From Harmothoe impar (taxonomy: Eukaryota > Annelida > Polychaeta > Phyllodocida > Polynoidae), in contig OX381714.1 in assembly GCA_947462335.1 (NCBI GenBank), forward strand, positions 58,015,800-58,079,799: a stretch of DNA of 64,000 nt, given 5' to 3'. The notes below the pieces were generated by a model. It was not told the DNA's origin, searched no databases, and worked only from the letters and a program-made list of their open reading frames with translations. How positions within the stretch are numbered: the first letter of the stretch is position 1; each line of letters starts with the position of its first letter. Made by a program: the position numbers and the translations under genes. This document shows, piece by piece, positions 1-64,000 of this stretch.

Positions 1-1157
1 TCCGAGACTTTTATTCCCATTTCATTTGACTGTGACCTGGCCAGGTTAAGGTTACCCACTGCAGTTCATACAGTTTGAATCAGATAGAAATCATGTTGGC
101 CTAGTGTAAGACAGCCCCTGTAGTGCTGTGATGGTATATTTTTGTATTTTTTGGGACCGACCAAAGTACAGGGGAGGCCAAAAAAAGTGAGTTATATATT
201 TCAAAGTGTCAGTGACCACCCATAATGGTGACTATATAGTGCTCTCTCCATGTATATAAGCAGCTAGACATGTTTTGTACACATTCTGAAAGTTTCAGAA
301 CCATAGGACACTGCTAGGTGAAACTATGTGCAGCCCAGTGACATGTGTAAAAGCGGAGTGTGCGATCAACGAAAACGAAATCCGAGACTTTTATTCCCAT
401 TTCATTTGACTGTGACCTGGCCAGGTTAAGGTTACCCACTGCAGTTCATACAGTTTGAATCAGATAGAAATCATGTTGGCCTAGTGTAAGACAGCCCCTG
501 TAGTGCTGTGATGGTTTATTTTTGTATTTTTTGGGACCGACCAAAGTACAGGGGAGGCCAAAAAAAGTGAGTTATATATTTCAAAGTGTCAGTGACTACC
601 CATAATGGTGACTATATGGTGCTCTCTCCATGTATATAAGCAGCTAGACATGTTTTGTACACATTCTGAAAGTTTCAGAACCATAGGACACTGCTAGGTG
701 AAACTATGTGCAGCCCAGTGACATGTGTAAAAGCGGAGTGTGCGATCGACGAAAACGAAATCCGAGACTTTTATTCCCATTTCATTTGACTGTGACCTGG
801 CCAGGTTAAGGTTACCCACTGCAGTTCATACAGTTTGAATCAGATAGAAATCATGTTGGCCTAGTGTAAGACAGCCACTGTAGTGCTGTGTTGGTATATT
901 TTTGTATTTTTTGGGACCGACCAAAGCACAGGGGAGGCCAAAAAAAGTGAGTTATATATTTCAAAGTGTCAGTGACTACCCATAATGGTGACTATATGGT
1001 GCTCTCTCCATGTATATAAGCAGCTAGACATGTTTTGTACACATTCTGAAAGTTTCAGAACCATAGGACACTGCTAGGTGAAACTATGTGCAGCCCAGTG
1101 ACATGTGTAAAAGCGGAGTGTGCGATCGACGAAAACGAAATCCGAGACTTTTATTCT
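1..1157. repeat. 380-bp tandem satellite, three copies plus a stub
   Basis: Three nearly identical 380-bp units start at 1, 381 and 761, followed by a 17-bp start of a fourth at 1141. Units differ at only a handful of positions, for example gatcaac/gatcgac at the unit end and agtgaccacc/agtgactacc. The window starts inside the array, so its full length is unknown. No open frame or RNA gene is evident. The high similarity suggests recent amplification or homogenisation. Confidence 0.97.
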
Positions 1158-1783
1158 CAGATTGTATGGGGCCTATCTAGTAGGTTATAGTGTAATAGTT
1201 GAGATTATTCCTAGTGCTATATTTAGGGAACATGCTGAAGCTTGTATACAGTGAGTTTTATCACTGTAGGCTCAATTTACAGTGTACAATGGTAAAGTTA
1301 AGGTAATATAACTATTTTGAGCAATTTTTTCATATTTTCCAAGATTTCAAACAATTGTCATTTCAAGAGTTTTTATCTCTGACTCTATATATTTGGCAAC
1401 ATTAAAGATACATATACCATCTACTTGTAACTGAAACTAGGGAGTCATCAGACACTTTTTAGGCTATGTCAGTCTCATTTGTATTATAAATATTGTGGAT
1501 TTCGTTTTTAAAACCTGTACTACGGTCTGATAGCTCTAAAAACGGAACCGCGCGACATAACCCAGTATAATGAGGTTCCACAGAAGCCCAAGATATGGTT
1601 CTAAATGGGTAATAAAACTGTTTTAACCGAATTTGATTTTGTTGATTTGTCCCCCTGGACCCCCAATTCTGCGTTTCGTCGTGACCTGACCCATATATAT
1701 CCTTGAGCCTCTTTTCTGTCCTGCACTTGGCAATCAAGCTCTAATGATACTACCTGTCTTAGTTTCTGACAGTTCTCTATAGT
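1158..1783. other. gene-free AT-rich sequence
   Basis: I see no conserved open frame, splice-bounded exon or clear repeat boundary here. The 92-codon frame on the minus strand at 1459-1737 starts at TTG and has no recognisable domain, so I do not call it. Confidence 0.6.
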
Positions 1784-1999
1784 TTAATATTCCTTGATAA
1801 TACCACATATTTTTTGTTCAAACACATTTCTTTCATTACATAGTTCAGTCAGTTCACATTCAAATAGGACATGCTGTACAGTTTGTGTTTTCTTACAATC
1901 TGTCTCAATGGGCTTTATACCCCTGTAACTTCTACTCATGCTATCTAAAGTACAGTTTGCATCTAATCTAAGCTTAGTTAAAATACTTCGATTGTTCAA
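1784..1999 (-). pseudogene. LINE reverse-transcriptase 3' fragment (C-terminal zinc-binding-like tail)
   Basis: The minus-strand frame of 71 codons has the look of the extreme C-terminus of non-LTR retrotransposon ORF2 proteins. A KLRLDANCTLD segment is followed by a Cys/His stretch around TVQHVLFEC, the usual place of the post-RT zinc-binding motif. No RT or endonuclease core is nearby, so this is a 5'-truncated relic. The assignment rests on motif resemblance only. Confidence 0.6.
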
Positions 2000-2681
2000 T
2001 ATGATTACAGCCTAGATTAGGGTGACCAATATAGCATCTTTGTGGCAAAGTTCGAATGTGAAGCCATATAGGTTTTGTGGGCTTAAGGCAAATTAAATAT
2101 GGAAGGCCACACGCGGTATGTTAGACCATTACATGGGTTTTCAAAACTAAAGGCAAGTCAATATCAGATGCCAGATTGTTATGCTTGTCGGTGTTAAAAA
2201 TGACGTTTCATACATACACATATATATATAGACATTGAACTCTCAGTGAGCCAGTGTGCCAGTAGAGCCCCCTGGTGTCAAGAAGTGACATTACATAGAA
2301 CAGTAGAGCCTCCTGGTGTTGTGTAGTGATATCACAACAGTTCCAATAGTGCAGTTTCCCAAAAGTACAGGTGCTGACTCAGCACAATAAAGTAGTCCTC
2401 ACATACTGCTAGACCTCAGACAAGGCAACATCTCTTGTGTTCAGTCTTCACTTCTTAGTCATAGCCATTCTATAGTCGGGATAGATTCTCGCAGTAGCAT
2501 GGACAAGATAATCTTTTCAATCTTGAAAATGATAATCTTAAAATTGATGATATCAAATCTATAATATTAATAACATTTAAGATTATAACACTCACCAAAT
2601 ATAGATGGCCCCACCATATATATGCAGCCTTACTCTGGCTCTCAACATTTAATGTTTACATGTACATCCTCTGCAATGTTG
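2000..2681. other. gene-free; short dispersed repeat motif
   Basis: No gene seen. A short phrase around gtgggcttaaggcaaatt (about 2078-2095) recurs in diverged form near 3128-3150 and 3187-3205 with gggctgaaggcaaattgat, suggesting fragments of an old dispersed repeat. Confidence 0.5.
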
Positions 2682-2682
2682 A

Positions 2683-2861
2683 CCTACCGTATTCGACGTA
2701 ATAAGCACCCCCACCCTCACAAGTGCCCCTCCCCATTTTGGAGCATATTGAGACTAAAACAAAGGTTCAAATTTCCCGATTTTGGAGACAACCAAACTCT
2801 CAAGTACTTAAAACTCCATGGAAATAATTTTATAACTATATTATATCAAATACGGTATGTA
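2683..2861. mobile_element. MITE with CCGTATTC termini
   Basis: The segment begins TACCGTATTCGACG and ends CAAATACGGTA, giving inverted ends flanked by TA. A second copy lies at 27535-27719 with better-preserved ends and a similar interior (a gggg-poor middle with aactctcaa and ataattttttaa-like phrases). The family is short, AT-rich and non-coding. Boundaries are approximate at this copy. Confidence 0.6.
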
Positions 2862-4009
2862 GGATAGCCTTGATCGTTGACTAACATATATGGAGGGGCT
2901 CTGCCCCCCAACCCCAATTTTATTTCTTTTTTTCCCTTCTCTAGTATGGTGAATATTGTGGGCCAGAGTTTGTGGCGCCATCAATATTTGGTGAGCATTA
3001 TTAAGACCTGTAATTGCCTTAAATAAATTTTGAAATGGAGAAGGTAACATTTTCAAGATTTGCCAGTCTAGGATAGGAAGCAAGTACATATGGAAAGCTA
3101 AATTGATATGTTACACCATTATATGGTTTTATGGGCTGAAGGCAAATTGATATGTGAGGCCAGATTGGTATGTGAGACATATGTTTTGTGGGCTGAAGGC
3201 AAATTGATTATTTATTTTTCATATAAGCCAAATTTTTCTCTTCCAAATCACATTTGGCTTATAGGCAGGGTTACTTGCTGAAAAATTTGTTGGAAAAATA
3301 GGAATTTTTTATTCTCAACCCGTGCATATGACCCAGGGAGGGGCCCCTGAGTCATTGATGAAGATGAATATATCTGGGCATATTTGGTATCACATTGAGG
3401 CTTACAGTGAAATCATGAAACTCAGAACTGTTTCAGATCCTTTAACTATTATCGCTATTGGTTTGAACAATGAACCCCAATTTAGCCGCACCCTTGAATA
3501 ACCCATGCCAGTATTCCAGTTTGTTCACGTTTATACGACGTAGAAGGTAAAAAGTAAACACCAAGGAGCACTTGTTTTCAGAGGCGTGACAGGCAGTTTC
3601 AAAATAGTGGGGACGAGAGTCTTTGGTCATTTTTGACCTTTTTCAGCTTGACCTTTTAGGTTTGACCGTCTTTAAGGTTCGTCAAAAGTGGGGGGGGGGG
3701 GGTGGGGGGCATGTCCCCCCAGTTGCCACGCCCCTGGTTTTAGACTGAATATTTGTGGAATTCACTTGTTCAATGTGAGCCATATTTCACAAGGCCGCAG
3801 GACTATAGGAACTCTTTTGTGACAGAAGGGGTGAAAACAGTACTACTTTTCTGCTCTCTTATCTCCATCACACAGAGCCTCTGTAATTCATAGAAACTGT
3901 TCCCCATCAATTGCTCCATATTTCTGAAAAAAAAAAGGTATTTTATATATTTTATTGAAAGGATTGCATGGGTGAGATTTCAGGGTGACCGGCTACCTTT
4001 TAGCAGGGA
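2862..4009. other. gene-free intergenic sequence
   Basis: No gene seen. It contains a poly-G tract at about 3691-3717 and scattered copies of the ggctgaaggcaaattgat phrase. Small open frames here lack codon conservation signs or domains. Confidence 0.5.
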
Positions 4010-4069
4010 TGGATATAGTACCTGTAAATAGGGGGTCTGGATGAAGGGTCCCAATTTTCCCTGTCAATT

Positions 4070-4210
4070 TTATGAAATGGTCATGTCACCTTGTCACTTT
4101 TAAGAAAAGGCTATGTCCCATGTCACTATCTCTTATATTCCTCATGTCACATGTCACTAAGCCAAAATAGGCCCATGTCGCCATGTCGAATTTAGTGGTC
4201 TACACCCATT
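4070..4210. repeat. dispersed 'catgtcac/gacatg' repeat, left copy
   Basis: A low-complexity family built of catgtcac and catgtcgcc phrases. Its reverse complement recurs at about 5635-5770 (attcgacatggcgacatgg) and again at 50195-50350. The 4070-4210 and 5635-5770 copies are in opposite orientation, so 4070-5770 may be one old inverted-repeat element. No coding signal. Confidence 0.6.
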
Positions 4211-4264
4211 AGATAGATAATGAAAAAAATCGAGTGTGTGATCCTAATCACAAAAGACTCAGGG

Positions 4265-4450
4265 TGGTTGCCTGTAGTGTGCATGAGAAGTGTGTGGGCA
4301 TAGTGTGCATGTGGTATGTGCATGTTTAGTGTACAGGTGAAGTGTGCATGCATAGTGTGCATGTGTAGTGTACATGTGTAGTGTGCATGTGTAGTGTACA
4401 GGTGTAGGATGCATGTGTAGTGTGCATTGTGTAGTGTGCATGCATACCCC
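4265..4450. repeat. minisatellite, tagtgtgcatgtg-type units
   Basis: About a dozen imperfect 12-14-bp units of the form tagtgtgcatgtg or tagtgtacaggtg. The open frame on the minus strand over this stretch is a product of the tandem repeat, not a gene. Confidence 0.85.
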
Positions 4451-5169
4451 TACCCCTGCCCTTACCCCTGTACACCACCACACACAGACCCTACTATACA
4501 CAAGCTTTGTACACATATCTGTTCCTAAGCCATTCTGGTCTGATGAAAAACGTCTCACTCAGCTAAAATCTGTGGTAAAGGTGTGGCAGAAGCTGTGGTG
4601 ATAGCTGTGGCAGATGCTGTAGCTAAAGCTGTGGCAGAATGTTTGTTTTACATTTCCCCTTTGCCATGGATACCCGGTCTCACTCACACACTTCTCTTGT
4701 ATCCTGGCTGCACCGTTTCGGATAGCATACCCGAATTGTGCGTCACAAGTATAACATATCAGGAGCTGACAACACACTACCTCCATGCCTGCACCCCACA
4801 ACCTATAGGTTGCATGACGCAGGTGCCCTGAGAAAGTCACACCGAGTGAGGCTAGCAGCGCAAAAAAAGGGTATACTCAGAAAAAATGTGTGCATTGACT
4901 TTTTTTGGGGGGGGGGGGTACTTGAGCCCTTATTCACATTTTTATATTAGCCTAAGCACCCTATATGCTTATTAAGGTCTTAACAGGTGGCAAAAAAGAA
5001 ATTTGATATGGTGACATGAATTTTTTATTTTTAATCAACAGGGGGCATGAGGACCCCCTCCCATCAAGTGCCCCCCTCCCCAAATGACATGTTCAATATA
5101 CAAAATTACCATGCATTAACCATTCCCAAAGTAACCCCCAGTCAATTACCCTAAGGTTAGAGCTGTCAG

Positions 5170-5640
5170 AATGTCTGAAAAAAAACACGTCTCACCCCTG
5201 TAGTGTCACTGCAGATAACCCTCTCCCATAGAGATAGCACTGAGCCTATTCAATCTGCCACCCTGAGTCAACAAGGCCAGCAAGAGTGGGCGCTAATAAA
5301 ATGGGGATAGGACCTAGTCTCAGATGCCCAAAATCCACGGCGACAAGAACCTGCGTTAAAACGGTATCGCCCGTTTGCCGCCACTATTTCGCCGCTATTT
5401 CGCCCTGCCACGCCAATTTCGCACCTCTAACGCCGTGGACTTTGGCGGCACAGCCGCGAAAAAGGTGCGGCAGGACCGTGAAACCATTTTAACGCATGGC
5501 CTGCCGCCGTGGACTTTGGGCTTTAGAGCAAACTGCAGCAAATCATGCAAGTGCATACTTCCCCTACGAACATTCCCAGTAGCGCAAGCGAGTGGATGGA
5601 TTTGCTGCAGTTTGCTCTGGAGACTAGGGGTAGACCCCTA
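5170..5640. other. GC-richer stretch with diverged inverted segments, no gene called
   Basis: The phrase ccgtggactttgg occurs at about 5432 and 5508, with gcgttaaaacgg-like text flanking it. Two short plus-strand frames overlap here but carry no domain. I read this as non-autonomous repeat DNA. Confidence 0.4.
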
Positions 5641-5779
5641 AATTCGACATGGCGACATGGCCTTTTCTTAAAATCAACATGTGACATGGAGCCTAGTGGC
5701 ATGTGACAGAAGGCTTAAAAATGATATGGACATGTCTTAAAATCGACATGGGACATGAGGGTTATTAAGAGGGATGCAC

Positions 5780-6280
5780 CAGTCCAAGATGGCCCAAGAT
5801 AGTATTTGTTACGGCTTTTGGGCCCAAAAATAGTAAGAATTTCTTCTTGAAATCGTAACAAAAATCGTAACACTAGCATGCTCTATAAAATGTGCTTCCA
5901 TATGGGTAATTAATGACTTTACCAATTCTTTACAAATATAACTTTACTCATAACAAACTTTTGTAGGTGGTATGTGCTAGTCATTTTCAAAGTAAAGGGG
6001 GCAAAATGGGTTCTAGTCTTTCTACCCTTTTTCACTTGACTATCATTGCTGTTTTGTATACCGGTACCCACTTCTAAAAAGCCTAAAAATCATATTTTTC
6101 CAGCAGAAATCGTAATGGTCGTAATTGGGGTCAAAAATCGTAAAATTACGAAAAAATCGTAACACTGGATATCCCTGTATTAAGCAACTTAGACATTCAA
6201 CATAGGGATTTTTTTAAATCGACATGCGAAACACAACATGCAACCCCCCCCCCCCCCATATCCACTACCAGCAAAACTGA
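5780..6280. other. gene-free; 'aaatcgtaac' short repeats
   Basis: The phrase aaaatcgtaac occurs several times between about 5850 and 6165, in a sequence without coding signal. A poly-C tract lies at about 6244-6257. Confidence 0.4.
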
Positions 6281-6283
6281 CAG

Positions 6284-6755
6284 CCAGGATGCCAGGTAAA
6301 AACACTGTTAGCCCACTGGAATATCCCATGACAAATACCTGGGATCAATTATACATGATATGTTGCCTGTGAATAAGACCTCGAGAGCAACTTAGGGAGT
6401 GATCATTTATTATCAACGGGGGGGGGGGTGGTGGGTTTAGGGGGGGGCAAAAAAATTTGGACACCTTGACCGGGGGGGGGGGGCAAAAAAATTTGGACCC
6501 CTCTTAGGGGGGGGGGCAAAAAAATTTAACCTGTTTTGAGCCAAAAAGCCCATGCGTTACTATGCTTTAAAGGGCCCGTGCGCGAGCCGATTTTCGACCC
6601 TAAGGGGGGGGGCTAAAAAATTTTACCCATTGACCCTGGGGGTGTAAAAAATTTCGGAAACCCACCACGCCCCCCGTGTTGTTAAAAAATGATCACTCCC
6701 TTACGACATCATTGTATCGGGTGTCCTGTAATTATATGGCTGTCAGTAAGTAAGT
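6284..6755. repeat. dispersed repeat, copy interrupted by a poly-G MITE
   Basis: The left part (gccaggtaaa...gaataagacctcg) and right part (acatcattgtatc...ggctgtcagtaag) match, in order, one continuous stretch at about 21817-21971. Here the two halves are separated by the 306-bp MITE at 6395-6700. The copy at 21817-21971 is therefore an unoccupied relative of this site. Confidence 0.85.
6395..6700. mobile_element. poly-G MITE, TTA target duplication
   Basis: Inverted ends GGGAGTGATCATTTATTA and AAAAATGATCACTCCC are flanked by TTA on both sides (6392-6394, 6701-6703). The interior has arms of long G runs followed by caaaaaaattt, around a centre with gcgttactatgctttaaagg. A 3-bp TWA duplication is characteristic of the PIF/Harbinger superfamily, but no transposase is present. 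Sister copies lie at 18335-18657, 60280-60552 and, split by a large insertion, at 41258-41334 plus 55206-55445. Confidence 0.9.
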
Positions 6756-6759
6756 ACCC

Positions 6760-7113
6760 AATTCCAGACAGTTATCTTCAGATTTCCTCCCAATGGAATC
6801 TGTTTATGCCTATTTAAGGTAGGTCGATACCATTGGAAACGGGACCACTGCGTATGTTTCCGCGCATCTACCTTAGATACGTCAGAATGACGTCATATTT
6901 GAATGTCCTATGTTGAATGTCAAAGATTCGTGTATGAGTACATAGTTACCTATAAAACCAAGCCAACCAACATATTTGGTAGGCACTATCTCTGTTGACA
7001 GCATTTATCTGACACTCAGTTATAGATAAGGTTTTAAGGTACGAGGTCATATTCACAGATGATAACATAGATACATACTCCAAAACAAACACATTTTGTT
7101 TTTTTGTCACAAC
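6760..7113. other. gene-free sequence
   Basis: No gene, RNA or repeat boundary recognised. Confidence 0.4.
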
Positions 7114-7957
7114 TTAATTTAGACTCGACAAGAAAAGGTGGCGCGTCATTTTGTGGTGTTGAACAGCAGTCAGATCATCCCAAAGAGAGGTACCTCTAAA
7201 TAAGGGGCTCCTCCTATACAAGCCACATTTGGGTCTGCTTACCTTTAGCTTTATTTTACTAGAACTACGTAGGTTTCGTACCGGTAGAACCGTGAAACAT
7301 TCCATTGCAGATCTCTGATACATTAGGGCAAGCAGCATGCAATCTCGTCTAGTTTCAAGAGTTTCAATTTTACAAAGAATATGTAAATCATCAACACTGA
7401 TCTCTCTTACATCTCTTATGGCTCTGTCTCACGACCTTGGGCCAATGTTTTTGTCTCTGACCGGGTGCCGTCTCTGACCAGGTGCCGTCTCTGACCGGCT
7501 TGGCTTGATAAGGTCAAAATACCAACAGCAGGAGGCAAATTATATTTATAGTTATGATTATATAACAACCGCCATAACGTTTTTCCAAATCCTTATACAT
7601 GTGAGTATAATTCTTTTTAAAACACCTTTTTCTGACACCTGGTCAGAGACGGCACCTGGTCAGAGACAGCACCGGGTCAGAGACGGCACCCGGTCAGAGA
7701 CAAAAACATTGGCCCAAGGTCGTGAGACACAGCCTTATCTTTTAACAGATACGAAGGCAATCATTCTGAACAACCTGGAATTTTCTTGGAACCCACTCCG
7801 GCGCACCGTCAATCAAGAACGAACTATGTTCCATGATAGGCCTTATCATCTGCTTAGAGACCAATAAACTAGTAGCACCAAGATATACAAAGTCAGATAC
7901 CATCTTCAGAATATTATTTTGCACCAACAGTTTACAATCACTTAGGTCAGGCTTCAC
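7114..7957 (-). pseudogene. LINE ORF2 3' relic split by a MITE
   Basis: The minus-strand frame at 7742-7957 and the one at 7114-7419 resemble successive parts of the C-terminal region of a non-LTR retrotransposon ORF2, downstream of the reverse-transcriptase catalytic core. The first has an FVYLGATSL-like phrase and a VVQNDCLRIC helix typical of the post-RT thumb. The second ends in RGTSLWDDL, a common LINE tail motif. A 315-bp MITE interrupts them. Removing it leaves a continuous frame that still contains one TAA, so the relic was already dead. No endonuclease or YADD box is present. Confidence 0.7.
7420..7734. mobile_element. MITE, TTAT target duplication, CTCTGACCGG subterminal repeats
   Basis: Long inverted ends begin GGCTCTGTCTCACGACC and end GGTCGTGAGACACAGCC, and each arm then holds repeated gtctctgaccgggtgcc phrases. 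TTAT is duplicated at 7416-7419 and 7735-7738. The insertion splits a LINE relic, which confirms the boundaries. Diverged relatives of the gaccggg(t/c)gcc arrays occur at about 10387-10432 and 39525-39830. Confidence 0.9.
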
Positions 7958-8170
7958 TCTATCAGAGTGACACCACGATACCTTGGTCCTATCACAATTT
8001 ATTGTTAACCTGTTTCATTGGCACCATGAACTAATTCCATCCAGATCATTTTGTAGAAGCAGTTTAACTCGCTCCTCCGTAGTAGCCGTAGACTTTGATG
8101 ATTTGACAAGCAGTGAAAATACGGGCAAGGGTTATTTCACGGGGGTGTTGAATAAGCCTTCCTTGGTTAA

Positions 8171-8260
8171 AGGGGCATAATCACCAAGCGTAACCCACTA
8201 CTAATTCTAGTTCTGTTCTAGTCTACTATGTGGTTAAGCGTCAGTTGTGAGAATGCCCCT
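8171..8260. mobile_element. 90-bp MITE with TTAA target duplication
   Basis: The inverted ends AGGGGCATAATCAC and GTGAGAATGCCCCT are each flanked by TTAA (8167-8170, 8261-8264). TTAA duplications are typical of piggyBac and Kolobok elements. A longer 655-bp relative with similar ends lies at 33792-34446. Confidence 0.85.
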
Positions 8261-8541
8261 TTAAGTTAATGGGAGTGCCTTATTCACCATGAAATAAATA
8301 ATACAATTGGACAATTTTTCATTAATACTGCGTGTTATTATTAAATGGTTTTTGTTAAATAAGGGATCCCATAGGCTTAACACAGCAGTACCGTATCAGT
8401 CCACTTCCGGTAAATTTCCCTCGTATCAGGGTTCTTGTATCAGCAGGCTTCCGGCCTTAGCACTGGCGCATGAATATATATGTGTACCATTTTGTTGATG
8501 TTTTGATTAAAGGCCCAGCGCCCCTATACATATAGTGCTGA

Positions 8542-9802
8542 GTACACAGCCAAAAATAATTTTCTCATTTTCAGAAAATATTTCTTGTTTTAAGTAAAAT
8601 AAACTTAAAACAAGTTTGTCCGTAGGATAACAAAATTTTACTTGAAAGCATGGTTGAGTTTAATATACTTAGTAGTAAGAAAAACAAACAAGAAAGAAAT
8701 TCTTAAATCAAGTATTTTATACTGGAATCAAGATGATATTTCCTGACATATTTCTCAAAATAAGAAAATATTTCTTACGGAATGGACCTTTTTTTCTAGA
8801 AAACCCTTTTCTTAAGTAAGTTTTAATTTTTTATTTGAGTAAATAAACAAGATTGATGTTCTTGCCTGGGAAAGGGGTATGATTATTTTAATTTTAGAGA
8901 ACGGATTGATACCAGAGCATCAGAAAGAGGTTCATCAGATTAAATGCAGCTTTTTGTAGCTACAATAGAAGTTTAAGCAAACAGACCTTTATTCAAAGTC
9001 ATTTCACTTCATGTAATGGGACAGGTAATCCTTCCCTTTATCTAAATGCTGTTATCAAGCAAATGGTGTCTCTTATCATTTCTCCCTATAGTTATTATAA
9101 TTCATTCACTGGAACAAGGGTTCTTACATCAAATTAATCCCTAACAAATTTCCCCTTTTCCCACATATTTTTACCCTCTTCTGTTTCTTTGGGACTTAAT
9201 TTAAGGCAGAAATGTATACCCTGTTTGATAGGAAAGTTGTTGTATTGCATAGTGGTGGCCTCTTGTGGCACAACATGTAACTAATGTTCTTAAGTTAAGA
9301 AAATAATTCTTATTTAGTAGTCTGATCCCTATGGAACCTAACTGAACTCACATTCCACACCTATAAAATTCCCAAATAATGAAAGGAATTTGGTGAATGC
9401 ATTAATCATGGTCATAACCATCACATAATAGAGTATACTTGCATCTTTTTTGCCCTAATTGACACTTTAGACACATGGTTTCAGGTTAATTCCTAACTGA
9501 GCAGATTTTCAAGACATGGCAATCTTAAATCTAGAAATAGAACTTTCTTATTTCAGGAATATAAGATATAATCTTGTTGGGTGCACAAATGACCAATTTT
9601 AAGAAAATTGCTAAAGAAAAATGATCTTGAATACTTGTTTCTAGAAGAATACTAGAAAAATAAAAGATATTATTTTTAGCTTTCCCTTTCTGAAAACAAG
9701 ATAAATGTAAAAACTCAGAATGAGTTTATTCCTTGAATCAAGAAAAATTAATCTTGATTCTAGTATTTTCTTGGGGTAAGAAAATTATTTTTGGCTGTGT
9801 AC
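8542..9802. mobile_element. 1.26-kb AT-rich inverted-repeat element
   Basis: The ends are a near-perfect inverted pair, GTACACAGCCAAAAATAATT at the left and the complement ending GGCTGTGTAC at 9802. The interior is AT-rich, with many tcttgtttt/aagaaaat-type phrases on both strands, and no coding frame. This layout resembles the Angel/Kolobok-like non-autonomous elements known from fish. I could not fix a target duplication. Confidence 0.75.
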
Positions 9803-10604
9803 CTGTGCTGACTACACTCCGACTGTTGCTAGAGGGGTCTGCGCCTTCAAATGAGCGTGCCGACAAGGCAGTCATGGTCAGACGGACGGGAGTGGGTTGG
9901 GGGGGGGGAGCAGTGGCGCTCTTGTCACGGCTCAACAAGCCCCAGCATAGTGGTGCACCGTGCCTCGGCTAATTATATATATACCCCCCCCCCCCCCCAC
10001 CCCGTAACACAATGTCATGTTTATTGGAAACATCAACAGACACGAGGCCGTACTCAAGGTGAAATTATGTTATATCTCGATTATTTCGTGGGATAATGGT
10101 TGAATTATGTTCCTTTTTTATGAATTAGCACATTTGAATCGAACAGCCAGCACAAATTGTCTACTTATTGATGTCTTTTGAAAATAATGTTTCATGATAC
10201 AATGATTTTACATAAGAAAATTAGACAGTGAATGCATCACATTGTAGTGTACAATAATATGCGGAGGCCTGCATGTTTATACTGTATAGAAAGACCACTG
10301 CACAGGGTACCACATAACTAAATATGTTTTATACAAATTTATATAGGACATTACAAGCCAAGCATCCATGGATAACATGGCCATCTTTGACTGGGTGCTA
10401 GCTTTGACCGGGTGCCAGCTTTGACCAGCTTGATAGAAAATGGTTTATTTAGGAGAGAGGCAGATATATATGGGCTGAGAAGGTTAATGAACGTGTTGAC
10501 ATTTTAGATTAGTAGATTCTACTGCACACCTACAAAAATGGCAACCAATTGTTTACAGTGTAAAATGAGTTTTACGGTTGTCGGGACTGTAGAACATGCA
10601 ACAA
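9803..10604. other. gene-free; short relic of a gaccgggtgcc repeat
   Basis: A poly-G run (9899-9908) and a poly-C run (9985-9998) are present. At about 10387-10432 the phrase ctttgaccgggtgccagctttgacc recalls the arms of the MITE at 7420-7734. No gene seen. Confidence 0.5.
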
Positions 10605-10751
10605 CCCAGTAAACAAAAAACGTTATACAACATTTTATAACGTTATATAACGTTAAATAACGTTTCTCTAAGGCTCCTTACTATGGCATAACGTTATATG
10701 ACATTTTATAACGTTATTTTGACGTAAAATAACGTTTTTTTGTTAGCTGGG
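10605..10751. mobile_element. 147-bp MITE, CCCAGTAAACA ends and AACGTT array
   Basis: It starts CCCAGTAAACA and ends TGTTAGCTGGG. The interior is an array of the palindrome AACGTT spaced by AT-rich DNA. A sister copy lies at 21170-21315. The terminal 11 bp match those of the 13.9-kb element at 41335-55205, which makes this a candidate non-autonomous relative. Confidence 0.85.
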
Positions 10752-10753
10752 AA

Positions 10754-11114
10754 GGGACAAACGTGCCAAGTCACTAGACGCCACCTATTTTACCTGTAAT
10801 CTTAAAATTCCATTTTTCCGGTAATCTTAATGATTCCCCCCTCTTCCCTAGATGGCACCACTGTAAGTCTCAGGGTAAATGGGTTCGGTTATAGTTCTGT
10901 TACAGTTTCAAAAAAGAAAAAGAGAATAAAGAGAGAAAGAAAAGGGGGGTTTGGGGCCAGAGCCCCGATATATACAGTAATGTTACCAACTTTCTGTGCT
11001 ATCCCGTGCTATCTAGAGAATGGGCCGGGAAACTGATTAAGATTACTGGAAAAGTGGGCTTTTAAAGATTACAGGTAAAATGGGTGGCGTATAGTGACTT
11101 GGCACGTTTGTCCC
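10754..11114. mobile_element. 361-bp MITE, GGGACAAACGTGCC ends
   Basis: The left end GGGACAAACGTGCCAAGTCA and the right end, the complement of the same string, are inverted and abut conserved ggtggcg/cgccacc phrases. It starts 2 bp after the preceding MITE. Interior frames are not coding. Confidence 0.85.
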
Positions 11115-12469
11115 CACATGCGTAGAACATGGTACTCCAGGGTTCACACTATTTTTCAGTCTCGGTTTTAACTGACAATTAACTGAGAAATAATCCTTTC
11201 ACCTGACAAGTTTAATAGCAGTTTAGTACCATTGATACCCATCATGTCCAAAATGGTCTCGTTCGAAAGATAAGTATGGTGTCATTAGGCTATGGGTGAT
11301 GATTATGATATCAGGTTCTACAGCTATCACGACTGCTGATACTATGGTATTAACCTTAGCAGACATGACTGATAAAATGTACCTGCAATAGTTGTCCTCC
11401 AAGAATTGTCCTCAAAGTTGTTCATAAAAAGTATACTTGCACTGTTATGCACTAGGAGTGGTTGGCATTTGCCTATGTTGATAAGGCCAAATAAAAAGAA
11501 AAGGTGTATTTCAGGTTACCTGATCCTACCTAGCAAAACAGGGCCGACCATAGACAATTTTATGTTGTTGTTGTTTTTTATTCGAGTTTTAGTTCATTTT
11601 GGGGCTATTTGTGTTGTTGCCGTCCAAGGGGACCGGCACTTAATACCAGGTTACCAGAGGTCTCTATCTGCTCTCTAACCAAAATGAGAGGCCATCATAA
11701 AAGAGTCACTTAACATAGGATCAGCTATAGATTGAGCGACCAGCTAGAGCCTCCGGCCACCCTACCGGCAGACGAGGACAGGTGTGGTCGACGCTGTTGC
11801 TATTGAGGCTATTTCAGAGTTTATTTGATAATGAGGCGAGTCATAGTCGAAATTTGTGAGTCTTTTTCTGGGTACCGGGTACTGTTTTGGCCAAAAAAAA
11901 GTTGAGAAAAATAATAATTTTAGAAAAAAAAAAAAAGTTTAGAAAAAATTAAGATTTGACCTACCCACCATAGATTTTCAGACCATGTAACTTGAAACAC
12001 ATCTTTTCTGGTTTGGCTTAACTACTATACCCAGTAAGCATGATAGGATACCAGTACTGCTGTAGTTGACATGGACACCTTATAATGATATATCAAGCGA
12101 ATGCCCCCCCCCCCCCATTCAATGTGAAGACCCCTCACAGATCATTACTCATGCGGTATACATATACTCAGCCATCCAACTGCTAAGTGTCTCAATAATC
12201 TTCTAGGTGTACATGTATCAAGTTCTATTGATACAATTGAGGACATTGCTATACTTTGCAGTTGGTAAGGCAGTTATCTAGCAAAGATGTATGGTAGCCA
12301 TCTTGAAATTTGGCAAAAATGCAATACTGGAGGGGCAGTCCATAAATGATGTCACGCTTTTTGGCCCTTTATAATAAATATCAATCAATAATCAAGTCTA
12401 GGCAATAATCTATAGGGCCTCTTGTCCAGTCCTTTGTAAAGGGTACTCTCCAGGCATAACACTTTCTTC
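11115..12469. other. gene-free sequence
   Basis: No supported gene. Poly-A and poly-C tracts occur at about 11920-11938 and 12102-12117. The 90-codon plus-strand frame at 11406-11678 shows no domain and begins at a non-ATG codon. Confidence 0.4.
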
Positions 12470-12950
12470 GATTGATTTTGATTGATTGATTGATTTGTTT
12501 AACGTCCAGACGTACATCAAGTACCTCACGGGACATCTCAAGTTGGCAAGGAGTCATCCACAAATAGTGGTAGTCTGCCTTGCAGTAGTAGGACAGATAT
12601 TTATATGCTGCTTGCCCAATACAGCAGTGACCGCATCTATGGATGATCGAATCTATGAAATGAATGACCGCATCTATGAGGTGAGGGAGAAAACCGCTAC
12701 CGGGGCACGTCCCCTACTCTTTTCGAAGGATAGGAAGTGTTCTTTTATTTGCCTGTTCCTACCCACCTTGGCTAGTACCATAGTAGGCAGGGCCAGACAA
12801 ACCACGGCCTTTGATATCTCAGACATGGTTCACTGAGGAGGAATCCCATGCCAGACCACCAGCAAGAAGGCCCGGGCCCGTGCATATGGGCAGCGGTTGC
12901 CAAACAGCTTACGTGACTGATCACAGCAGTAAGGCACGAGACCCCTCAAG
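12470..12950. repeat. dispersed repeat with (GATT)n and gtttaacgtcc motif
   Basis: A gattgattgattg run followed by tttaacgtcc, then a body with ggggcacgtcccctactctt. This arrangement recalls a non-coding dispersed family seen in many marine invertebrate genomes. The link is from memory and not tested. The 116-codon plus-strand frame inside is better explained as repeat-derived. Confidence 0.4.
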
Positions 12951-13400
12951 TTTTGTCGCCTTTTACCAATCCGCTCATTGGTATTATGGAAGGCTCCCAA
13001 TGAAGTTATTCTACTCCTTCATGCCCCCAACATGAAGGTCCCCGCTAACACAGGGACTTTCTTTGGAGTAATGAACCAGTCATGGCGTTATGAACCAGCT
13101 AGAAGGCTGTTTGCCCCCCCACCCTCCCCCCCGCTCCCAATAACATGGAACTTATTTCTATTTCAATCAAATCATGTTTCCTTTTATGTAAGATCAATGA
13201 CCAACTTCACACTTTAGAGACATAAAAGTGTGATTTCTTTTCAAAACGTGACATCATGCACATGCCAACCCCCCTCATCACGCTTTGTCACAGATTTCTG
13301 ACCCCCCCCCCCCCCCCCCGCCAAGGCCTGACATCAATTGTGGACGACCCCTGACATAAAAAAAAACATGGATGTTTTTTTAGAACAATTTAACTTTATT
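12951..13400. other. gene-free; C-rich tracts
   Basis: Poly-C tracts at about 13110-13135 and 13302-13319 and no coding signal. Confidence 0.4.
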
Positions 13401-13812
13401 TGGCGTTTTGTGAATTTACAATTACAATTTTTCCTTCGATATAAAATATCGGGTATCCATACATTCATTTTCTCTGGTTGTAATTATCTGATATTTCATT
13501 AGCGTTCAACATAGAGTATTAAAACATATTGTTCATAATATAGGAATGATTCACAACGTATGAGTACCGGTAGTTATCTATAAATCAATATATGTTTCTG
13601 ATTAAGACATTTTCATTTTATACTGCGCCAAACAAGTAAGGACGGAATTTCAGCGTGGCTGATGTTATATTCCACCCCTTTTTAGTAATAAAAACAAGTG
13701 ATTATCCAAAGTTTTAGTAACAATTAACTCGGATATATATATACAATGGTGAATTACTATTCACAAATGATTCATCACATTTACATACCGTACTACTAAA
13801 CGTATAGTGATC
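13401..13812 (-). other. probable LINE 3' untranslated region
   Basis: AT-rich sequence directly downstream of the RT frame. The 3' end of the element is not obvious. No other feature seen. Confidence 0.35.
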
Positions 13813-15436
13813 TTATATAAAATAGACCTTTGGTTTATACGCTATCAAACAACTACTTTGGATCATTTTTGTCATACAACTAGAATTGAACATTTTCAAA
13901 TACATTTTCTGTTTTTTTGGGATAGAATCCACCAGTAACTCTTTCATCTTTTTCTTAAACTGCGCAATATTTTCAATATTTTTGTATTGATTTTCCAGAT
14001 TGTTCCAGGACTTGGCTACAAAGACACAAAGCGACTTCTCATATGCGGCTGATTTGACATAATCATAATGTAACTGTGTATATTGACTTTGTCGTGTGTG
14101 ACGACATTTTTCCTTACAAAATTTAGCAATATCAGATCTCTTGAAACCTAGGACTCTTGCATGATATAGACGTCGTTCACATAACATGGGCAGCTTAGCC
14201 TCTTGGTGTACATATGTGGTAGAGCTAAGGACAGGTAGCTTAAGACAGTGCTTTAAGCATCTATTTTGAATCCGTTGAAGTTCAGCTAGTAGATCAACAT
14301 TAGCACCATTGTAAATAATATCGGCATAGTCTATAACTGGTAGAGCATAAGTTCTATAAATTAAAAGTAGAAGATTGGTAGGAACAAAGCGTTTCAATCT
14401 ACCTAGTAAACAGGACTTGAAACCCAATAGTTTTTTCATTTCTTTAACATGACTATTAAAAATTAACGCATAATCCAAGGTAATACCTAGATATTTAAAA
14501 GTAGGCACATATTTCAGTTTCTTTCCATTTACAGAGACTTCATGGGTAATCAAGTTGACCCGTTTATACTTTATTTTACTACAAAAATACACAGACTTAG
14601 TTTTGGCCTCATTCATGGTCAATTTGTTCTTTGACGACCAATCAGCGTATGAACGTAATCCTACTTCTAACCTAGGAATAATATCCTGTATAGTTTTCCC
14701 ATGTGAATATAATACCGTATCATCAGCATAAAGTAGACAGCCGACTCCATTTTGGGTTTGTGGAATGTCGTTTACATATAATAAAAATAATAACAGGCCA
14801 CAAATACTACGCTGTAATGCCAAGGGGGTCTGGAACTACATCATTTGCTACTACATATTGCGCTCTTTGACTTAAATAATTTTGAATTAATTCTAGGTTA
14901 TTTTTTCTGATACCGTACTGTTCTAATTTTTTTATAAGAATAGAGTGATTCACACAATCGAACGCCTTTTTGGTGTCAATGAAGGTAGCCACTATAACAA
15001 GCCCACTATTTCTTTTTTCTAAAATTTCTGATGTAAGTTTACTAATAGTATCTAAAGTAGAGCATGATTTACGGTACCCCCCCCCTTGAATATCTGTGAG
15101 AATTTTGGTTTTTTCTAAGTGATTAGTAATTTGTGTGTGAATAATTCTTTCAAGTACTTTACCAGGAATAGGGAGTTGACTTATTGGCCTATAATTAAAA
15201 ACGCTATTTAAATCACCTGACTTAGGGAGAGGGGTCACCTTGGCTACCTTCCATACTACCGGTATACACTGAGTATTTACAACCATACTTAGGATTTTCG
15301 AGAACCGTCCCAACATACATATAGCAGCATCACGAAAAACTCTAGAAGAAATATTTTCCAAGCAAGAAGACTTGTTTGTATTGAGTTGAAGTAAGACCTT
15401 TCTTACAATGTCTTCTGTAATTTGAAAATCCTTCAT
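13813..15436 (-). pseudogene. degenerate 5'-truncated LINE reverse transcriptase
   Basis: Two overlapping minus-strand frames encode successive parts of one non-LTR reverse transcriptase. The upstream frame (15436-14807) has the fingers and palm block, with NYRPISQLP, a KVLERIIH helix and the first catalytic aspartate in FIDTKKAFDCVNH. The downstream frame (14823-13813) has LLFLLYVND, the catalytic box YADDTVLYS and a thumb/C-terminal region. The frames switch at about 14807-14823, inside the normally conserved GxPQGS-x-LGP block, which is mutated. No endonuclease lies upstream, where an in-frame stop occurs within about 30 bp. The family looks Jockey/CR1-like. It is not functional as it stands. 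Confidence 0.88.
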
Positions 15437-15465
15437 ACTCTCGTTACATCTTTGACCTTCAAAAT

Positions 15466-16048
15466 TTCAATCACCAACATCCTATGAGCCTCAGCCAATT
15501 TGGGCCCTATGTTAGCAAAAAAAGTATTGATAAACATTGGAACCTCCTCCTTTTCAATCTGAACATTCACATCGTTCTTCAAAATAATGTTTTGTTTCTT
15601 TTTACCCAGGTATTAACCTTCTCATGGCTCCCCACAAAATGCAGTGGGTCTACCTTACTACGAGGTTGATGTAAGGATTGTTCACCATTGAGAATTAAAT
15701 AGAAACCAACCATGTGTATATCTTATGAGTTAATGGTAAAAGGTACAACTTTTATGCCTAAATGGAATCTATAACCCACTGAATTCGAATTTTGACCCAA
15801 TAGATTAATTCCACTGCCCAAGAAACATATTTCTGAAATATTACACTATATTCCTATTATGATACAGATAGCATTTATTAATACAGTTAGCAGTTGGAGG
15901 GTTGACTGCTAACGGGGTCTGGGGTGGTGGTCTAGTCCCGAAAAAATCTCAAACTACAATTTGACTTATAGGTGAGGTTTTCCAAAAGTTCAAAAGCATT
16001 TAACTATAAGTTGATCTTTTCCCTCCTTAACTCCAATTCGACTTAGGG
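15466..16048. other. gene-free sequence
   Basis: No supported feature between the LINE relic and the next MITE. Confidence 0.4.
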
Positions 16049-16259
16049 TAGATTCACCCTAAGTCGGACACATACCCTGAGACAAACAGTGAAATTTGAG
16101 GTTATTTATGTACTCTACTACTTTTAGTGCTTGTTTTTTTGGAAAGAATAACATTTAAACTTTACTATTCTTCACAAATGAAGGGCTTAAAATGCTTGAA
16201 TAACCACAAAATCAGGTGTCCGTCTCAAGGTATGTGTGTCTGACTCCAGGTGAATCTAT
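16049..16259. mobile_element. MITE with GATTCACC ends
   Basis: Ends TAGATTCACCCTAAGTC and CCAGGTGAATCTA form an inverted pair. Inner phrases ggacacataccctgagac and gtctcaaggtatgtgtgtc continue the symmetry. Boundaries are approximate and a TA duplication is likely. It sits about 30 bp downstream of the GPCR gene's final stop. Confidence 0.7.
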
Positions 16260-16289
16260 GCTATAGGCAACGGTAGTCTACTTGAGAAC

Positions 16290-17276
16290 TTAAAACAAAT
16301 TGGGCATTTGACCCACTGAGCCTGGAGTAAATAGTTTCCTCACATACCCCCTGAATTTGCTACTTTTCCCTGCGTAAATGAAAGGGTTGATCCACCTATT
16401 CACTCGTCATACAGAAGAAGCAACTCTGACAGTCATTGGATGAAGATCCTCCGGGAGATTATTAACAAGTATGGTAAGAAGAACAAGGGTCAGATTGCAG
16501 GTGACGTAGACAACCAGAACATTCAGCATGACTTTAGTGATCTTATAATCTGGTGCTGGAGCTGGAGCTGGAACTGGAATATGATGGGGATTGGCAGCTG
16601 CTATGCTGCGACTTTTCTTCCAAGCCACAAGCCCAATTTTGATGTAAACCCCTACAGTGGCCGGAATAAGGATGAGGAAAGGAAAACCAAGGATCACCTT
16701 GGCAATAAAATGCATGCTGTAGTTTACATCACAGACCTTTCCTTCAGGGTCAACCAGGAGATAATACCTGTAGCCAAGACCAAAATCAGCCATGACGAAG
16801 ATGATGGTAAACCCCCATATAGCGTAAACTATGTTGGTTGCCTTCTTGACTGGTACCAAAGAGTGGTATTCTAAACTGTGAGTGATGTAGATAAGTCTAT
16901 CTACTGCAATCACAAAAAGTGTGATAACATTAAGCATCGCTGACACATTGGTAATCAGTAGGTGTATAAAGCAAGAGATTTTCCATCCAGTTCCAGCTAC
17001 AAAGTGTCCCACACTTATTATACGGAGCGGTAAAGAAGCAGCATAAATGAGGTCTGCCAGAGTGAGGCAAGCTATGAAGATGTTATTGGAGGTTTCAAGC
17101 AGGTTATTTTTGGCGAGGATGAATAGAGTGATACCATTGGTGAAGACCACTAGCAACGTGTCCACAGCATCCCACACCAAAAACACCCATGCAAATGAAA
17201 GCCAACAGGAGTTATTGTCGCTGCAGTCTGTTGAATTGGTCTCGCTGTAGTCGGTTGAATTCATGGAAATATTCAT
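16290..17276 (-). pseudogene. class A (rhodopsin-family) GPCR with in-frame TGA in TM7
   Basis: A single-exon minus-strand gene. The best start is the ATG at 17276, because the longer open frame upstream begins at TTG. It predicts a short N-terminus with three or four N-glycosylation sites, then seven hydrophobic segments. Landmarks are N47 in TM1, LADL with D75 in TM2, C102 and C182 as the likely TM3-ECL2 disulphide, DRL at 126-128 in place of DRY, W154 in TM4, and prolines in TM5. Intracellular loop 3 holds an Ala-Pro run. TM6 lacks the usual CWxP. After codon 289 a TGA (16407-16409) interrupts TM7. The same frame then continues for 38 codons with WINPFIY (the NPxxY motif) and helix 8, ending in TAA at 16290. 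The CHS-like phrase after DRL recalls melatonin-receptor-like GPCRs only weakly, so I assign no ligand. Confidence 0.85.
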
Positions 17277-18064
17277 CTTGTTAAGTAAGTGTTGGATACT
17301 TAGCAAGTAAACATCTAAGTCCTGTGAAGATTGAAATGTTCTTTACTGGGGTGACCTTGAAAACATGTCTTGTCATTCATTCAGTACAGGAAGCCAAACT
17401 CCCCAAGCACAAAAGGTGCAAAGTGTAACCCACTACAACTATATAGTTCTTAGCTTTCACAGAAGGTGGAAGCACAGGTATTATCAACTCAGGTCTCTGT
17501 CTACCACAGTAGGTTGTTGGGGGTGCAGAGGGGTCTCCCCCTGAGGTCAGAAAGTCGCCGAAATTAAGGGGTCCACGTCACAAAGTCGCTTTTTGGACCC
17601 TTCTGCAGGCACATTGTTGGATGTACAGGATAGAGGTCTAACTAATGTATCGAATATCGACTCTGGAGAGAATGGATTTGTATCTATGTGTAATATAATA
17701 ATTCTTCAGGACTCGTTCCCAATGGCATTCAGCCTCAGGCAGATGCTGCTTGTCCGTCTGCTCCCATCATGAGCATTGGCTCTGCAGAAACTGAATTCTA
17801 AGTCCTTAAGCCTGCCACATGCCAGAATGTGGCGGAAAAAAGTTTTACCGAGCAATCTACTGCATGCAAATGCCCTGTTGCTTACGGTGACAGATATAGG
17901 CCCGGAGTATCAGTCTCTGTGTATGGTGTTAGGATGCATGCCTATCTTGTGATCTTCTTCTGCTTCTGAAAGAAAGGCCACCACTCAGTGATGATTGTAA
18001 ATTTATGTAAATTAGGCTACATCTCCTAATAGGACTTTTAGGACTATAAATGACCAAAACAATA
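17277..18064. other. gene-free; fragment of 'gtcgccgaaattaagg' repeat
   Basis: At about 17520-17608 lies a short repeat (tgcagaggggtc...gtcgccgaaattaagg...cttctgcag). Longer relatives are at 22226-22430 and 58320-58525. No other feature seen. Confidence 0.5.
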
Positions 18065-18334
18065 TTACCGTAAATTCCCGCGTATTACCCGCATCTCGCA
18101 TGTAACCCACACCCTGGCTTTTAGAGAATTCTATTACCCATACTGGGTGTCTGAGTGCTTCTAGGAAAAAAAACTCGTATAACCCACACCTAGAGTTTTG
18201 GGAAATAAGAATTCTACTGAGAGGTTGTAATCCACAATTACAGGTGTTACCTGATTAACTTCAGATACCATCACCTAACACCATTTAAACTAACCATTTC
18301 AATGACCATATAGGAGCAGCTCACCCTCTTATAA

Positions 18335-18657
18335 GGAGTGGTCATTTTTTAACAACAGGGGTCGGTGGATTTTCGCGCGAGTGGGTCAAAAAAATGTTGG
18401 TTTCCCCCCCCCCCCACAGGAGGGGTCGACATTTTTTCAGTCCCCCTCCCCCAGGCAGGTTGAAATTCAGCGCGGCCGACCCCTTTGAGCTATAATATGC
18501 AGGCTTCTTCACTAAAAAGGGGTGCAATTTTTTTGGTCACCCCCTAAAGAGGGATCCAAATTTATTTGGTCCCCCCCTTCAAGGGGTCCAAATGTTTTTG
18601 GTCCCCCCCCCCCAAATCCACCACCCCCCCCCCTGTTGTTAAAGAATGACCACTCCC
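18335..18657. mobile_element. poly-G MITE, TAA target duplication
   Basis: Starts GGAGTGGTCATTTTTTAAC (one G shorter than relatives) and ends TGACCACTCCC, with TAA at 18332-18334 and 18658-18660. The G/C-run arms and the caaaaaaatg-type phrases match the copy at 6395-6700. Open frames on both strands are by-products of homopolymers. Confidence 0.88.
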
Positions 18658-18660
18658 TAA

Positions 18661-20235
18661 CATCAACAATCTCAGACATCAGAGGTTTACAGTGGTCATT
18701 AATGATGGACAGAGGGCCCTGGAGGTGATAAATCTGACCACAGGACATTTAGGGGGGCTTCCACTCTGAGGTATGTACGTTCTCTTAATAATCCTCTGCA
18801 GTTTTACCATTAAAATTCGCTAAATCCCCCGGTATTAACTATACCTGGCTCAAACGGCCAGGGGTATATAGAGGGTGTGGTGGTGTGACCGCCAAAGCAA
18901 CTTAGTATCATATGCTGTGGGGATGTGGGGGGGGGGGGGGGGGGGGGTGTGATTACCAGGAGATGCTGTGGATAGTGGGGGAGGAGGGGCAGTATGGTAG
19001 GTAGGTCAAGCAACAGCCATAATCCCGGGTCTGTATGTGTCACAGTGCTGAACAACCCAAAGGAAATAATTCATTACTCACCAAGGAAACGTGTTACAAT
19101 ATCATATGACATATCACAGGTAAGAAGAGGACTGTTCCTTCTATTTCTGACCCGTATGTAGGTGTCAGGGCAATAGGTTCTGAGATATTAATTGGTAAAA
19201 TAATACCCTGTACTGACAGGTAGACAGGTAGATTGGAACGGTTTCTAACGGGGAGGCACTGGTGCTACCTACACAGAAATCATGGGTCAATCATTAAAAT
19301 TGTCATTTTTGTTTGTAGTATCCTATATATATAGACTCTCCTGACAGAGCAGATTTTGTAGTTATCTTATTTTACTTTCTGACACAACAGTTACCATATA
19401 AAACTATTCGTGATGAAATGACATCACTTTCACAGGCAATTTATATGGTCAAGTACCCCCTAACCCCCCCCCCCCCCCAAAAAAAAACAAAAACCCACCA
19501 CTAGGTAGAATAGATATTTCTGTGTAATATTCTTTTAGTATGGTATAAAAGTATCCTGGCGAAAATTGGCTAATGGGCTTCTCCTAGAGCTTGTATATTA
19601 TACCTGTATGGCCCTGTTCTTGGTAATATTCATAGGGAATTTGATATTTTTAAGTAGAAACTAAACCCCTGTTCTGAGTATGGGTCTCATATTATTTAAT
19701 TCTGAGAACAGCTGGTGAATCAAGGAAATATTCTCCAATTGAGAAGGATATTCGTACAGCATACCTTAGTGGAGCTCTAGTTGTAAATGCCCTCATAGTG
19801 AGTGGGGCAGTACACAGCACTACCACGCAGGCAGGCAGAAAGTGGCAGGTTGGGTATAGCAACTTATTTTTTTCAAAAAAACATATAAAATGCTCTGTTT
19901 ATTATAGATGAATAATGTTTGCAATTCCTTACTCTAGTTGATCTCCTGCAGATATTGTATACTTCGTGATGGATTTCACTAATTTTATCGAAATGTCCTG
20001 TCCTACCTAAGTATGGGGAGGTATGACTAACAAAAGTGCTACCTGCCCTCATAGTGGGGGGAGGCGGGTAAGGTAGGATTGGCTGGATTGCCAGACCTAG
20101 GGAGGGGTCATTTTTGATAAAGTGATTTCTTAAATAGAAAAATACAAAAACCCTCGTATTACCACCACCTATAGGCTTTGGGGAAATCCTATAGGCCTAA
20201 CCTGCACTGGCGGTTAACATACTGCCCACGTGTTG
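18661..20235. other. gene-free sequence inside the possible 2.2-kb element
   Basis: Contains poly-G (18926-18948) and poly-C (19465-19480) tracts and a gtgggg-rich stretch near 18960-18990. No exon-like segment or RNA gene recognised. Confidence 0.4.
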
Positions 20236-20662
20236 TACGCGGGAATTTACGGTACATTGAATATGGTAATCCTATTTGCTAAAAAGAGTCAAAACTCTGG
20301 AGTCAATATTTGCTTATTGTATTGCCAACGGAAATTATTCATAGTTTCAAATATTTTAGCACTTGTGTAAATACAATATATATGTAGCCAAGAGACTTTA
20401 GGCCTACCTTTGATTTGATTCCTCCTATGTATAGTTGGTTTGACAATTGGATAATCCAAAGGTTGGTACAGCCTTCTGAATGCTTTCTGCTCTTATGCAC
20501 GAAGGTGTGTGTTATAACTGCTGAATGTCGACTGTCGCAGTCTGCGCTGGCTGCTATGGCGACATACTGATCACTACAGAGAACTGTCAGGATTGCCACT
20601 CCTACACCGTATAGCATCACTCTCACAGCAGAGGCTTGGATAGACTACAAATGCCCATCCAT

Positions 20663-21114
20663 CCCAGGGGGGGGGGGGGCACTTGGTATATTTTGTACAC
20701 ACAGGTGTGCGGCTGGGAAGGGTACTTTTTGATCAAAATACCCCTCACCAAGGGTCTGCTTTTCACCAAAGTCCCCCTCACCAAGGGTCAATTTTCACCA
20801 AAATCCCCCTCACCAAGGGTTACTTTTTCGGAGATTTCAACAAAATCCCCCAAAAAAGGGTCACATTTTGCCAAAATTCTTCGCTACAAGGATCACTTTC
20901 GACCAAAATTCTTACACCAATGGCGACTCCTCGGGTAAAATAGCTAAAACCTAGGCACTTTTGTCCAAAATCCCCCTCAGCAAGGGTCACTTTTGACCAA
21001 AATCCCCCTCACCATGGGTCACTTGTGCCCAAAATCCCCCTCACCAAGGGTAAGGGTTGTCAAAGGGCCAGCCGCACACCCGTTTTCAAAAAAAAATTGA
21101 GTGCCCCCCACGGG
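20663..21114. mobile_element. hAT-type MITE with internal tandem repeat and 8-bp target duplication
   Basis: Inverted ends CCCAGGGGGG... and ...CCCCCCACGGG are flanked by the 8-bp duplication CCATCCAT (20655-20662, 21115-21122), as expected for hAT elements. Subterminal ggtgtgcggctgg and ccagccgcacacc continue the symmetry. The middle is an array of about ten imperfect units of roughly 32 bp built on aaatccccctcaccaagggt. It encodes nothing. The reading frames through it are spurious. Confidence 0.85.
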
Positions 21115-21169
21115 CCATCCATGGAGAGTGCTGTCAATGTGAAGCCTCACAGTGCCTCACAGGTAACAT

Positions 21170-21315
21170 CCCAGCTAACAATAAAACGTTATTTTACGTC
21201 AAAATAACGTTTTATATTTTACACAACGTTATGTCATAATAAGCCTTAGAAAAACGTTGACATATAACATAATATAACGTTATAAAATGGTGTATAACGT
21301 TATTTGTTCACTGGG
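21170..21315. mobile_element. 146-bp MITE, CCCAGCTAACA ends and AACGTT array
   Basis: Second copy of the family at 10605-10751, with ends CCCAGCTAACA and TGTTCACTGGG and six or more AACGTT palindromes inside. The ends match the consensus CCCAGYDAACA shared with the 13.9-kb element at 41335-55205. Confidence 0.85.
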
Positions 21316-21319
21316 TTCC

Positions 21320-21815
21320 CATTTTGTTGGGGGACGTAAAACGTTGCCCAGTCTTGACGTAGCACAAAAAAAATCTTGATTATGATAAGGTGAGGTATAA
21401 GTGAGTGCCTAAATAAGTTAATACTCTCAGATGAATCGATAAATATATTTATCTTGGTGTATAGCCTGCTAAGGAAACTGACAAAAGCTTTAATTGGCTA
21501 CAATCAGGAATTCCCAAGACTTTCCCATATCCAAACGACTTTTTACGTCCTCCCAAAAAATGGCGGCCGATTCTGCGCACAGCGCCCCCTACAGCCTTAG
21601 TTGACTCGGAGAATCTCCATTGGGGGTTGGGGCTCCCCCAACCAGCTTTAAACATTGGATCTTAAATTTGAATCATATAAAAAGGTAGTTTTGAGGCCAC
21701 TCTAGTTATGATTGGGGGCCTGTGGGGCCTTCAGCTCACAAAACTGCCTTCAGCCCACAAAAGAGAATTATTTTGTTGGGTAAAGGCTTTCACTCGGCCT
21801 TCAGCCCACAAAACC
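21320..21815. other. gene-free sequence
   Basis: No gene supported. The minus-strand frame at 21449-21655 begins at a non-ATG codon and shows no domain. Confidence 0.4.
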
Positions 21816-21980
21816 AGGATGCCAGGTAAAACACTGTTAGCCCACTGGAATATCCCATGACAAATACCTTGGACCAATTATACATGATATGTTGCCTGTG
21901 AATAAGACCTCGCGAGCACCTCGCAACATCATGGTATCAGGTGTCCTGTAATCATATGGCTGTCAGTAAGAAAAGGTGAG
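21816..21980. repeat. dispersed repeat, uninterrupted copy
   Basis: Matches the halves of 6284-6755 without the MITE. The junction reads gagcacctcgcaacatcat here and gagcaactta/ttacgacatcat around the MITE there. Confidence 0.85.
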
Positions 21981-22225
21981 GCTCCACTAGCCGGTTTTTA
22001 TTTACAAATCGGGGCTATTCTCACGAATCTGACTTAGTTGTATACTATAACATTGCCAAGGCTATGTAAGACCATTTAGGTCCCGATTTTGAAATCAAGG
22101 CCGACTTTGGCTCCCGATGTATGCATTTGGTTACTTTTGCATTGCACTGCCAATGGAAACGTCTCCAGTCACTCTGCCTGTCACGCAGCTGTATTCTTTA
22201 GTCAGCTTTGGAGTACTCACTGGGG

Positions 22226-22430
22226 GTGCAGAGGGGGTCGGGAGAGGGGGCCCCCCCCTCAGGTCAGAAAGTCGCCGAAATTAAGGCCCCCAGGCCACAA
22301 GGTGGTCTTTTTAGACCCTTTATCTTATAATCAAATTTTTGCAAAAGTCGCCAGGTCGCTTAAATTATTGCCCCAGGTCGAAAAGTCGCCTGGAAAACGG
22401 CCCAGGTCGCCGAAAACCCCTCTGCAGTCA
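22226..22430. repeat. 'gtcgcc' palindromic dispersed repeat
   Basis: Begins tgcagagggggtc and ends cccctctgcag, with gtcgccgaaattaagg, gtcgccaggtcgc and aaaagtcgcctgg phrases inside. Related sequence lies at 17520-17608 and 58320-58525. Probably a small non-autonomous transposon. Exact ends uncertain. Confidence 0.65.
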
Positions 22431-22959
22431 CCTCACTTGGTTATATAAATGGATACTCACTGAATCCATTGCATATTCCCCCCATATTATGAGTATCTTA
22501 GAACTGTGGACTCACTCATAATAGTACAGCAAGGTTTCAGCCTACATGGAGAGAGATGCAGTAGAAGGCTAGGAGATGGATCTAGGCGGTTGTAAAGCGA
22601 GAGAGAGAGAGGCAATAGTAGTGAATAGAAATGTGAAACATGTCTTTGGATGGACAGGGAATGAGGGCAGGACATGTCTCAAAGAATATACAAGGAGGGG
22701 GGATGGATGTTTCATAAATCATCAAGGTTATACATTGAGAGAGGGCAGCAGGAGGGCAGGAGACATCTTTAGGAGGTTATACAGAGAGAAGGATGCAGAA
22801 GAAGGATATGTCAAGGAGGTTGCACAGCAATGGAGGAAGTTGTCCCATGTCTCTGAGAGGCTGTACAGGAAGAATGAGTCCATCGGGTGAGTGTAGGACA
22901 TGTGTGTGGGAGGTTGGCTCATAAAGGGGGAGGCAGTAGAGATTAGTATATATAATATA
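22431..22959. other. purine-rich non-coding stretch
   Basis: Dominated by gagaggatg/gagggcagga phrases between about 22545 and 22930, with long frames on both strands as a consequence. The plus-strand 104-codon frame (22576-22890) shows degenerate repetition (rrlyre-like) and no domain. I do not call it a gene. Confidence 0.45.
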
Positions 22960-25260
22960 ACTGCCTTTATGTTTTATTACTGCAATAATTATTTATCTTG
23001 GTTGCTATGCAAAGATAACTGAATGTGCCTATTGTTATGCAACCACTGAGCATACACACCCAAGAGTTGGTGCCACTAGATCTTGACATTTAGCCAATAC
23101 CCAGATTTTGACATTTAGTTAATACCCAGTCCGCGTTGCTTAAACCTTTATGGCAGAGCATTGACTATAGTTGATGCCATGGCTACTCAAGCATTGACTA
23201 TAGTCAGCATAAATATATGGGGTTAAGCATTGGCTAGGCCTTCAGAGAAAGCTGTTACAAAACATCTCACACCCATGACCAGCAGATGTTCTGTTAGGTC
23301 TGCCTTAAATATTTAAGGGTCTAAGCCAGTCTGCCTAATTGGACCCACCCTGTTTTTTCTCCTTGGCTGCCAAGTGGACCCCATATGGATATGCCCAGAA
23401 GTGCCCAGATCCAACCCACTTTGACAAAACTCCCTCTCAATACTTTTTGAAAGTAATCAGAGATAAGAATGATTGAAGTATTTGCAATGTATCTTAAGAA
23501 AAAGAGGGCTAAAATCATCTGGGTTCTCACTAGCAGGCCTGGACAAGAGTTGTCTAAACACAGGTCTTGGTAATGAATTATGCAGCCCATCAAGCAATCT
23601 CTACTGGACAAATAATACCTATAGCATGTGTGTTGCTACACACATTAATGCAATTAATTACAGTCAACTCCCTCTAATGTGATTACTATCCAAAAGTGCT
23701 TGCCTTACTGGGGTGGTCAAATTAGAGAGAGACAGTGCACATAATGAAAAGTTCTAAAAATATTATTCTAGTATTTCCTTTATGCCCCTCCCTCTGATAT
23801 ATGAAAACTAGACAGGTGTGTGAGTGCAAGATGTGTGGATATCTGTTCCTCTAATGTGTGACTACTGATGAGGTGAATGAGTGGCTTCTGCCCTTCAGAT
23901 GAATAAGTGAGGGCAACGGGGCTTCTGGTGGTCTGATCCCCTGAATGGGTAAGGGTAGCTGGGGCTTCTGCCCCCATCATCCTCTACCCCTGGTTTTCTA
24001 TGATAATTACTTTTTTTAAAGAGTTTACTCTTGGATCGACTCATCTGGCTAAGTGGTCATAAAAGAGGGAGTAAAACATACTTTGGAACTGAGACCTGTG
24101 GGTTGGTTGCATAAGAGGGGTGGTCTTATTAGGGGGAGTTTTGTATATTCAAACAAAAGGGAAAATGCTTGACACTTTCCCAAACTGGTCACAATGGAGA
24201 GGTGGTTGTATCAGGAGGTGGTTGTATCAGAGGGAGTTCCTAACTTGTTGTATGTGCACTGCTGTAACTATTGGTCGATCTATCACGGTTGCTATTGCAA
24301 AAATATCTAGGCATACTGTTGGGCAAAGCATCAGTTTATACAAGCATGACATATCAGTACTAGTTTAGAATAGTCACTCCATGTTAGGCATTCCATCATA
24401 AATATTGCCCCCTGGATGCCAAGGACCTGGTCAGTGTCTGATTTGCCTGTCTGATAGGCAGAGTGACTGGAAACATCTCCATTGGCAGTGCAATGCAAAA
24501 GTAACCAAATGCAATGGGTTTTAATAAATGTACCATAGCATTAGTTGATACCACTGGATTTCCTATGCATCTCTACTGATCGGATTTCTAGGTCAAATTA
24601 TGCATGGAATTTGCATTGCTAAGCAGATCTTTCTAACAGAAAATAGCTCTGTACAGTGCAATTTAATAGATATCGCCTGAATCTCTTGATATAATATGAA
24701 CTACTATCATATTTCCTATGGTTGCTATGCAAAAGTTATCAAAATATGTCTGTTGCTAGGCAATTGTATGGCAAAATAATCTGTTCCTTTCTGTGAATAC
24801 ATCAAAAATAGTTTTGGAGAGCCACACCAAGTTAGGCATTTCAGTATCTAATCATATTTATTGACCATTCTAGGCCGGATACCTGGATATTATCCAATAT
24901 GGCAGAGGTTGCTAGGGAAAAAAATACATGGGAATGTGTGTTGCTAGGCAACTAGTGCTGCTATATCAGAGTGTTATCATCTTAAAGTATCCTGGGATGG
25001 TGCAGCTTGTTGCATTTGAAGTACATGACCCATCTATTTTTAAATTTTGTCATACTATCATATTTGCCATGGTTGCTATGGAGAAATAGCAATAAGAGCC
25101 CGTTGCTAGGCAACCAATGAGCACAGATAAAAACTGTTGATACCAGTGGATTCCTTGGACTCAATTTAGGGGGGGTAGGTATTTTTAGAATTTGGATAGC
25201 TCAATTTACTGTAGAGCTATAGCCCCGATTAGCTGGTTGCTATGGTAACTTTTTTGATTT
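22960..25260. repeat. degenerate repeat region rich in RFX/X-box-like palindromes
   Basis: Diverged phrases of the form gttgctatggcaac or gttgctaggcaac recur at about 22999, 23029, 24719, 24751, 24908, 24950, 25070, 25106 and 25229. Two are exact GTTGCTAGGCAAC. They are spaced through sequence also containing 'taccactggattcc' repeats, so this is probably an old dispersed repeat that carries the motif. No exons recognised. Confidence 0.6.
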
Positions 25261-26639
25261 GCCTAGAAGCGGCCTAAAAAGTGAATTGTAAATTGGAGCG
25301 GTCATCCTATCTTTTTCAGCCCCCTTCAAAGCATAGATTCCAGAAGAGAAACTAAAATGATCATGAAATTCCCACGGGGCTTGGTTTTCCTACGATTTGC
25401 CCTCCACTAAGAGATATTTTAGCTTCTACTAAAATAAAATTATTTAATGAGTCTCCCCTAAAAGTGATGACAATTCATAATTTTGGTTTATAATTTTAAG
25501 TTTATTTCATGTGATATCAACAAAGACCACATGAACCATTTCTGTTCAACTATCCTATACATTCATCATACAATGGGCAATGTACTTTAACAGGATTTCT
25601 TAAACGCTATATAAATAGTTTTGCACAATATACATGTACATGATTGCTATTAAAATTGATATGAGGTCATAACATAAATAATGTACTCCATACAATTTCC
25701 CCTATCCTATTATGAAGTTTTGACTATAAAGATAACAGCCCCTGTTCTCGTGGAACATATATTCAAATGTTTTGTTATTGTTAAATGCCTTCGACTTATG
25801 GTGTATGTTATAAGAACATAGCTAGCAATCTCTTCTCATATTTACATAGTTATTTACATAGCTACAAACAATCTTGAGCGACATGTACAATGTTTGTACA
25901 ATGATTAATACAATATTATGGCAAAATGTGCCGCTTAACATCTAGTTTGAATCATGATTTGTTAACAAATACGATATTGTTACATGTTAACTATTTCGCA
26001 AGATGCGTTCGCCCTGTTGTTGATCACGGCGAATGGACTCTGGGACATCCGTCAGGTGTGCCTTGTTCTTTCTGTTTCGTCGCTTTACAACTTCCTCTAC
26101 CACCGTGTTCTGTGTCAAAAAAAACAAAAACAAAATTGAATTTAGGCCAGACCAAAAAAAAAAAAGTTCAATGGATTTCGCTCACCTTATTTCTGGAAAT
26201 GGATTTTTTTTCAATGGACTTCGCTTGCCTCATTAAACAACAATAGGGAAATCGGGAGCCGACCCAAGAATGCAATTCGCATGCTCACTCTCCATCCTAG
26301 TCTATGCATTCAAGTGTAGTAAACTACAGACCTAACATCAGGCAGGAGAGTGATATGTCACGACACTCCCGACCCTATTTGCGCTATGCTGAGGCATTCC
26401 CACAGTGCAGTCTACTAGGGCACACGGACGCTGCCTGCACACCCAGTTTTCCCGTGCTACTCTCGCCGGCAGCGAAGCTGCTGGTTTCTTTTTAAAACCG
26501 AGAATTTTTTTGAGTTTTTGAATTTTTTCTTCTGGTGATTCCCCCAGATCAACCAATTAATTATTTTGTTATGGGTTAAATAAGAACTTTTGTGTGAGGA
26601 CAAGGTCTATTTCTTAAAATCGACAAGGGACAAAGCCTA
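25261..26639. other. gene-free sequence
   Basis: AT-rich, with a ggccagaccaaaaaaaaaaaa-type repeat at about 26140-26230 that recurs near 60710-60880. No exon supported. The 106-codon plus-strand frame at 25926 is open but has no recognisable domain. Confidence 0.4.
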
Positions 26640-26852
26640 CCGTAAATTCCAAAGTATAACCCACAGGTTATACGTGAACCAAACCTCAGGTGCGGGTTAT
26701 ATAATAAGTCTAAGGGCGGGTAAGACAAGGGTTTTAGAAAGTATAGTACAGTATTAAAATGGCAATTTCAGACCCCAAGGTTGGGTTATAGGTTTCTTCC
26801 AAAGCTGAGGTGTTGTACATGAGGTGCAGGTTATACACAGGAATTTACAGTA
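26640..26852. mobile_element. MITE with CCGTAAATTCC ends
   Basis: Left end taccgtaaattcc and right end ggaatttacagta are inverted. The interior repeats 'ggttata' and 'ttatac' phrases on both strands. Related ends occur at 18069, 20239 and 63612. Boundaries approximate. Confidence 0.65.
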
Positions 26853-27534
26853 TTTCTTAAAACAAACAAGGGACAAGGCCGATAACTTAAAATCGACAAC
26901 GAACAAGGGACATTGGCATTATTTAAATTCAACAAGTGATGCAGCTACCTGTCCGGAGCCCTGACCTTGTACTTGGGCCAATTGAAAGATAAGCTACTGA
27001 ATAAAAGGAAACCACAAAAAAGGGTTTACAAAATATATCAATTATAATAGAAAAGCGTACTGATAAGAATTAAAGCGGCATGGTCCGATTTTTTCCATAT
27101 TTTGATTTCTATTTAAATATGTTCAAAATGGCAGTGTGATATCATATTTTGAGGATGGGATACAATAAAATATCATTCATGGGCAAATAGAGGGAATTAA
27201 AAGGGTCCCATAAACACTGGTATAGCATTTCACAGTGTATTTTCAATGGGTGGAATTATAATGTACACTCCAAAAGTTCTAAATTGAGCAAAAAACTGAT
27301 TATTAGCTGAAATCTAGGCCAAATTCTGGGGAATAATGTTTTAACAAGGACGTAGAGATCATCAAAGGAAAAAGGACGATGAGACATAGATCTGAGTAGG
27401 GAAACACAGGGGAGCTATGGTCGACATACATGGTGATACATTTTTTTAAAACTTTTTTTTTTGGGGGGGGGGGGAGGGGGATACAAAAAACAAACACATG
27501 GGTCAATATAGGCCTAGCTATACTAAATATGCCT
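26853..27534. other. gene-free sequence
   Basis: Contains ttaaaatcgacaagggacaa-type repeats near 26870-26930 and a poly-G run near 27463-27479. No gene seen. Confidence 0.4.
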
Positions 27535-27719
27535 ACCGTATTCAACGTAATAAGCGAACATCCCCTAATAAGCGCACACCCCCCGTTTTTGGCGGATTCT
27601 TATACTAGAAATAACCAAATTGATCTCAATTTTTGACCCCAATTAAACTCTCAACTACTAAAAGGTGTCCATAATAATTTTTTAAGCGCACTGTGCGCTT
27701 ATTACGTCGAATACGGTAC
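27535..27719. mobile_element. MITE with CCGTATTCAACGTAATAAGCG ends
   Basis: Ends TACCGTATTCAACGTAATAA and TTATTACGTCGAATACGGTA are inverted and flanked by or include TA. This is the better copy of the family at 2683-2861. No coding content. Confidence 0.8.
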
Positions 27720-30700
27720 TACATTTTTAAAAGTAGGTCTATAGGTCTATACGGAGAACAGGATGAATGGCGAACGGGATAAACAGAAAACGGCAGAACG
27801 GGATAAACGGATTACCGGAGAAGGCGATTACCGTAGAAGGCGATTACCGGTGAAGGCGATTACCAGAGAAGACGATAAAGAGAGAAGGGGATAAAGTGAG
27901 AACGGGATAAACGGAGAATGGGATGAAAGGAGAACGGGATGAAGGGAGAACGGGATGAAGGGAGAACGGGATAAATGGAGAGGGGGCGGGGGGGGGGGGT
28001 CAGGGTGGGGATCTATCTGTAGCACACGAGACTTCTTTTTAAACCCTACTACATTATATGCCTACTACATTTTTAAAAGTAGGTCTATAGGTCTATACGG
28101 AGAACAGGATAAACGGAGAACGGGATAAAGGGATAAACGGAGAAGGCGATTACCGGAGAAGGCGAATACCGGGGAAGGTGATTACTGGAGAGGGCGACAA
28201 ACGGAGAAGGGGATATAGGGAGAACTGGATAAAAGAGAGAACGGGATAAAAGGGAGAACGGGATAAAGGGAGAACGGGATGAAGGGAGAACTGGATAAAG
28301 GGAGAACAGATAAAGGGAGAACGGGATAAACGGAGAACGGGATAAACGGAGAGGGGCAGGGGCGGGGATCAATATTGACGCTCCGATCAACTCGCTTTTC
28401 GGCCGAGACTTCTGGGAACAGAATAAACGGTGAACGGGATAAACGGCGAACGGGATAACCAGAGAAGGCGATTACCAGAGAAGGCTAAAAACGGAGAAGG
28501 GGATAAAGGGAAAACGGGATAAAAGGGAGAACGGGATAAAAGGGAGAACGGGATAAAGGGAGAATGGGATAAAGGGAGAACGGGATAATGGGAGAACGGG
28601 ATAAAGGGAGAACAGGATGAACGGAGAACGGGAGAACAGTATGAAGGGAGAACGGCATAAAGGGAGAACTGGATTAATGGAGAACAGATAAAGGGAGAAT
28701 GGGATAAACGGAGAACGGGATAAACGGAGAGGGGGCGGGGGGGTCAGGGTGGGGGGATCTATCTGTAGCACACGCCGCCCCGTGGCCGACCGACACGGCT
28801 TAACGGAAACGGGGATGCCGTCGATATTGACGCTCCGATCAACTCGCTTTTCGGCCGAGACTTCTTTTTAAACTTTTTAATTTTTTGGTGGGGATACAAA
28901 CACATGGGTCAATATAGGTAATATAGGCCTAGCTATACTAAATATGCCTACTACATTTATACAGAGAACAGGATGAACGGGAACGGGATGAACGGAGAAC
29001 AAGATAAACGGGATAAACGGAAAAGGTGATTACCGACCGACACGGCTAAACAGAAACGAAGATGCTGTCAATATTGACACTCCGATCAACTCGCTTTTCG
29101 GCTGAGAATTTCGGAGAACAGAATAAACGGCGAACGGGATAAACGGCGAACGGGATAAAGGGATAAACAGAGAAGGCGATTACCAGAGAAGGCGATAAAC
29201 GGAGAAGGGGATAAAGGGAAAACGGGATAAAAGGGAGAACGGGATAAAAGGGAGAACGGGATAAAGGGAGAATGGGATAAAGGGAGAAGGGGAGAAAGGG
29301 AGAACAGGATAATAGGGAGAAGGGGATAAAAGGGAGAAGGGGATAAAGGGAGAATGGGATAAAGGGAGAACGGGATAATGGGAGAACTTTAATTTTTTGG
29401 GGGGGATACAAACACATGGGTCAATATAGGTAAAATAGGCCTAGCTATACTAAATATGCCTACTACATTTATACAGAGAACAGGATGAACGGGAACGGGA
29501 TGAACGGAGAACAGGATAAACGGAGAAGGCGATTACCGGAGAAGGGGATAAACGGAGAAGGGGATGAAGGGAGAAGGGGAGAAAGGGAGAACAGGATAAT
29601 AGGGAGAAGGGGATAAAAGGGAGAAGGGGATAAAGGGAGAATGGGATAAAGGGAGAACGGGATAATGGGAGAACGGGAGAATGGGAGAATGGGATAAAGG
29701 TAGAACAGGATGAAAGGAGAACAAGATGAAGGGAGAACGGGATGAAGGGAGAACGGGATACATGGAGAGGGGGCGGGGGGGGGGGTCAGGGTGGGGATCT
29801 ATCTGTAGCACACGAGACTTCTTTTTAAACTTTTTAATTTTTTGGGGGATACAAAAAACAAACACATGGGTCAATATAGGCCTAGCTATACTAAATATGC
29901 CTACTACATTTTTAAAAGTAGGTCTATAGGTCTATACGGAGAACAGGATAAACGGAGAACGGGATAAAGGGATAAACGGAGAAGGCGATTACCGGAGAAG
30001 GCGAATACCGGGGAAGGTGATTACTGGAGAGGGCGACAAACGGAGAAGGGGATATAGGGAGAACAGGATAAAAGAGAGAACGGGATAAAAGGGAGAACGG
30101 GATAAAAGGGAGAACGGGATGAAGGGAGAACGGGATAAATGGAGAACTGGATAAAGGGAGAACAGATAAAGGGAGAACGGGATAAACGGAGAACGGGATA
30201 AACGGAGAGGGGCAGGGGCGGGGGTCAATATTGACGCTCCGATCAACTCGCTTTTCGGCCGAGACTTCTGCGAACAGAATAAACGGCGAACGGGATAAAC
30301 GGCGAACGGGATAACCAGAGAAGGCGATTACCAGAGAAGGCTAAAAACGGAGAAGGGGATAAAGGGAAAACGGGATAAAAGGGAGAACGGGATAAAAGGG
30401 AGAACGGGATAAAGGGAGAATGGGATAAAGGGAGAACGGGATAATGGGAGAACGGGATAAAGGGAGAACAGGATGAACGGAGAACGGGAGAACGGTATGA
30501 AGGGAGAACGGCATAAAGGGAGAACGGGATTAATGGAGAACAGATAAAGGGAGAATGGGATAAACGGAGAACGGGATAAACGGAGAGGGGGCGGGGGGGT
30601 CAGGGTGGGGGGATCTATCTGTAGCACACGCCGCCCCGTGGCCGACCGACACGGCTTAACGGAAACGGAGATGCCGTCGATATTGACGCTCCGATCAACT

Positions 30701-32060
30701 CGCTTTTCGGCCGAGACTTCTTTTTAAACTTTTTAATTTTTTGGTGGGGATACAAACACATGGGTCAATATAGGTAATATAGGCCTAGCTATACTAAATA
30801 TGCCTACTACATTTATACAGAGAACAGGATAAACGGGAATGGGATGAACGGAGAACAAGATAAACGGGATAAACGGAAAAGGTGATTACCGGAGAAGGGG
30901 ATAAACGGAGAAGGGGATAAAGGGAGAAGGGGAGAAAGGGAGAACGGGATGAAGGGAGAACGGGATAAATGGAGAACTGGATAAAGGGAGAACAGATAAA
31001 GGGAGAACGGGATAAAAGGAGAACGGGATAAACGGAGAACGGGATAAACGGAGAGGGGCGGGGGTGGGGGTCAGGGTGGGGATCTATCTGTAGCACATGC
31101 CGCCCCTCGGCCGACCGACACGGCTAAACAGAAACGAAGATGCTGTCAATATTGACACTCCGATCAACTCGCTTTTCGGCTGAGAATTTCGGAGAACAGA
31201 ATAAACGGCGAACGGGATAAACGGCGAAAGGGATAAAGGGATAAACAGAGAAGGCGATTACCAGAGAAGGCGATAAACGGAGAAGGGGATAAAGGGAAAA
31301 CGGGATAAAAGGGAGAACGGGATAAAAGGGAGAACGGGATAAAGGGAGAATGGGATAAAGGGAGAAGGGGAGAAAGGGAGAACAGGATAATAGGGAGAAG
31401 GGGATAAAAGGGAGAAGGGGATAAAGGGAGAATGGGATAAAGGGAGAACGGGATAATGGGAGAACTTTAATTTTTTGGGGGGGATACAAACACATGGGTC
31501 AATATAGGTAAAATAGGCCTAGCTATACTAAATATGCCTACTACATTTATACAGAGAACAGGATGAACGGGAACGGGATGAACGGAGAACAGGATAAACG
31601 GAGAAGGCGATTACCGGAGAAGGGGATAAACGGAGAAGGGGATAAAGGGAGAAGGGGAGAAAGGGAGAACAGGATAATAGGGAGAAGGGGATAAAAGGGA
31701 GAAGGGGATAAAGGGAGAATGGGATAAAGGGAGAACGGGATAATGGGAGAACGGGAGAATGGGATAAAGGTAGAACAGGATGAAAGGAGAACGGGATGAA
31801 GGGAGAACGGGATGAAGGGAGAACGGGATTAAGGGAGAACGGATAAAGGGAAAATGGGATAAAGGGAGATAAGATAAACGGAGAATGGGATAAACGGAGA
31901 ACGAGATAAATGGAGAGGGGGCGGGGTGGTCAGGGTGGGGGGGGATCTATCTGTAGCACACGCTGCCCGCAGCCGACCGACACGGCGAAACAGAAACAGA
32001 GATGCCGTCGCTATTGACACTCCGATCAACTCACTTTTCGGCCGAGACGTAAAACAGCAG
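27720..32060. repeat. ggagaacgggataaa minisatellite with kilobase-scale duplications
   Basis: Some 4.3 kb built mainly of 12-16-bp purine-rich units (ggagaacgggataaa, ggagaaggcgattacc). They are interspersed with recurrent unique blocks such as gatctatctgtagcacac, gccgaccgacacggc and cacatgggtcaatatagg. Large blocks recur: 28398-28960 resembles 30265-30830 (offset about 1.87 kb), and 29040-29760 resembles 31118-31830 (offset about 2.08 kb). The minus-strand frames rich in PFIPFSLYPVLP are translations of the repeat, not genes. Confidence 0.93.
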
Positions 32061-32400
32061 TTACACACTGCCAAACCCTGACGCCTACAGCCACCTGCTC
32101 ACCCCCCAGCCACCTGCTTTCCCATAGCCACCTGCTCACCTACAGCCACCACCTGGAATTCGATTATATATTACTTGTAATATATGAATTTGGGGTAGCT
32201 TTTTCTGGAGAACGTGATTCTGCTATCAGAATTGAGAAATAATTTCTTCCATTTAAATTAGAGGGGGATCAGGGCCGAGGGGACCTAGAGTATACAGCTT
32301 GTGGGGGGGGGGGGGGGGGCTTCAACATCAATAAAATGACGAGGGGCATCATTGCCATTGTTATTGTCATTTTCTGGTAAAAAAAGAAATTCTTCAGAAT
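32061..32400. other. gene-free sequence
   Basis: A short cagccacctgctcac tandem phrase at about 32088-32150 and a poly-G run at about 32304-32320. No gene seen. Confidence 0.5.
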
Positions 32401-32406
32401 TCCTTC

Positions 32407-32583
32407 TGTATCAATTTGCCGCTACTAAAATGTATCAATTTGCCGCCCGCTACTAAAATGTATCAATTTGCCGCCGCTACTAAAATGTATCAATTTGCCG
32501 CCCGCTACTAAAATGTATCAATTTGCCGCCGCTACTAAAATGTATCAATTTGCCGCCCGCTACTAAAATGTATCGATTTGCCG
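32407..32583. repeat. seven-copy tandem repeat of 24-28 bp
   Basis: Units read tgtatcaatttgccg followed by either cccgctactaaaa or ccgctactaaaa, mostly alternating 28 and 27 bp. The array thus has a 55-bp higher-order period. No coding meaning seen. Confidence 0.92.
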
Positions 32584-33563
32584 AGTTGTCATGGTGACGT
32601 TTACACTTCCGGTTTCGGGTTGATGGCGTGTTTTTAAACGGCGCCGTTGACGTTAACTGCCGTAGTTGACGTTAGTTGTCATTTTACGTGATTAAAATGT
32701 CTTTCTCGATTATTTTAAGCTGATCCATACAGGTAAATAGTCTATATATTCAATTGTGTTGTTTAAATATACGATTGGAGCCAGTTTTTGCTTAAATTTA
32801 GGCTCCATCAATTTCGGTCAATGGGCTCCATGACAGGGATTGCTTAAAAATAAGACTTTTCAGTTTGAGATGAACTGCAGAGTAGGTCAATTATTGATTT
32901 ACTATGCTTCCTTCGACATTGTCAGGCCACACTACTTTACTTTACATACCACAAAAAATTTAAGTGAAATTGTAATTCCTTACTTATGAAAATGATGAGT
33001 TTGTGATCTCTTTTATTGGGGTAAAATGAAAAAAATTGACAAAAATGAAATTTCTTTCTAATATTTTTATTTTAACAAATACAAATATGAAAATCGACAT
33101 ACATGTACATCAAGTGTAGGCCTTTCATATTATGCAGTTGGATTTTTATAAAAACATATATTTTTGACATTTTTGGAACTTTTTCAATTTTGACCCCCCA
33201 CTACCAGAAGCTTTTGGTCGACATGAAACATTTGAATCTGTTTTGACGTTTTGAGAAAAGGTTGTCGACCATAGCTAATAAAGTAGGTAGGACATGATGT
33301 GTGGCCATATTGAACATTCTGGCTCAATTTTAGCAAAAACTATTTTTGAGCCCTAATCATCGGACTATGCCACGTAAAATTAGAATACTGTGTACCATCC
33401 TCTGGGAGACCATCCCGAAGGGTCAGCATGATGCAACAATGCAGCACTGGACGGGGCTACATTGGTGCATCACAACAACAAATGTCATCTTTTAAGCTAA
33501 TTTCTGGCAGTACTGTCCTTAAAGTGTTAATCATCAGTTATTTGACAATGTCTGTGTTCTTAC
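32584..33563. other. gene-free sequence downstream of the last recognised CNBD2-like exon
   Basis: The remaining 3' exon(s) of the CNBD2-like gene may lie here or further left. I could not identify one. Hairpin-like phrases gcatgatgcaacaatgcagc and acattggtgcatcac lie at about 33427-33475. Confidence 0.4.
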
Positions 33564-33757
33564 CTTGTACTTGCGCCACTTGAGGTCGCTTAAGTAGTTG
33601 TCGTAGAGGACCTCGTCCTCCGGGTAGAACTTGTTCAGGTTCTCCTGCATCAGGTCCAGTTTCTTACTGCGACCCAGCTTAGAGAAGTGCACCCTCGGCA
33701 CCAGCAGCACCTCCACCTTGGTCTTGGACACATAGGAGGTCTTGTCTAAATTCTCAC
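33564..33757 (-). CDS. CNBD2-like exon: C-terminal region
   Basis: 194 nt (phase 1 to 0), acceptor cttgttgcag, donor gtaaga. It encodes EVLLVPRVHFSKLGRS and ends in YDNYLSDLKWRKYK. GC-rich codon use contrasts with the surrounding AT-rich intron. The donor shows that at least one more exon follows to the left. Confidence 0.85.
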
Positions 33758-36700
33758 CTGCAACAAGAAGGTGGTAGCATTAACCCTTTAAAGGGGCATT
33801 CTCACCACTCACACTTTACCACGTAGTAGACTAGAACAGTACTGAGAGGAGGAAAGACGGTCGTGATCATCGCCTAGCGGCGGCGTCCCAAACTAGGCTA
33901 GTTGCGCGTATTCTAATTGTATTATCGCCCGCCCGCTCGTGAACGTCAATGCTTTGTCAATGCAAGTAGAGCTCTGTTCCCATACTTATTTCACCATGAA
34001 ATCTTGGGGCACTTTGGGGCTTTTTTGTGGATTGAATTACATAAAGTCTTTGTCTATCTATGTGTGGTGATGAATGTGATAGTGACACTCATATAATTGC
34101 GAAAAACCCACTTTGACTGAGCTAATTATGCATTTTTGAGGCACCCATTGTCGTCTGACATTGTCTTGGGATTTCCAATTATCCTCATAATGACAGCTTT
34201 AAAACATCTACTAGACAACAGGAGGGACAGATTCTTAACATCTGTGCAATCATATATTAAGTGTTGGATTGTTCTATTCATTTACCTGAAGGCAAAATCA
34301 TTGCGAGTTGCGCACGGGAAAATCCTCGTGCGGCAATGTTGTTGATCGTAATTTGGGACGCAGCCACTAGGCAATGATCACAACCGTCTTTCCTCCTCTT
34401 AACAGTACTAGAAGTGTGAGTGGGATACGCTCAAGATTATGCCACTTTAAGGTGGGTCGCGGCCATTGCAATCAGTGTAATGATTGGTGTTACTTTAATG
34501 GGGGTATGCATTATTACTATTGAGCAAGGGTACATATTAATGTGCTTTGCTAGGTAATGCTAAACAATGAGAATGGGCGTTGCTAGGTAACATCATCTAA
34601 TCATCTAAGCAACAAATAAAGAGCACCATTGGAATCCCTTAGTGCTACTTTAGTGGGGGGTAGGCATCATTAAAACTCAACTTAGGGCCCTGTAAATGTG
34701 CGTTGCTAGGCTAATAAACAATAAGAATGACTGTTGCTTAGCAACTATTTGAATTAGCAACCAGAAAATAAGATCATTTAAGTCAGAAGGTTGCACTTAT
34801 TGGGGATGGGCGACCTAAAATTGTTTGCAGAGGGCCTTATAATGTTCTAGCTGTATACAATTGGCTATAAGGTGAGGTTGCCATGGCCAATGCTGTTGCT
34901 AGGTAACCATTCATCCCAACAACAATTCAGACACCAATACGTTCTTTAGTCAACATATGTGGAATGGGTATCCATGCAACATTTTTAATACCGATATTTA
35001 TACTCATTACTGAGCATTTTGATGATTGTTATGGTCGCTAGGGGAAATGGTTGCCATGGCAACACAGTATATCTCATGACAGTCAATCCTTTGTCCAAAA
35101 TGGAGAAATGAAACCTGACACCCAGAGTGTCTGTGGTCACCAGTACACTGAGAAAAGGATCGAGAGGTACAGGGCCCAGTGTAGCTTACATAACAGGTTG
35201 ATATAAGAGATAGGCCCCTGTCCCGAGCTAAACTGAACAAGGAAATGGAATTTTAAGGGTGAACAATACCGGTGAAATTTAAGAGTTACCCATAAAGATT
35301 CACTATACCAACTCCATGCTCCTGAGTGTCATGTGATCTACGCACAATTCAAAATGGTGATTCCACAGATGTAAACATATACCGCAGAAGTAAACAAACA
35401 CTGTGCAAGTAAACAAACACCTCAGAAGTAGGCCCAAATAGTTGTTTATCAAATAATTAATTATTTACCCTTTAAGTCTCATCATATAAAAAACCTCTCT
35501 TTCTTTTTATCAACTCAAATGTTCTAGCTCCCGATTGAAGAGAAGGTCACAAAAATACAATTAAAAAAATTCAATCCTTTTGAGTTTATAAATGTATTTA
35601 TTCATCAGATGATTTTCAAATACAGTTACATTTAAAGGAGATCATGTGTCTCACAGAACTGCTGTACAGTAATCTTATATATTCATGATATCATATGGAC
35701 CAGGAAATTCTTCAGGAAATGATGCGGGGGGGGGGGGTCCATAGACACATTTTTTGCAATTTCGAAAATATGGTCCGGGAAATCTGTAGACTAACTTTTG
35801 TATTTGGTTTGGCCTTAAAGCTTTTATTACTTACCCACTCCAAAGTAGTTGTAGCGTCCAAACGAGCACATTGCCCAGAAGTGCCTCTCCATCATTGTTC
35901 CATGAATACTTTGGCGTTTTTTCCGTTGAGACCACAACTTCTCGATGAGTTCGAATTTCTCAACCTTCAGACAAAAAAAAAATTGGTGCAATTAGACAAC
36001 TTGATGAGAGGAATATCAGCAGTTCACTGAAAACAAAAGTGTGAGAATCAAAGACTTGTGAGCAAATTGGCCACTGGATTTCTAAAAGCAACTCAGGGTG
36101 CAGTATGGGTTTTATATAGAATGTATCTTGGGTCTTAACTAAGGCCACACTCTTTGTATTCTTTGGGTTACGGGTCAGCCGTGCCACTATGAAAACCCCC
36201 ACACTGAATATGAAATTGTGAAACTCCAGTTAAATTCCTATTTGTCATTTTTCATGGTGTGTAAATCGGACCATTATTAAAGATTTTACGTAGTAAAACG
36301 TGAAATTTTATTTGTTTTGAATTTTCTCCATACTTAAGAAAGTTTTCAAAGTGTCCGTAGCCCAAGGAATAAAGAAAAGGTTGCCTTAGCTACTGATTAC
36401 TTTACAAAGAGGGCACAGAAATCAATTCAGCGTTAAATAGTCCATATTCAGCTGCCCATGCAGTTTACATATAGAGTTGTTTATTAAACTAAAAAATGTT
36501 TCCACTTGTTCTTTTGTCGGGAGTCGAAGTTTGGTGCCGATGAAGCTGTGATCCTCTCGCATCAACATTAGCTCTCGTACAATGTAGCACTCCCCACTCA
36601 CTATGTACAAGACATAGTCATCCTTCCGCACTTGCTTACTCAGAATCACCTGCCAAGAAAAAAACAGTTACTGCATGAACATTGGAATTTAGCAAATATG

Positions 36701-39700
36701 ATCCTGCTTAGGCCACTCAAAAAAAAAAAGTGGTTTCTCATCACCAAGGTCTGAAAAATCTGACGAGGGAGGCTTTTTTTAAATTTTTTTTTTTACTTGC
36801 GGGTTAAAATGTATAGGATGATATACGTTTTTTATGACCAAAATTCACATTCTAGAAGTTAAGCATTTAAGGATCTTTAAAAGTAGGGAAAATCTAAGTT
36901 ATTTCTACCCTACTGCATTACCGGCAGTATTAGCTTTAATTTGATACCAAATATCCCAATATTTGTCCATTTTTATCAAATTTTTCATAAAAAATTAGCA
37001 AAAAAAAAAAAAGTTTTCCTCAAAAGCTGATTCTTATGATGCGCGCGGTGATGAGAAACCATTTTATTTTTTTGAGTGGCCTTATAGAAACACTTTCCAT
37101 AACTTACCCCAAATGCCAATAAATTCCATGCAATGAAAAATCTTATAAAGCAACTTGCATAGTGCCATTCTCTAGATCAAAACCATTACCCAATGGAAAT
37201 CCTATCTCACCGTATTTGGCTGGTATTCTACAATACGACAGAACTGATTGAGGTTGGATATCTCCTCATTAGTCCAGTCGTTGAAGCACTCCAGAATGTG
37301 CAGGATATCGAGCCGTCTTTGGTATTCCTTTTTGCTGACCGCCATGAGAACTGCCTCAAAGTCTGCCTTGTCTACACGCAGAAACTCACAATGACCTGAA
37401 ATGTAGCAAAAAGTGATTACCAGTGTTGTACCATTAATTCCTGCATATCAATATGCCCATCTGGTGTATAACCATGGTATAATATGGACTTTCAAGTTCA
37501 AAATCTTTTATTTTCATGTTCATGTAATTTTACGATAGACAAATTGACATTTACCTCCGCACACAATGGTGGCTGTTCTGCGTATGTTGTGAAGCAAGGC
37601 CAGCTCACCAAACGATGACCCTGCACTCAATTGGCCCAAATGAAGAATTTTTTTGGAACCTGTGAAAAGAATTGGTACAGAGTAAACTAATTTGTATTTC
37701 TGTTGAAACTGTGATAATCATAAAAATATCAGAGCCATGAAAATAATTTAGTTTATTCCTTACCTTATAGGAAGTCTGAAATTTTGGGAGTCACCCCCAA
37801 CTATATTGTTTCCTCCTCCAATTCAACTCAATTTTAATATATCTGTTTATTTTACTGAATGTACAGTCTACAAATTAATGCAGCTATCAAGAATACAGTC
37901 AGGCGGGCAAAGAAGATGCGCATACAATGTCCACAATTCAATGTCTAACTAAATACACGATTTTATCACAATGCCAACATTTAGCTTCATTTTGACTTGA
38001 GAATTCTTTGGGTGGTATTTTTGGGGAAGCTTAGGTTGGCAATTTCTAAAATGAATAACTAATTACAGGTTATTTTAAATGAGCACTACAATTCTGAGTT
38101 TGTATAGAGTTGAAGCAGAAAGGTTTTTATATTACAACTCCTGTATCTGATTGTTTCAACACATCTAGAATATACCCACCACAGAGCAACTGTTCTATTA
38201 CAATCATTAAAAGAAATTGTAGAAAGACACTCTCCTGCCACTTTGGGTTCAATGCATAACTCCCTCAGTAATCTGATCATTATCATACGGAGTCATTAGG
38301 CTGGTTGAGGGAGAGAGATTTTCACCAAAAAAGTGATAACCACTCACTCAGTAGGAGTTATACATCACTTTATCAAACAGTTGATCTAGTAGGCAAATCA
38401 AGTATGTACGTCCTTGTCGCACGATAGTATATTATCTCAAATTTGCTATTTGGCTAATTTCCGGCTGCTGTATGAGCTGCATACACGCTGCGGCTCGTGT
38501 ACGAGTCAGATCGCTGGTGCGGCTTTTAGGATCGGCCCAGAGTCGGGGTGCGGCTTATACACAAGTTTCTAGATGTTTACTACAGCACTATATTAAAAGT
38601 GGCCATAATCAGGCCCTGGTGTGGCTTATAGGATGGGCCCGAAGTCTAGGTGCAGCGAATACGCGAGTTAGGCTAATACGCGAGTTAGGCTTATACGCGA
38701 GGTTTTACGGTACCTGTTGCATCCCTCACCTGTAACCTTGTCAACCTCTGTGAACTTGACATTGACCATGCCTTTGACTATGAAGTAGAAGGAGACTCCG
38801 ATATGGCCCTGTTGGATGACAACTCGACCCTCCTCGTAGCTCTCATAGTAGATGATGCGAGCCAGCTCCTGCTTTACCTCTGTTGAGTACTTGTCAAAGC
38901 ACTGTAGGCGAGTCACCACATCCTAGGGTGTACACCAGACACAAAATGTAGACAGAATTATATGGTCCCTCCAAACAGAACTCAAAGATTCTAGTTTTGA
39001 CACGAGAATGGCACCCTTGCCGCTTGAGATTTAGTTTTCAGGGGTATGTATATTTGTATCAGTAGATTGCGGAAGTATTGGCCTCATTTTAATGGACTCA
39101 AATGTTGAAAACTGGTGATCCTATTATTCAAACACCTCTGACAATTAGTAAGGATAAAAAAGATATGGCAGATGATTTACCTTTAAGACACGGACATCCC
39201 CAGGGGTTCGATCTATTGGGTGTTTTGCCAAGATTTTCTGAATTCGTGTTGACAAACCACCATAGCTCATCTTTGTCAGCTATGAATAATAAAACATATT
39301 CCAATATGTATTTTATGCACATCTTGTCAAAAGAAGTATACAGTCATGCTAAAACCTTAAAACAAACAATCTCTTTACAACATGACATCATAGATATTAT
39401 GCCATATATGAAGTCCCTGCACCAAATCAAGAAGTGAAAATGAAAGGCCTAATCATGAGGATGAAAAGTGAATGTCGTTTTTTTCCTCGTTGGTATGATA
39501 ATGAAAAGTCTGACAGAATATGGCTAAGTCTCTGACCGGATGACATATTTGACCGGCAAAGGTTAAATGGGAGCTATGTAGACAGAAATGATGGGGAAAA
39601 GTTAATTAATATTTTGTTGTGACGTCTTTGACCATGTAGTAAAACGTTATTTTATCATAGTAAAAAATATATTCATTTATTCATTTATTCATTATGTTTT

Positions 39701-40497
39701 AGTATTTTTATATCTCATAATTATCCCATTACAAGATTTCCAACCCCCCCCCCCTGTAAAAAAAAAATCAAATCATTGTGAATTGGTCTAAGACGTTACC
39801 CGGTCAAAGACGTCACCCGGTCAAAGATTATCCAATTGGATCAATTTCATGGGACTTAGTAGGGATCTCATTTACATCCAAGTTTTGTCGAATCTGATCA
39901 TAACGATTCTTGGACTTGATTTTCCAATTTTGGCGATGTCAAAATAGAGTAGAGCAAAGCATTAAATCAGCCAAATAAACATATGTTTTACTACACGTGT
40001 ATTTTTGAGTATGATATTCTATATTTTGATATATCTGCAGAGCCACAGATTTTTTGTGGTCATGGATTGATATGTGTTTCTGGGATTAATTTTTAACCTT
40101 TTTGAAATGAATTGTTGGTCAAGTTAAGCTCATTTTGCAAATTGCAATACTTTTTGGATGATATCTTAAATTCTAGTTGGGATATTTGCAAAGATTTTTC
40201 GAATTTGAAAAGGGAATTTAGCCAGCTTTTTAGGGGTCAAAGAGTGTATCAATATAACGATTATCTCAATGTGATAATCGGAATTCTGTGAATGTCGGTA
40301 TTCCGATTTGGGGGGTATCAATGACATCCCTAGGACTTAGCATATTGCCTAACCTTGTAGTTGTTGACGTTGAAGGTAAGGCTGGTATTGTCGCTGCTGA
40401 CAGTGAAGGCGCTCTCCTCTTCATACTTGTCGTGCATGTCTCGCGTCCAGGTCAGGTTTGTTTTCACCATGCGGGCCAGTTTGAAGAACCGACGCGG
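33564..40497 (-). CDS. cyclic nucleotide-binding domain protein, CNBD2-like (exon cluster)
   Basis: Eight exons on the minus strand, at 40354-40497, 39181-39279, 38730-38922, 37555-37659, 37211-37395, 36506-36649, 35835-35964 and 33564-33757. They join in consistent phase across GT-AG introns. The product has an N-terminal helical block, a cyclic-nucleotide-binding fold with the phosphate-binding cassette FGELALLHNIRRTATIVC, and the start of a second such fold (DDYVLYIVSGECYIVREL). This arrangement fits CNBD2, a cAMP-binding protein linked in mammals to sperm. The FGELA and RTATIV residues that contact cyclic nucleotide are intact. The 5' coding exon is probably 55776-56180. The 3' end is missing. 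Introns are full of MITEs. Confidence 0.82.
33792..34446. mobile_element. 655-bp MITE with TTAA target duplication
   Basis: Ends AGGGGCATTCTCACC and the complement of AGTGGCATAATC are flanked by TTAA (33788-33791, 34447-34450). Long arms contain aggaggaaagacggt and accgtctttcctcct, and tggcgtccc-like phrases, on opposite strands. It lies in a CNBD2-like intron. Family member of 8171-8260. Confidence 0.82.
34490..35063. repeat. second cluster of RFX/X-box-like palindromes
   Basis: gttgctaggtaac occurs at about 34589 and 34888, with related gctaggtaatg (34550), gttgctaggctaa (34702), gttgcttagcaac (34732) and ggttgccatggccaa (34868). A perfect GTTGCCATGGCAAC sits at 35050-35063. All lie in one intron of the CNBD2-like gene. 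The flanking text resembles that of 22960-25260, so the two are probably one repeat family. Confidence 0.7.
35835..35964 (-). CDS. CNBD2-like exon: region after CNBD 2 start
   Basis: 130 nt (phase 0 to 1), donor gtaagt, acceptor gtctgaag after a T-run. It encodes a charged helix (VEKFELIEKLWSQRKKR), then MMERHFWAMCSFGRYNYFGV. The neighbours join in frame. Confidence 0.8.
36506..36649 (-). CDS. CNBD2-like exon: start of CNBD 2
   Basis: Acceptor ttcttggcag is clear. The exon encodes VILSKQVRKDDYVLYIVSGE and CYIVREL, the beta strands of a second fold. The 3' boundary at 36506 uses a weak donor (gtggaaac), chosen because it restores phase 0 with the next exon. The frame stays open 27 codons further to a TGA at 36422, so an alternative, shorter transcript ending here is possible. 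Confidence 0.75.
37211..37395 (-). CDS. CNBD2-like exon: C-helix of CNBD 1 and lead-in to CNBD 2
   Basis: 185 nt (phase 1 to 0), acceptor tacatttcag, donor gtgaga. It encodes CEFLRVDKADFEAVL, the C-helix, then LHILECFNDWTNEEISNL, the N-terminal helix of a second nucleotide-binding fold. Confidence 0.92.
37555..37659 (-). CDS. CNBD2-like exon: phosphate-binding cassette
   Basis: 105 nt, joining in phase 1 to its neighbours. It encodes SSFGELALLHNIRRTATIVC, the phosphate-binding cassette with the Glu and Arg that bind the ribose-phosphate of cAMP/cGMP in this family. Acceptor ttttcacag, donor gtaaat. Confidence 0.93.
38460..38712. repeat. 'gcggcttataggat' dispersed repeat
   Basis: A GC-richer stretch with repeated gtgcggcttatacac, gtgtggcttataggat and aatacgcgagttagg phrases, ending ttttacggtac. 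The plus-strand frame through it is repeat-derived. Related text lies near 62885-63040. Confidence 0.55.
38730..38922 (-). CDS. CNBD2-like exon: first half of cyclic-nucleotide-binding fold 1
   Basis: 193 nt (phase 0 to 1) with acceptor acaccctag and donor gtgagg. It encodes LQCFDKYS, then YEEGRVVIQQGH and FYFIVKGMVNV, the usual beta-barrel core of a CNBD. The conserved Gly residues of the barrel turns are present. Confidence 0.9.
39181..39279 (-). CDS. CNBD2-like exon: linker before first CNBD
   Basis: 99 nt encoding 33 residues around LSTRIQKILAKHP and DVRVLK, with donor gtaaat and acceptor ttattcatag. The motif matches the helix preceding the first cyclic-nucleotide-binding fold. Phase 0 on both sides. 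Confidence 0.8.
39525..39840. repeat. relic of the gaccggg/cccggtca repeat family
   Basis: taagtctctgaccgga with tttgaccggc at the left, and ttacccggtcaaagacgtcacccggtcaaag at the right, face each other. They resemble the MITE at 7420-7734. A poly-C/poly-A stretch lies between. Ends undefined. Confidence 0.55.
39860..40332. mobile_element. hAT-type MITE, 8-bp duplication GGACTTAG
   Basis: Ends TAGGGATCTCATT and ATGACATCCCTA are inverted with one mismatch zone. GGACTTAG is repeated directly at 39852-39859 and 40333-40340. The interior is AT-rich with cgataatcgg phrases shared with the copy at 63167-63604. It sits in an intron of the CNBD2-like gene. Confidence 0.88.
40354..40497 (-). CDS. CNBD2-like exon: N-terminal helical block
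   Basis: 144 nt, phase 0 at both ends. It encodes 48 residues starting PRRFFKLARMVKTNLTW. The donor is gttagg after AAG and the acceptor is cataaag after a T-rich stretch. This block precedes the first nucleotide-binding fold in the family. The acceptor is the least certain point. Confidence 0.75.
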
Positions 40498-41257
40498 CTT
40501 TATATGAGAAACAACAAACACCATGCAAAACAACGAACTGTAAAACTATGCCTTAAAGTTGGTATATCCGATGTGTTGGGAAATTAGATTTACCTAAAAA
40601 TGAGTCAGAATGTTCACAAATTATATATTTGACTTCCTATTTGTTCCATTCCCCTAAATTCCCTCAGATTTTGCTCTATATAGATTTTATTGCCCAATAT
40701 ACTGTGATTTTGGAATAAAAGCGTGCACGCTTTTATTCCCCCATTGAAAATACACTAACAAAGCCGATGGTTGGGAGACATTGGGTCCCTTTAGTTTTGA
40801 CCTATTAACACCCACTGATGACATTTAATTGACCTCTATTCTCTAAATATTATACCATTACAGTGTTTGGAATACATTTAAGTAAGATTTAGAATTTGAA
40901 GAAAAATCGGATATACCCACTTTAAAGGGCCTGTTACTCTGGCGGCACTTGCTGCAGGAAAGCTAAGGCCAAAAAAAATAAAGTTGTGTTCAGGTATCCC
41001 GACCGACCCTATCTATTTGGGCCGACCCTGATCTTTTTTCATTTTTTAAATGCATTTTTGGGATTTTACAACTAAAAGAATGTATTAAAATATTTTTTGG
41101 ACTGAAAAGATATGAAAAAGGGCAAAACATTTTTTTGACTGAAAAGATATGAAAAAAGGAGAAATTTCTTCCTCATACTCAAAAAAAAAAAGGTAAAAAA
41201 ACAACACTGCCAGCTTTTGATGCATCAAGTATAGTTGCTCGTGAAACAGGTTGTTAA
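40498..41257. other. intron/intergenic sequence with ggccaaaaaaaat-type repeat
   Basis: A repeat with ccgaccgaccctatctatttgggccgaccctgat lies at about 41000-41032. It resembles, in part inverted, the stretch 61435-61635. No exon seen before the poly-G MITE begins. Confidence 0.45.
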
Positions 41258-41490
41258 GGGAGTGTTCATTTATTAGTTACAGGTGGGGTGGTGGGTTGGG
41301 GGGGGGGGGCGAAAAAATGTCCAACCCCTCCTTACCCAGCAAACACACCTTTACCGGTCCTGTACTGGCCCACACCTGGCAACGGTACTGGGCCAGTACA
41401 GGAGTAGTATAGTATGTATCGGAACGGGACTATAGTTAAGTACTGTTTATTACTCAATCGACATGCAGCCAATCAGAGGCCTCCATTTGA

Positions 41491-41743
41491 CCGGAAGTGA
41501 CGTCACATGCCCATATAAGGGCATACCGGAAGTGACGTCACGTGACCTTGACCTAGTTAGAGGTCAAGGTCATGACTCAGCCAATCAGAGGCTTCCATTT
41601 GACCGGAAGTGACGTCACACGCCCATATAAGGGCATACCGGAAGTGACGTCATGTGACGTCACACGCCCATATAAGGGCATACCGGAAGTGACGTCATGT
41701 GACCTTCACATGTACATATAAGGGCATACCGGAAGTGACGTCA
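41491..41743. promoter_or_regulatory. array of ETS-CRE composite, CArG and CCAAT motifs
   Basis: Six copies of CCGGAAGTGACGTCA (ETS site fused to a cAMP response element) start at 41491, 41526, 41603, 41638, 41682 and 41729. They are interleaved with CCATATAAGG CArG boxes (41511, 41622, 41668) and flanked by CCAAT motifs. Between 41542 and 41572 lies the palindrome TGACCTTGACCT-N6-AGGTCAAGGTCA, which contains nuclear-receptor half sites. These names come from known vertebrate factor motifs; binding is inferred. The array lies in the left subterminal region of the 13.9-kb element. Confidence 0.75.
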
Positions 41744-42157
41744 AGCGACCTTGACTTAGTTAGAGGCTTCTGATTGGCTGGTACACCGGAAGTGACCCAT
41801 TTATGCAAATGAGGGGCCTACTTCTGGTCAAATGGAGACCTCTGATTGGTTGGGTCATGAAGAAATGTGTCTCTTAATTTAATTTTGTTTAGGAAGTGAT
41901 CGATTTTAGGATCACGCGACCGGAAGTGACCTGATGAGTCACGTGACTAGAAGTGACGACGACACATACCTTAATTAGACGATTCAGCAGCGACCGGAGG
42001 AAGTGTCACTTTAAGAGGACACGCTAGTTAATTGTTATATTTGTTTTACTTACTAATAAAAGAAGACGTATGAAAATAAACACAACAATAATTTTATTTT
42101 ATTTTTTTATTTTCTTTTTTTCAATTCTAATAACACTCTATTTTTGAAAAGATGCGC

Positions 42158-42595
42158 TCAATCAATCAATAACACACTTTTTTCATATTTTAAAGGACTC
42201 GTTGTCACACCGTTAGAATGCACGCGACGCTTATAATACAAGTAGCGCACGTCATCTTTCTCTATGGTGTAAGTGGCCATTTTTGGTTCGTACCACTTTT
42301 GAAATTTATATTTACCGCAAGGAGAGTTTTTCGTTTTCGAAAACATTTTAAGAAGACGACTACTTCTGTACACTTTTTTTTGAGATTTTCTTTCACCGGT
42401 GCCGCTGATTTGATCGTAGCAAATGTAAGTCTTAGGGTTGACACTTGGGATCCCGTCACCTTCTCACGCCGCTTTCTTTTCTTTCTGAAGTATGTCTCTC
42501 TCAGGCGAGGTTTGACTACACACAGGCAAACATCAGAGGCACCCAATAGCGCTAATTCTACCTTCAGACAAAGGTCAGGCACGGCTGGCCTATAA
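42158..42595 (-). pseudogene. possible small basic-protein gene in the element's left arm
   Basis: Two overlapping minus-strand frames (42582-42262 and 42373-42158) show protein-like composition. The first is rich in Lys/Arg (TYFRKKRKRREKV), the second Tyr/Lys-rich (DDVRYLYYKRRVH). They could be one protein separated by a frameshift around 42330-42370, or two chance frames. I recognise no domain and see no counterpart in the right arm. Confidence 0.3.
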
Positions 42596-42870
42596 TAGAT
42601 GGGTCAAGGGCTATTCTAGTGAGGGTCAGGCTACGCCGGACATTCAATAAAAAGCTGGAGTTTGGCAAACTTGCTTTTGAAAGTCTGACCATGCGGGATC
42701 CTCATGCCGTAGTCTGGCAATGCTGAACTCTTGGGAGAGTATGCCGGACTCTTGCTGGCCAGACTTTCAAGCAAATTTGCCAAAGTCCAGCTTGTTATTG
42801 AATTTCCGGCGTAGCCCGACCCTCAGTAGAATAGTCCTTGACTCATCTATTATAGGTCAGCAGCGCCTGA
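42583..42870. repeat. about 100-bp inverted repeat (hairpin)
   Basis: ggcctataatagatgggtcaag... at the left is matched by the complement of ...ctattataggtc at the right, over about 100 bp with a loop of roughly 65 bp. One arm of this hairpin recurs in the right half of the element at about 50560-50660. Confidence 0.85.
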
Positions 42871-44295
42871 CCCTTGTATGAGAGTAGTATTGGCGACATT
42901 GGCCGACTCTGATATTTACCCGTGTGTACGGCGGGAGGAGGGGGTTCACAGCTACTGCTTGCGCTTATAGAGCGCTACTAGCGGAGGTCTGGATGAGGAG
43001 ACTACGGTGTTTGTCTTTTGCTTGTGCAGCTGCTGCTGCTGCTGCTGACGATGTCACGGATGCCGCTGACAGATACTGCTGCTTGTGCTGCACGAGACTG
43101 AGTAGCCGCTATTACTAATGCTACTAATACTAGTATGAGAAAATACATTTAGTCAATTGATTAAATCAAGGAGGTTTTCTGACTTCAGTGGATCGTTTAG
43201 CCATCGGCCACGGGCAAAACTTGAAACCATTTTATACATGGGACAATTGGCAGACTCGAAACGTGTTGGTACCATAGGGTCGATCATGTTCATCATCAGT
43301 TCAGGCAAAGGAAGTGTGTCGACAGCACGCGAAAACTTCATGTCTGAATGTTTCAACACAAGACTTTTTATCACACTCACACAGCTGCTTTGAAGAGTGA
43401 ATCCTTGACCAAACTTGTGCTTTTCCAACACAGCTTCGGCCTCTTTCTGTGCAGTAAGGGATCTCTCTTTCGGGTTCATCTCAGTGCTGTCTAGCATGTC
43501 CTCAAAGTCTTTAACATAATGTTCCAACGGACTACAAATGATGGACTCCAGATCATCGTCCGCATATGTCGTCTCCTCGCACCATATTGTGTCTTCGCCT
43601 GTTTCGAATTCCGTCATTTTCTTGACAATCTCCTCCTGAGTGCCTTGCATATATCGAAGCTCCTTCAAGGAGTTGATAACTTGTATGGCGAAGACTGACA
43701 AACTTGAAGGAATTTCACCACAGTCAGGCCAAGTATACGGAGCTAAGAAAAATAACTCTAACAAAATCTTCTCCCTCTGTCCAAATGAAACTACTGTTCC
43801 GATGAAGTTGAAGCATGCTTCTATCCATTGCTCCTTGGTGACGTCCTTCCAATGTTTCTTTACCTCACATGCATCATAGGGCACCGTTTCTCTTCTTGCT
43901 TCAAGTGGGAGTTGCTTTTTCTTTCTTGGACTCATTTCGAGAGGGTTTCGATGCTCTGTAGCGTCAACACTTTCATAAACAAAGAAAATAGCAGAACTAA
44001 CCATCGTAACGTGCTGAGCGAGCGTAGAGTGGACGATGCTACGAAGATGAAGGGCGGGTGGAGAAAGTGTGACTGGTGACAGGGGCGTTTCACTCCTTAT
44101 GTACCCTGTCCTAGATAAGCCTCTTAAACGGCTGAAAAGACTCTCTAAGTACAGAGCTTCTACCGCAGGTGGGTTTAGACTTAAGCAGCTTAGTTCACAC
44201 ACATGTCTGTTAGAAAAAGCTACTTGCACACGCGCCTTCCTTTTTTTTCACTAGTATTCACCCTCTGCCGACTTATAAGACACCTATACACTCTT
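42760..44295. repeat. left arm of the internal inverted duplication
   Basis: Pairs with 48620-50660 in opposite orientation. The shared region runs from near the TATA/5' UTR zone of the unknown gene (ggtgtcttataagtcggc and relatives) through its stop codon and a CAG-rich tail to the gccagcaagag phrase. The right arm is longer because of CAG expansion and a roughly 50-bp extra piece in the 5' leader. Confidence 0.9.
43153..43935 (-). CDS. unknown 260-residue protein, left inverted copy
   Basis: The ATG at 43935 is preferred over the longer open frame because the inverted sister gene shares similarity from this codon on, and both have AAATGAGTCC context. The protein begins MSPRKKKQLPLEARRE and is otherwise mostly helical in composition. 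It has conserved WIEACFNFIG, an acidic stretch near TTYADDD, and a C-terminal CPMYKMVSSFARGRWLNDPL. No signal peptide or membrane segment is seen, and I recognise no family. It is about 89 percent identical to the right copy by eye, with indels only in whole codons. A CTACAG just upstream (complement of ctgtag at about 43957) may be a 3' splice site of a 5' UTR intron. The function is unknown; it may be a structural or regulatory protein of the element. Confidence 0.75.
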   Translation of the reverse strand: MSPRKKKQLPLEARRETVPYDACEVKKHWKDVTKEQWIEACFNFIGTVVSFGQREKILLELFFLAPYTWPDCGEIPSSLSVFAIQVINSLKELRYMQGTQEEIVKKMTEFETGEDTIWCEETTYADDDLESIICSPLEHYVKDFEDMLDSTEMNPKERSLTAQKEAEAVLEKHKFGQGFTLQSSCVSVIKSLVLKHSDMKFSRAVDTLPLPELMMNMIDPMVPTRFESANCPMYKMVSSFARGRWLNDPLKSENLLDLIN

Positions 44296-45246
44296 TCTCG
44301 TGAAATCTATGGAAGATGATGGAAGGACCACTGACTACATTTTCTTTGATCAGAGCGTGGAGGACGGCGTCGAACGGAGGGAACGTTGTGAACACAGCTT
44401 ATAGGTTTTTTGGAAGAGGTCTTGTAAAGTCAAACTGGCGAGAGAGATGGCGTCTTTCAACATGACAATGCTGCTATGTTGGAAAAAAATAGCGTGATTT
44501 TTTCAAAAAGCTTCTATGAAAGATTTGACGTCTTCGTTGTTGTAGTGGATCGAGTAATCTGTCATAGTTTGCTTCTTCTTGTCATACTAAACTTTCTGAC
44601 ATGTGGCGTAGTCGGATTTCGGCCATTTTGACGCCCGTCAGGTCGCTGTCAAAAGTCGATCTCGGTGGCAGGGGTTTTTTGTTTACTAGTTTCTTGGTAT
44701 ACGTCATCCATTCGTAAGTAAAGCAACCTTTCTCTTCGGTTGTAGTGAAAGCTCGCAAATAATTCGCGTAGCTGTAACCAAGTGCTAAAAAAGTTGACTA
44801 CTACGTCAACTATTGATTGCTTCTCTTTATGACGCTGAATTGTTGGTTTCTTCGGTCTCCGGAGGCAAATAACGAGTGAAGGCGTATTTTTTGATCAGGT
44901 TCAAGTCGTAACTCTCCGAGTTGAAGCGTACGACTGGAGCTTGACGGATGTATCTCAGAAGCCGCTTCTTCAGTTGAACTAACGGTTGTCTGGTGTGAGC
45001 TGCAGCGAAGCCGCCTGGAGAAGGGGTGAATGTCGCTTCCTCTAGCAGGAGAGCTTCACCTATCGCTACATGTAACTTCGCTAAGGTTGGTCGGTAAACT
45101 TCTAGCACAGCTTTCTCGATGACTTTGACGTTCTCGTTTATGTGATTTTTAAACTCGGTCTAACAAGGGGTCGGAATCTGCGTCGGATTCTCTGACGTAC
45201 GCTGCCCTTCCTACCCCGGAAAGTCGTATGCGACGCTAGCCGACAT
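44273..45246 (-). pseudogene. frameshifted gene of unknown function in the element's centre
   Basis: Reading the minus strand from an ATG at 45246, protein-like text continues for almost 1 kb but changes frame or hits stops at least five times. Readable stretches include VLEVYRPTLAKLHVAIGEAL and YDLNLIKKYAFTRYLPPE in one frame, then NFFSTWLQLRELFASFHYN in another. The last frame ends in TAA at 44275, inside the boundary of the inverted repeat. I recognise no family. The neighbouring genes are intact, so the damage is local. Sequencing indels could explain part of it. Confidence 0.6.
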
Positions 45247-45524
45247 CGCTGCATAGAGGGCAAAACTTAGGTATCGTTCTTCATTTTTCTACGGGTCACT
45301 CGTGATTGTACGGTCTTTTAAAAATTTTGAAACACTTTTCGCAAACGTCCTGCGGCATGTTTTTCTTTTTTTTGTTTTTTCACTTATTTACCAAATATTA
45401 AAAAAATAAACGTTGTTTATCACTTCGAATACTAGACGCCTCTTACCACACGATGCTATTAGCATAGTGAAAGACGTCTGTAGTGTAGGATCGATTTCAA
45501 CAGATGTCCATCTTACTGCAGGGA

Positions 45525-46602
45525 TCAGACGAGAGTCGTCAACACTGGAGTGTCACAGCTCACTTTTATTTCTTTGGGTACAGCTGCATACAACCCTTGA
45601 ACATACATTGCGACGTCGCCGCGTCCCATGTAGTCTTCCAACACTTTCATCAGAGCCATAGGCTCAGACGTCTCGTTGTACTTCCAAGCTTTCAGCACTT
45701 CATACACAGGGTTCTTCACAGTCCTGTCAGAAGGCACAGGTTGAGAGATGGAAGTTACTTCATGAGAAGTCAACCCTAAGTAGATCCCTATGGTCTTCCA
45801 GTCTCTAGGGCAGAGCTCAGCTAAAAGAGAGAAATATTTCTGCACTTTCCACTCCATGTCTCCACTCTCTAAGCCATCCCACATGTCATGCTTGTCCATG
45901 TACTCACGTGAGAATTTGATGAGGTCCATACGGTAAGATTCTTCCAAGGCGGTGGCTAGGTCCTTCCACCTACTAGTACAACTTTTCTGGTACCAAGTAG
46001 TGAACATTTCTCTAGCTTGAGTTATGACACTTGTCTCACAACTGAGATATCCCATATCCTTCAAGTTCACTTCAAGGAATGAACCTAACCGTATGTAATC
46101 TGATGTCGGCAACTTACCACTTATTTTCAGTAGCATAGCGTCTGACAAGTATCCTAACGGCTCTGCTTTGAAGTATGATGATACAGGTACTACTGCAGCA
46201 GAACCAATAACAGGAGCAGCGTCTGCGCTGGTATCAGACGCCTCGTTGTCGGAACAGGGCAACCACATGACTTCGTAAGGTATTGGTGAGGGCAGGCGCC
46301 ACGGACCGGACGCACTACCAGTGGAAATGAGGTCGAAAAACGGACTGTGCGCCCGTGACCCTTCGGGTTCCTCGTACGCCTCGTCGTCAGCGTCGTTCTC
46401 TGTTTCACCCTGTTGCTTTAGGACATGTATGTCTACTACGCGCTGCTGGGGCTGAGTGTCCGAATAGCTGTAAGTCTCAGCGCGAGCAGCGTTGATGGCG
46501 TCGGTTGATGAAGCGGTGGAGAAGTTCTGTGCAACGTACTGCGTGTCAGTACTAGTAGCGGTAGTCGCAGCAAGAGGTGTAGCAGCAGCAGCAGTAGCAG
46601 GC

Positions 46603-46635
<33 letters not shown>

Positions 46636-47108
46636 GCAGGAGCAAGCGCAGCGCTAGCAAGTGCAGCAGTAGCAGGCGCAGCAGTAGCAGGCACAGCAGC
46701 AGCAGGCACAGCCGCCTCAGCAAGCGCCGCAGTAACAGGCGTGGCAGCAGCAGCAGCAGCAGCAGCAGCAGGCACAGCAGTAACAGGCGCGGCAGCAGCA
46801 ACAGCAGCAGCAGCAGCAGTAGCAGCAGCACTAGCAGCACGAGGATCACTAGCAGCCGCAGCAGGCGCAGCAGTAGCGGCAGCAGTGTGCTCAGCAGCAA
46901 CAACCGTCGCGAGTGTAACAACGTCGCTACTACTGCTGTGTGCGCTCGCTACAGCGGGAGGGTGATAAGACCAAGCGGTTGCGGCGGTAGTCTCAATTTC
47001 AGTAGCAAGAGGAGACGCTGACAGTAAACGATCACCGTTCTGCGTATTCTTCTTGTTCTTGAACTCGATTAGATCCTTGGACGACAGTAGTTGTTGTGTT
47101 TTGCTCAT
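45525..47108 (-). CDS. alanine-rich protein with two death-fold domains
   Basis: ATG at 47108 (context caccaccATGA); the longer frame above it begins at TTG. The 527-residue product has a short polar N-terminus and a roughly 200-residue stretch dominated by Ala runs from GCA repeats. A Ser/Asp/Glu-rich middle follows, then two death-fold segments. The first (about 320-398) has LSDAMLLKISGKLP and a W-KDLATALEE helix. The second (about 420-512) has DWKTIGIYLGLTSHEV and EVLKAWKYNETSE, close to the classical death-domain helices 2-6. Death folds mediate homotypic assembly in apoptosis and innate immunity. A role in blunting or triggering host cell death is inference. A TATATAA box lies about 66 bp upstream of the ATG. 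Confidence 0.8.
46565..46885. repeat. GCA trinucleotide repeat within coding sequence
   Basis: Interrupted (gca)n on the plus strand, coding for polyalanine on the minus strand in the death-domain gene. It produces long spurious frames on both strands. Confidence 0.9.
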
Positions 47109-47134
47109 GGTGGTGCCTGTAGAGAGCAGCAAAA

Positions 47135-47174
47135 GACTGAGTGAGTGAACGGATGTTTCCAGGCCTCTTATATA
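47135..47174 (-). promoter_or_regulatory. TATA box and initiator of the death-domain gene
   Basis: On the minus strand TATATAA (47174-47168) is followed about 36 bp later by TCAGTC (47140-47135), a consensus initiator. The ATG follows at 47108. The leader includes ctctctacag just before the ATG, which might be an acceptor. Confidence 0.6.
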
Positions 47175-47179
47175 CGCCT

Positions 47180-47480
47180 TCTCGCTTCTAGAGCTAAGCT
47201 ACTTACAGCTCTCTTCAGCTGCCCGCCGGCTGACCGGTGACCATTCACAAAGAGAAACAAAAAGTCATAAGGCATGATGTTTTCAGCTGGATCCCTTTCC
47301 CCCTCCCCTTTGAGAGATCGACTGACACGAGCTAAGCTACTTACTGCCTTGTTCAGCAATTCAACGTGCGTTAGCTGTATAAAGGATTAAGCAGTTGCTG
47401 CCGCCAGCTGACCGGCGGACATTCCCAAAGAGAAACAAAAGACATAAGTCATGACGTTTTCAGCTGGATCTCTTTCCCCC
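47180..47480. repeat. tandem duplication of about 200 bp
   Basis: The block gagctaagctactta...ttttcagctggatc...ctttccccc occurs twice, the second copy shifted by about 190 bp and diverged. It lies upstream of the death-domain gene. Confidence 0.7.
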
Positions 47481-47732
47481 CTCCCTCTTTTTTTTTTGAG
47501 AGATGGACTGCCATGAGCGGGCGGTGTACCGACTGTACTAATTCAACGCGCATTAGCTGTATAAAGGATTAAGCAGTCATGAGCTTAGAGTGTGTATACA
47601 AAAAAACTACAGGAGGCGTGTAGTGTGAAGCAGGACCCCCTAAGACGGGAGTGTCTGTCTGTGAGTAGAGTCGTGTGCATGTGGTGAGCGACTTAAGTGT
47701 AAAACAAAAAAAAATCACCGCCTCCTGCCGTG

Positions 47733-48294
47733 GTGAGTAGACTGGCCGGCGGCGGCTGGCTAGTTCAATAGGGGTGACAGCTGACTAAGGCTGTGCATGA
47801 AAATCCGATTTTCACCTGACCTCTGACGTTTGTTACAATGAATGCCAAAGGGGGAGAGAGTTGTCCTCAGGTAGGGGGTAGGAGGTAAGGCTAATGGATA
47901 AGGAAAAAAAAACACCATTTTCAGCTGGCCACCACAGATGGCGATGACATACCCCTCGGCATCTAAGCTCTTAAGAAGCTCTTACGGAGCGGAGCGGCTG
48001 CTGGACAGCTGGGGTGAGTAGACTGGCCAGCGGCGGCTAGCTAGTTCAATAGGAGTGACAGCTGACTAAGGCTGTGCATGAAAATCAGATTTTCACCTGA
48101 CCTCTGACGTTTGTTACAATGAATGCTAAAGGGGGAGAGAGTCGTCCTCAGGTAGGGGGTAGGAGGTAAGGCTAATGGATAAAGAAAAAACACCATTTTC
48201 AGCTGGCCACCAAAGATGATGATGACACGCTCCTCGTCATCTAAGCTCTTAAGAAGCTCTTACGGAGCGGAGCGGCTGCTGGACAGCTGGGGTG
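47733..48294. repeat. two-copy tandem repeat, about 281-bp period
   Basis: gtgagtagactggcc...ggacagctgggg occurs twice (starts 47733 and 48014) with about 90 percent similarity. Both copies contain the phrase atgaaaatc(c/a)gattttcacctgacc. No coding frame. Confidence 0.85.
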
Positions 48295-48592
48295 CTGTTG
48301 GAAATAGGATTAAACTCCCTCTGTATAAAAGCTCTGATTTCTGTTGGAAAAAAACCATAGCACCTTTGACCACAGTAACGTCTACTACCACCACCACCAG
48401 CACCACCGTCGCTGCCACCGCCGCCGCCGCCGCCAGTCACAGCTGATCACCTCATTAAAAGCATGTGACGTCGTCGCTTCTAGTCACTTGCTTCATCAAG
48501 TCGCTTCCAGGCACGTGATCTTAAAGACCCTCACTTCTTAAACAAAAAAAACGAAGAGACACACTTCTTCCTCTCGAGAGGAAGAATGACGT

Positions 48593-48600
48593 ATATAAGG
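48593..48600 (+). promoter_or_regulatory. TATA-like box upstream of the right gene copy
   Basis: tatataag at about 48593 precedes the inverted-repeat leader of the plus-strand gene at 48984. In the left copy the corresponding position reads differently, so the right copy may have acquired or kept its own promoter outside the duplicated region. Confidence 0.45.
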
Positions 48601-48983
48601 AGGCTGACACGTGTATAGGTGCCTTATTAGTCGGCAAGGGGTAAATACTAGTGAAAAAGGAAGACAGGTGTGCAGGTAGCTTTCTAACAGACACGTGTGT
48701 GCACTAAGCTGCTTAAGTCTAAACCCCCCTGCAGTAGTCAAGTAGCATGTGAAAACTTACTTAACAGATCACTTAATTGAGTAGAGACTCTGTACTGAGA
48801 GAGTCTTTTCAGCTGTTTAAGAGGATTATCTAGGACAGGGTACATAAGGAGTGAAACGCTGCTCTCATTCATCGTAGCATCGTCCACTCCACGCTCGCTC
48901 AGCATGTTATGAGGGTTATTTCTACCTTTACAGCTTCTTTTCTTATCGAAGTGTCGACGCTACAGAGCATCGAAACTCTCCAA

Positions 48984-49766
48984 ATGAGTCCAAGAAAGAA
49001 AAAGCAACTCCCACTAGAAGCAAGAAGAGAAACAGTGCCCTATGATGCATGTGAGGTAAAGAAACATTGGAAGGACGTCACCAAGGAGCAATGGATAGAA
49101 GCATGCTTCAACTTCATCGGAACGGAAGTAGTTTCATTTGGACAGAGGGAGAAAATTTTGTTGGAGCTATTTTTCTTAGCTCCGTATAGTTGGCGTGACT
49201 GTAGTGGTGAAATTCCTTCAGGTTTTTCAGCGTTCGGCATACAAGTTATCTGGTCTTTGAAGAAGCTTCGATATATGCAACGCACTCACGAGGAGATTGT
49301 TCAGAAAATGACGGAATTCGAAACAAAAGAAGTATGGTGCGAGGAGACGACATATGCGGACGATGATCTGGAGTACATCATTTGTAGCCCGTTGGAACAT
49401 TATGTTAAAGACTTTGAGGACATGCTAGCCAGCACTGCGATGACCGCGAAAGAGAGATCCCTTACTGCACAGAAGGAGGCCAAAGCTGTGTTGGAAAAGC
49501 TCAAGTTTGGTCAAGGATTCACTCTTCAAAGCAGCTGTGTGAGTGTGATAAAAAGTGTTGTGTTGAAACATCCGGACATGAAGTTTTCGCGGGCTGTCGA
49601 CACACTTCCTTTGCCTGAACTGATGATGAACATGATCGACCCCGTCGTACCAACATGTTTCGACTCTGCCAATTGTCCCATGTATAAAATGGTTTCAAGT
49701 TTTGCCTGTGGCCGATGGCTAAACGATCCACTGAAGTCAGAAAACCTCCTTGATTTAGTCGACTGA
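48984..49766 (+). CDS. unknown 260-residue protein, right inverted copy
   Basis: Same family and identical length (260 residues) as 43153-43935, in opposite orientation. By eye about 28 substitutions separate the two. There are three codon-sized indel sites, whose gains and losses cancel. The conserved ends are MSPRKKKQLPLEARRE and WLNDPLKSENLLDL. An upstream CTACAG (about 48959-48964) may be a splice acceptor. No known domain. The open frame and balanced indels argue that both copies were under protein-level constraint after duplication. Confidence 0.75.
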   Translation: MSPRKKKQLPLEARRETVPYDACEVKKHWKDVTKEQWIEACFNFIGTEVVSFGQREKILLELFFLAPYSWRDCSGEIPSGFSAFGIQVIWSLKKLRYMQRTHEEIVQKMTEFETKEVWCEETTYADDDLEYIICSPLEHYVKDFEDMLASTAMTAKERSLTAQKEAKAVLEKLKFGQGFTLQSSCVSVIKSVVLKHPDMKFSRAVDTLPLPELMMNMIDPVVPTCFDSANCPMYKMVSSFACGRWLNDPLKSENLLDLVD

Positions 49767-49824
49767 CTAAATGTATTTTCTCATACTAGTATTAGTAGCA
49801 TTAGTAATAGCGGCTACTCGGTCT

Positions 49825-50190
49825 CGTGCAGCACAAGCAGCAGCATCTGTCAGCAGCAGCTGCTGCAGCAGCAGCACGATCAGCACAAGCAGCAGCTGCT
49901 GCAGCAGCTGCACAAGCAGCACAAGCAGCAGCATCTGTCAGCAGCATCCGTGACATCGTCAGCAGCGGCAGCAGCAGCAGCAGCAGCAGCTGCACGAGTA
50001 GCACAAGCAGCAGCATCTGTCAACAGCATCCGTGACATCGTCAGCAACTGCAGCAGCTGCACGAGCAGTACAAGCAGCAGCAGCTGTCAGCAGCTGCAGC
50101 AGCTGCACGAGCAGCACAAGCAGCAGCACCGACAGCAGCAGCAACAGCAAATCAGCAGCAGCAACAGCAGCAGCAGCGGCAATGTGGACC
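49825..50190. repeat. expanded CAG/GCA-rich tandem region
   Basis: About 365 bp of cagcag with a recurrent agcatctgtcagcagcatcc module. The matching left-arm tract (about 43026-43100) is roughly 75 bp. Frames on both strands (poly-Ala, poly-Ser, poly-Leu) are repeat artefacts. Confidence 0.9.
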
Positions 50191-50194
50191 GCTA

Positions 50195-50350
50195 AATTCG
50201 AGATGGTGACATATCTGTTTCTTAGAATCGACATTCGACATGAGGTCTAGTGACATTTGACATGAAGCTTGAAAAACATAGTGACAGGTGACATGAGCAA
50301 TTCTTAAAATCGACATGAGATATGAGCATAATTAAGCGACATCGACATGC
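50195..50350. repeat. gacatg-type dispersed repeat
   Basis: aattcgagatggtgacat..., ttaaaatcgacatgagat phrases match the family at 4070-4210 and 5635-5770. It is absent from the left arm, so it inserted after the duplication. Confidence 0.65.
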
Positions 50351-50660
50351 GCCATGGCTATTTTTTATTTTTTTTGAAGACAACCGCCATAGCTTCCTTA
50401 TCCAGACCTCCACTAGTAGCGCTCTATAAGCGCAAGCTTTGCCTTAAGAGAGCTGTGGCTGTGAACCCTCTCCTCTCTCCGTACACACAGGTAAATATCA
50501 GAGTCAGCCAATGTCGCCAATACTACTCTCATACAAGGGTCAGGCGCTGCTAGACTATAATAAATGGGTCAAGGACTGTTCTACTGAGGGTCAGGCTAGG
50601 CCGGACATTCAATAACGGGCTGGACTTTGGCAAATTTGCTTGAAAGTCTAGCCAGCAAGA

Positions 50661-50955
50661 GATGCACATCATCATAAACGCGATCATGATACCTTTCATT
50701 GTAAGTAGACTCGCCTCTCTGCCCTCTCTTTTAGAGAGGGCAGAGAAGCGAGTCTCACTCTTAAAAAACCCTGCCCCTCTCCCCCTCCCCCCCTCCCCCC
50801 CCATGCATCTTAAAGAGTGCCCCCCAGAGTGCCCCTCTCCCCCCCTCCTAGAAAAAAAGAGCCGTATTTTTAAATTATTTTTTAGCAAGCTTTTTCAGCT
50901 TGCTTTTTTTTTCTTTTTTTAAATTTATTTATCCATCAAAATCTCAAGTGACTTA
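50661..50955. other. right-arm sequence with gagagggcag hairpin
   Basis: actcgcctctctgccctctc at about 50709 is followed by gagagggcagagaagcgagt at about 50734, making a near-perfect 20-bp stem with a short loop. C-rich and A/T-rich runs follow. No gene. Confidence 0.6.
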
Positions 50956-51360
50956 TTTTGAAAGTTCAAGTTCAAGTTCAAATTGTGTTTATTGTTCACC
51001 GAGACATAAGTACAATCACTAACAAGAATGATCTCCCTTCATAATCGGTCTCGGGAGGTAAGCTATGGCGTACAGAGTTATGACCTCTTCTTTATAGGCA
51101 GATGCCGCGATCTAATACACACATTCAATATGATAATACTGAGTACGCCCCTAACAGTCAAAGGAAAGGATAATCTAATAACAACAGTGTACAGTGGGTG
51201 GGTAAGCTTACTATGAGACAGAGCAGGATACTTGGCGGGACACGTCAGATAGGTCTGGTTGCTTTACAGAACAGGGGATATTATCCCAGGGATAAGTATG
51301 CAAGTTATAAGTTATAAGTATGCAAGTTATCATTCATAACACTCAGAAGATGCAGCATAT
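50956..51360 (-). other. 3' region of the LINE with ttcaag tail
   Basis: AT-rich untranslated region ending, on the plus strand, at the (ttcaag)n array at 50961-50980, which is probably the microsatellite tail of the retrotransposon. Confidence 0.6.
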
Positions 51361-53631
51361 TTAGAGTTGGACACCAAGGGGTCTTACAGGATCAGAGATA
51401 ATACATTTATTTGTGTGAATTAGTTGGAGGTTGTCTGATCTCCAGTTGCGTTGGAAATATGAAAAGAGTCTGTGTTTAATTTGAGCCTTGAAGGCGTCTT
51501 TGTTGGTAACCCATCTTAAAGCAGGATCTATATCGTTCCACTGTGACTGGGCTTGATAGACCGGATCTCTTAGTAATGCAGCACTTTTGGGGATGGTTCT
51601 ATACATAGCAGGAGCCTCAGTTGTCCTAGTACCCGAGTATGGTCTTATTTTAACCTTACCATTATATACAAGTCTATGACACATGGTTAGTTGTAAATAA
51701 ATACGTCTCAGATCAATAGGAAGCATTTTTACATTAGTATACAAAGTAGATAGAGCAGTATTACATCTAGTACGTTGCATTCGATTGTCTAAATAGCTCG
51801 AGAACCATGCTATAGTGTCTTCACATAATCCTAAAGGCCTAAGCTTCCTAAGTAACAGAGAATGGTCTAGTGAATCAAAAGCCTTTTTGAAGTCGAGATA
51901 TACGATACCGGTATGTTTATGGAATGTTTGAGCAATATGGACGGAGTTCATAACTTGAAAAACAGTGTCTTGTGTAGAGTGACCTTCCCTAAAACCGTTC
52001 TGGCTAGAAGTTAGAAAATTATTAATTTCTAGGTAGGGATACAGTTGAGAATGGACAAATCTTTCTAGCATTTTCCCTGGTAAAGGGAGGAGGGAGATAG
52101 GCCTCAATTCTGAGGGGGAGGTGGGATTTTGAACTTTGGGGATAGGGATAACAGTTGCCAGTTTCCACTTATCAGGGAAGACATTCTTAACAATAGATAA
52201 ATTGACTAGGTGTGTAAATTGAACCCGTAATATACTTAATGATTCCTTCAATAGTTTTGCTGGAATATCTGGAATTCCTGAGGACTTGTAAACATCAATC
52301 TTGCTTATTTCAGACACCACTTCCTGGGGGGAAATTATGTGAAGGGAGAATTTGTCCCTAATCATGGGGGGGATAAGTTCATCTTGATAGGGGATTTTAG
52401 GGAGGTCTGACGCTAGTTTCTCTCCAATTTCGGAGAAGAACTTATTGATTACTTCAGCTGAGTCCTCAGGGGTCATAGGGGTACCATCAGGGTCCAAAAG
52501 GGACAACCATTTACCGGCCTTTTTCTTTGGCAATACCTGGGCGACCTTCTCCCAGAACTTTTTGGGATTATCTCGATATTTTACCAACTGAGCTCTAACA
52601 TATTCTCCTTTAGCTCTGCGGGTTGCCCCGTTCGCCAGGTTCCTGTAGGCCTTAGCCCTATTTCTGTCAACATCAAGCTTAGTCCTCCTGGCAATTTTAA
52701 ACATATTATCACGGTCTTTGTAAAGAACAAGCAGCTCAGGGGTAAGCCAAAGGGGCCTGTTTTTTCTTATCTTAAATGTTTTCTCAGGGTGTAGCTTATT
52801 CACCATATCTTTTATAACACCCTCCATATAGTTCCAAGCTTGATTAACATCTTGTAAAGCTGTGAATTCAGCCCAGTTACCCTTTGCCAGTTCCTCTTCA
52901 ATTTTGACTCTATCCCAGTTTAAATAGGATCTACCGGTAAACATTTCTTTTTCTGTGGGATTTCTAGGCTTTTTTATTAAAATGTAAGTCGGAACGTGAT
53001 CAGAAATATTAATATTAATGGTGCCTGAAGCTGCTACAATGCTACAATCTGAGAAAATTTGGTCCAATACATGAGTAGGGTGGTAGAACGGGCGGGTGGG
53101 CTCGTCTATGTAAGATGTAAAAAGGTGAGTCTTACAAACACGGTCCATAACAGTGGCGCTAAGGGCAGTGCTGGATAGGTGAATATTAAAATCGCCCCCT
53201 ACAGTAATAGAACAGTTTTTGTATAGCATTTTAGCTTGGGCAATAGCGGTCATCAAATGTTCAACAAATTGAGCTTCATGAACCCCGGGGGGTCTGTATA
53301 TGTTAAAGATGAATTCAGGCACACAACCTTTTCTAATAAGTTTTATACCCATAAGCTCACAGTCGTCGTTCATGACATTAAAAACTGGTTCCTTAAGTCT
53401 AACATGGGCGACCTTTTCTAGGACATACATGCATATGCCGCCGCGGTCTTTATGAGTCCTATCTAGTCTATGGAGAGAATAGCCGTCAACGCCATAGTCA
53501 ATGTCATGGTTACGGTCTTTAAGCCATGTTTCAGAAATAGAGAGGACTTCAGGTGTTCTGTCATAACAAAAGAAGCGAGTTGCCTCGATTCTACCAACAA
53601 GACTTCTCAAATTCCAGAAAACCAAAAGCAT
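51361..53631 (-). CDS. LINE ORF2 with intact endonuclease and a reverse transcriptase lacking its catalytic centre
   Basis: A 756-codon open frame. The N-terminal part is an APE-type endonuclease: VFWNLRSL, ISETWLKDRN, YRPPG, GGDFNIHLSS and the terminal SDHVP. A linker follows, then RT fingers and the first palm motif (ELRPISLLPLPGKMLERFV, YLDFKKAFDSLDH). Directly after RMQRTRCN the frame jumps to the far C-terminal region (LRRIYLQL, SQWNDIDPALRW). The GxPQGS and YADD blocks are absent, apparently by an in-frame deletion of roughly 200 codons at about 51745-51770. The element ends in a ttcaag repeat near 50960. It lies in the right arm of the 13.9-kb element. It cannot copy itself as it stands. 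Confidence 0.9.
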   Translation of the reverse strand: MLLVFWNLRSLVGRIEATRFFCYDRTPEVLSISETWLKDRNHDIDYGVDGYSLHRLDRTHKDRGGICMYVLEKVAHVRLKEPVFNVMNDDCELMGIKLIRKGCVPEFIFNIYRPPGVHEAQFVEHLMTAIAQAKMLYKNCSITVGGDFNIHLSSTALSATVMDRVCKTHLFTSYIDEPTRPFYHPTHVLDQIFSDCSIVAASGTININISDHVPTYILIKKPRNPTEKEMFTGRSYLNWDRVKIEEELAKGNWAEFTALQDVNQAWNYMEGVIKDMVNKLHPEKTFKIRKNRPLWLTPELLVLYKDRDNMFKIARRTKLDVDRNRAKAYRNLANGATRRAKGEYVRAQLVKYRDNPKKFWEKVAQVLPKKKAGKWLSLLDPDGTPMTPEDSAEVINKFFSEIGEKLASDLPKIPYQDELIPPMIRDKFSLHIISPQEVVSEISKIDVYKSSGIPDIPAKLLKESLSILRVQFTHLVNLSIVKNVFPDKWKLATVIPIPKVQNPTSPSELRPISLLPLPGKMLERFVHSQLYPYLEINNFLTSSQNGFREGHSTQDTVFQVMNSVHIAQTFHKHTGIVYLDFKKAFDSLDHSLLLRKLRPLGLCEDTIAWFSSYLDNRMQRTRCNTALSTLYTNVKMLPIDLRRIYLQLTMCHRLVYNGKVKIRPYSGTRTTEAPAMYRTIPKSAALLRDPVYQAQSQWNDIDPALRWVTNKDAFKAQIKHRLFSYFQRNWRSDNLQLIHTNKCIISDPVRPLGVQL

Positions 53632-54050
53632 GCCCTTCTCCCTTTTATTATGACCCGTGATGTATGTTTACATTTACCGGTACCCAAACACTACCATAAA
53701 CGCGGCCCGGCCATCTCTCCAAACCCTGACTCCTTTCAACCACTAACCACATCACCAGACGACTGTTCAAATTAATAATTGTACATATTAACAGTGTGAA
53801 ATGCTTCAATACGATTAGCCCAAATCGAGGGGCTTTCCAATAGGTAGTACAGCGGTGTGGACTAATCTGGCAGAGGGGGGTGGGTGGCGTGGGGACAGGG
53901 TGGGGAGCCCTGAGGTGTACAAGGGATGTACAAGTATCTAGTTAGGTATAATTATGTAATGTGACAGGGACACAGTGTAAGTTAGACAGTATTTTAGTAG
54001 CTATAAGTAGTTATAGCAAAGTCAGTTTTTAAACCATGGTCATTTAAGTG
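53632..54050. other. LINE 5' end and element right arm, no gene
   Basis: The LINE 5' boundary is somewhere between about 53650 and 53850. I see no target duplication that fixes it. No ORF1 is evident. Confidence 0.4.
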
Positions 54051-54069
54051 TGTTTAACTGTGAAGCCAA

Positions 54070-54330
54070 CCTAGTAGTCACGTGACCCCCTTAAGTAGGT
54101 CACTTCCCGTCACGTGACCTATTTGAATTTCCCGCCAACATGGTGGTCACGTGACCCTCTTAAGTAGGTCACTTCCGGTCACGTGACCTATTTGAATTTC
54201 CCGCCCAAAGGTCACGTGACCGGAAGTAGGTCACTTCCGGTCACGTGACCTATTTGAATTTCCCGCCAAAAGGGAGGCCTCTCATTGGCTGCTTTTGAAT
54301 TTCCCGCCAAAAGGGAGGCCTCTGATTGGC
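54070..54330. promoter_or_regulatory. tandem E-box/ETS motif array, right subterminal
   Basis: About three units of gtcacgtgacc...acttccggtcacgtgacctatttgaatttcccgcc. The GTCACGTGAC core is the symmetrical E-box bound by USF/MITF/TFEB-type factors, and ACTTCCGG is an ETS site. The unit differs from the left array (CRE/CArG), although both use CCGGAAGT. Function inferred from motifs only. Confidence 0.65.
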
Positions 54331-54384
54331 TGCAGGTCGATTGAGTAATAAACAGTACTTAACTATAGTCCCGTTCCGATACAT

Positions 54385-54550
54385 ACAATACTACTTACAG
54401 GCAATCGGTACTGGACCAGTACTGGGGTGCAAATGGCACCAGTACCGTGCCAGTACAGTATGCCAGTACTGACATGGTACAGGGCCAGCATCGGACCAGT
54501 ACTGGACCAATGCTGGCATTTCGGTACTGGGCCGGTACCGGACCGGTTAC
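54385..54550. repeat. GGTACTGG palindrome array (inner)
   Basis: Repeated ccagtactgg, ggtaccgg and gtgccagtac phrases. A second stretch lies at 54960-55200 and a short left counterpart at 41350-41405. They are arrays of short palindromes near the CCCAG ends, reminiscent of AACGTT arrays in the 147-bp MITEs. Confidence 0.8.
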
Positions 54551-54559
54551 TGAGCGCTG

Positions 54560-54955
54560 TTTAAAGTATAACGTAGAGTCAAAAGCATAAGTAATCTGTT
54601 ACAAAATTAACATTATATTGTACCTATTGTGCTTCAAGGCCTGAAGACTTAGGTAATCAGTCATCATGGTGCAACAACCAGCTACAGTTTATAGCCAGAA
54701 GTGTAGCATACCAGTTTTTGGCAGAGATAACACACCTTGCAGGTCTTATAGTTGTGTAATAACCAAGCAAAAGGTGTTTGCAAAGACATGCCCTTTGTTC
54801 TCCCATTGTTTATCACATTTAATGTAAAAGTTTGTATTCCATAAGATTTCACAGGAAATTTGTTTCAGGCTAAACTATTTAAAACTATTTTGAAGACTCT
54901 GAGGGTCATAATTATAGAGATATCATATGCAACTAAACCCTCAATATCATAAAAC
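54560..54955. other. unique sequence between palindrome arrays
   Basis: No gene, repeat or motif recognised. Confidence 0.4.
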
Positions 54956-54959
54956 ATGC

Positions 54960-55200
54960 ACCGGTGACATCTGGTGGATTCTTTGAAAACTACTGTGCCG
55001 GTACTGGCATGTTGGTAGTGGCATGCCGGTACTGGGCCAGTACCGGCATACCCTTACTGAAATGTCGATACTATGCCGGCACAGTGCCAGTACAACCAAG
55101 CTTAAATGGCATTATAATGGCTCTGTACTGGCAGTACTGGCCCGGTAGTGCCGGTACTTGCCTGTACAATGACGGTACTGGCCCGGTACAGGTGTGTTTA
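54960..55200. repeat. GGTACTGG palindrome array (terminal)
   Basis: Dense ggtactgg/ccagtacc text running into the right CCCAG end. The plus-strand frame here is repeat-derived. Confidence 0.8.
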
Positions 55201-55448
55201 CTGGGTAGGGGTTGGTGTACAAAATTCTGATCCCTCTTGAGGGGGGGGGGCGTAAAAAATTTAGCCTCTTTTTAGCAAAAAAGCCAGCGAGTTACTATAG
55301 TTCAAAGGGGGGCGGGCGAAAAAATGTTGGCGCCTTCGGCCAGGGGGGGGCACGAAACGTTCCACGCGCTCTCGAGGGGGAGGGCGCAAAATATTTTCGC
55401 CCCTCCGCGAAATCTCACCCTTGTAATTAATAAATGAACACTCCCTAA

Positions 55449-55620
55449 GGCTGCTTACAGTTAATTACAGGGGGTGGTGAGATTTCACGTCGGAGCCGCG
55501 TCGGAGGTGCGAAAACTGTTTACACCACCCCCTCCAGCCCAAGGACATGTGGAATATTTTGTGCCTCTGCTCCGCCCCCCCCCCCCCCTCCCCCGCAGAA
55601 AGCATCGAAAAATGTTTTGA
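55449..55620. repeat. diverged poly-G MITE-like sequence
   Basis: ggctgcttacagttaattacaggggg at the left and gaaaaatgttttgaacagtccc at the right resemble degraded ends of the poly-G MITE family, next to the copy ending at 55445. Confidence 0.4.
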
Positions 55621-55775
55621 ACAGTCCCTTTATAGATCTAGGCCTATAGGCCTAGCCCTAGCCTAGGCCTAATTTAAAGCCTAGCCCAAAGGGAAGGGGA
55701 GCGACATAAAAAATAAGGAAACTCCATCGCCCCCTTGTCATCAATCAATTTTATTATGACCACTACGGTCCTTAC

Positions 55776-56180
55776 CTTTTCTGGATTTGAAGTATTTGTA
55801 TCCGATTTCTTTTTTCCAGGGCCCGGGGCCGCAGGAGAAACAATTTTGGGGAGTTTGACTGTAGGGGGAGCTTCAATTTTATAACTGTGCAGTGCATTAG
55901 CCCTCATTGTACTTGTCTCTATGTCTAAAGCTTGTCCAGTGTGGGTGGTCAATGAATCCAACAGTTCTCCATTTTCTGAGCTCTTTGGCTTTGCCTTTTC
56001 TAGTGCCTCTTCACCAAGTTCAGCTAATTGCACTTTGATTTTTACGTTGAGGTCATCTGCTTTTCCCTTTTCAATTTCATCCAGCCATTGGACGCTATTT
56101 GATCTCGATCTCGCTCTTGATTTCACCGTTGTTTTTGACGGGGAGTTTCCCAGATTCCCCAACTCGTTAACGTTAGCCAT
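55776..56180 (-). CDS. first coding exon, probably of the CNBD2-like gene
   Basis: ATG at 56180 (gctgtgATGG). 135 codons end in phase 0 at a good donor (AAG/gtaagg). The text is charged and low in structure: a SRARSRSNSVQWLDEIEKGK segment, then a helical KVQLAELGEEALEKAK stretch and a Pro/Lys-rich end. It has no domain of its own. The next in-phase minus-strand exon I can find is 40354-40497, beyond the 14-kb insertion. Joining the two is plausible but not proven. It could instead be the first exon of another gene interrupted by the insertion. Confidence 0.6.
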
Positions 56181-56699
56181 CACAGCACAGACTGTGACAG
56201 AGTACACAGTTATTCTGCCCCTAGTATTTACTTGCTTTAGGTGGCATTCCCAAATATTTCGCAGCAGCCCCCTTTTGAGATGTAGAAGTTGAACAGTAGA
56301 AGTATAATCTGTGCCCACTCCCACCTCCGCCCTGTCACCTGGTTGTTTCCTTGTCAACTACGGTTTTCTTAGATACCGTTGCCATGCAAAGTAACACATG
56401 ACATGGCAACCCACTCTCCAAGCCTCTTTTTTTCGGGAGTGACTCTGCTAGAATATTGAAATAAATAATAGCAATCTATGTATCAGCTCGTTAAATTCCA
56501 TGAATATGCTACGAATGTTACCCGAATTTAGATATTTTACGGATATCAAAAACGCTAATTTCCGGACTGTCGTCCCTCCCACGCTGTCGTGGATTCTTGG
56601 CGGGAATCTGGGGCAGGACGCACGTGGCGCCCTCTGTGAGGAAAATCGCCGAATCTCGCTGACGGAGCGAGAGAAGCGGCGAGAGTGAGAACATCCAAG
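56181..56699. promoter_or_regulatory. head-to-head promoter region
   Basis: About 520 bp separates the two start codons. The AMMECR1 side is GC-richer (ggcgggaatctgg, E2F-like ggcggg) and its start codon lies in CCAAGATGGCAGC, a YY1-type motif that overlaps the ATG. The other side holds gttgccatgcaaag and catggcaac at about 56379-56410, resembling RFX X-box half-sites. Confidence 0.6.
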
Positions 56700-56908
56700 A
56701 TGGCAGCAGGCTGTTGTGGTGTGAAGAAACAAAAACTCAACAATTCTATGCCTTCTATATGCTGTAATGGATCGGCTGTGCATCCGCACACTCAGAACAA
56801 TGGACTTGTCATACGATGTGACATGGCTTACTACTGCTTCGACGTTCTACACTCACATCTGCACAACGCCGACCCACCCAAACCTCCCTCGTTTCCAAAT
56901 GATCCATA
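56700..56908 (+). CDS. AMMECR1: AMMECR1, coding exon 1
   Basis: Starts MAAGCCGVKKQKL, the distinctive N-terminus of AMMECR1 family proteins, and ends in a stretch aligned with the start of the AMMECR1 domain (MAYYCFDVLHSHLH ... FPNDP). 69 codons plus two bases end at the donor ta/gtgagt, giving the split codon for the expected Tyr. The linker is much shorter than the glycine-rich one of vertebrate AMMECR1. The domain family is deeply conserved; its biochemical role is not settled. The YY1-like site over the start codon suggests a TATA-less promoter. Confidence 0.93.
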
Positions 56909-58319
56909 GTGAGTTGTGGTTCTTTTGTTTCAACCTTTCTCATAATTCCCACTCGCTGGCATTGGGAAACTCTCATTTTGTTGCACACTGATATTATATG
57001 GTACTGTCGGATTGACTTTGTGGCGAGTTTATAGTCAGTTTACGCTAGGTTTCAGTAAATTTGACAGGGTTTTGTGTTTATTTTGATTCAGTCAGTCGGG
57101 TCCATTATCGGTCAAAAGGGGGGACAGGTTGGCTGTGATGGCAGTCGCCCAAGCAGGAATGGTTTAGTGTTTTCCTCGAAATGGCCATCACAGAAGGATC
57201 TTTGTTGGGGATTTTCCGACCCACTTCCGTCTCAAATTCATGAATTCAAATGACGATACTGCTCAATGTTATGTTGGGGAATCATCTCTTCCATTCTGTC
57301 TTTTCCCTGTTGTCCAATGCAAAGTCTAGGCGTGACTGGGTTTGGCTTCCAAAGATAGCTGTAACACTATCATTGTCGTGAGTGGATCAGCTGATGTGGA
57401 CAAGGCAGAGCTGTCATAGTCACCGATGTCGACCAAGGCTTCACCATGGTCTCCGTTCACCCCTATTTGCTTTCTTGTAGGCCTCTGCGCCCCAACCTTG
57501 GGCGCACTTGCCTGCTTTCGATTTTCAACCAATCTGTCTAATTCTTTTTTCCCTGCATAGGGGAAAACATTCTCTTGGTGGCTGGGTACTTTTTCCTGAG
57601 ATATTATTTATTTAACCTGCCGGAAATAACATTTTAAAAGCATGTGGGGTCTAGTGCTGTATCAAAACAAAGATGGCGGCCGCGAGATCGTGAGGCTGAA
57701 TTCCAACAACTTTAAACTCTTGTACCACATGTAATATGTTGAATTATATTACCATCTTTTGCAAATGGCTAGATATCGCCAAAATGAAGACTCGCTGAAC
57801 TTGATTATGCCCACTATTACCTCCAAATATGCACAGTAACTACATGTTTACATGACATGTGCAACTTCCGGTTCTCGCACTGACAGTGAGTGACACACTC
57901 AATATCAGTCCCCCCCGTGAGGCCCAACACTAAGGGAGCACCTGGCAGAATCTAGCGACCATTAGTTTTGGGCACGCTCAACTAAGCTGTCATGGCAGGC
58001 CTAAGGCTAGGCCTGAGGCCTGAGCCTGTCAGAAGTATGTCCATCATTAGTCACTCTACTGAGAGACCAAGCCTCCAAGGCCTGTGTATTGTACTGTTTG
58101 TGTATTGCAGAGTGCTCGTGTTGAAGTAGGCTAGTGTGGTTCACTGGTTTATAACAAAGACAGACATGAAAGAGATGACAGCTGTCTTTAAATTTTAATT
58201 ATAGGCATAGTGTACTAGTATTGATATCAGTTAAACAAAGAGAGGCCCTTTCTGACTTCCATATGCCATTGGTATATTGACCTCGAGTCAGTATTCATAT
58301 AAAAGCTCTGGCTAGTGAC

Positions 58320-58525
58320 AGGGAGGACCCGACGTGGGGGTGAAGAGGGCCCCCCCCCCCCGCCCTCAGGTTGGAATGTCGCCGAAATTAAGGGTCCAAT
58401 CACAAAGTCGTCTTTTTAGACTCTTTTTATTACTAGTACTAGAGCCAAATTTCTCCAAAAGTCGCCAAGTCGCTTAAATTATTGTACCAGGTCGCCTGGA
58501 AAACAGCCCAGGTCGCTTTTGACCC
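58320..58525. repeat. 'gtcgcc' palindromic dispersed repeat
   Basis: gtcgccgaaattaagg, gtcgccaagtcgcttaaattatt and aggtcgcctggaaaac phrases match 22226-22430. The flanking poly-C run is at 58350-58360. Confidence 0.65.
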
Positions 58526-59589
58526 CTCTGGTAAAGAGTCTAGAGCCACCAATAGGTGACCTAAAGCAGAGTTCATGAACTGTATTAATAGCCATTGCAA
58601 TAGCCATGTCATGATGTATCAACGCATTATAAACCCCTCTACCGGTTACAACAGTCCGCACGGAGAACAAAAGACACGGTATGACTGTGCTATACACTAG
58701 ATACCACTAGCCTAGTATTTAAAGGCTAAATACACTATAAGTGTAGCCCCTATGTGTAACTGTTGAACCACTGACACTGTAGATACCCACATACAACTGC
58801 GGGTTATATGTGGATCAGACACCCTGTATGGCCCTATGGGTGATAACATTTTAGGGATGGTGGGTGGATTATATAGTAGACCAGAGGCCTTCGGCCTCTG
58901 GCGAGTCGCATCGCTACCCTTGCCCCCCCCCCTCCCCCCAACTACTCCTCACTGAGCCCCTCCCCCTCCCACTGACCTGCGTGACCTAAATAGGCTCTCT
59001 CTCGAGTCTATGGTCACCCTGCTCTGCCCTGATGTAGCTTAACACTGTGTGGAGTAACTGGCAGGGCCCCAGTGTAGTTACTCCCAGCTTGGTGGTCAGC
59101 ATACCTCCCATCTGTCCCTTACAAACTACACTGTAGGACCCATTGGAGACCTGCCTCACATGACCCATCTCAGTCCCCTCCCTCTCACTCTGGAGTAGCT
59201 ATGGGCAGTGGGTCCTATGAGGCAGCAGACTGGGTCGTTCACCATACAGCTACCTGCGCAAGAGTGAGGTATAGATGGAGAATCCAACATGGCGCAGAGC
59301 ATGGGGCCAGGACTCTTCAAGACAAAATAAGAAACGGAGTATAATAAATTTGCAGAAAACCCGAAATCTCTCTTTAGTTTAAGGGCCGAGTCAATTATTG
59401 CCAGCGGGTGAAGGCGGGGTTGGGTGATATGGGGAGGGGGGTCATAATGTAAAACATAACCTCAGTGGGGGACCATGCTGTAGGGGGGGGGGGGTGAAAA
59501 CTAAATATGGTCCATTTAGATAGTTGCGACCACATGTGATTCCACAGGTGCATGCGATTTTTGGAGGGCCCATTTCTTAAAATCCAAAC

Positions 59590-59880
59590 TCGGGGTGGGA
59601 CTAGGGGTAGGACTAGACCTAGGGGTGGCACTGTAGACCTAGGGGTGGAACTGTAGACCTAGGGGTGGAACTGTAGACCTAGGGGTGGCACTGTAGACCT
59701 AGGGGTGGCACTGTAGGCCTAAGGGTGAGACTGTAGGCCTATGGGTGAGACTGTAGGGGTGGGACTGTAGACCTATGTCCCACCCCAAGGTCTACAATCC
59801 CACCCCTACAGTCCCATTCCTACAGTCCCACCCCTACAGTCCCACCCCATGGTCTACAGTCCCACCCCATGGTCTACATT
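59590..59880. repeat. minisatellite that flips orientation
   Basis: About seven units of roughly 23 bp (aggggtggaactgtagacct) run to about 59775. The array then continues as its reverse complement (tctacagtcccacccc) to about 59880. The pair would fold into a long hairpin. Confidence 0.9.
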
Positions 59881-60279
59881 CAATAACTATCAATAGGATT
59901 TTATCTAAAGCTTGCTGCCTTCAATGAAGTAGAAGAACATTTAATTGAGTGTTTCAGGTGACCCTATCCTACCTTTTCTAACAGCCCGACCGTTCTCATT
60001 TTTAATGATTTTGTAGGGGACATATTTTCATAGCTTTCATAATCAAACAGCCTTAACCCGACCTCCCCTACCTTTGGGTATTTCTTTCCAATCATGTTAC
60101 CGGAAACATACTTTATTTGGCTCGGCCTTAGAACAGAAATCGTTCCCATATAAGCAATAGATATCTGCCTAAGTCTCTATATATTATGCCTGAGTCGACA
60201 ACAAAAGGTGTGTTTTTTGTATGTGGAGGACGCTGACCCACTCCCAATGTCTTTGTACCAGAGAGAGGTAGCACACTTA

Positions 60280-60552
60280 GGGACTGGTCATTATTCAAGG
60301 GGGGGGGGGGGGGGAGATGGATTTTCACGTGAGTGCACAGACATTTTCCTGCCCCCCCCCCCCCGCACTTGAAACGCATCAAAAATGTTCTCCCCCTGAG
60401 ACGCGTCAACCCCCCCCCCCCCCCCCATTTGAACTATAGTAAGTGAAATCTTTCTGCCCCAAGCCACCCCCCCCCCCCCCCGCCGACCTCTTTTTTGGCC
60501 TCTTCCCCCTAAACCCCCCCCCCCCCCGTGTTGATATATAATGACCACTCCC
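60280..60552. mobile_element. poly-G MITE, TTA target duplication
   Basis: Starts GGGACTGGTCATTATT and ends AATGACCACTCCC. TTA lies at 60277-60279 and 60553-60555. Four long G or C runs make up much of the interior. Same family as 6395-6700 and 18335-18657. Confidence 0.88.
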
Positions 60553-60704
60553 TTATGACTCATATCCTTTAAGTGGTGTCATCTGTCTGACTAGGTTAAC
60601 CCAGTTTTATTCAGTTTGTTGAATCACGATAGTCAAGGTCACCCCCATAAGGACCGGCCTATCTTGGGCTGAGAGAAAGCGCTAACTGAATAAAAATACT
60701 ATAC

Positions 60705-61105
60705 TGTCTTTAGGCCACACCAAAAAAAAAGTTGGTAAATGGATTTCATTTTTCAAAAAATGGTGCGAGCGAGCGAAATTGTTTTTTGTTTTTTTTACGA
60801 TTTTTTTTTGTCAATGGATTTTGTTGGAAAAGTGGAGCGAGCTACAATTTTTTTTTTTACCCAGCTTGCAACAAAAGTTCTTAGTGGACCCCTAACATGA
60901 AAACTTATTACCGTAAAACCCCGCCTTGAAGACGGATTTTATTTGGTGTTTTTTTTCTCTACAAGACGATTTTTTTCCTAGAATTGGGGGGTCGTCTTTA
61001 AGGCGGGGTTTTCATATATAGGACAATAGTGAAATCAATTTTTAAATGTTTTTTGTACAAGACAATTTTTTTTCCAAAGTTGGGGGGTCGTCTTAAAGGT
61101 GACCT
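60705..61105. repeat. A/T-run repeats and a ccgtaaaaccccgcc inverted repeat
   Basis: The first part (aatggattt...gcgagc) resembles 26140-26230. The second (about 60911-61012) runs ccgtaaaaccccgccttgaagacg to cgtctttaaggcggggtttt, an inverted repeat with tttt-rich middle. Probably small non-autonomous elements. Confidence 0.6.
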
Positions 61106-61424
61106 ACAAAATTCCAATGGATGGAATTATAAGTCCAGGATTGGGCTCTGTGCAAAAAAAAAGTGTTCTCCAACACTGCATTTCACCGGGAGTCACAAGA
61201 GTGGTGGTGTGTATCTGTAATCTACAACCACTTGGAAGTTGGATACATTTGAATATCCAACCTCACACTGAACCAATTAGAGTCCTGACCGCGACATATC
61301 TGCTGCTGTTAACCCTCTAAAGGCCGCATAATGTTTTAATATGCTATACTATGGTCCTCATGATGCAGGAATGCATCATGTCAGACGACCCAGTGGGAGT
61401 GTATCACCCCCTTCTAACGCCCAA

Positions 61425-61655
61425 AAAAAGAGGTTTGTTTCAGGTAACATGGGCAGAAAATGTAGAGTCGGTAAGTCGGATGATTTTTGTAAACTTTTTT
61501 TTTTAACATGAAAGTACAAGCCGGCCGGCCCGAAGACACTAAAATTCACCAAATTAAAAATTCGGAAATTTCTTCAAAATTGCATTGAAAAACGTAGGGT
61601 CGGCCCTGTTTTGATAAGGTCGGTCGGATGAAACAAACCTTTTATTTTTTTGCCT
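61425..61655. repeat. 'gaaacaaacctttt' inverted repeat
   Basis: aaaagaggtttgtttcaggt at the left and gatgaaacaaaccttttatt at the right are inverted, with gtcggcc/ggccggccc phrases inside. Partly similar to 40960-41190. Confidence 0.6.
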
Positions 61656-61687
61656 AACCTCGACCTCCCCCCTCCCCCCATAGGGTC

Positions 61688-61752
61688 GGCATGATGCATG
61701 ATTGAATGCAGCCATGGCGAGTTACTCGCCAGGGCTGCATTCATGCATCATG
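61688..61752. repeat. near-perfect hairpin around gcagcc(a/c)tggcgag
   Basis: catgatgcatga...aatgcagccatggcgag, then tta, then ctcgccagggctgcattcatgcatcatg. The stem is about 28 bp with one mismatch and a 4-nt bulge. A related pair of half-sites lies at 61364-61381. Confidence 0.8.
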
Positions 61753-62182
61753 TCAACAAAGGGCATGATAGCGCACTATGCAGCCCATACAGGATTAAAC
61801 TAAAGTACACTTAAATGGGTCATATTTAATCATCATTTGGTTGCCTTTTTTCTCCCTTTAAGGCGTTTAGCTCCGGTTCTATGTCTGACGGTCCAAGGGT
61901 GTCTTTTTGATCTTTTTTTAGTTTGTAGTGATGTGGTCATGAATACACAGTGAAAAACATGAGGATAATTAGATGACCATATCTGTGTCATTGGTATCAA
62001 TGTAGATTCAAACTGACAGTGGGTCGAGTCCTGATAGACCTTCCGAGTACATGTACACCTATCTCATGTAATATGACAATATTAAGATGTTACCCGATGA
62101 AAAAACATTTCTCCCGTTCTCTCTTGACATTTGGGGATGTAGACCTTAAGATTTTGCTCTTTGTTTGATAGATTTCCCATAG

Positions 62183-62240
62183 GGAGTGCTCATTTTGTAA
62201 GAACATGGAGGGGGTTGGTGGATTTGGGGGGGGGGGCGTA
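62183..62240. mobile_element. single end of a poly-G MITE
   Basis: GGGAGTGCTCATTTTGTAAG followed by ggagggggttggtggatttggggg matches the family's left end. No matching right end follows before exon 2, so this is a solo fragment. Confidence 0.6.
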
Positions 62241-62459
62241 TACTATAGGCATGTAGCTGGATATATTATCAACCAATCAGATAACACTCTGCATTCACTG
62301 CAGAATTTTGAGGGTGCATTATGTAACAGCTGGTACCCATGTGACCACTGTTATCAGTGCTTATCTCGCCAGTACAAGCTTAAGTAATGGAGGCGCCCAC
62401 AGGAAGTCCAGCTTGACCCCTATAAACACATATATGTCTACAATATCACAGACAAATAA

Positions 62460-63166
<707 letters not shown>

Positions 63167-63604
63167 TAGGGATGTCATCGATACTCACTATATCGACATA
63201 TCGTTATTTCTGAAATGATGATATAAATCACATTGACATTTCCTATATGTCGATATATTTGAACAGCCGAATTTCAGCTTTCTAATGGTGAAAGAATTTC
63301 TCATATATTCCTATTAGAAGCCAAGCTATAGCAATTCAAGCAATATACAACAAATTGGCAGGAAAATGGGCTTGTAATCGGGCATTCCAAATCTAATCTG
63401 AGAGAGACAGCTTATTTTTCTATAGACATCGTCTGAGAACCCGGTCCTATGTCATATCCTGCCTCCATACTATTATTATATCCTGCATAATTGACGATTT
63501 TTTGGGCCACAAACAACATTATAAGATCATCCAAATATCGATATTAAGACCAAAAATCGTGATAATCGGAATCGGAAAAAAAGTGCATGTCAATGACATC
63601 CCTA
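63167..63604. mobile_element. hAT-type MITE, 8-bp duplication GTACTACC
   Basis: Ends TAGGGATGTCATCGATA and ATGACATCCCTA, with GTACTACC repeated directly at 63159-63166 and 63605-63612. The interior is rich in tatcgata and cgataat phrases. Same family as 39860-40332. Confidence 0.93.
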
Positions 63605-63779
63605 GTACTACCGTAAATTCCCACATATAAATCACATATCGCTTATAACCCGCACACCGCCTTTGCGAGAATACTATAACCTGCACCTTGGGTAAACTTA
63701 CAAAAAAACATTGCATTACTCGCACCGAGACTTTGAGAATACCGTATAATGCACACTGGAAGAATGTGTGGTGCCGGGT

Positions 63780-64000
63780 AGCTATGCATTGGGCAATCTC
63801 CTGGATTAAGTCGCTATTCAGAGGGCCAGAATGATTAAGTCGCTATGACCAGACAGCTAAGTATGGAAATATACAGGTTGGGAAGAAAATATGACATGTG
63901 CAGTAGGAAAACGGAAGGGGCTGGCATAGCGACCTAATCCGTTTGGGGTGCCATATAGCGACCTAATCCGTTTAGGTGTGCCCAATAGCGACCTAATCAG
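63780..64000. repeat. 'tagcgacctaatccg' repeat at the right edge
   Basis: attaagtcgctat occurs twice at the left (63807, 63835). Its complement-like atagcgacctaatc occurs three times at 63927-63998. This is probably one inverted-repeat element cut or ending at the window edge. Confidence 0.7.

What the first reader, a model, noticed from the sequence alone, without database searches (positions are those of the whole stretch)
41335..55205. A 13.9-kb inverted-repeat element with cargo genes and no recognised transposase
The ends CCCAGCAAACACACC and GGTGTGTTTACTGGG are inverted, with further inverted blocks inside. The interior carries an inverted pair of intact genes, a death-domain gene, a broken gene and regulatory arrays, and no known mobilisation gene. 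No described superfamily that I can name combines these. It could be a new cargo-bearing transposon, or an integrated large DNA virus fragment whose genome had inverted repeats around a unique region.
Basis: partly seen in the sequence, partly recalled or inferred. Interest (0 to 1): 0.9.

Follow-up and report, generated by a model that had tools for sequence, protein, structure and literature searches.

The report
Amplified gene-carrying satellite of Maverick transposons
Inside the reported stretch lies a roughly 10-kb mobile element that has the ends of a virus-like Maverick transposon but no recognised movement gene, carries three intact genes including a cell-death-domain gene, and is present in dozens of nearly identical copies, probably over a thousand, in this animal-like genome.

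Summary
The CCCAG ends are real but are not the ends of the cargo element. They belong to a short TA-flanked repeat, itself inside a MITE, into which the cargo element jumped. The element is window 41403-54395: it starts AGTAGT, ends ACTACT, has 86-bp terminal inverted repeats and a perfect 6-bp target duplication. A 3.1-kb LINE is private to this copy; the native unit is about 9.9 kb. In 6 of 6 copies read at both ends (window included) the 6-bp duplication is perfect; over 5.8 kb they differ by 0.10-0.52%. Genome searches gave 2,206 first-look candidates for the left end (40 scored, 40 matched at 99-100%) and 147 of 147 scored copies of gene A intact.

Such ends and duplications are the published signature of Mavericks, yet no integrase, ATPase, protease or capsid gene was found; a broken stretch resembles a Maverick-type polymerase. 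The unit keeps an inverted gene pair of an undescribed family and a tandem death-domain gene. A Maverick in the same genome with integrase, polymerase, ATPase and protease carries a homologous death-domain gene. Best reading: a non-autonomous, gene-bearing Maverick satellite mobilised in trans. The helper's ends were not resolved, so trans-mobilisation is inferred.

The parts
41403..54395 (.). whole gene-bearing element in this copy (native part 41403-50964 plus 54063-54395, about 9.9 kb)
   Evidence: boundaries shared with genome copies
41397..41402 (.). left copy of the 6-bp target duplication TACAGG
54396..54401 (.). right copy of the 6-bp target duplication TACAGG
41403..41488 (+). left terminal inverted repeat, begins AGTAGT
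   Evidence: 86 bp, 96.5% to the right end
54310..54395 (-). right terminal inverted repeat, ends ACTACT
41466..42000 (.). left subterminal array of repeated promoter-type motifs (CRE, ETS, CArG, E-box, AGGTCA)
   Evidence: motif counts against 200 first-order Markov sequences; 45-bp tandem repeat
54065..54330 (.). right subterminal array (E-box, ETS, E2F-type, AGGTCA motifs)
   Evidence: 69-bp tandem repeat
43153..43935 (-). gene A, 260 aa, family without Pfam match
   Evidence: 14 protein relatives; 147 of 147 scored genome copies without a stop
48984..49766 (+). gene A', inverted second copy of A, 260 aa from the same start (285 aa from an upstream ATG)
   Evidence: open in 4 of 5 other copies read whole, cut by the fetch boundary in the fifth
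42749..44291 (.). left inner inverted arm holding A (with gaps)
48611..50661 (.). right inner inverted arm holding A' (with gaps)
45525..47108 (-). tandem death-domain gene, 527 aa, alanine-rich N-terminal half
   Evidence: Pfam Death E 1.2e-10, two stretches; open in 5 of 5 other copies, 522-527 aa
44353..45366 (-). broken gene, resembles the exonuclease part of a protein-primed DNA polymerase with a zinc-finger-like start
   Evidence: weak: motif order on a Maverick polymerase; no Pfam or BLAST match
48592..48599 (+). TATA box TATATAAG upstream of A'
   Evidence: read
47167..47174 (-). TATA box TATATAAG upstream of the death-domain gene
   Evidence: read
50965..54062 (-). LINE insertion private to this copy (endonuclease and reverse transcriptase ORF 51361-53631)
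   Evidence: Pfam RVT_1 E 2.4e-15; absent in 5 of 5 other copies
41335..41402 (.). left part of the host CCCAG repeat (TA duplication at 41333-41334)
54402..55205 (.). right part of the host CCCAG repeat (TA duplication at 55206-55207)
41258..41334 (.). left part of the outer GGGAGTG MITE
55208..55445 (.). right part of the outer GGGAGTG MITE

Best explanation
The element is a non-autonomous satellite of Maverick/Polinton elements. Shown: its ends, its 6-bp target duplications, its many near-identical copies, its three open genes and the absence of a recognised integrase, ATPase or protease among its ORFs. Inferred: the integrase (and probably the protein-primed polymerase) of full Mavericks in the same nucleus recognises its AGTAGT/ACTACT ends, copies it as linear DNA and inserts it with a 6-bp stagger. 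Inferred: it spread so well because it kept genes of its own; the tandem death-domain protein would act as a decoy or adaptor in host death-domain signalling and keep the cell alive or responsive while the element replicates, and the A/A' pair of unknown biochemistry serves replication or expression. Inferred: the subterminal motif arrays recruit proliferation- and stress-linked host factors to drive these genes or to aid replication. The inner palindrome carrying A and A' arose before the burst of amplification.
For: Ends (AGT)2//(ACT)2 and perfect 6-bp duplications in 6 of 6 copies read at both ends; PMC8097293 (passages seen) gives exactly these as the commonest end motif and duplication of intact vertebrate Mavericks. 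40 of 40 scored left ends at 99-100%, out of 2,206 first-look candidates; 147 of 147 scored A copies without a stop, out of 2,574 candidates; 15 pairs of 6 copies differ by 0.10-0.52% over 5.8 kb. Death-domain ORF and A open in 5 of 5 other copies. Broken gene broken in the same way in nearly all of 25 loci looked at, so amplification took place without it. A Maverick in the same genome has polymerase, integrase over cut-off and ATPase at cut-off, protease over cut-off, and a tandem death-domain gene (Pfam 50.8 bits) alignable with the element's (27% over 183 aa, E 7e-18 for one comparison). PolB genes of many copies are open in this genome (26 of 28 of the best family without a stop), so helpers may be alive.
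Against: No helper with the same tips was found: the ends of the one Maverick looked at were not resolved and tips or element were not found beside the other polymerase loci in hand. The polymerase relic is weak: no Pfam match, no BLAST match, shuffled pieces scored better than the real ones in one test, and the PF03175 genome search did not list it. The selection signal between A and A' is modest (dN/dS about 0.5 by NG86, 0.74 by YN00). Gene A could not be folded with confidence (mean pLDDT 41 and 47). Copy number above the 40 and 147 scored is an extrapolation.
Confidence: 0.82

Rival explanations
1. It is a satellite virus: besides being integrated in trans, its linear DNA is packaged into the capsids of a helper Maverick/adintovirus and passes between cells or hosts.
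For: Maverick ends, virus-like compact genes with TATATAAG boxes close upstream, death-domain gene shared with a Maverick that has an adenain-like protease and a packaging-type ATPase; gene A relatives at 38-89% identity in other data sets.
Against: No packaging signal, virion or extrachromosomal DNA could be looked for; no relative was found in viral contigs; vertical burst amplification alone explains the copies.
Confidence: 0.22
2. It is autonomous in a new way: gene A, duplicated in inverted orientation, encodes an unknown recombinase that acts on Maverick-like ends.
For: A is the best conserved and duplicated gene, has no known fold assigned and 14 relatives.
Against: No Pfam, PHROG or PDB match of note; the alignment shows no acidic triad spaced like a DDE enzyme that I could recognise; 6-bp duplications and AGT ends are what a Maverick integrase makes.
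Confidence: 0.08
3. The copies arose by segmental duplication or assembly artefact of one decayed endogenous virus.
For: Copies are nearly identical.
Against: Each of 6 copies has its own flank and its own 6-bp duplication, and private insertions (LINE in the window, another repeat in the copy at C12:68.97 Mb).
Confidence: 0.02
4. One reading: a 13.9-kb cargo transposon whose own ends are CCCAG.
For: The CCCAG pair is a true insertion with a TA duplication.
Against: 39 of 39 other scored left ends stop at 41403.
Confidence: 0.02

Closest known systems
Maverick/Polinton elements (Polintoviruses, adintoviruses)
   Same: (AGT)2//(ACT)2 ends, terminal inverted repeats, perfect 6-bp target duplications (PMC8097293, passages); a possible polymerase relic; accessory-type genes
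   Different: 9.9 kb instead of 15-25 kb (PMC6431247 section 10); no integrase, ATPase, protease or capsid gene recognised; inverted gene pair in an inner palindrome; very high copy number at 99.5% or more
The Maverick at C3:73.504-73.525 Mb of the same genome
   Same: tandem death-domain gene, 27% identical over 183 aa
   Different: has PF03175 polymerase, PF00665 integrase, Pox_A32-type ATPase and Peptidase_C5 protease; no gene A seen in the stretches read; ends unresolved
Ginger DNA transposons
   Same: integrase-type mobilisation of a TIR element in invertebrates
   Different: Ginger has 4-5-bp duplications and TGT ends (PMC2836005, passages)
Host CCCAG repeat (Tc1/mariner-like in its TA duplication only)
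   Different: about 0.87 kb without the insert, no coding capacity tested, unrelated to the cargo

Membership tests
Maverick/Polinton | 5'-(AGT)2//(ACT)2-3' end motif | tested here: met
   AGTAGT at 41403, ACTACT at 54390-54395; same left tip in 7 of 7 other left ends read and at both ends of 5 other copies
Maverick/Polinton | perfect 6-bp target site duplication | tested here: met
   6 of 6 copies: TACAGG, TATAGG, CACAAG, CACAGT, CACAGT, TACATA
Maverick/Polinton | terminal inverted repeats | tested here: met
   86 bp, 96.5%
Maverick/Polinton | retrovirus-like integrase | tested here: not met
   no rve match among the element's longer ORFs given to Pfam; the LINE ORF is the only known enzyme found
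[quoted passage not shown]
   relic 44353-45366: motif order fits but no significant match
Maverick/Polinton | packaging ATPase and adenain-like protease | tested here: not met
   no match among ORFs given to Pfam
Maverick/Polinton | jelly-roll capsid proteins | tested here: inconclusive
   no capsid match in Pfam or PHROGs, but divergent capsid proteins could be missed and no confident fold was obtained
Non-autonomous derivative of Maverick | helper element with the same ends in the same genome | tested here: inconclusive
   one Maverick read in pieces, ends not found
Tc1/mariner (for the host CCCAG repeat) | TA duplication | tested here: met
   but the two look-alike repeats at 10605-10751 and 21170-21315 are flanked by AA/AA and AT/TT
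Tc1/mariner (for the host CCCAG repeat) | DDE/D transposase | not tested
   no autonomous copy of the CCCAG repeat was sought

The most novel reading that the evidence does not exclude
A satellite virus of animals: a 10-kb gene-bearing parasite of Maverick/adintovirus-type viruses that uses the helper's integrase, polymerase and capsid, carries its own death-signalling gene shared with its helper, and has colonised its host genome in over a thousand near-identical copies.
Probability: 0.22. Interest if true: 0.9.

Novelty: new variant of a known kind. Interest (0 to 1): 0.7.

Why it matters
Mavericks are regarded as virus-like elements whose full forms encode their own replication and integration. 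A gene-rich satellite with their ends, amplified within the recent past (copies 0.1-0.5% apart), would show that Mavericks are parasitised in trans and that the parasites keep cell-death genes. It offers a direct test of whether Maverick machinery is active now, and of why death-domain genes travel on mobile DNA.

Tried and rejected
Rejected: CCCAG as the element's ends. Rejected: segmental duplication (different 6-bp duplications). Rejected: chance inverted ends.

Led nowhere: literature search for the CCCAG tip (two unrelated primer papers in the listing) and for death-domain cargo transposons (none); viral-contig scans with gene A and a relic piece, none; prokaryote genome contigs with gene A, none; phage tblastn with gene A, none; Rfam, none; degenerate DNA patterns for the relic in viral contigs: 1 locus, 8 loci and 0 loci, and the 9 loci held no relative of the relic. 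Structure predictions of gene A were too poor to use for a fold search (mean pLDDT 41 and 47). The relic pieces had no Pfam match, only chance-level PHROG matches and no PDB match; against six longer polymerases of the genome nothing stood out, and shuffled pieces did better than the real ones.
Full report
The CCCAG ends exist and are the only such pair in the window. Joining their flanks with a single TA gives a sequence that aligns across the junction with two relatives of the flanking MITE, 6394-6701 and 18332-18662, so both ends belong to one insertion. Two small repeats in the window have similar tips (10605-10751 and 21170-21315), with flanks AA/AA and AT/TT rather than TA/TA.

What is inside. 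The window lies in an unnamed 1.51-Gb genome. A search with the first 601 bases of the reported element found 40 of 40 scored places at 99-100%, out of 2,206 first-look candidates, but the 39 others start only at query position 57-69. The 7 other left ends that I read begin AGTAGT at window 41403 and have unrelated flanks. The right end mirrors it at 54395, with 86 bp of inverted repeat at 96.5%. The window copy is flanked by TACAGG on both sides. Five further copies read at both ends have their own perfect 6-bp duplications: TATAGG, CACAGT, CACAGT, TACATA and CACAAG. Those five lack the stretch 50965-54062, which in the window holds a LINE with a reverse transcriptase. The native element is 9.9 kb; one of the five carries another private insert of about 1.35 kb.

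How many and how old. The scored samples are 40 left ends and 147 copies of gene A, from 2,206 and 2,574 candidates. The candidates are a loose first look, and gene A occurs twice per element, so I put the number at about one to two thousand, as an estimate. Among six copies, 15 pairwise differences over 5.8 kb run from 0.10 to 0.52%. Of 20 loci around gene A, one being the window itself, 18 align over their whole 3.8 kb and 2 over part, at 99.5-100%.

Genes. Gene A (43153-43935, minus) and A' (48984-49766, plus) lie in inner inverted arms. They differ in 40 of 258 aligned codons with only in-frame indels, dN 0.054 and dS 0.109 by NG86, 0.060 and 0.080 by YN00, a modest sign of selection. Protein searches found 9 and then 14 relatives at 38-89% identity, unnamed and without Pfam domains; two of them, P0007 and P0008, sit on a contig of the same length, 91,410 bp, presumably the same one, so another genome seems to hold a pair too. 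In this genome 147 of 147 scored A copies have no stop. The third gene (45525-47108, minus) has two death domains at its C-terminal end and is open in 5 of 5 other copies, at 522-527 aa. Its only relative found, P0010, shares the middle part (44% over 137 aa) but ends in a PC4-like domain that stays below the Pfam cut-off (20.6 against 25 bits).

The broken gene. 44353-45366 (minus) is broken, and broken alike in most of 25 loci looked at, the window's own among them: the first piece has the same open length in 24, the second in 24, the third in 21 and the fourth in 22. To my eye it resembles the exonuclease part of a protein-primed DNA polymerase. The test is mixed. On a polymerase of this genome (L049) the best gapped alignment of piece 2 falls in the exonuclease region, with 2 of 200 shuffles as good. 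The other three pieces are not above shuffles (70, 35 and 90 of 200) and align elsewhere. Without gaps, and with segments chosen after the fact, piece 1 ranks first of 1,151 offsets, piece 2 third of 1,141 and piece 3 fifth of 1,154 at collinear places; piece 4 does not fall into place. Pfam, BLAST and the PF03175 genome search do not report it, and shuffled pieces beat the real ones in one test. I give about 0.7 to a polymerase relic.

Control regions. The left array has 7 palindromic CRE sites, 8 ETS cores and 3 CArG boxes; the right array has 6 GTCACGTGAC palindromes and 4 E2F-type sites. Most of these are absent or nearly so from 200 first-order Markov sequences; CCAAT is not in excess beyond them, and CACGTG on the left reaches 4 hits where one random sequence reached 6 (palindromes are counted twice there). 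A 143-bp stretch at the left (41859-42000) recurs inverted upstream of A' (48430-48570) at 78%, which ties the ends to the interior.

What it is. PMC8097293 (passages seen) gives (AGT)2//(ACT)2 as the commonest ends of intact vertebrate Mavericks, with perfect 6-bp duplications. This element meets both, but has no integrase, ATPase or protease among the ORFs given to Pfam, and is shorter than the 15-25 kb quoted in PMC6431247 (section 10). It therefore looks like a non-autonomous, gene-bearing derivative. Potential helpers exist: PF03175 matched 129 places from 83 scored candidates of 695, including 28 of one family of which 26 have no stop inside. One of these, on C3, lies beside an integrase (36.7 bits, cut-off 32.6) and a Pox_A32-type ATPase (22.8, exactly at the cut-off), an adenain-like protease (22.7, cut-off 21.3) and a tandem death-domain gene (50.8 bits) that aligns with the element's own (27% over 183 aa). 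Its ends were not found, so a shared tip is untested. No tip or element match was found beside the other polymerase loci in hand, but those stretches were short.

Novelty. I found no paper on gene-bearing non-autonomous Mavericks in the listings; many journals are not held, so this is weak. The element is a new variant of a known kind. The boldest reading not excluded is a packaged satellite virus of Mavericks.

Noticed in passing
G000:C3:73.504-73.525 Mb (L049, L064, L066, L067, L068): A Maverick with polymerase, integrase, ATPase and protease that also carries a tandem death-domain gene, a DUF5662 gene (84.1 bits) and a gene with a SOCS-box-like stretch just below cut-off.
   Followed up: partly
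G000, 83 scored PF03175 places: Several distinct families of long open polymerase genes (about 1,130-1,190 aa and about 1,400-1,570 aa) in one genome; the upstream part of one (L065) begins with zinc-finger-like motifs.
   Followed up: partly
window 10605-10751 and 21170-21315: Two MITE-like repeats with CCCAG tips and AACGTT arrays, similar in tip to the repeat hosting the element.
   Followed up: partly
P0010: A protein sharing the middle of the death-domain gene but ending in a PC4-like domain: possible C-terminal domain swapping in this gene family.
   Followed up: no
window 50205-50365 and L066:5131-5290: A 161-bp stretch of the element is 85% identical to DNA near the C3 Maverick; whether this is shared repeat or shared element sequence is open.
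   Followed up: no
window 47732-48294: Two 285-bp direct repeats at 94% identity between the death-domain gene and gene A'.
   Followed up: no
window 49828-50181 and 46581-46885: CAG/GCA-rich arrays, one downstream of A' and one coding the alanine-rich part of the death-domain gene; their length differs between copies.
   Followed up: no
window 27717-32048: Long array of 16-bp repeats with large internal duplications.
   Followed up: no
window 13813-15436 and 16407-17306: A LINE-like reverse-transcriptase reading frame in two pieces and an ORF that looks by eye like a seven-helix receptor; not searched.
   Followed up: no
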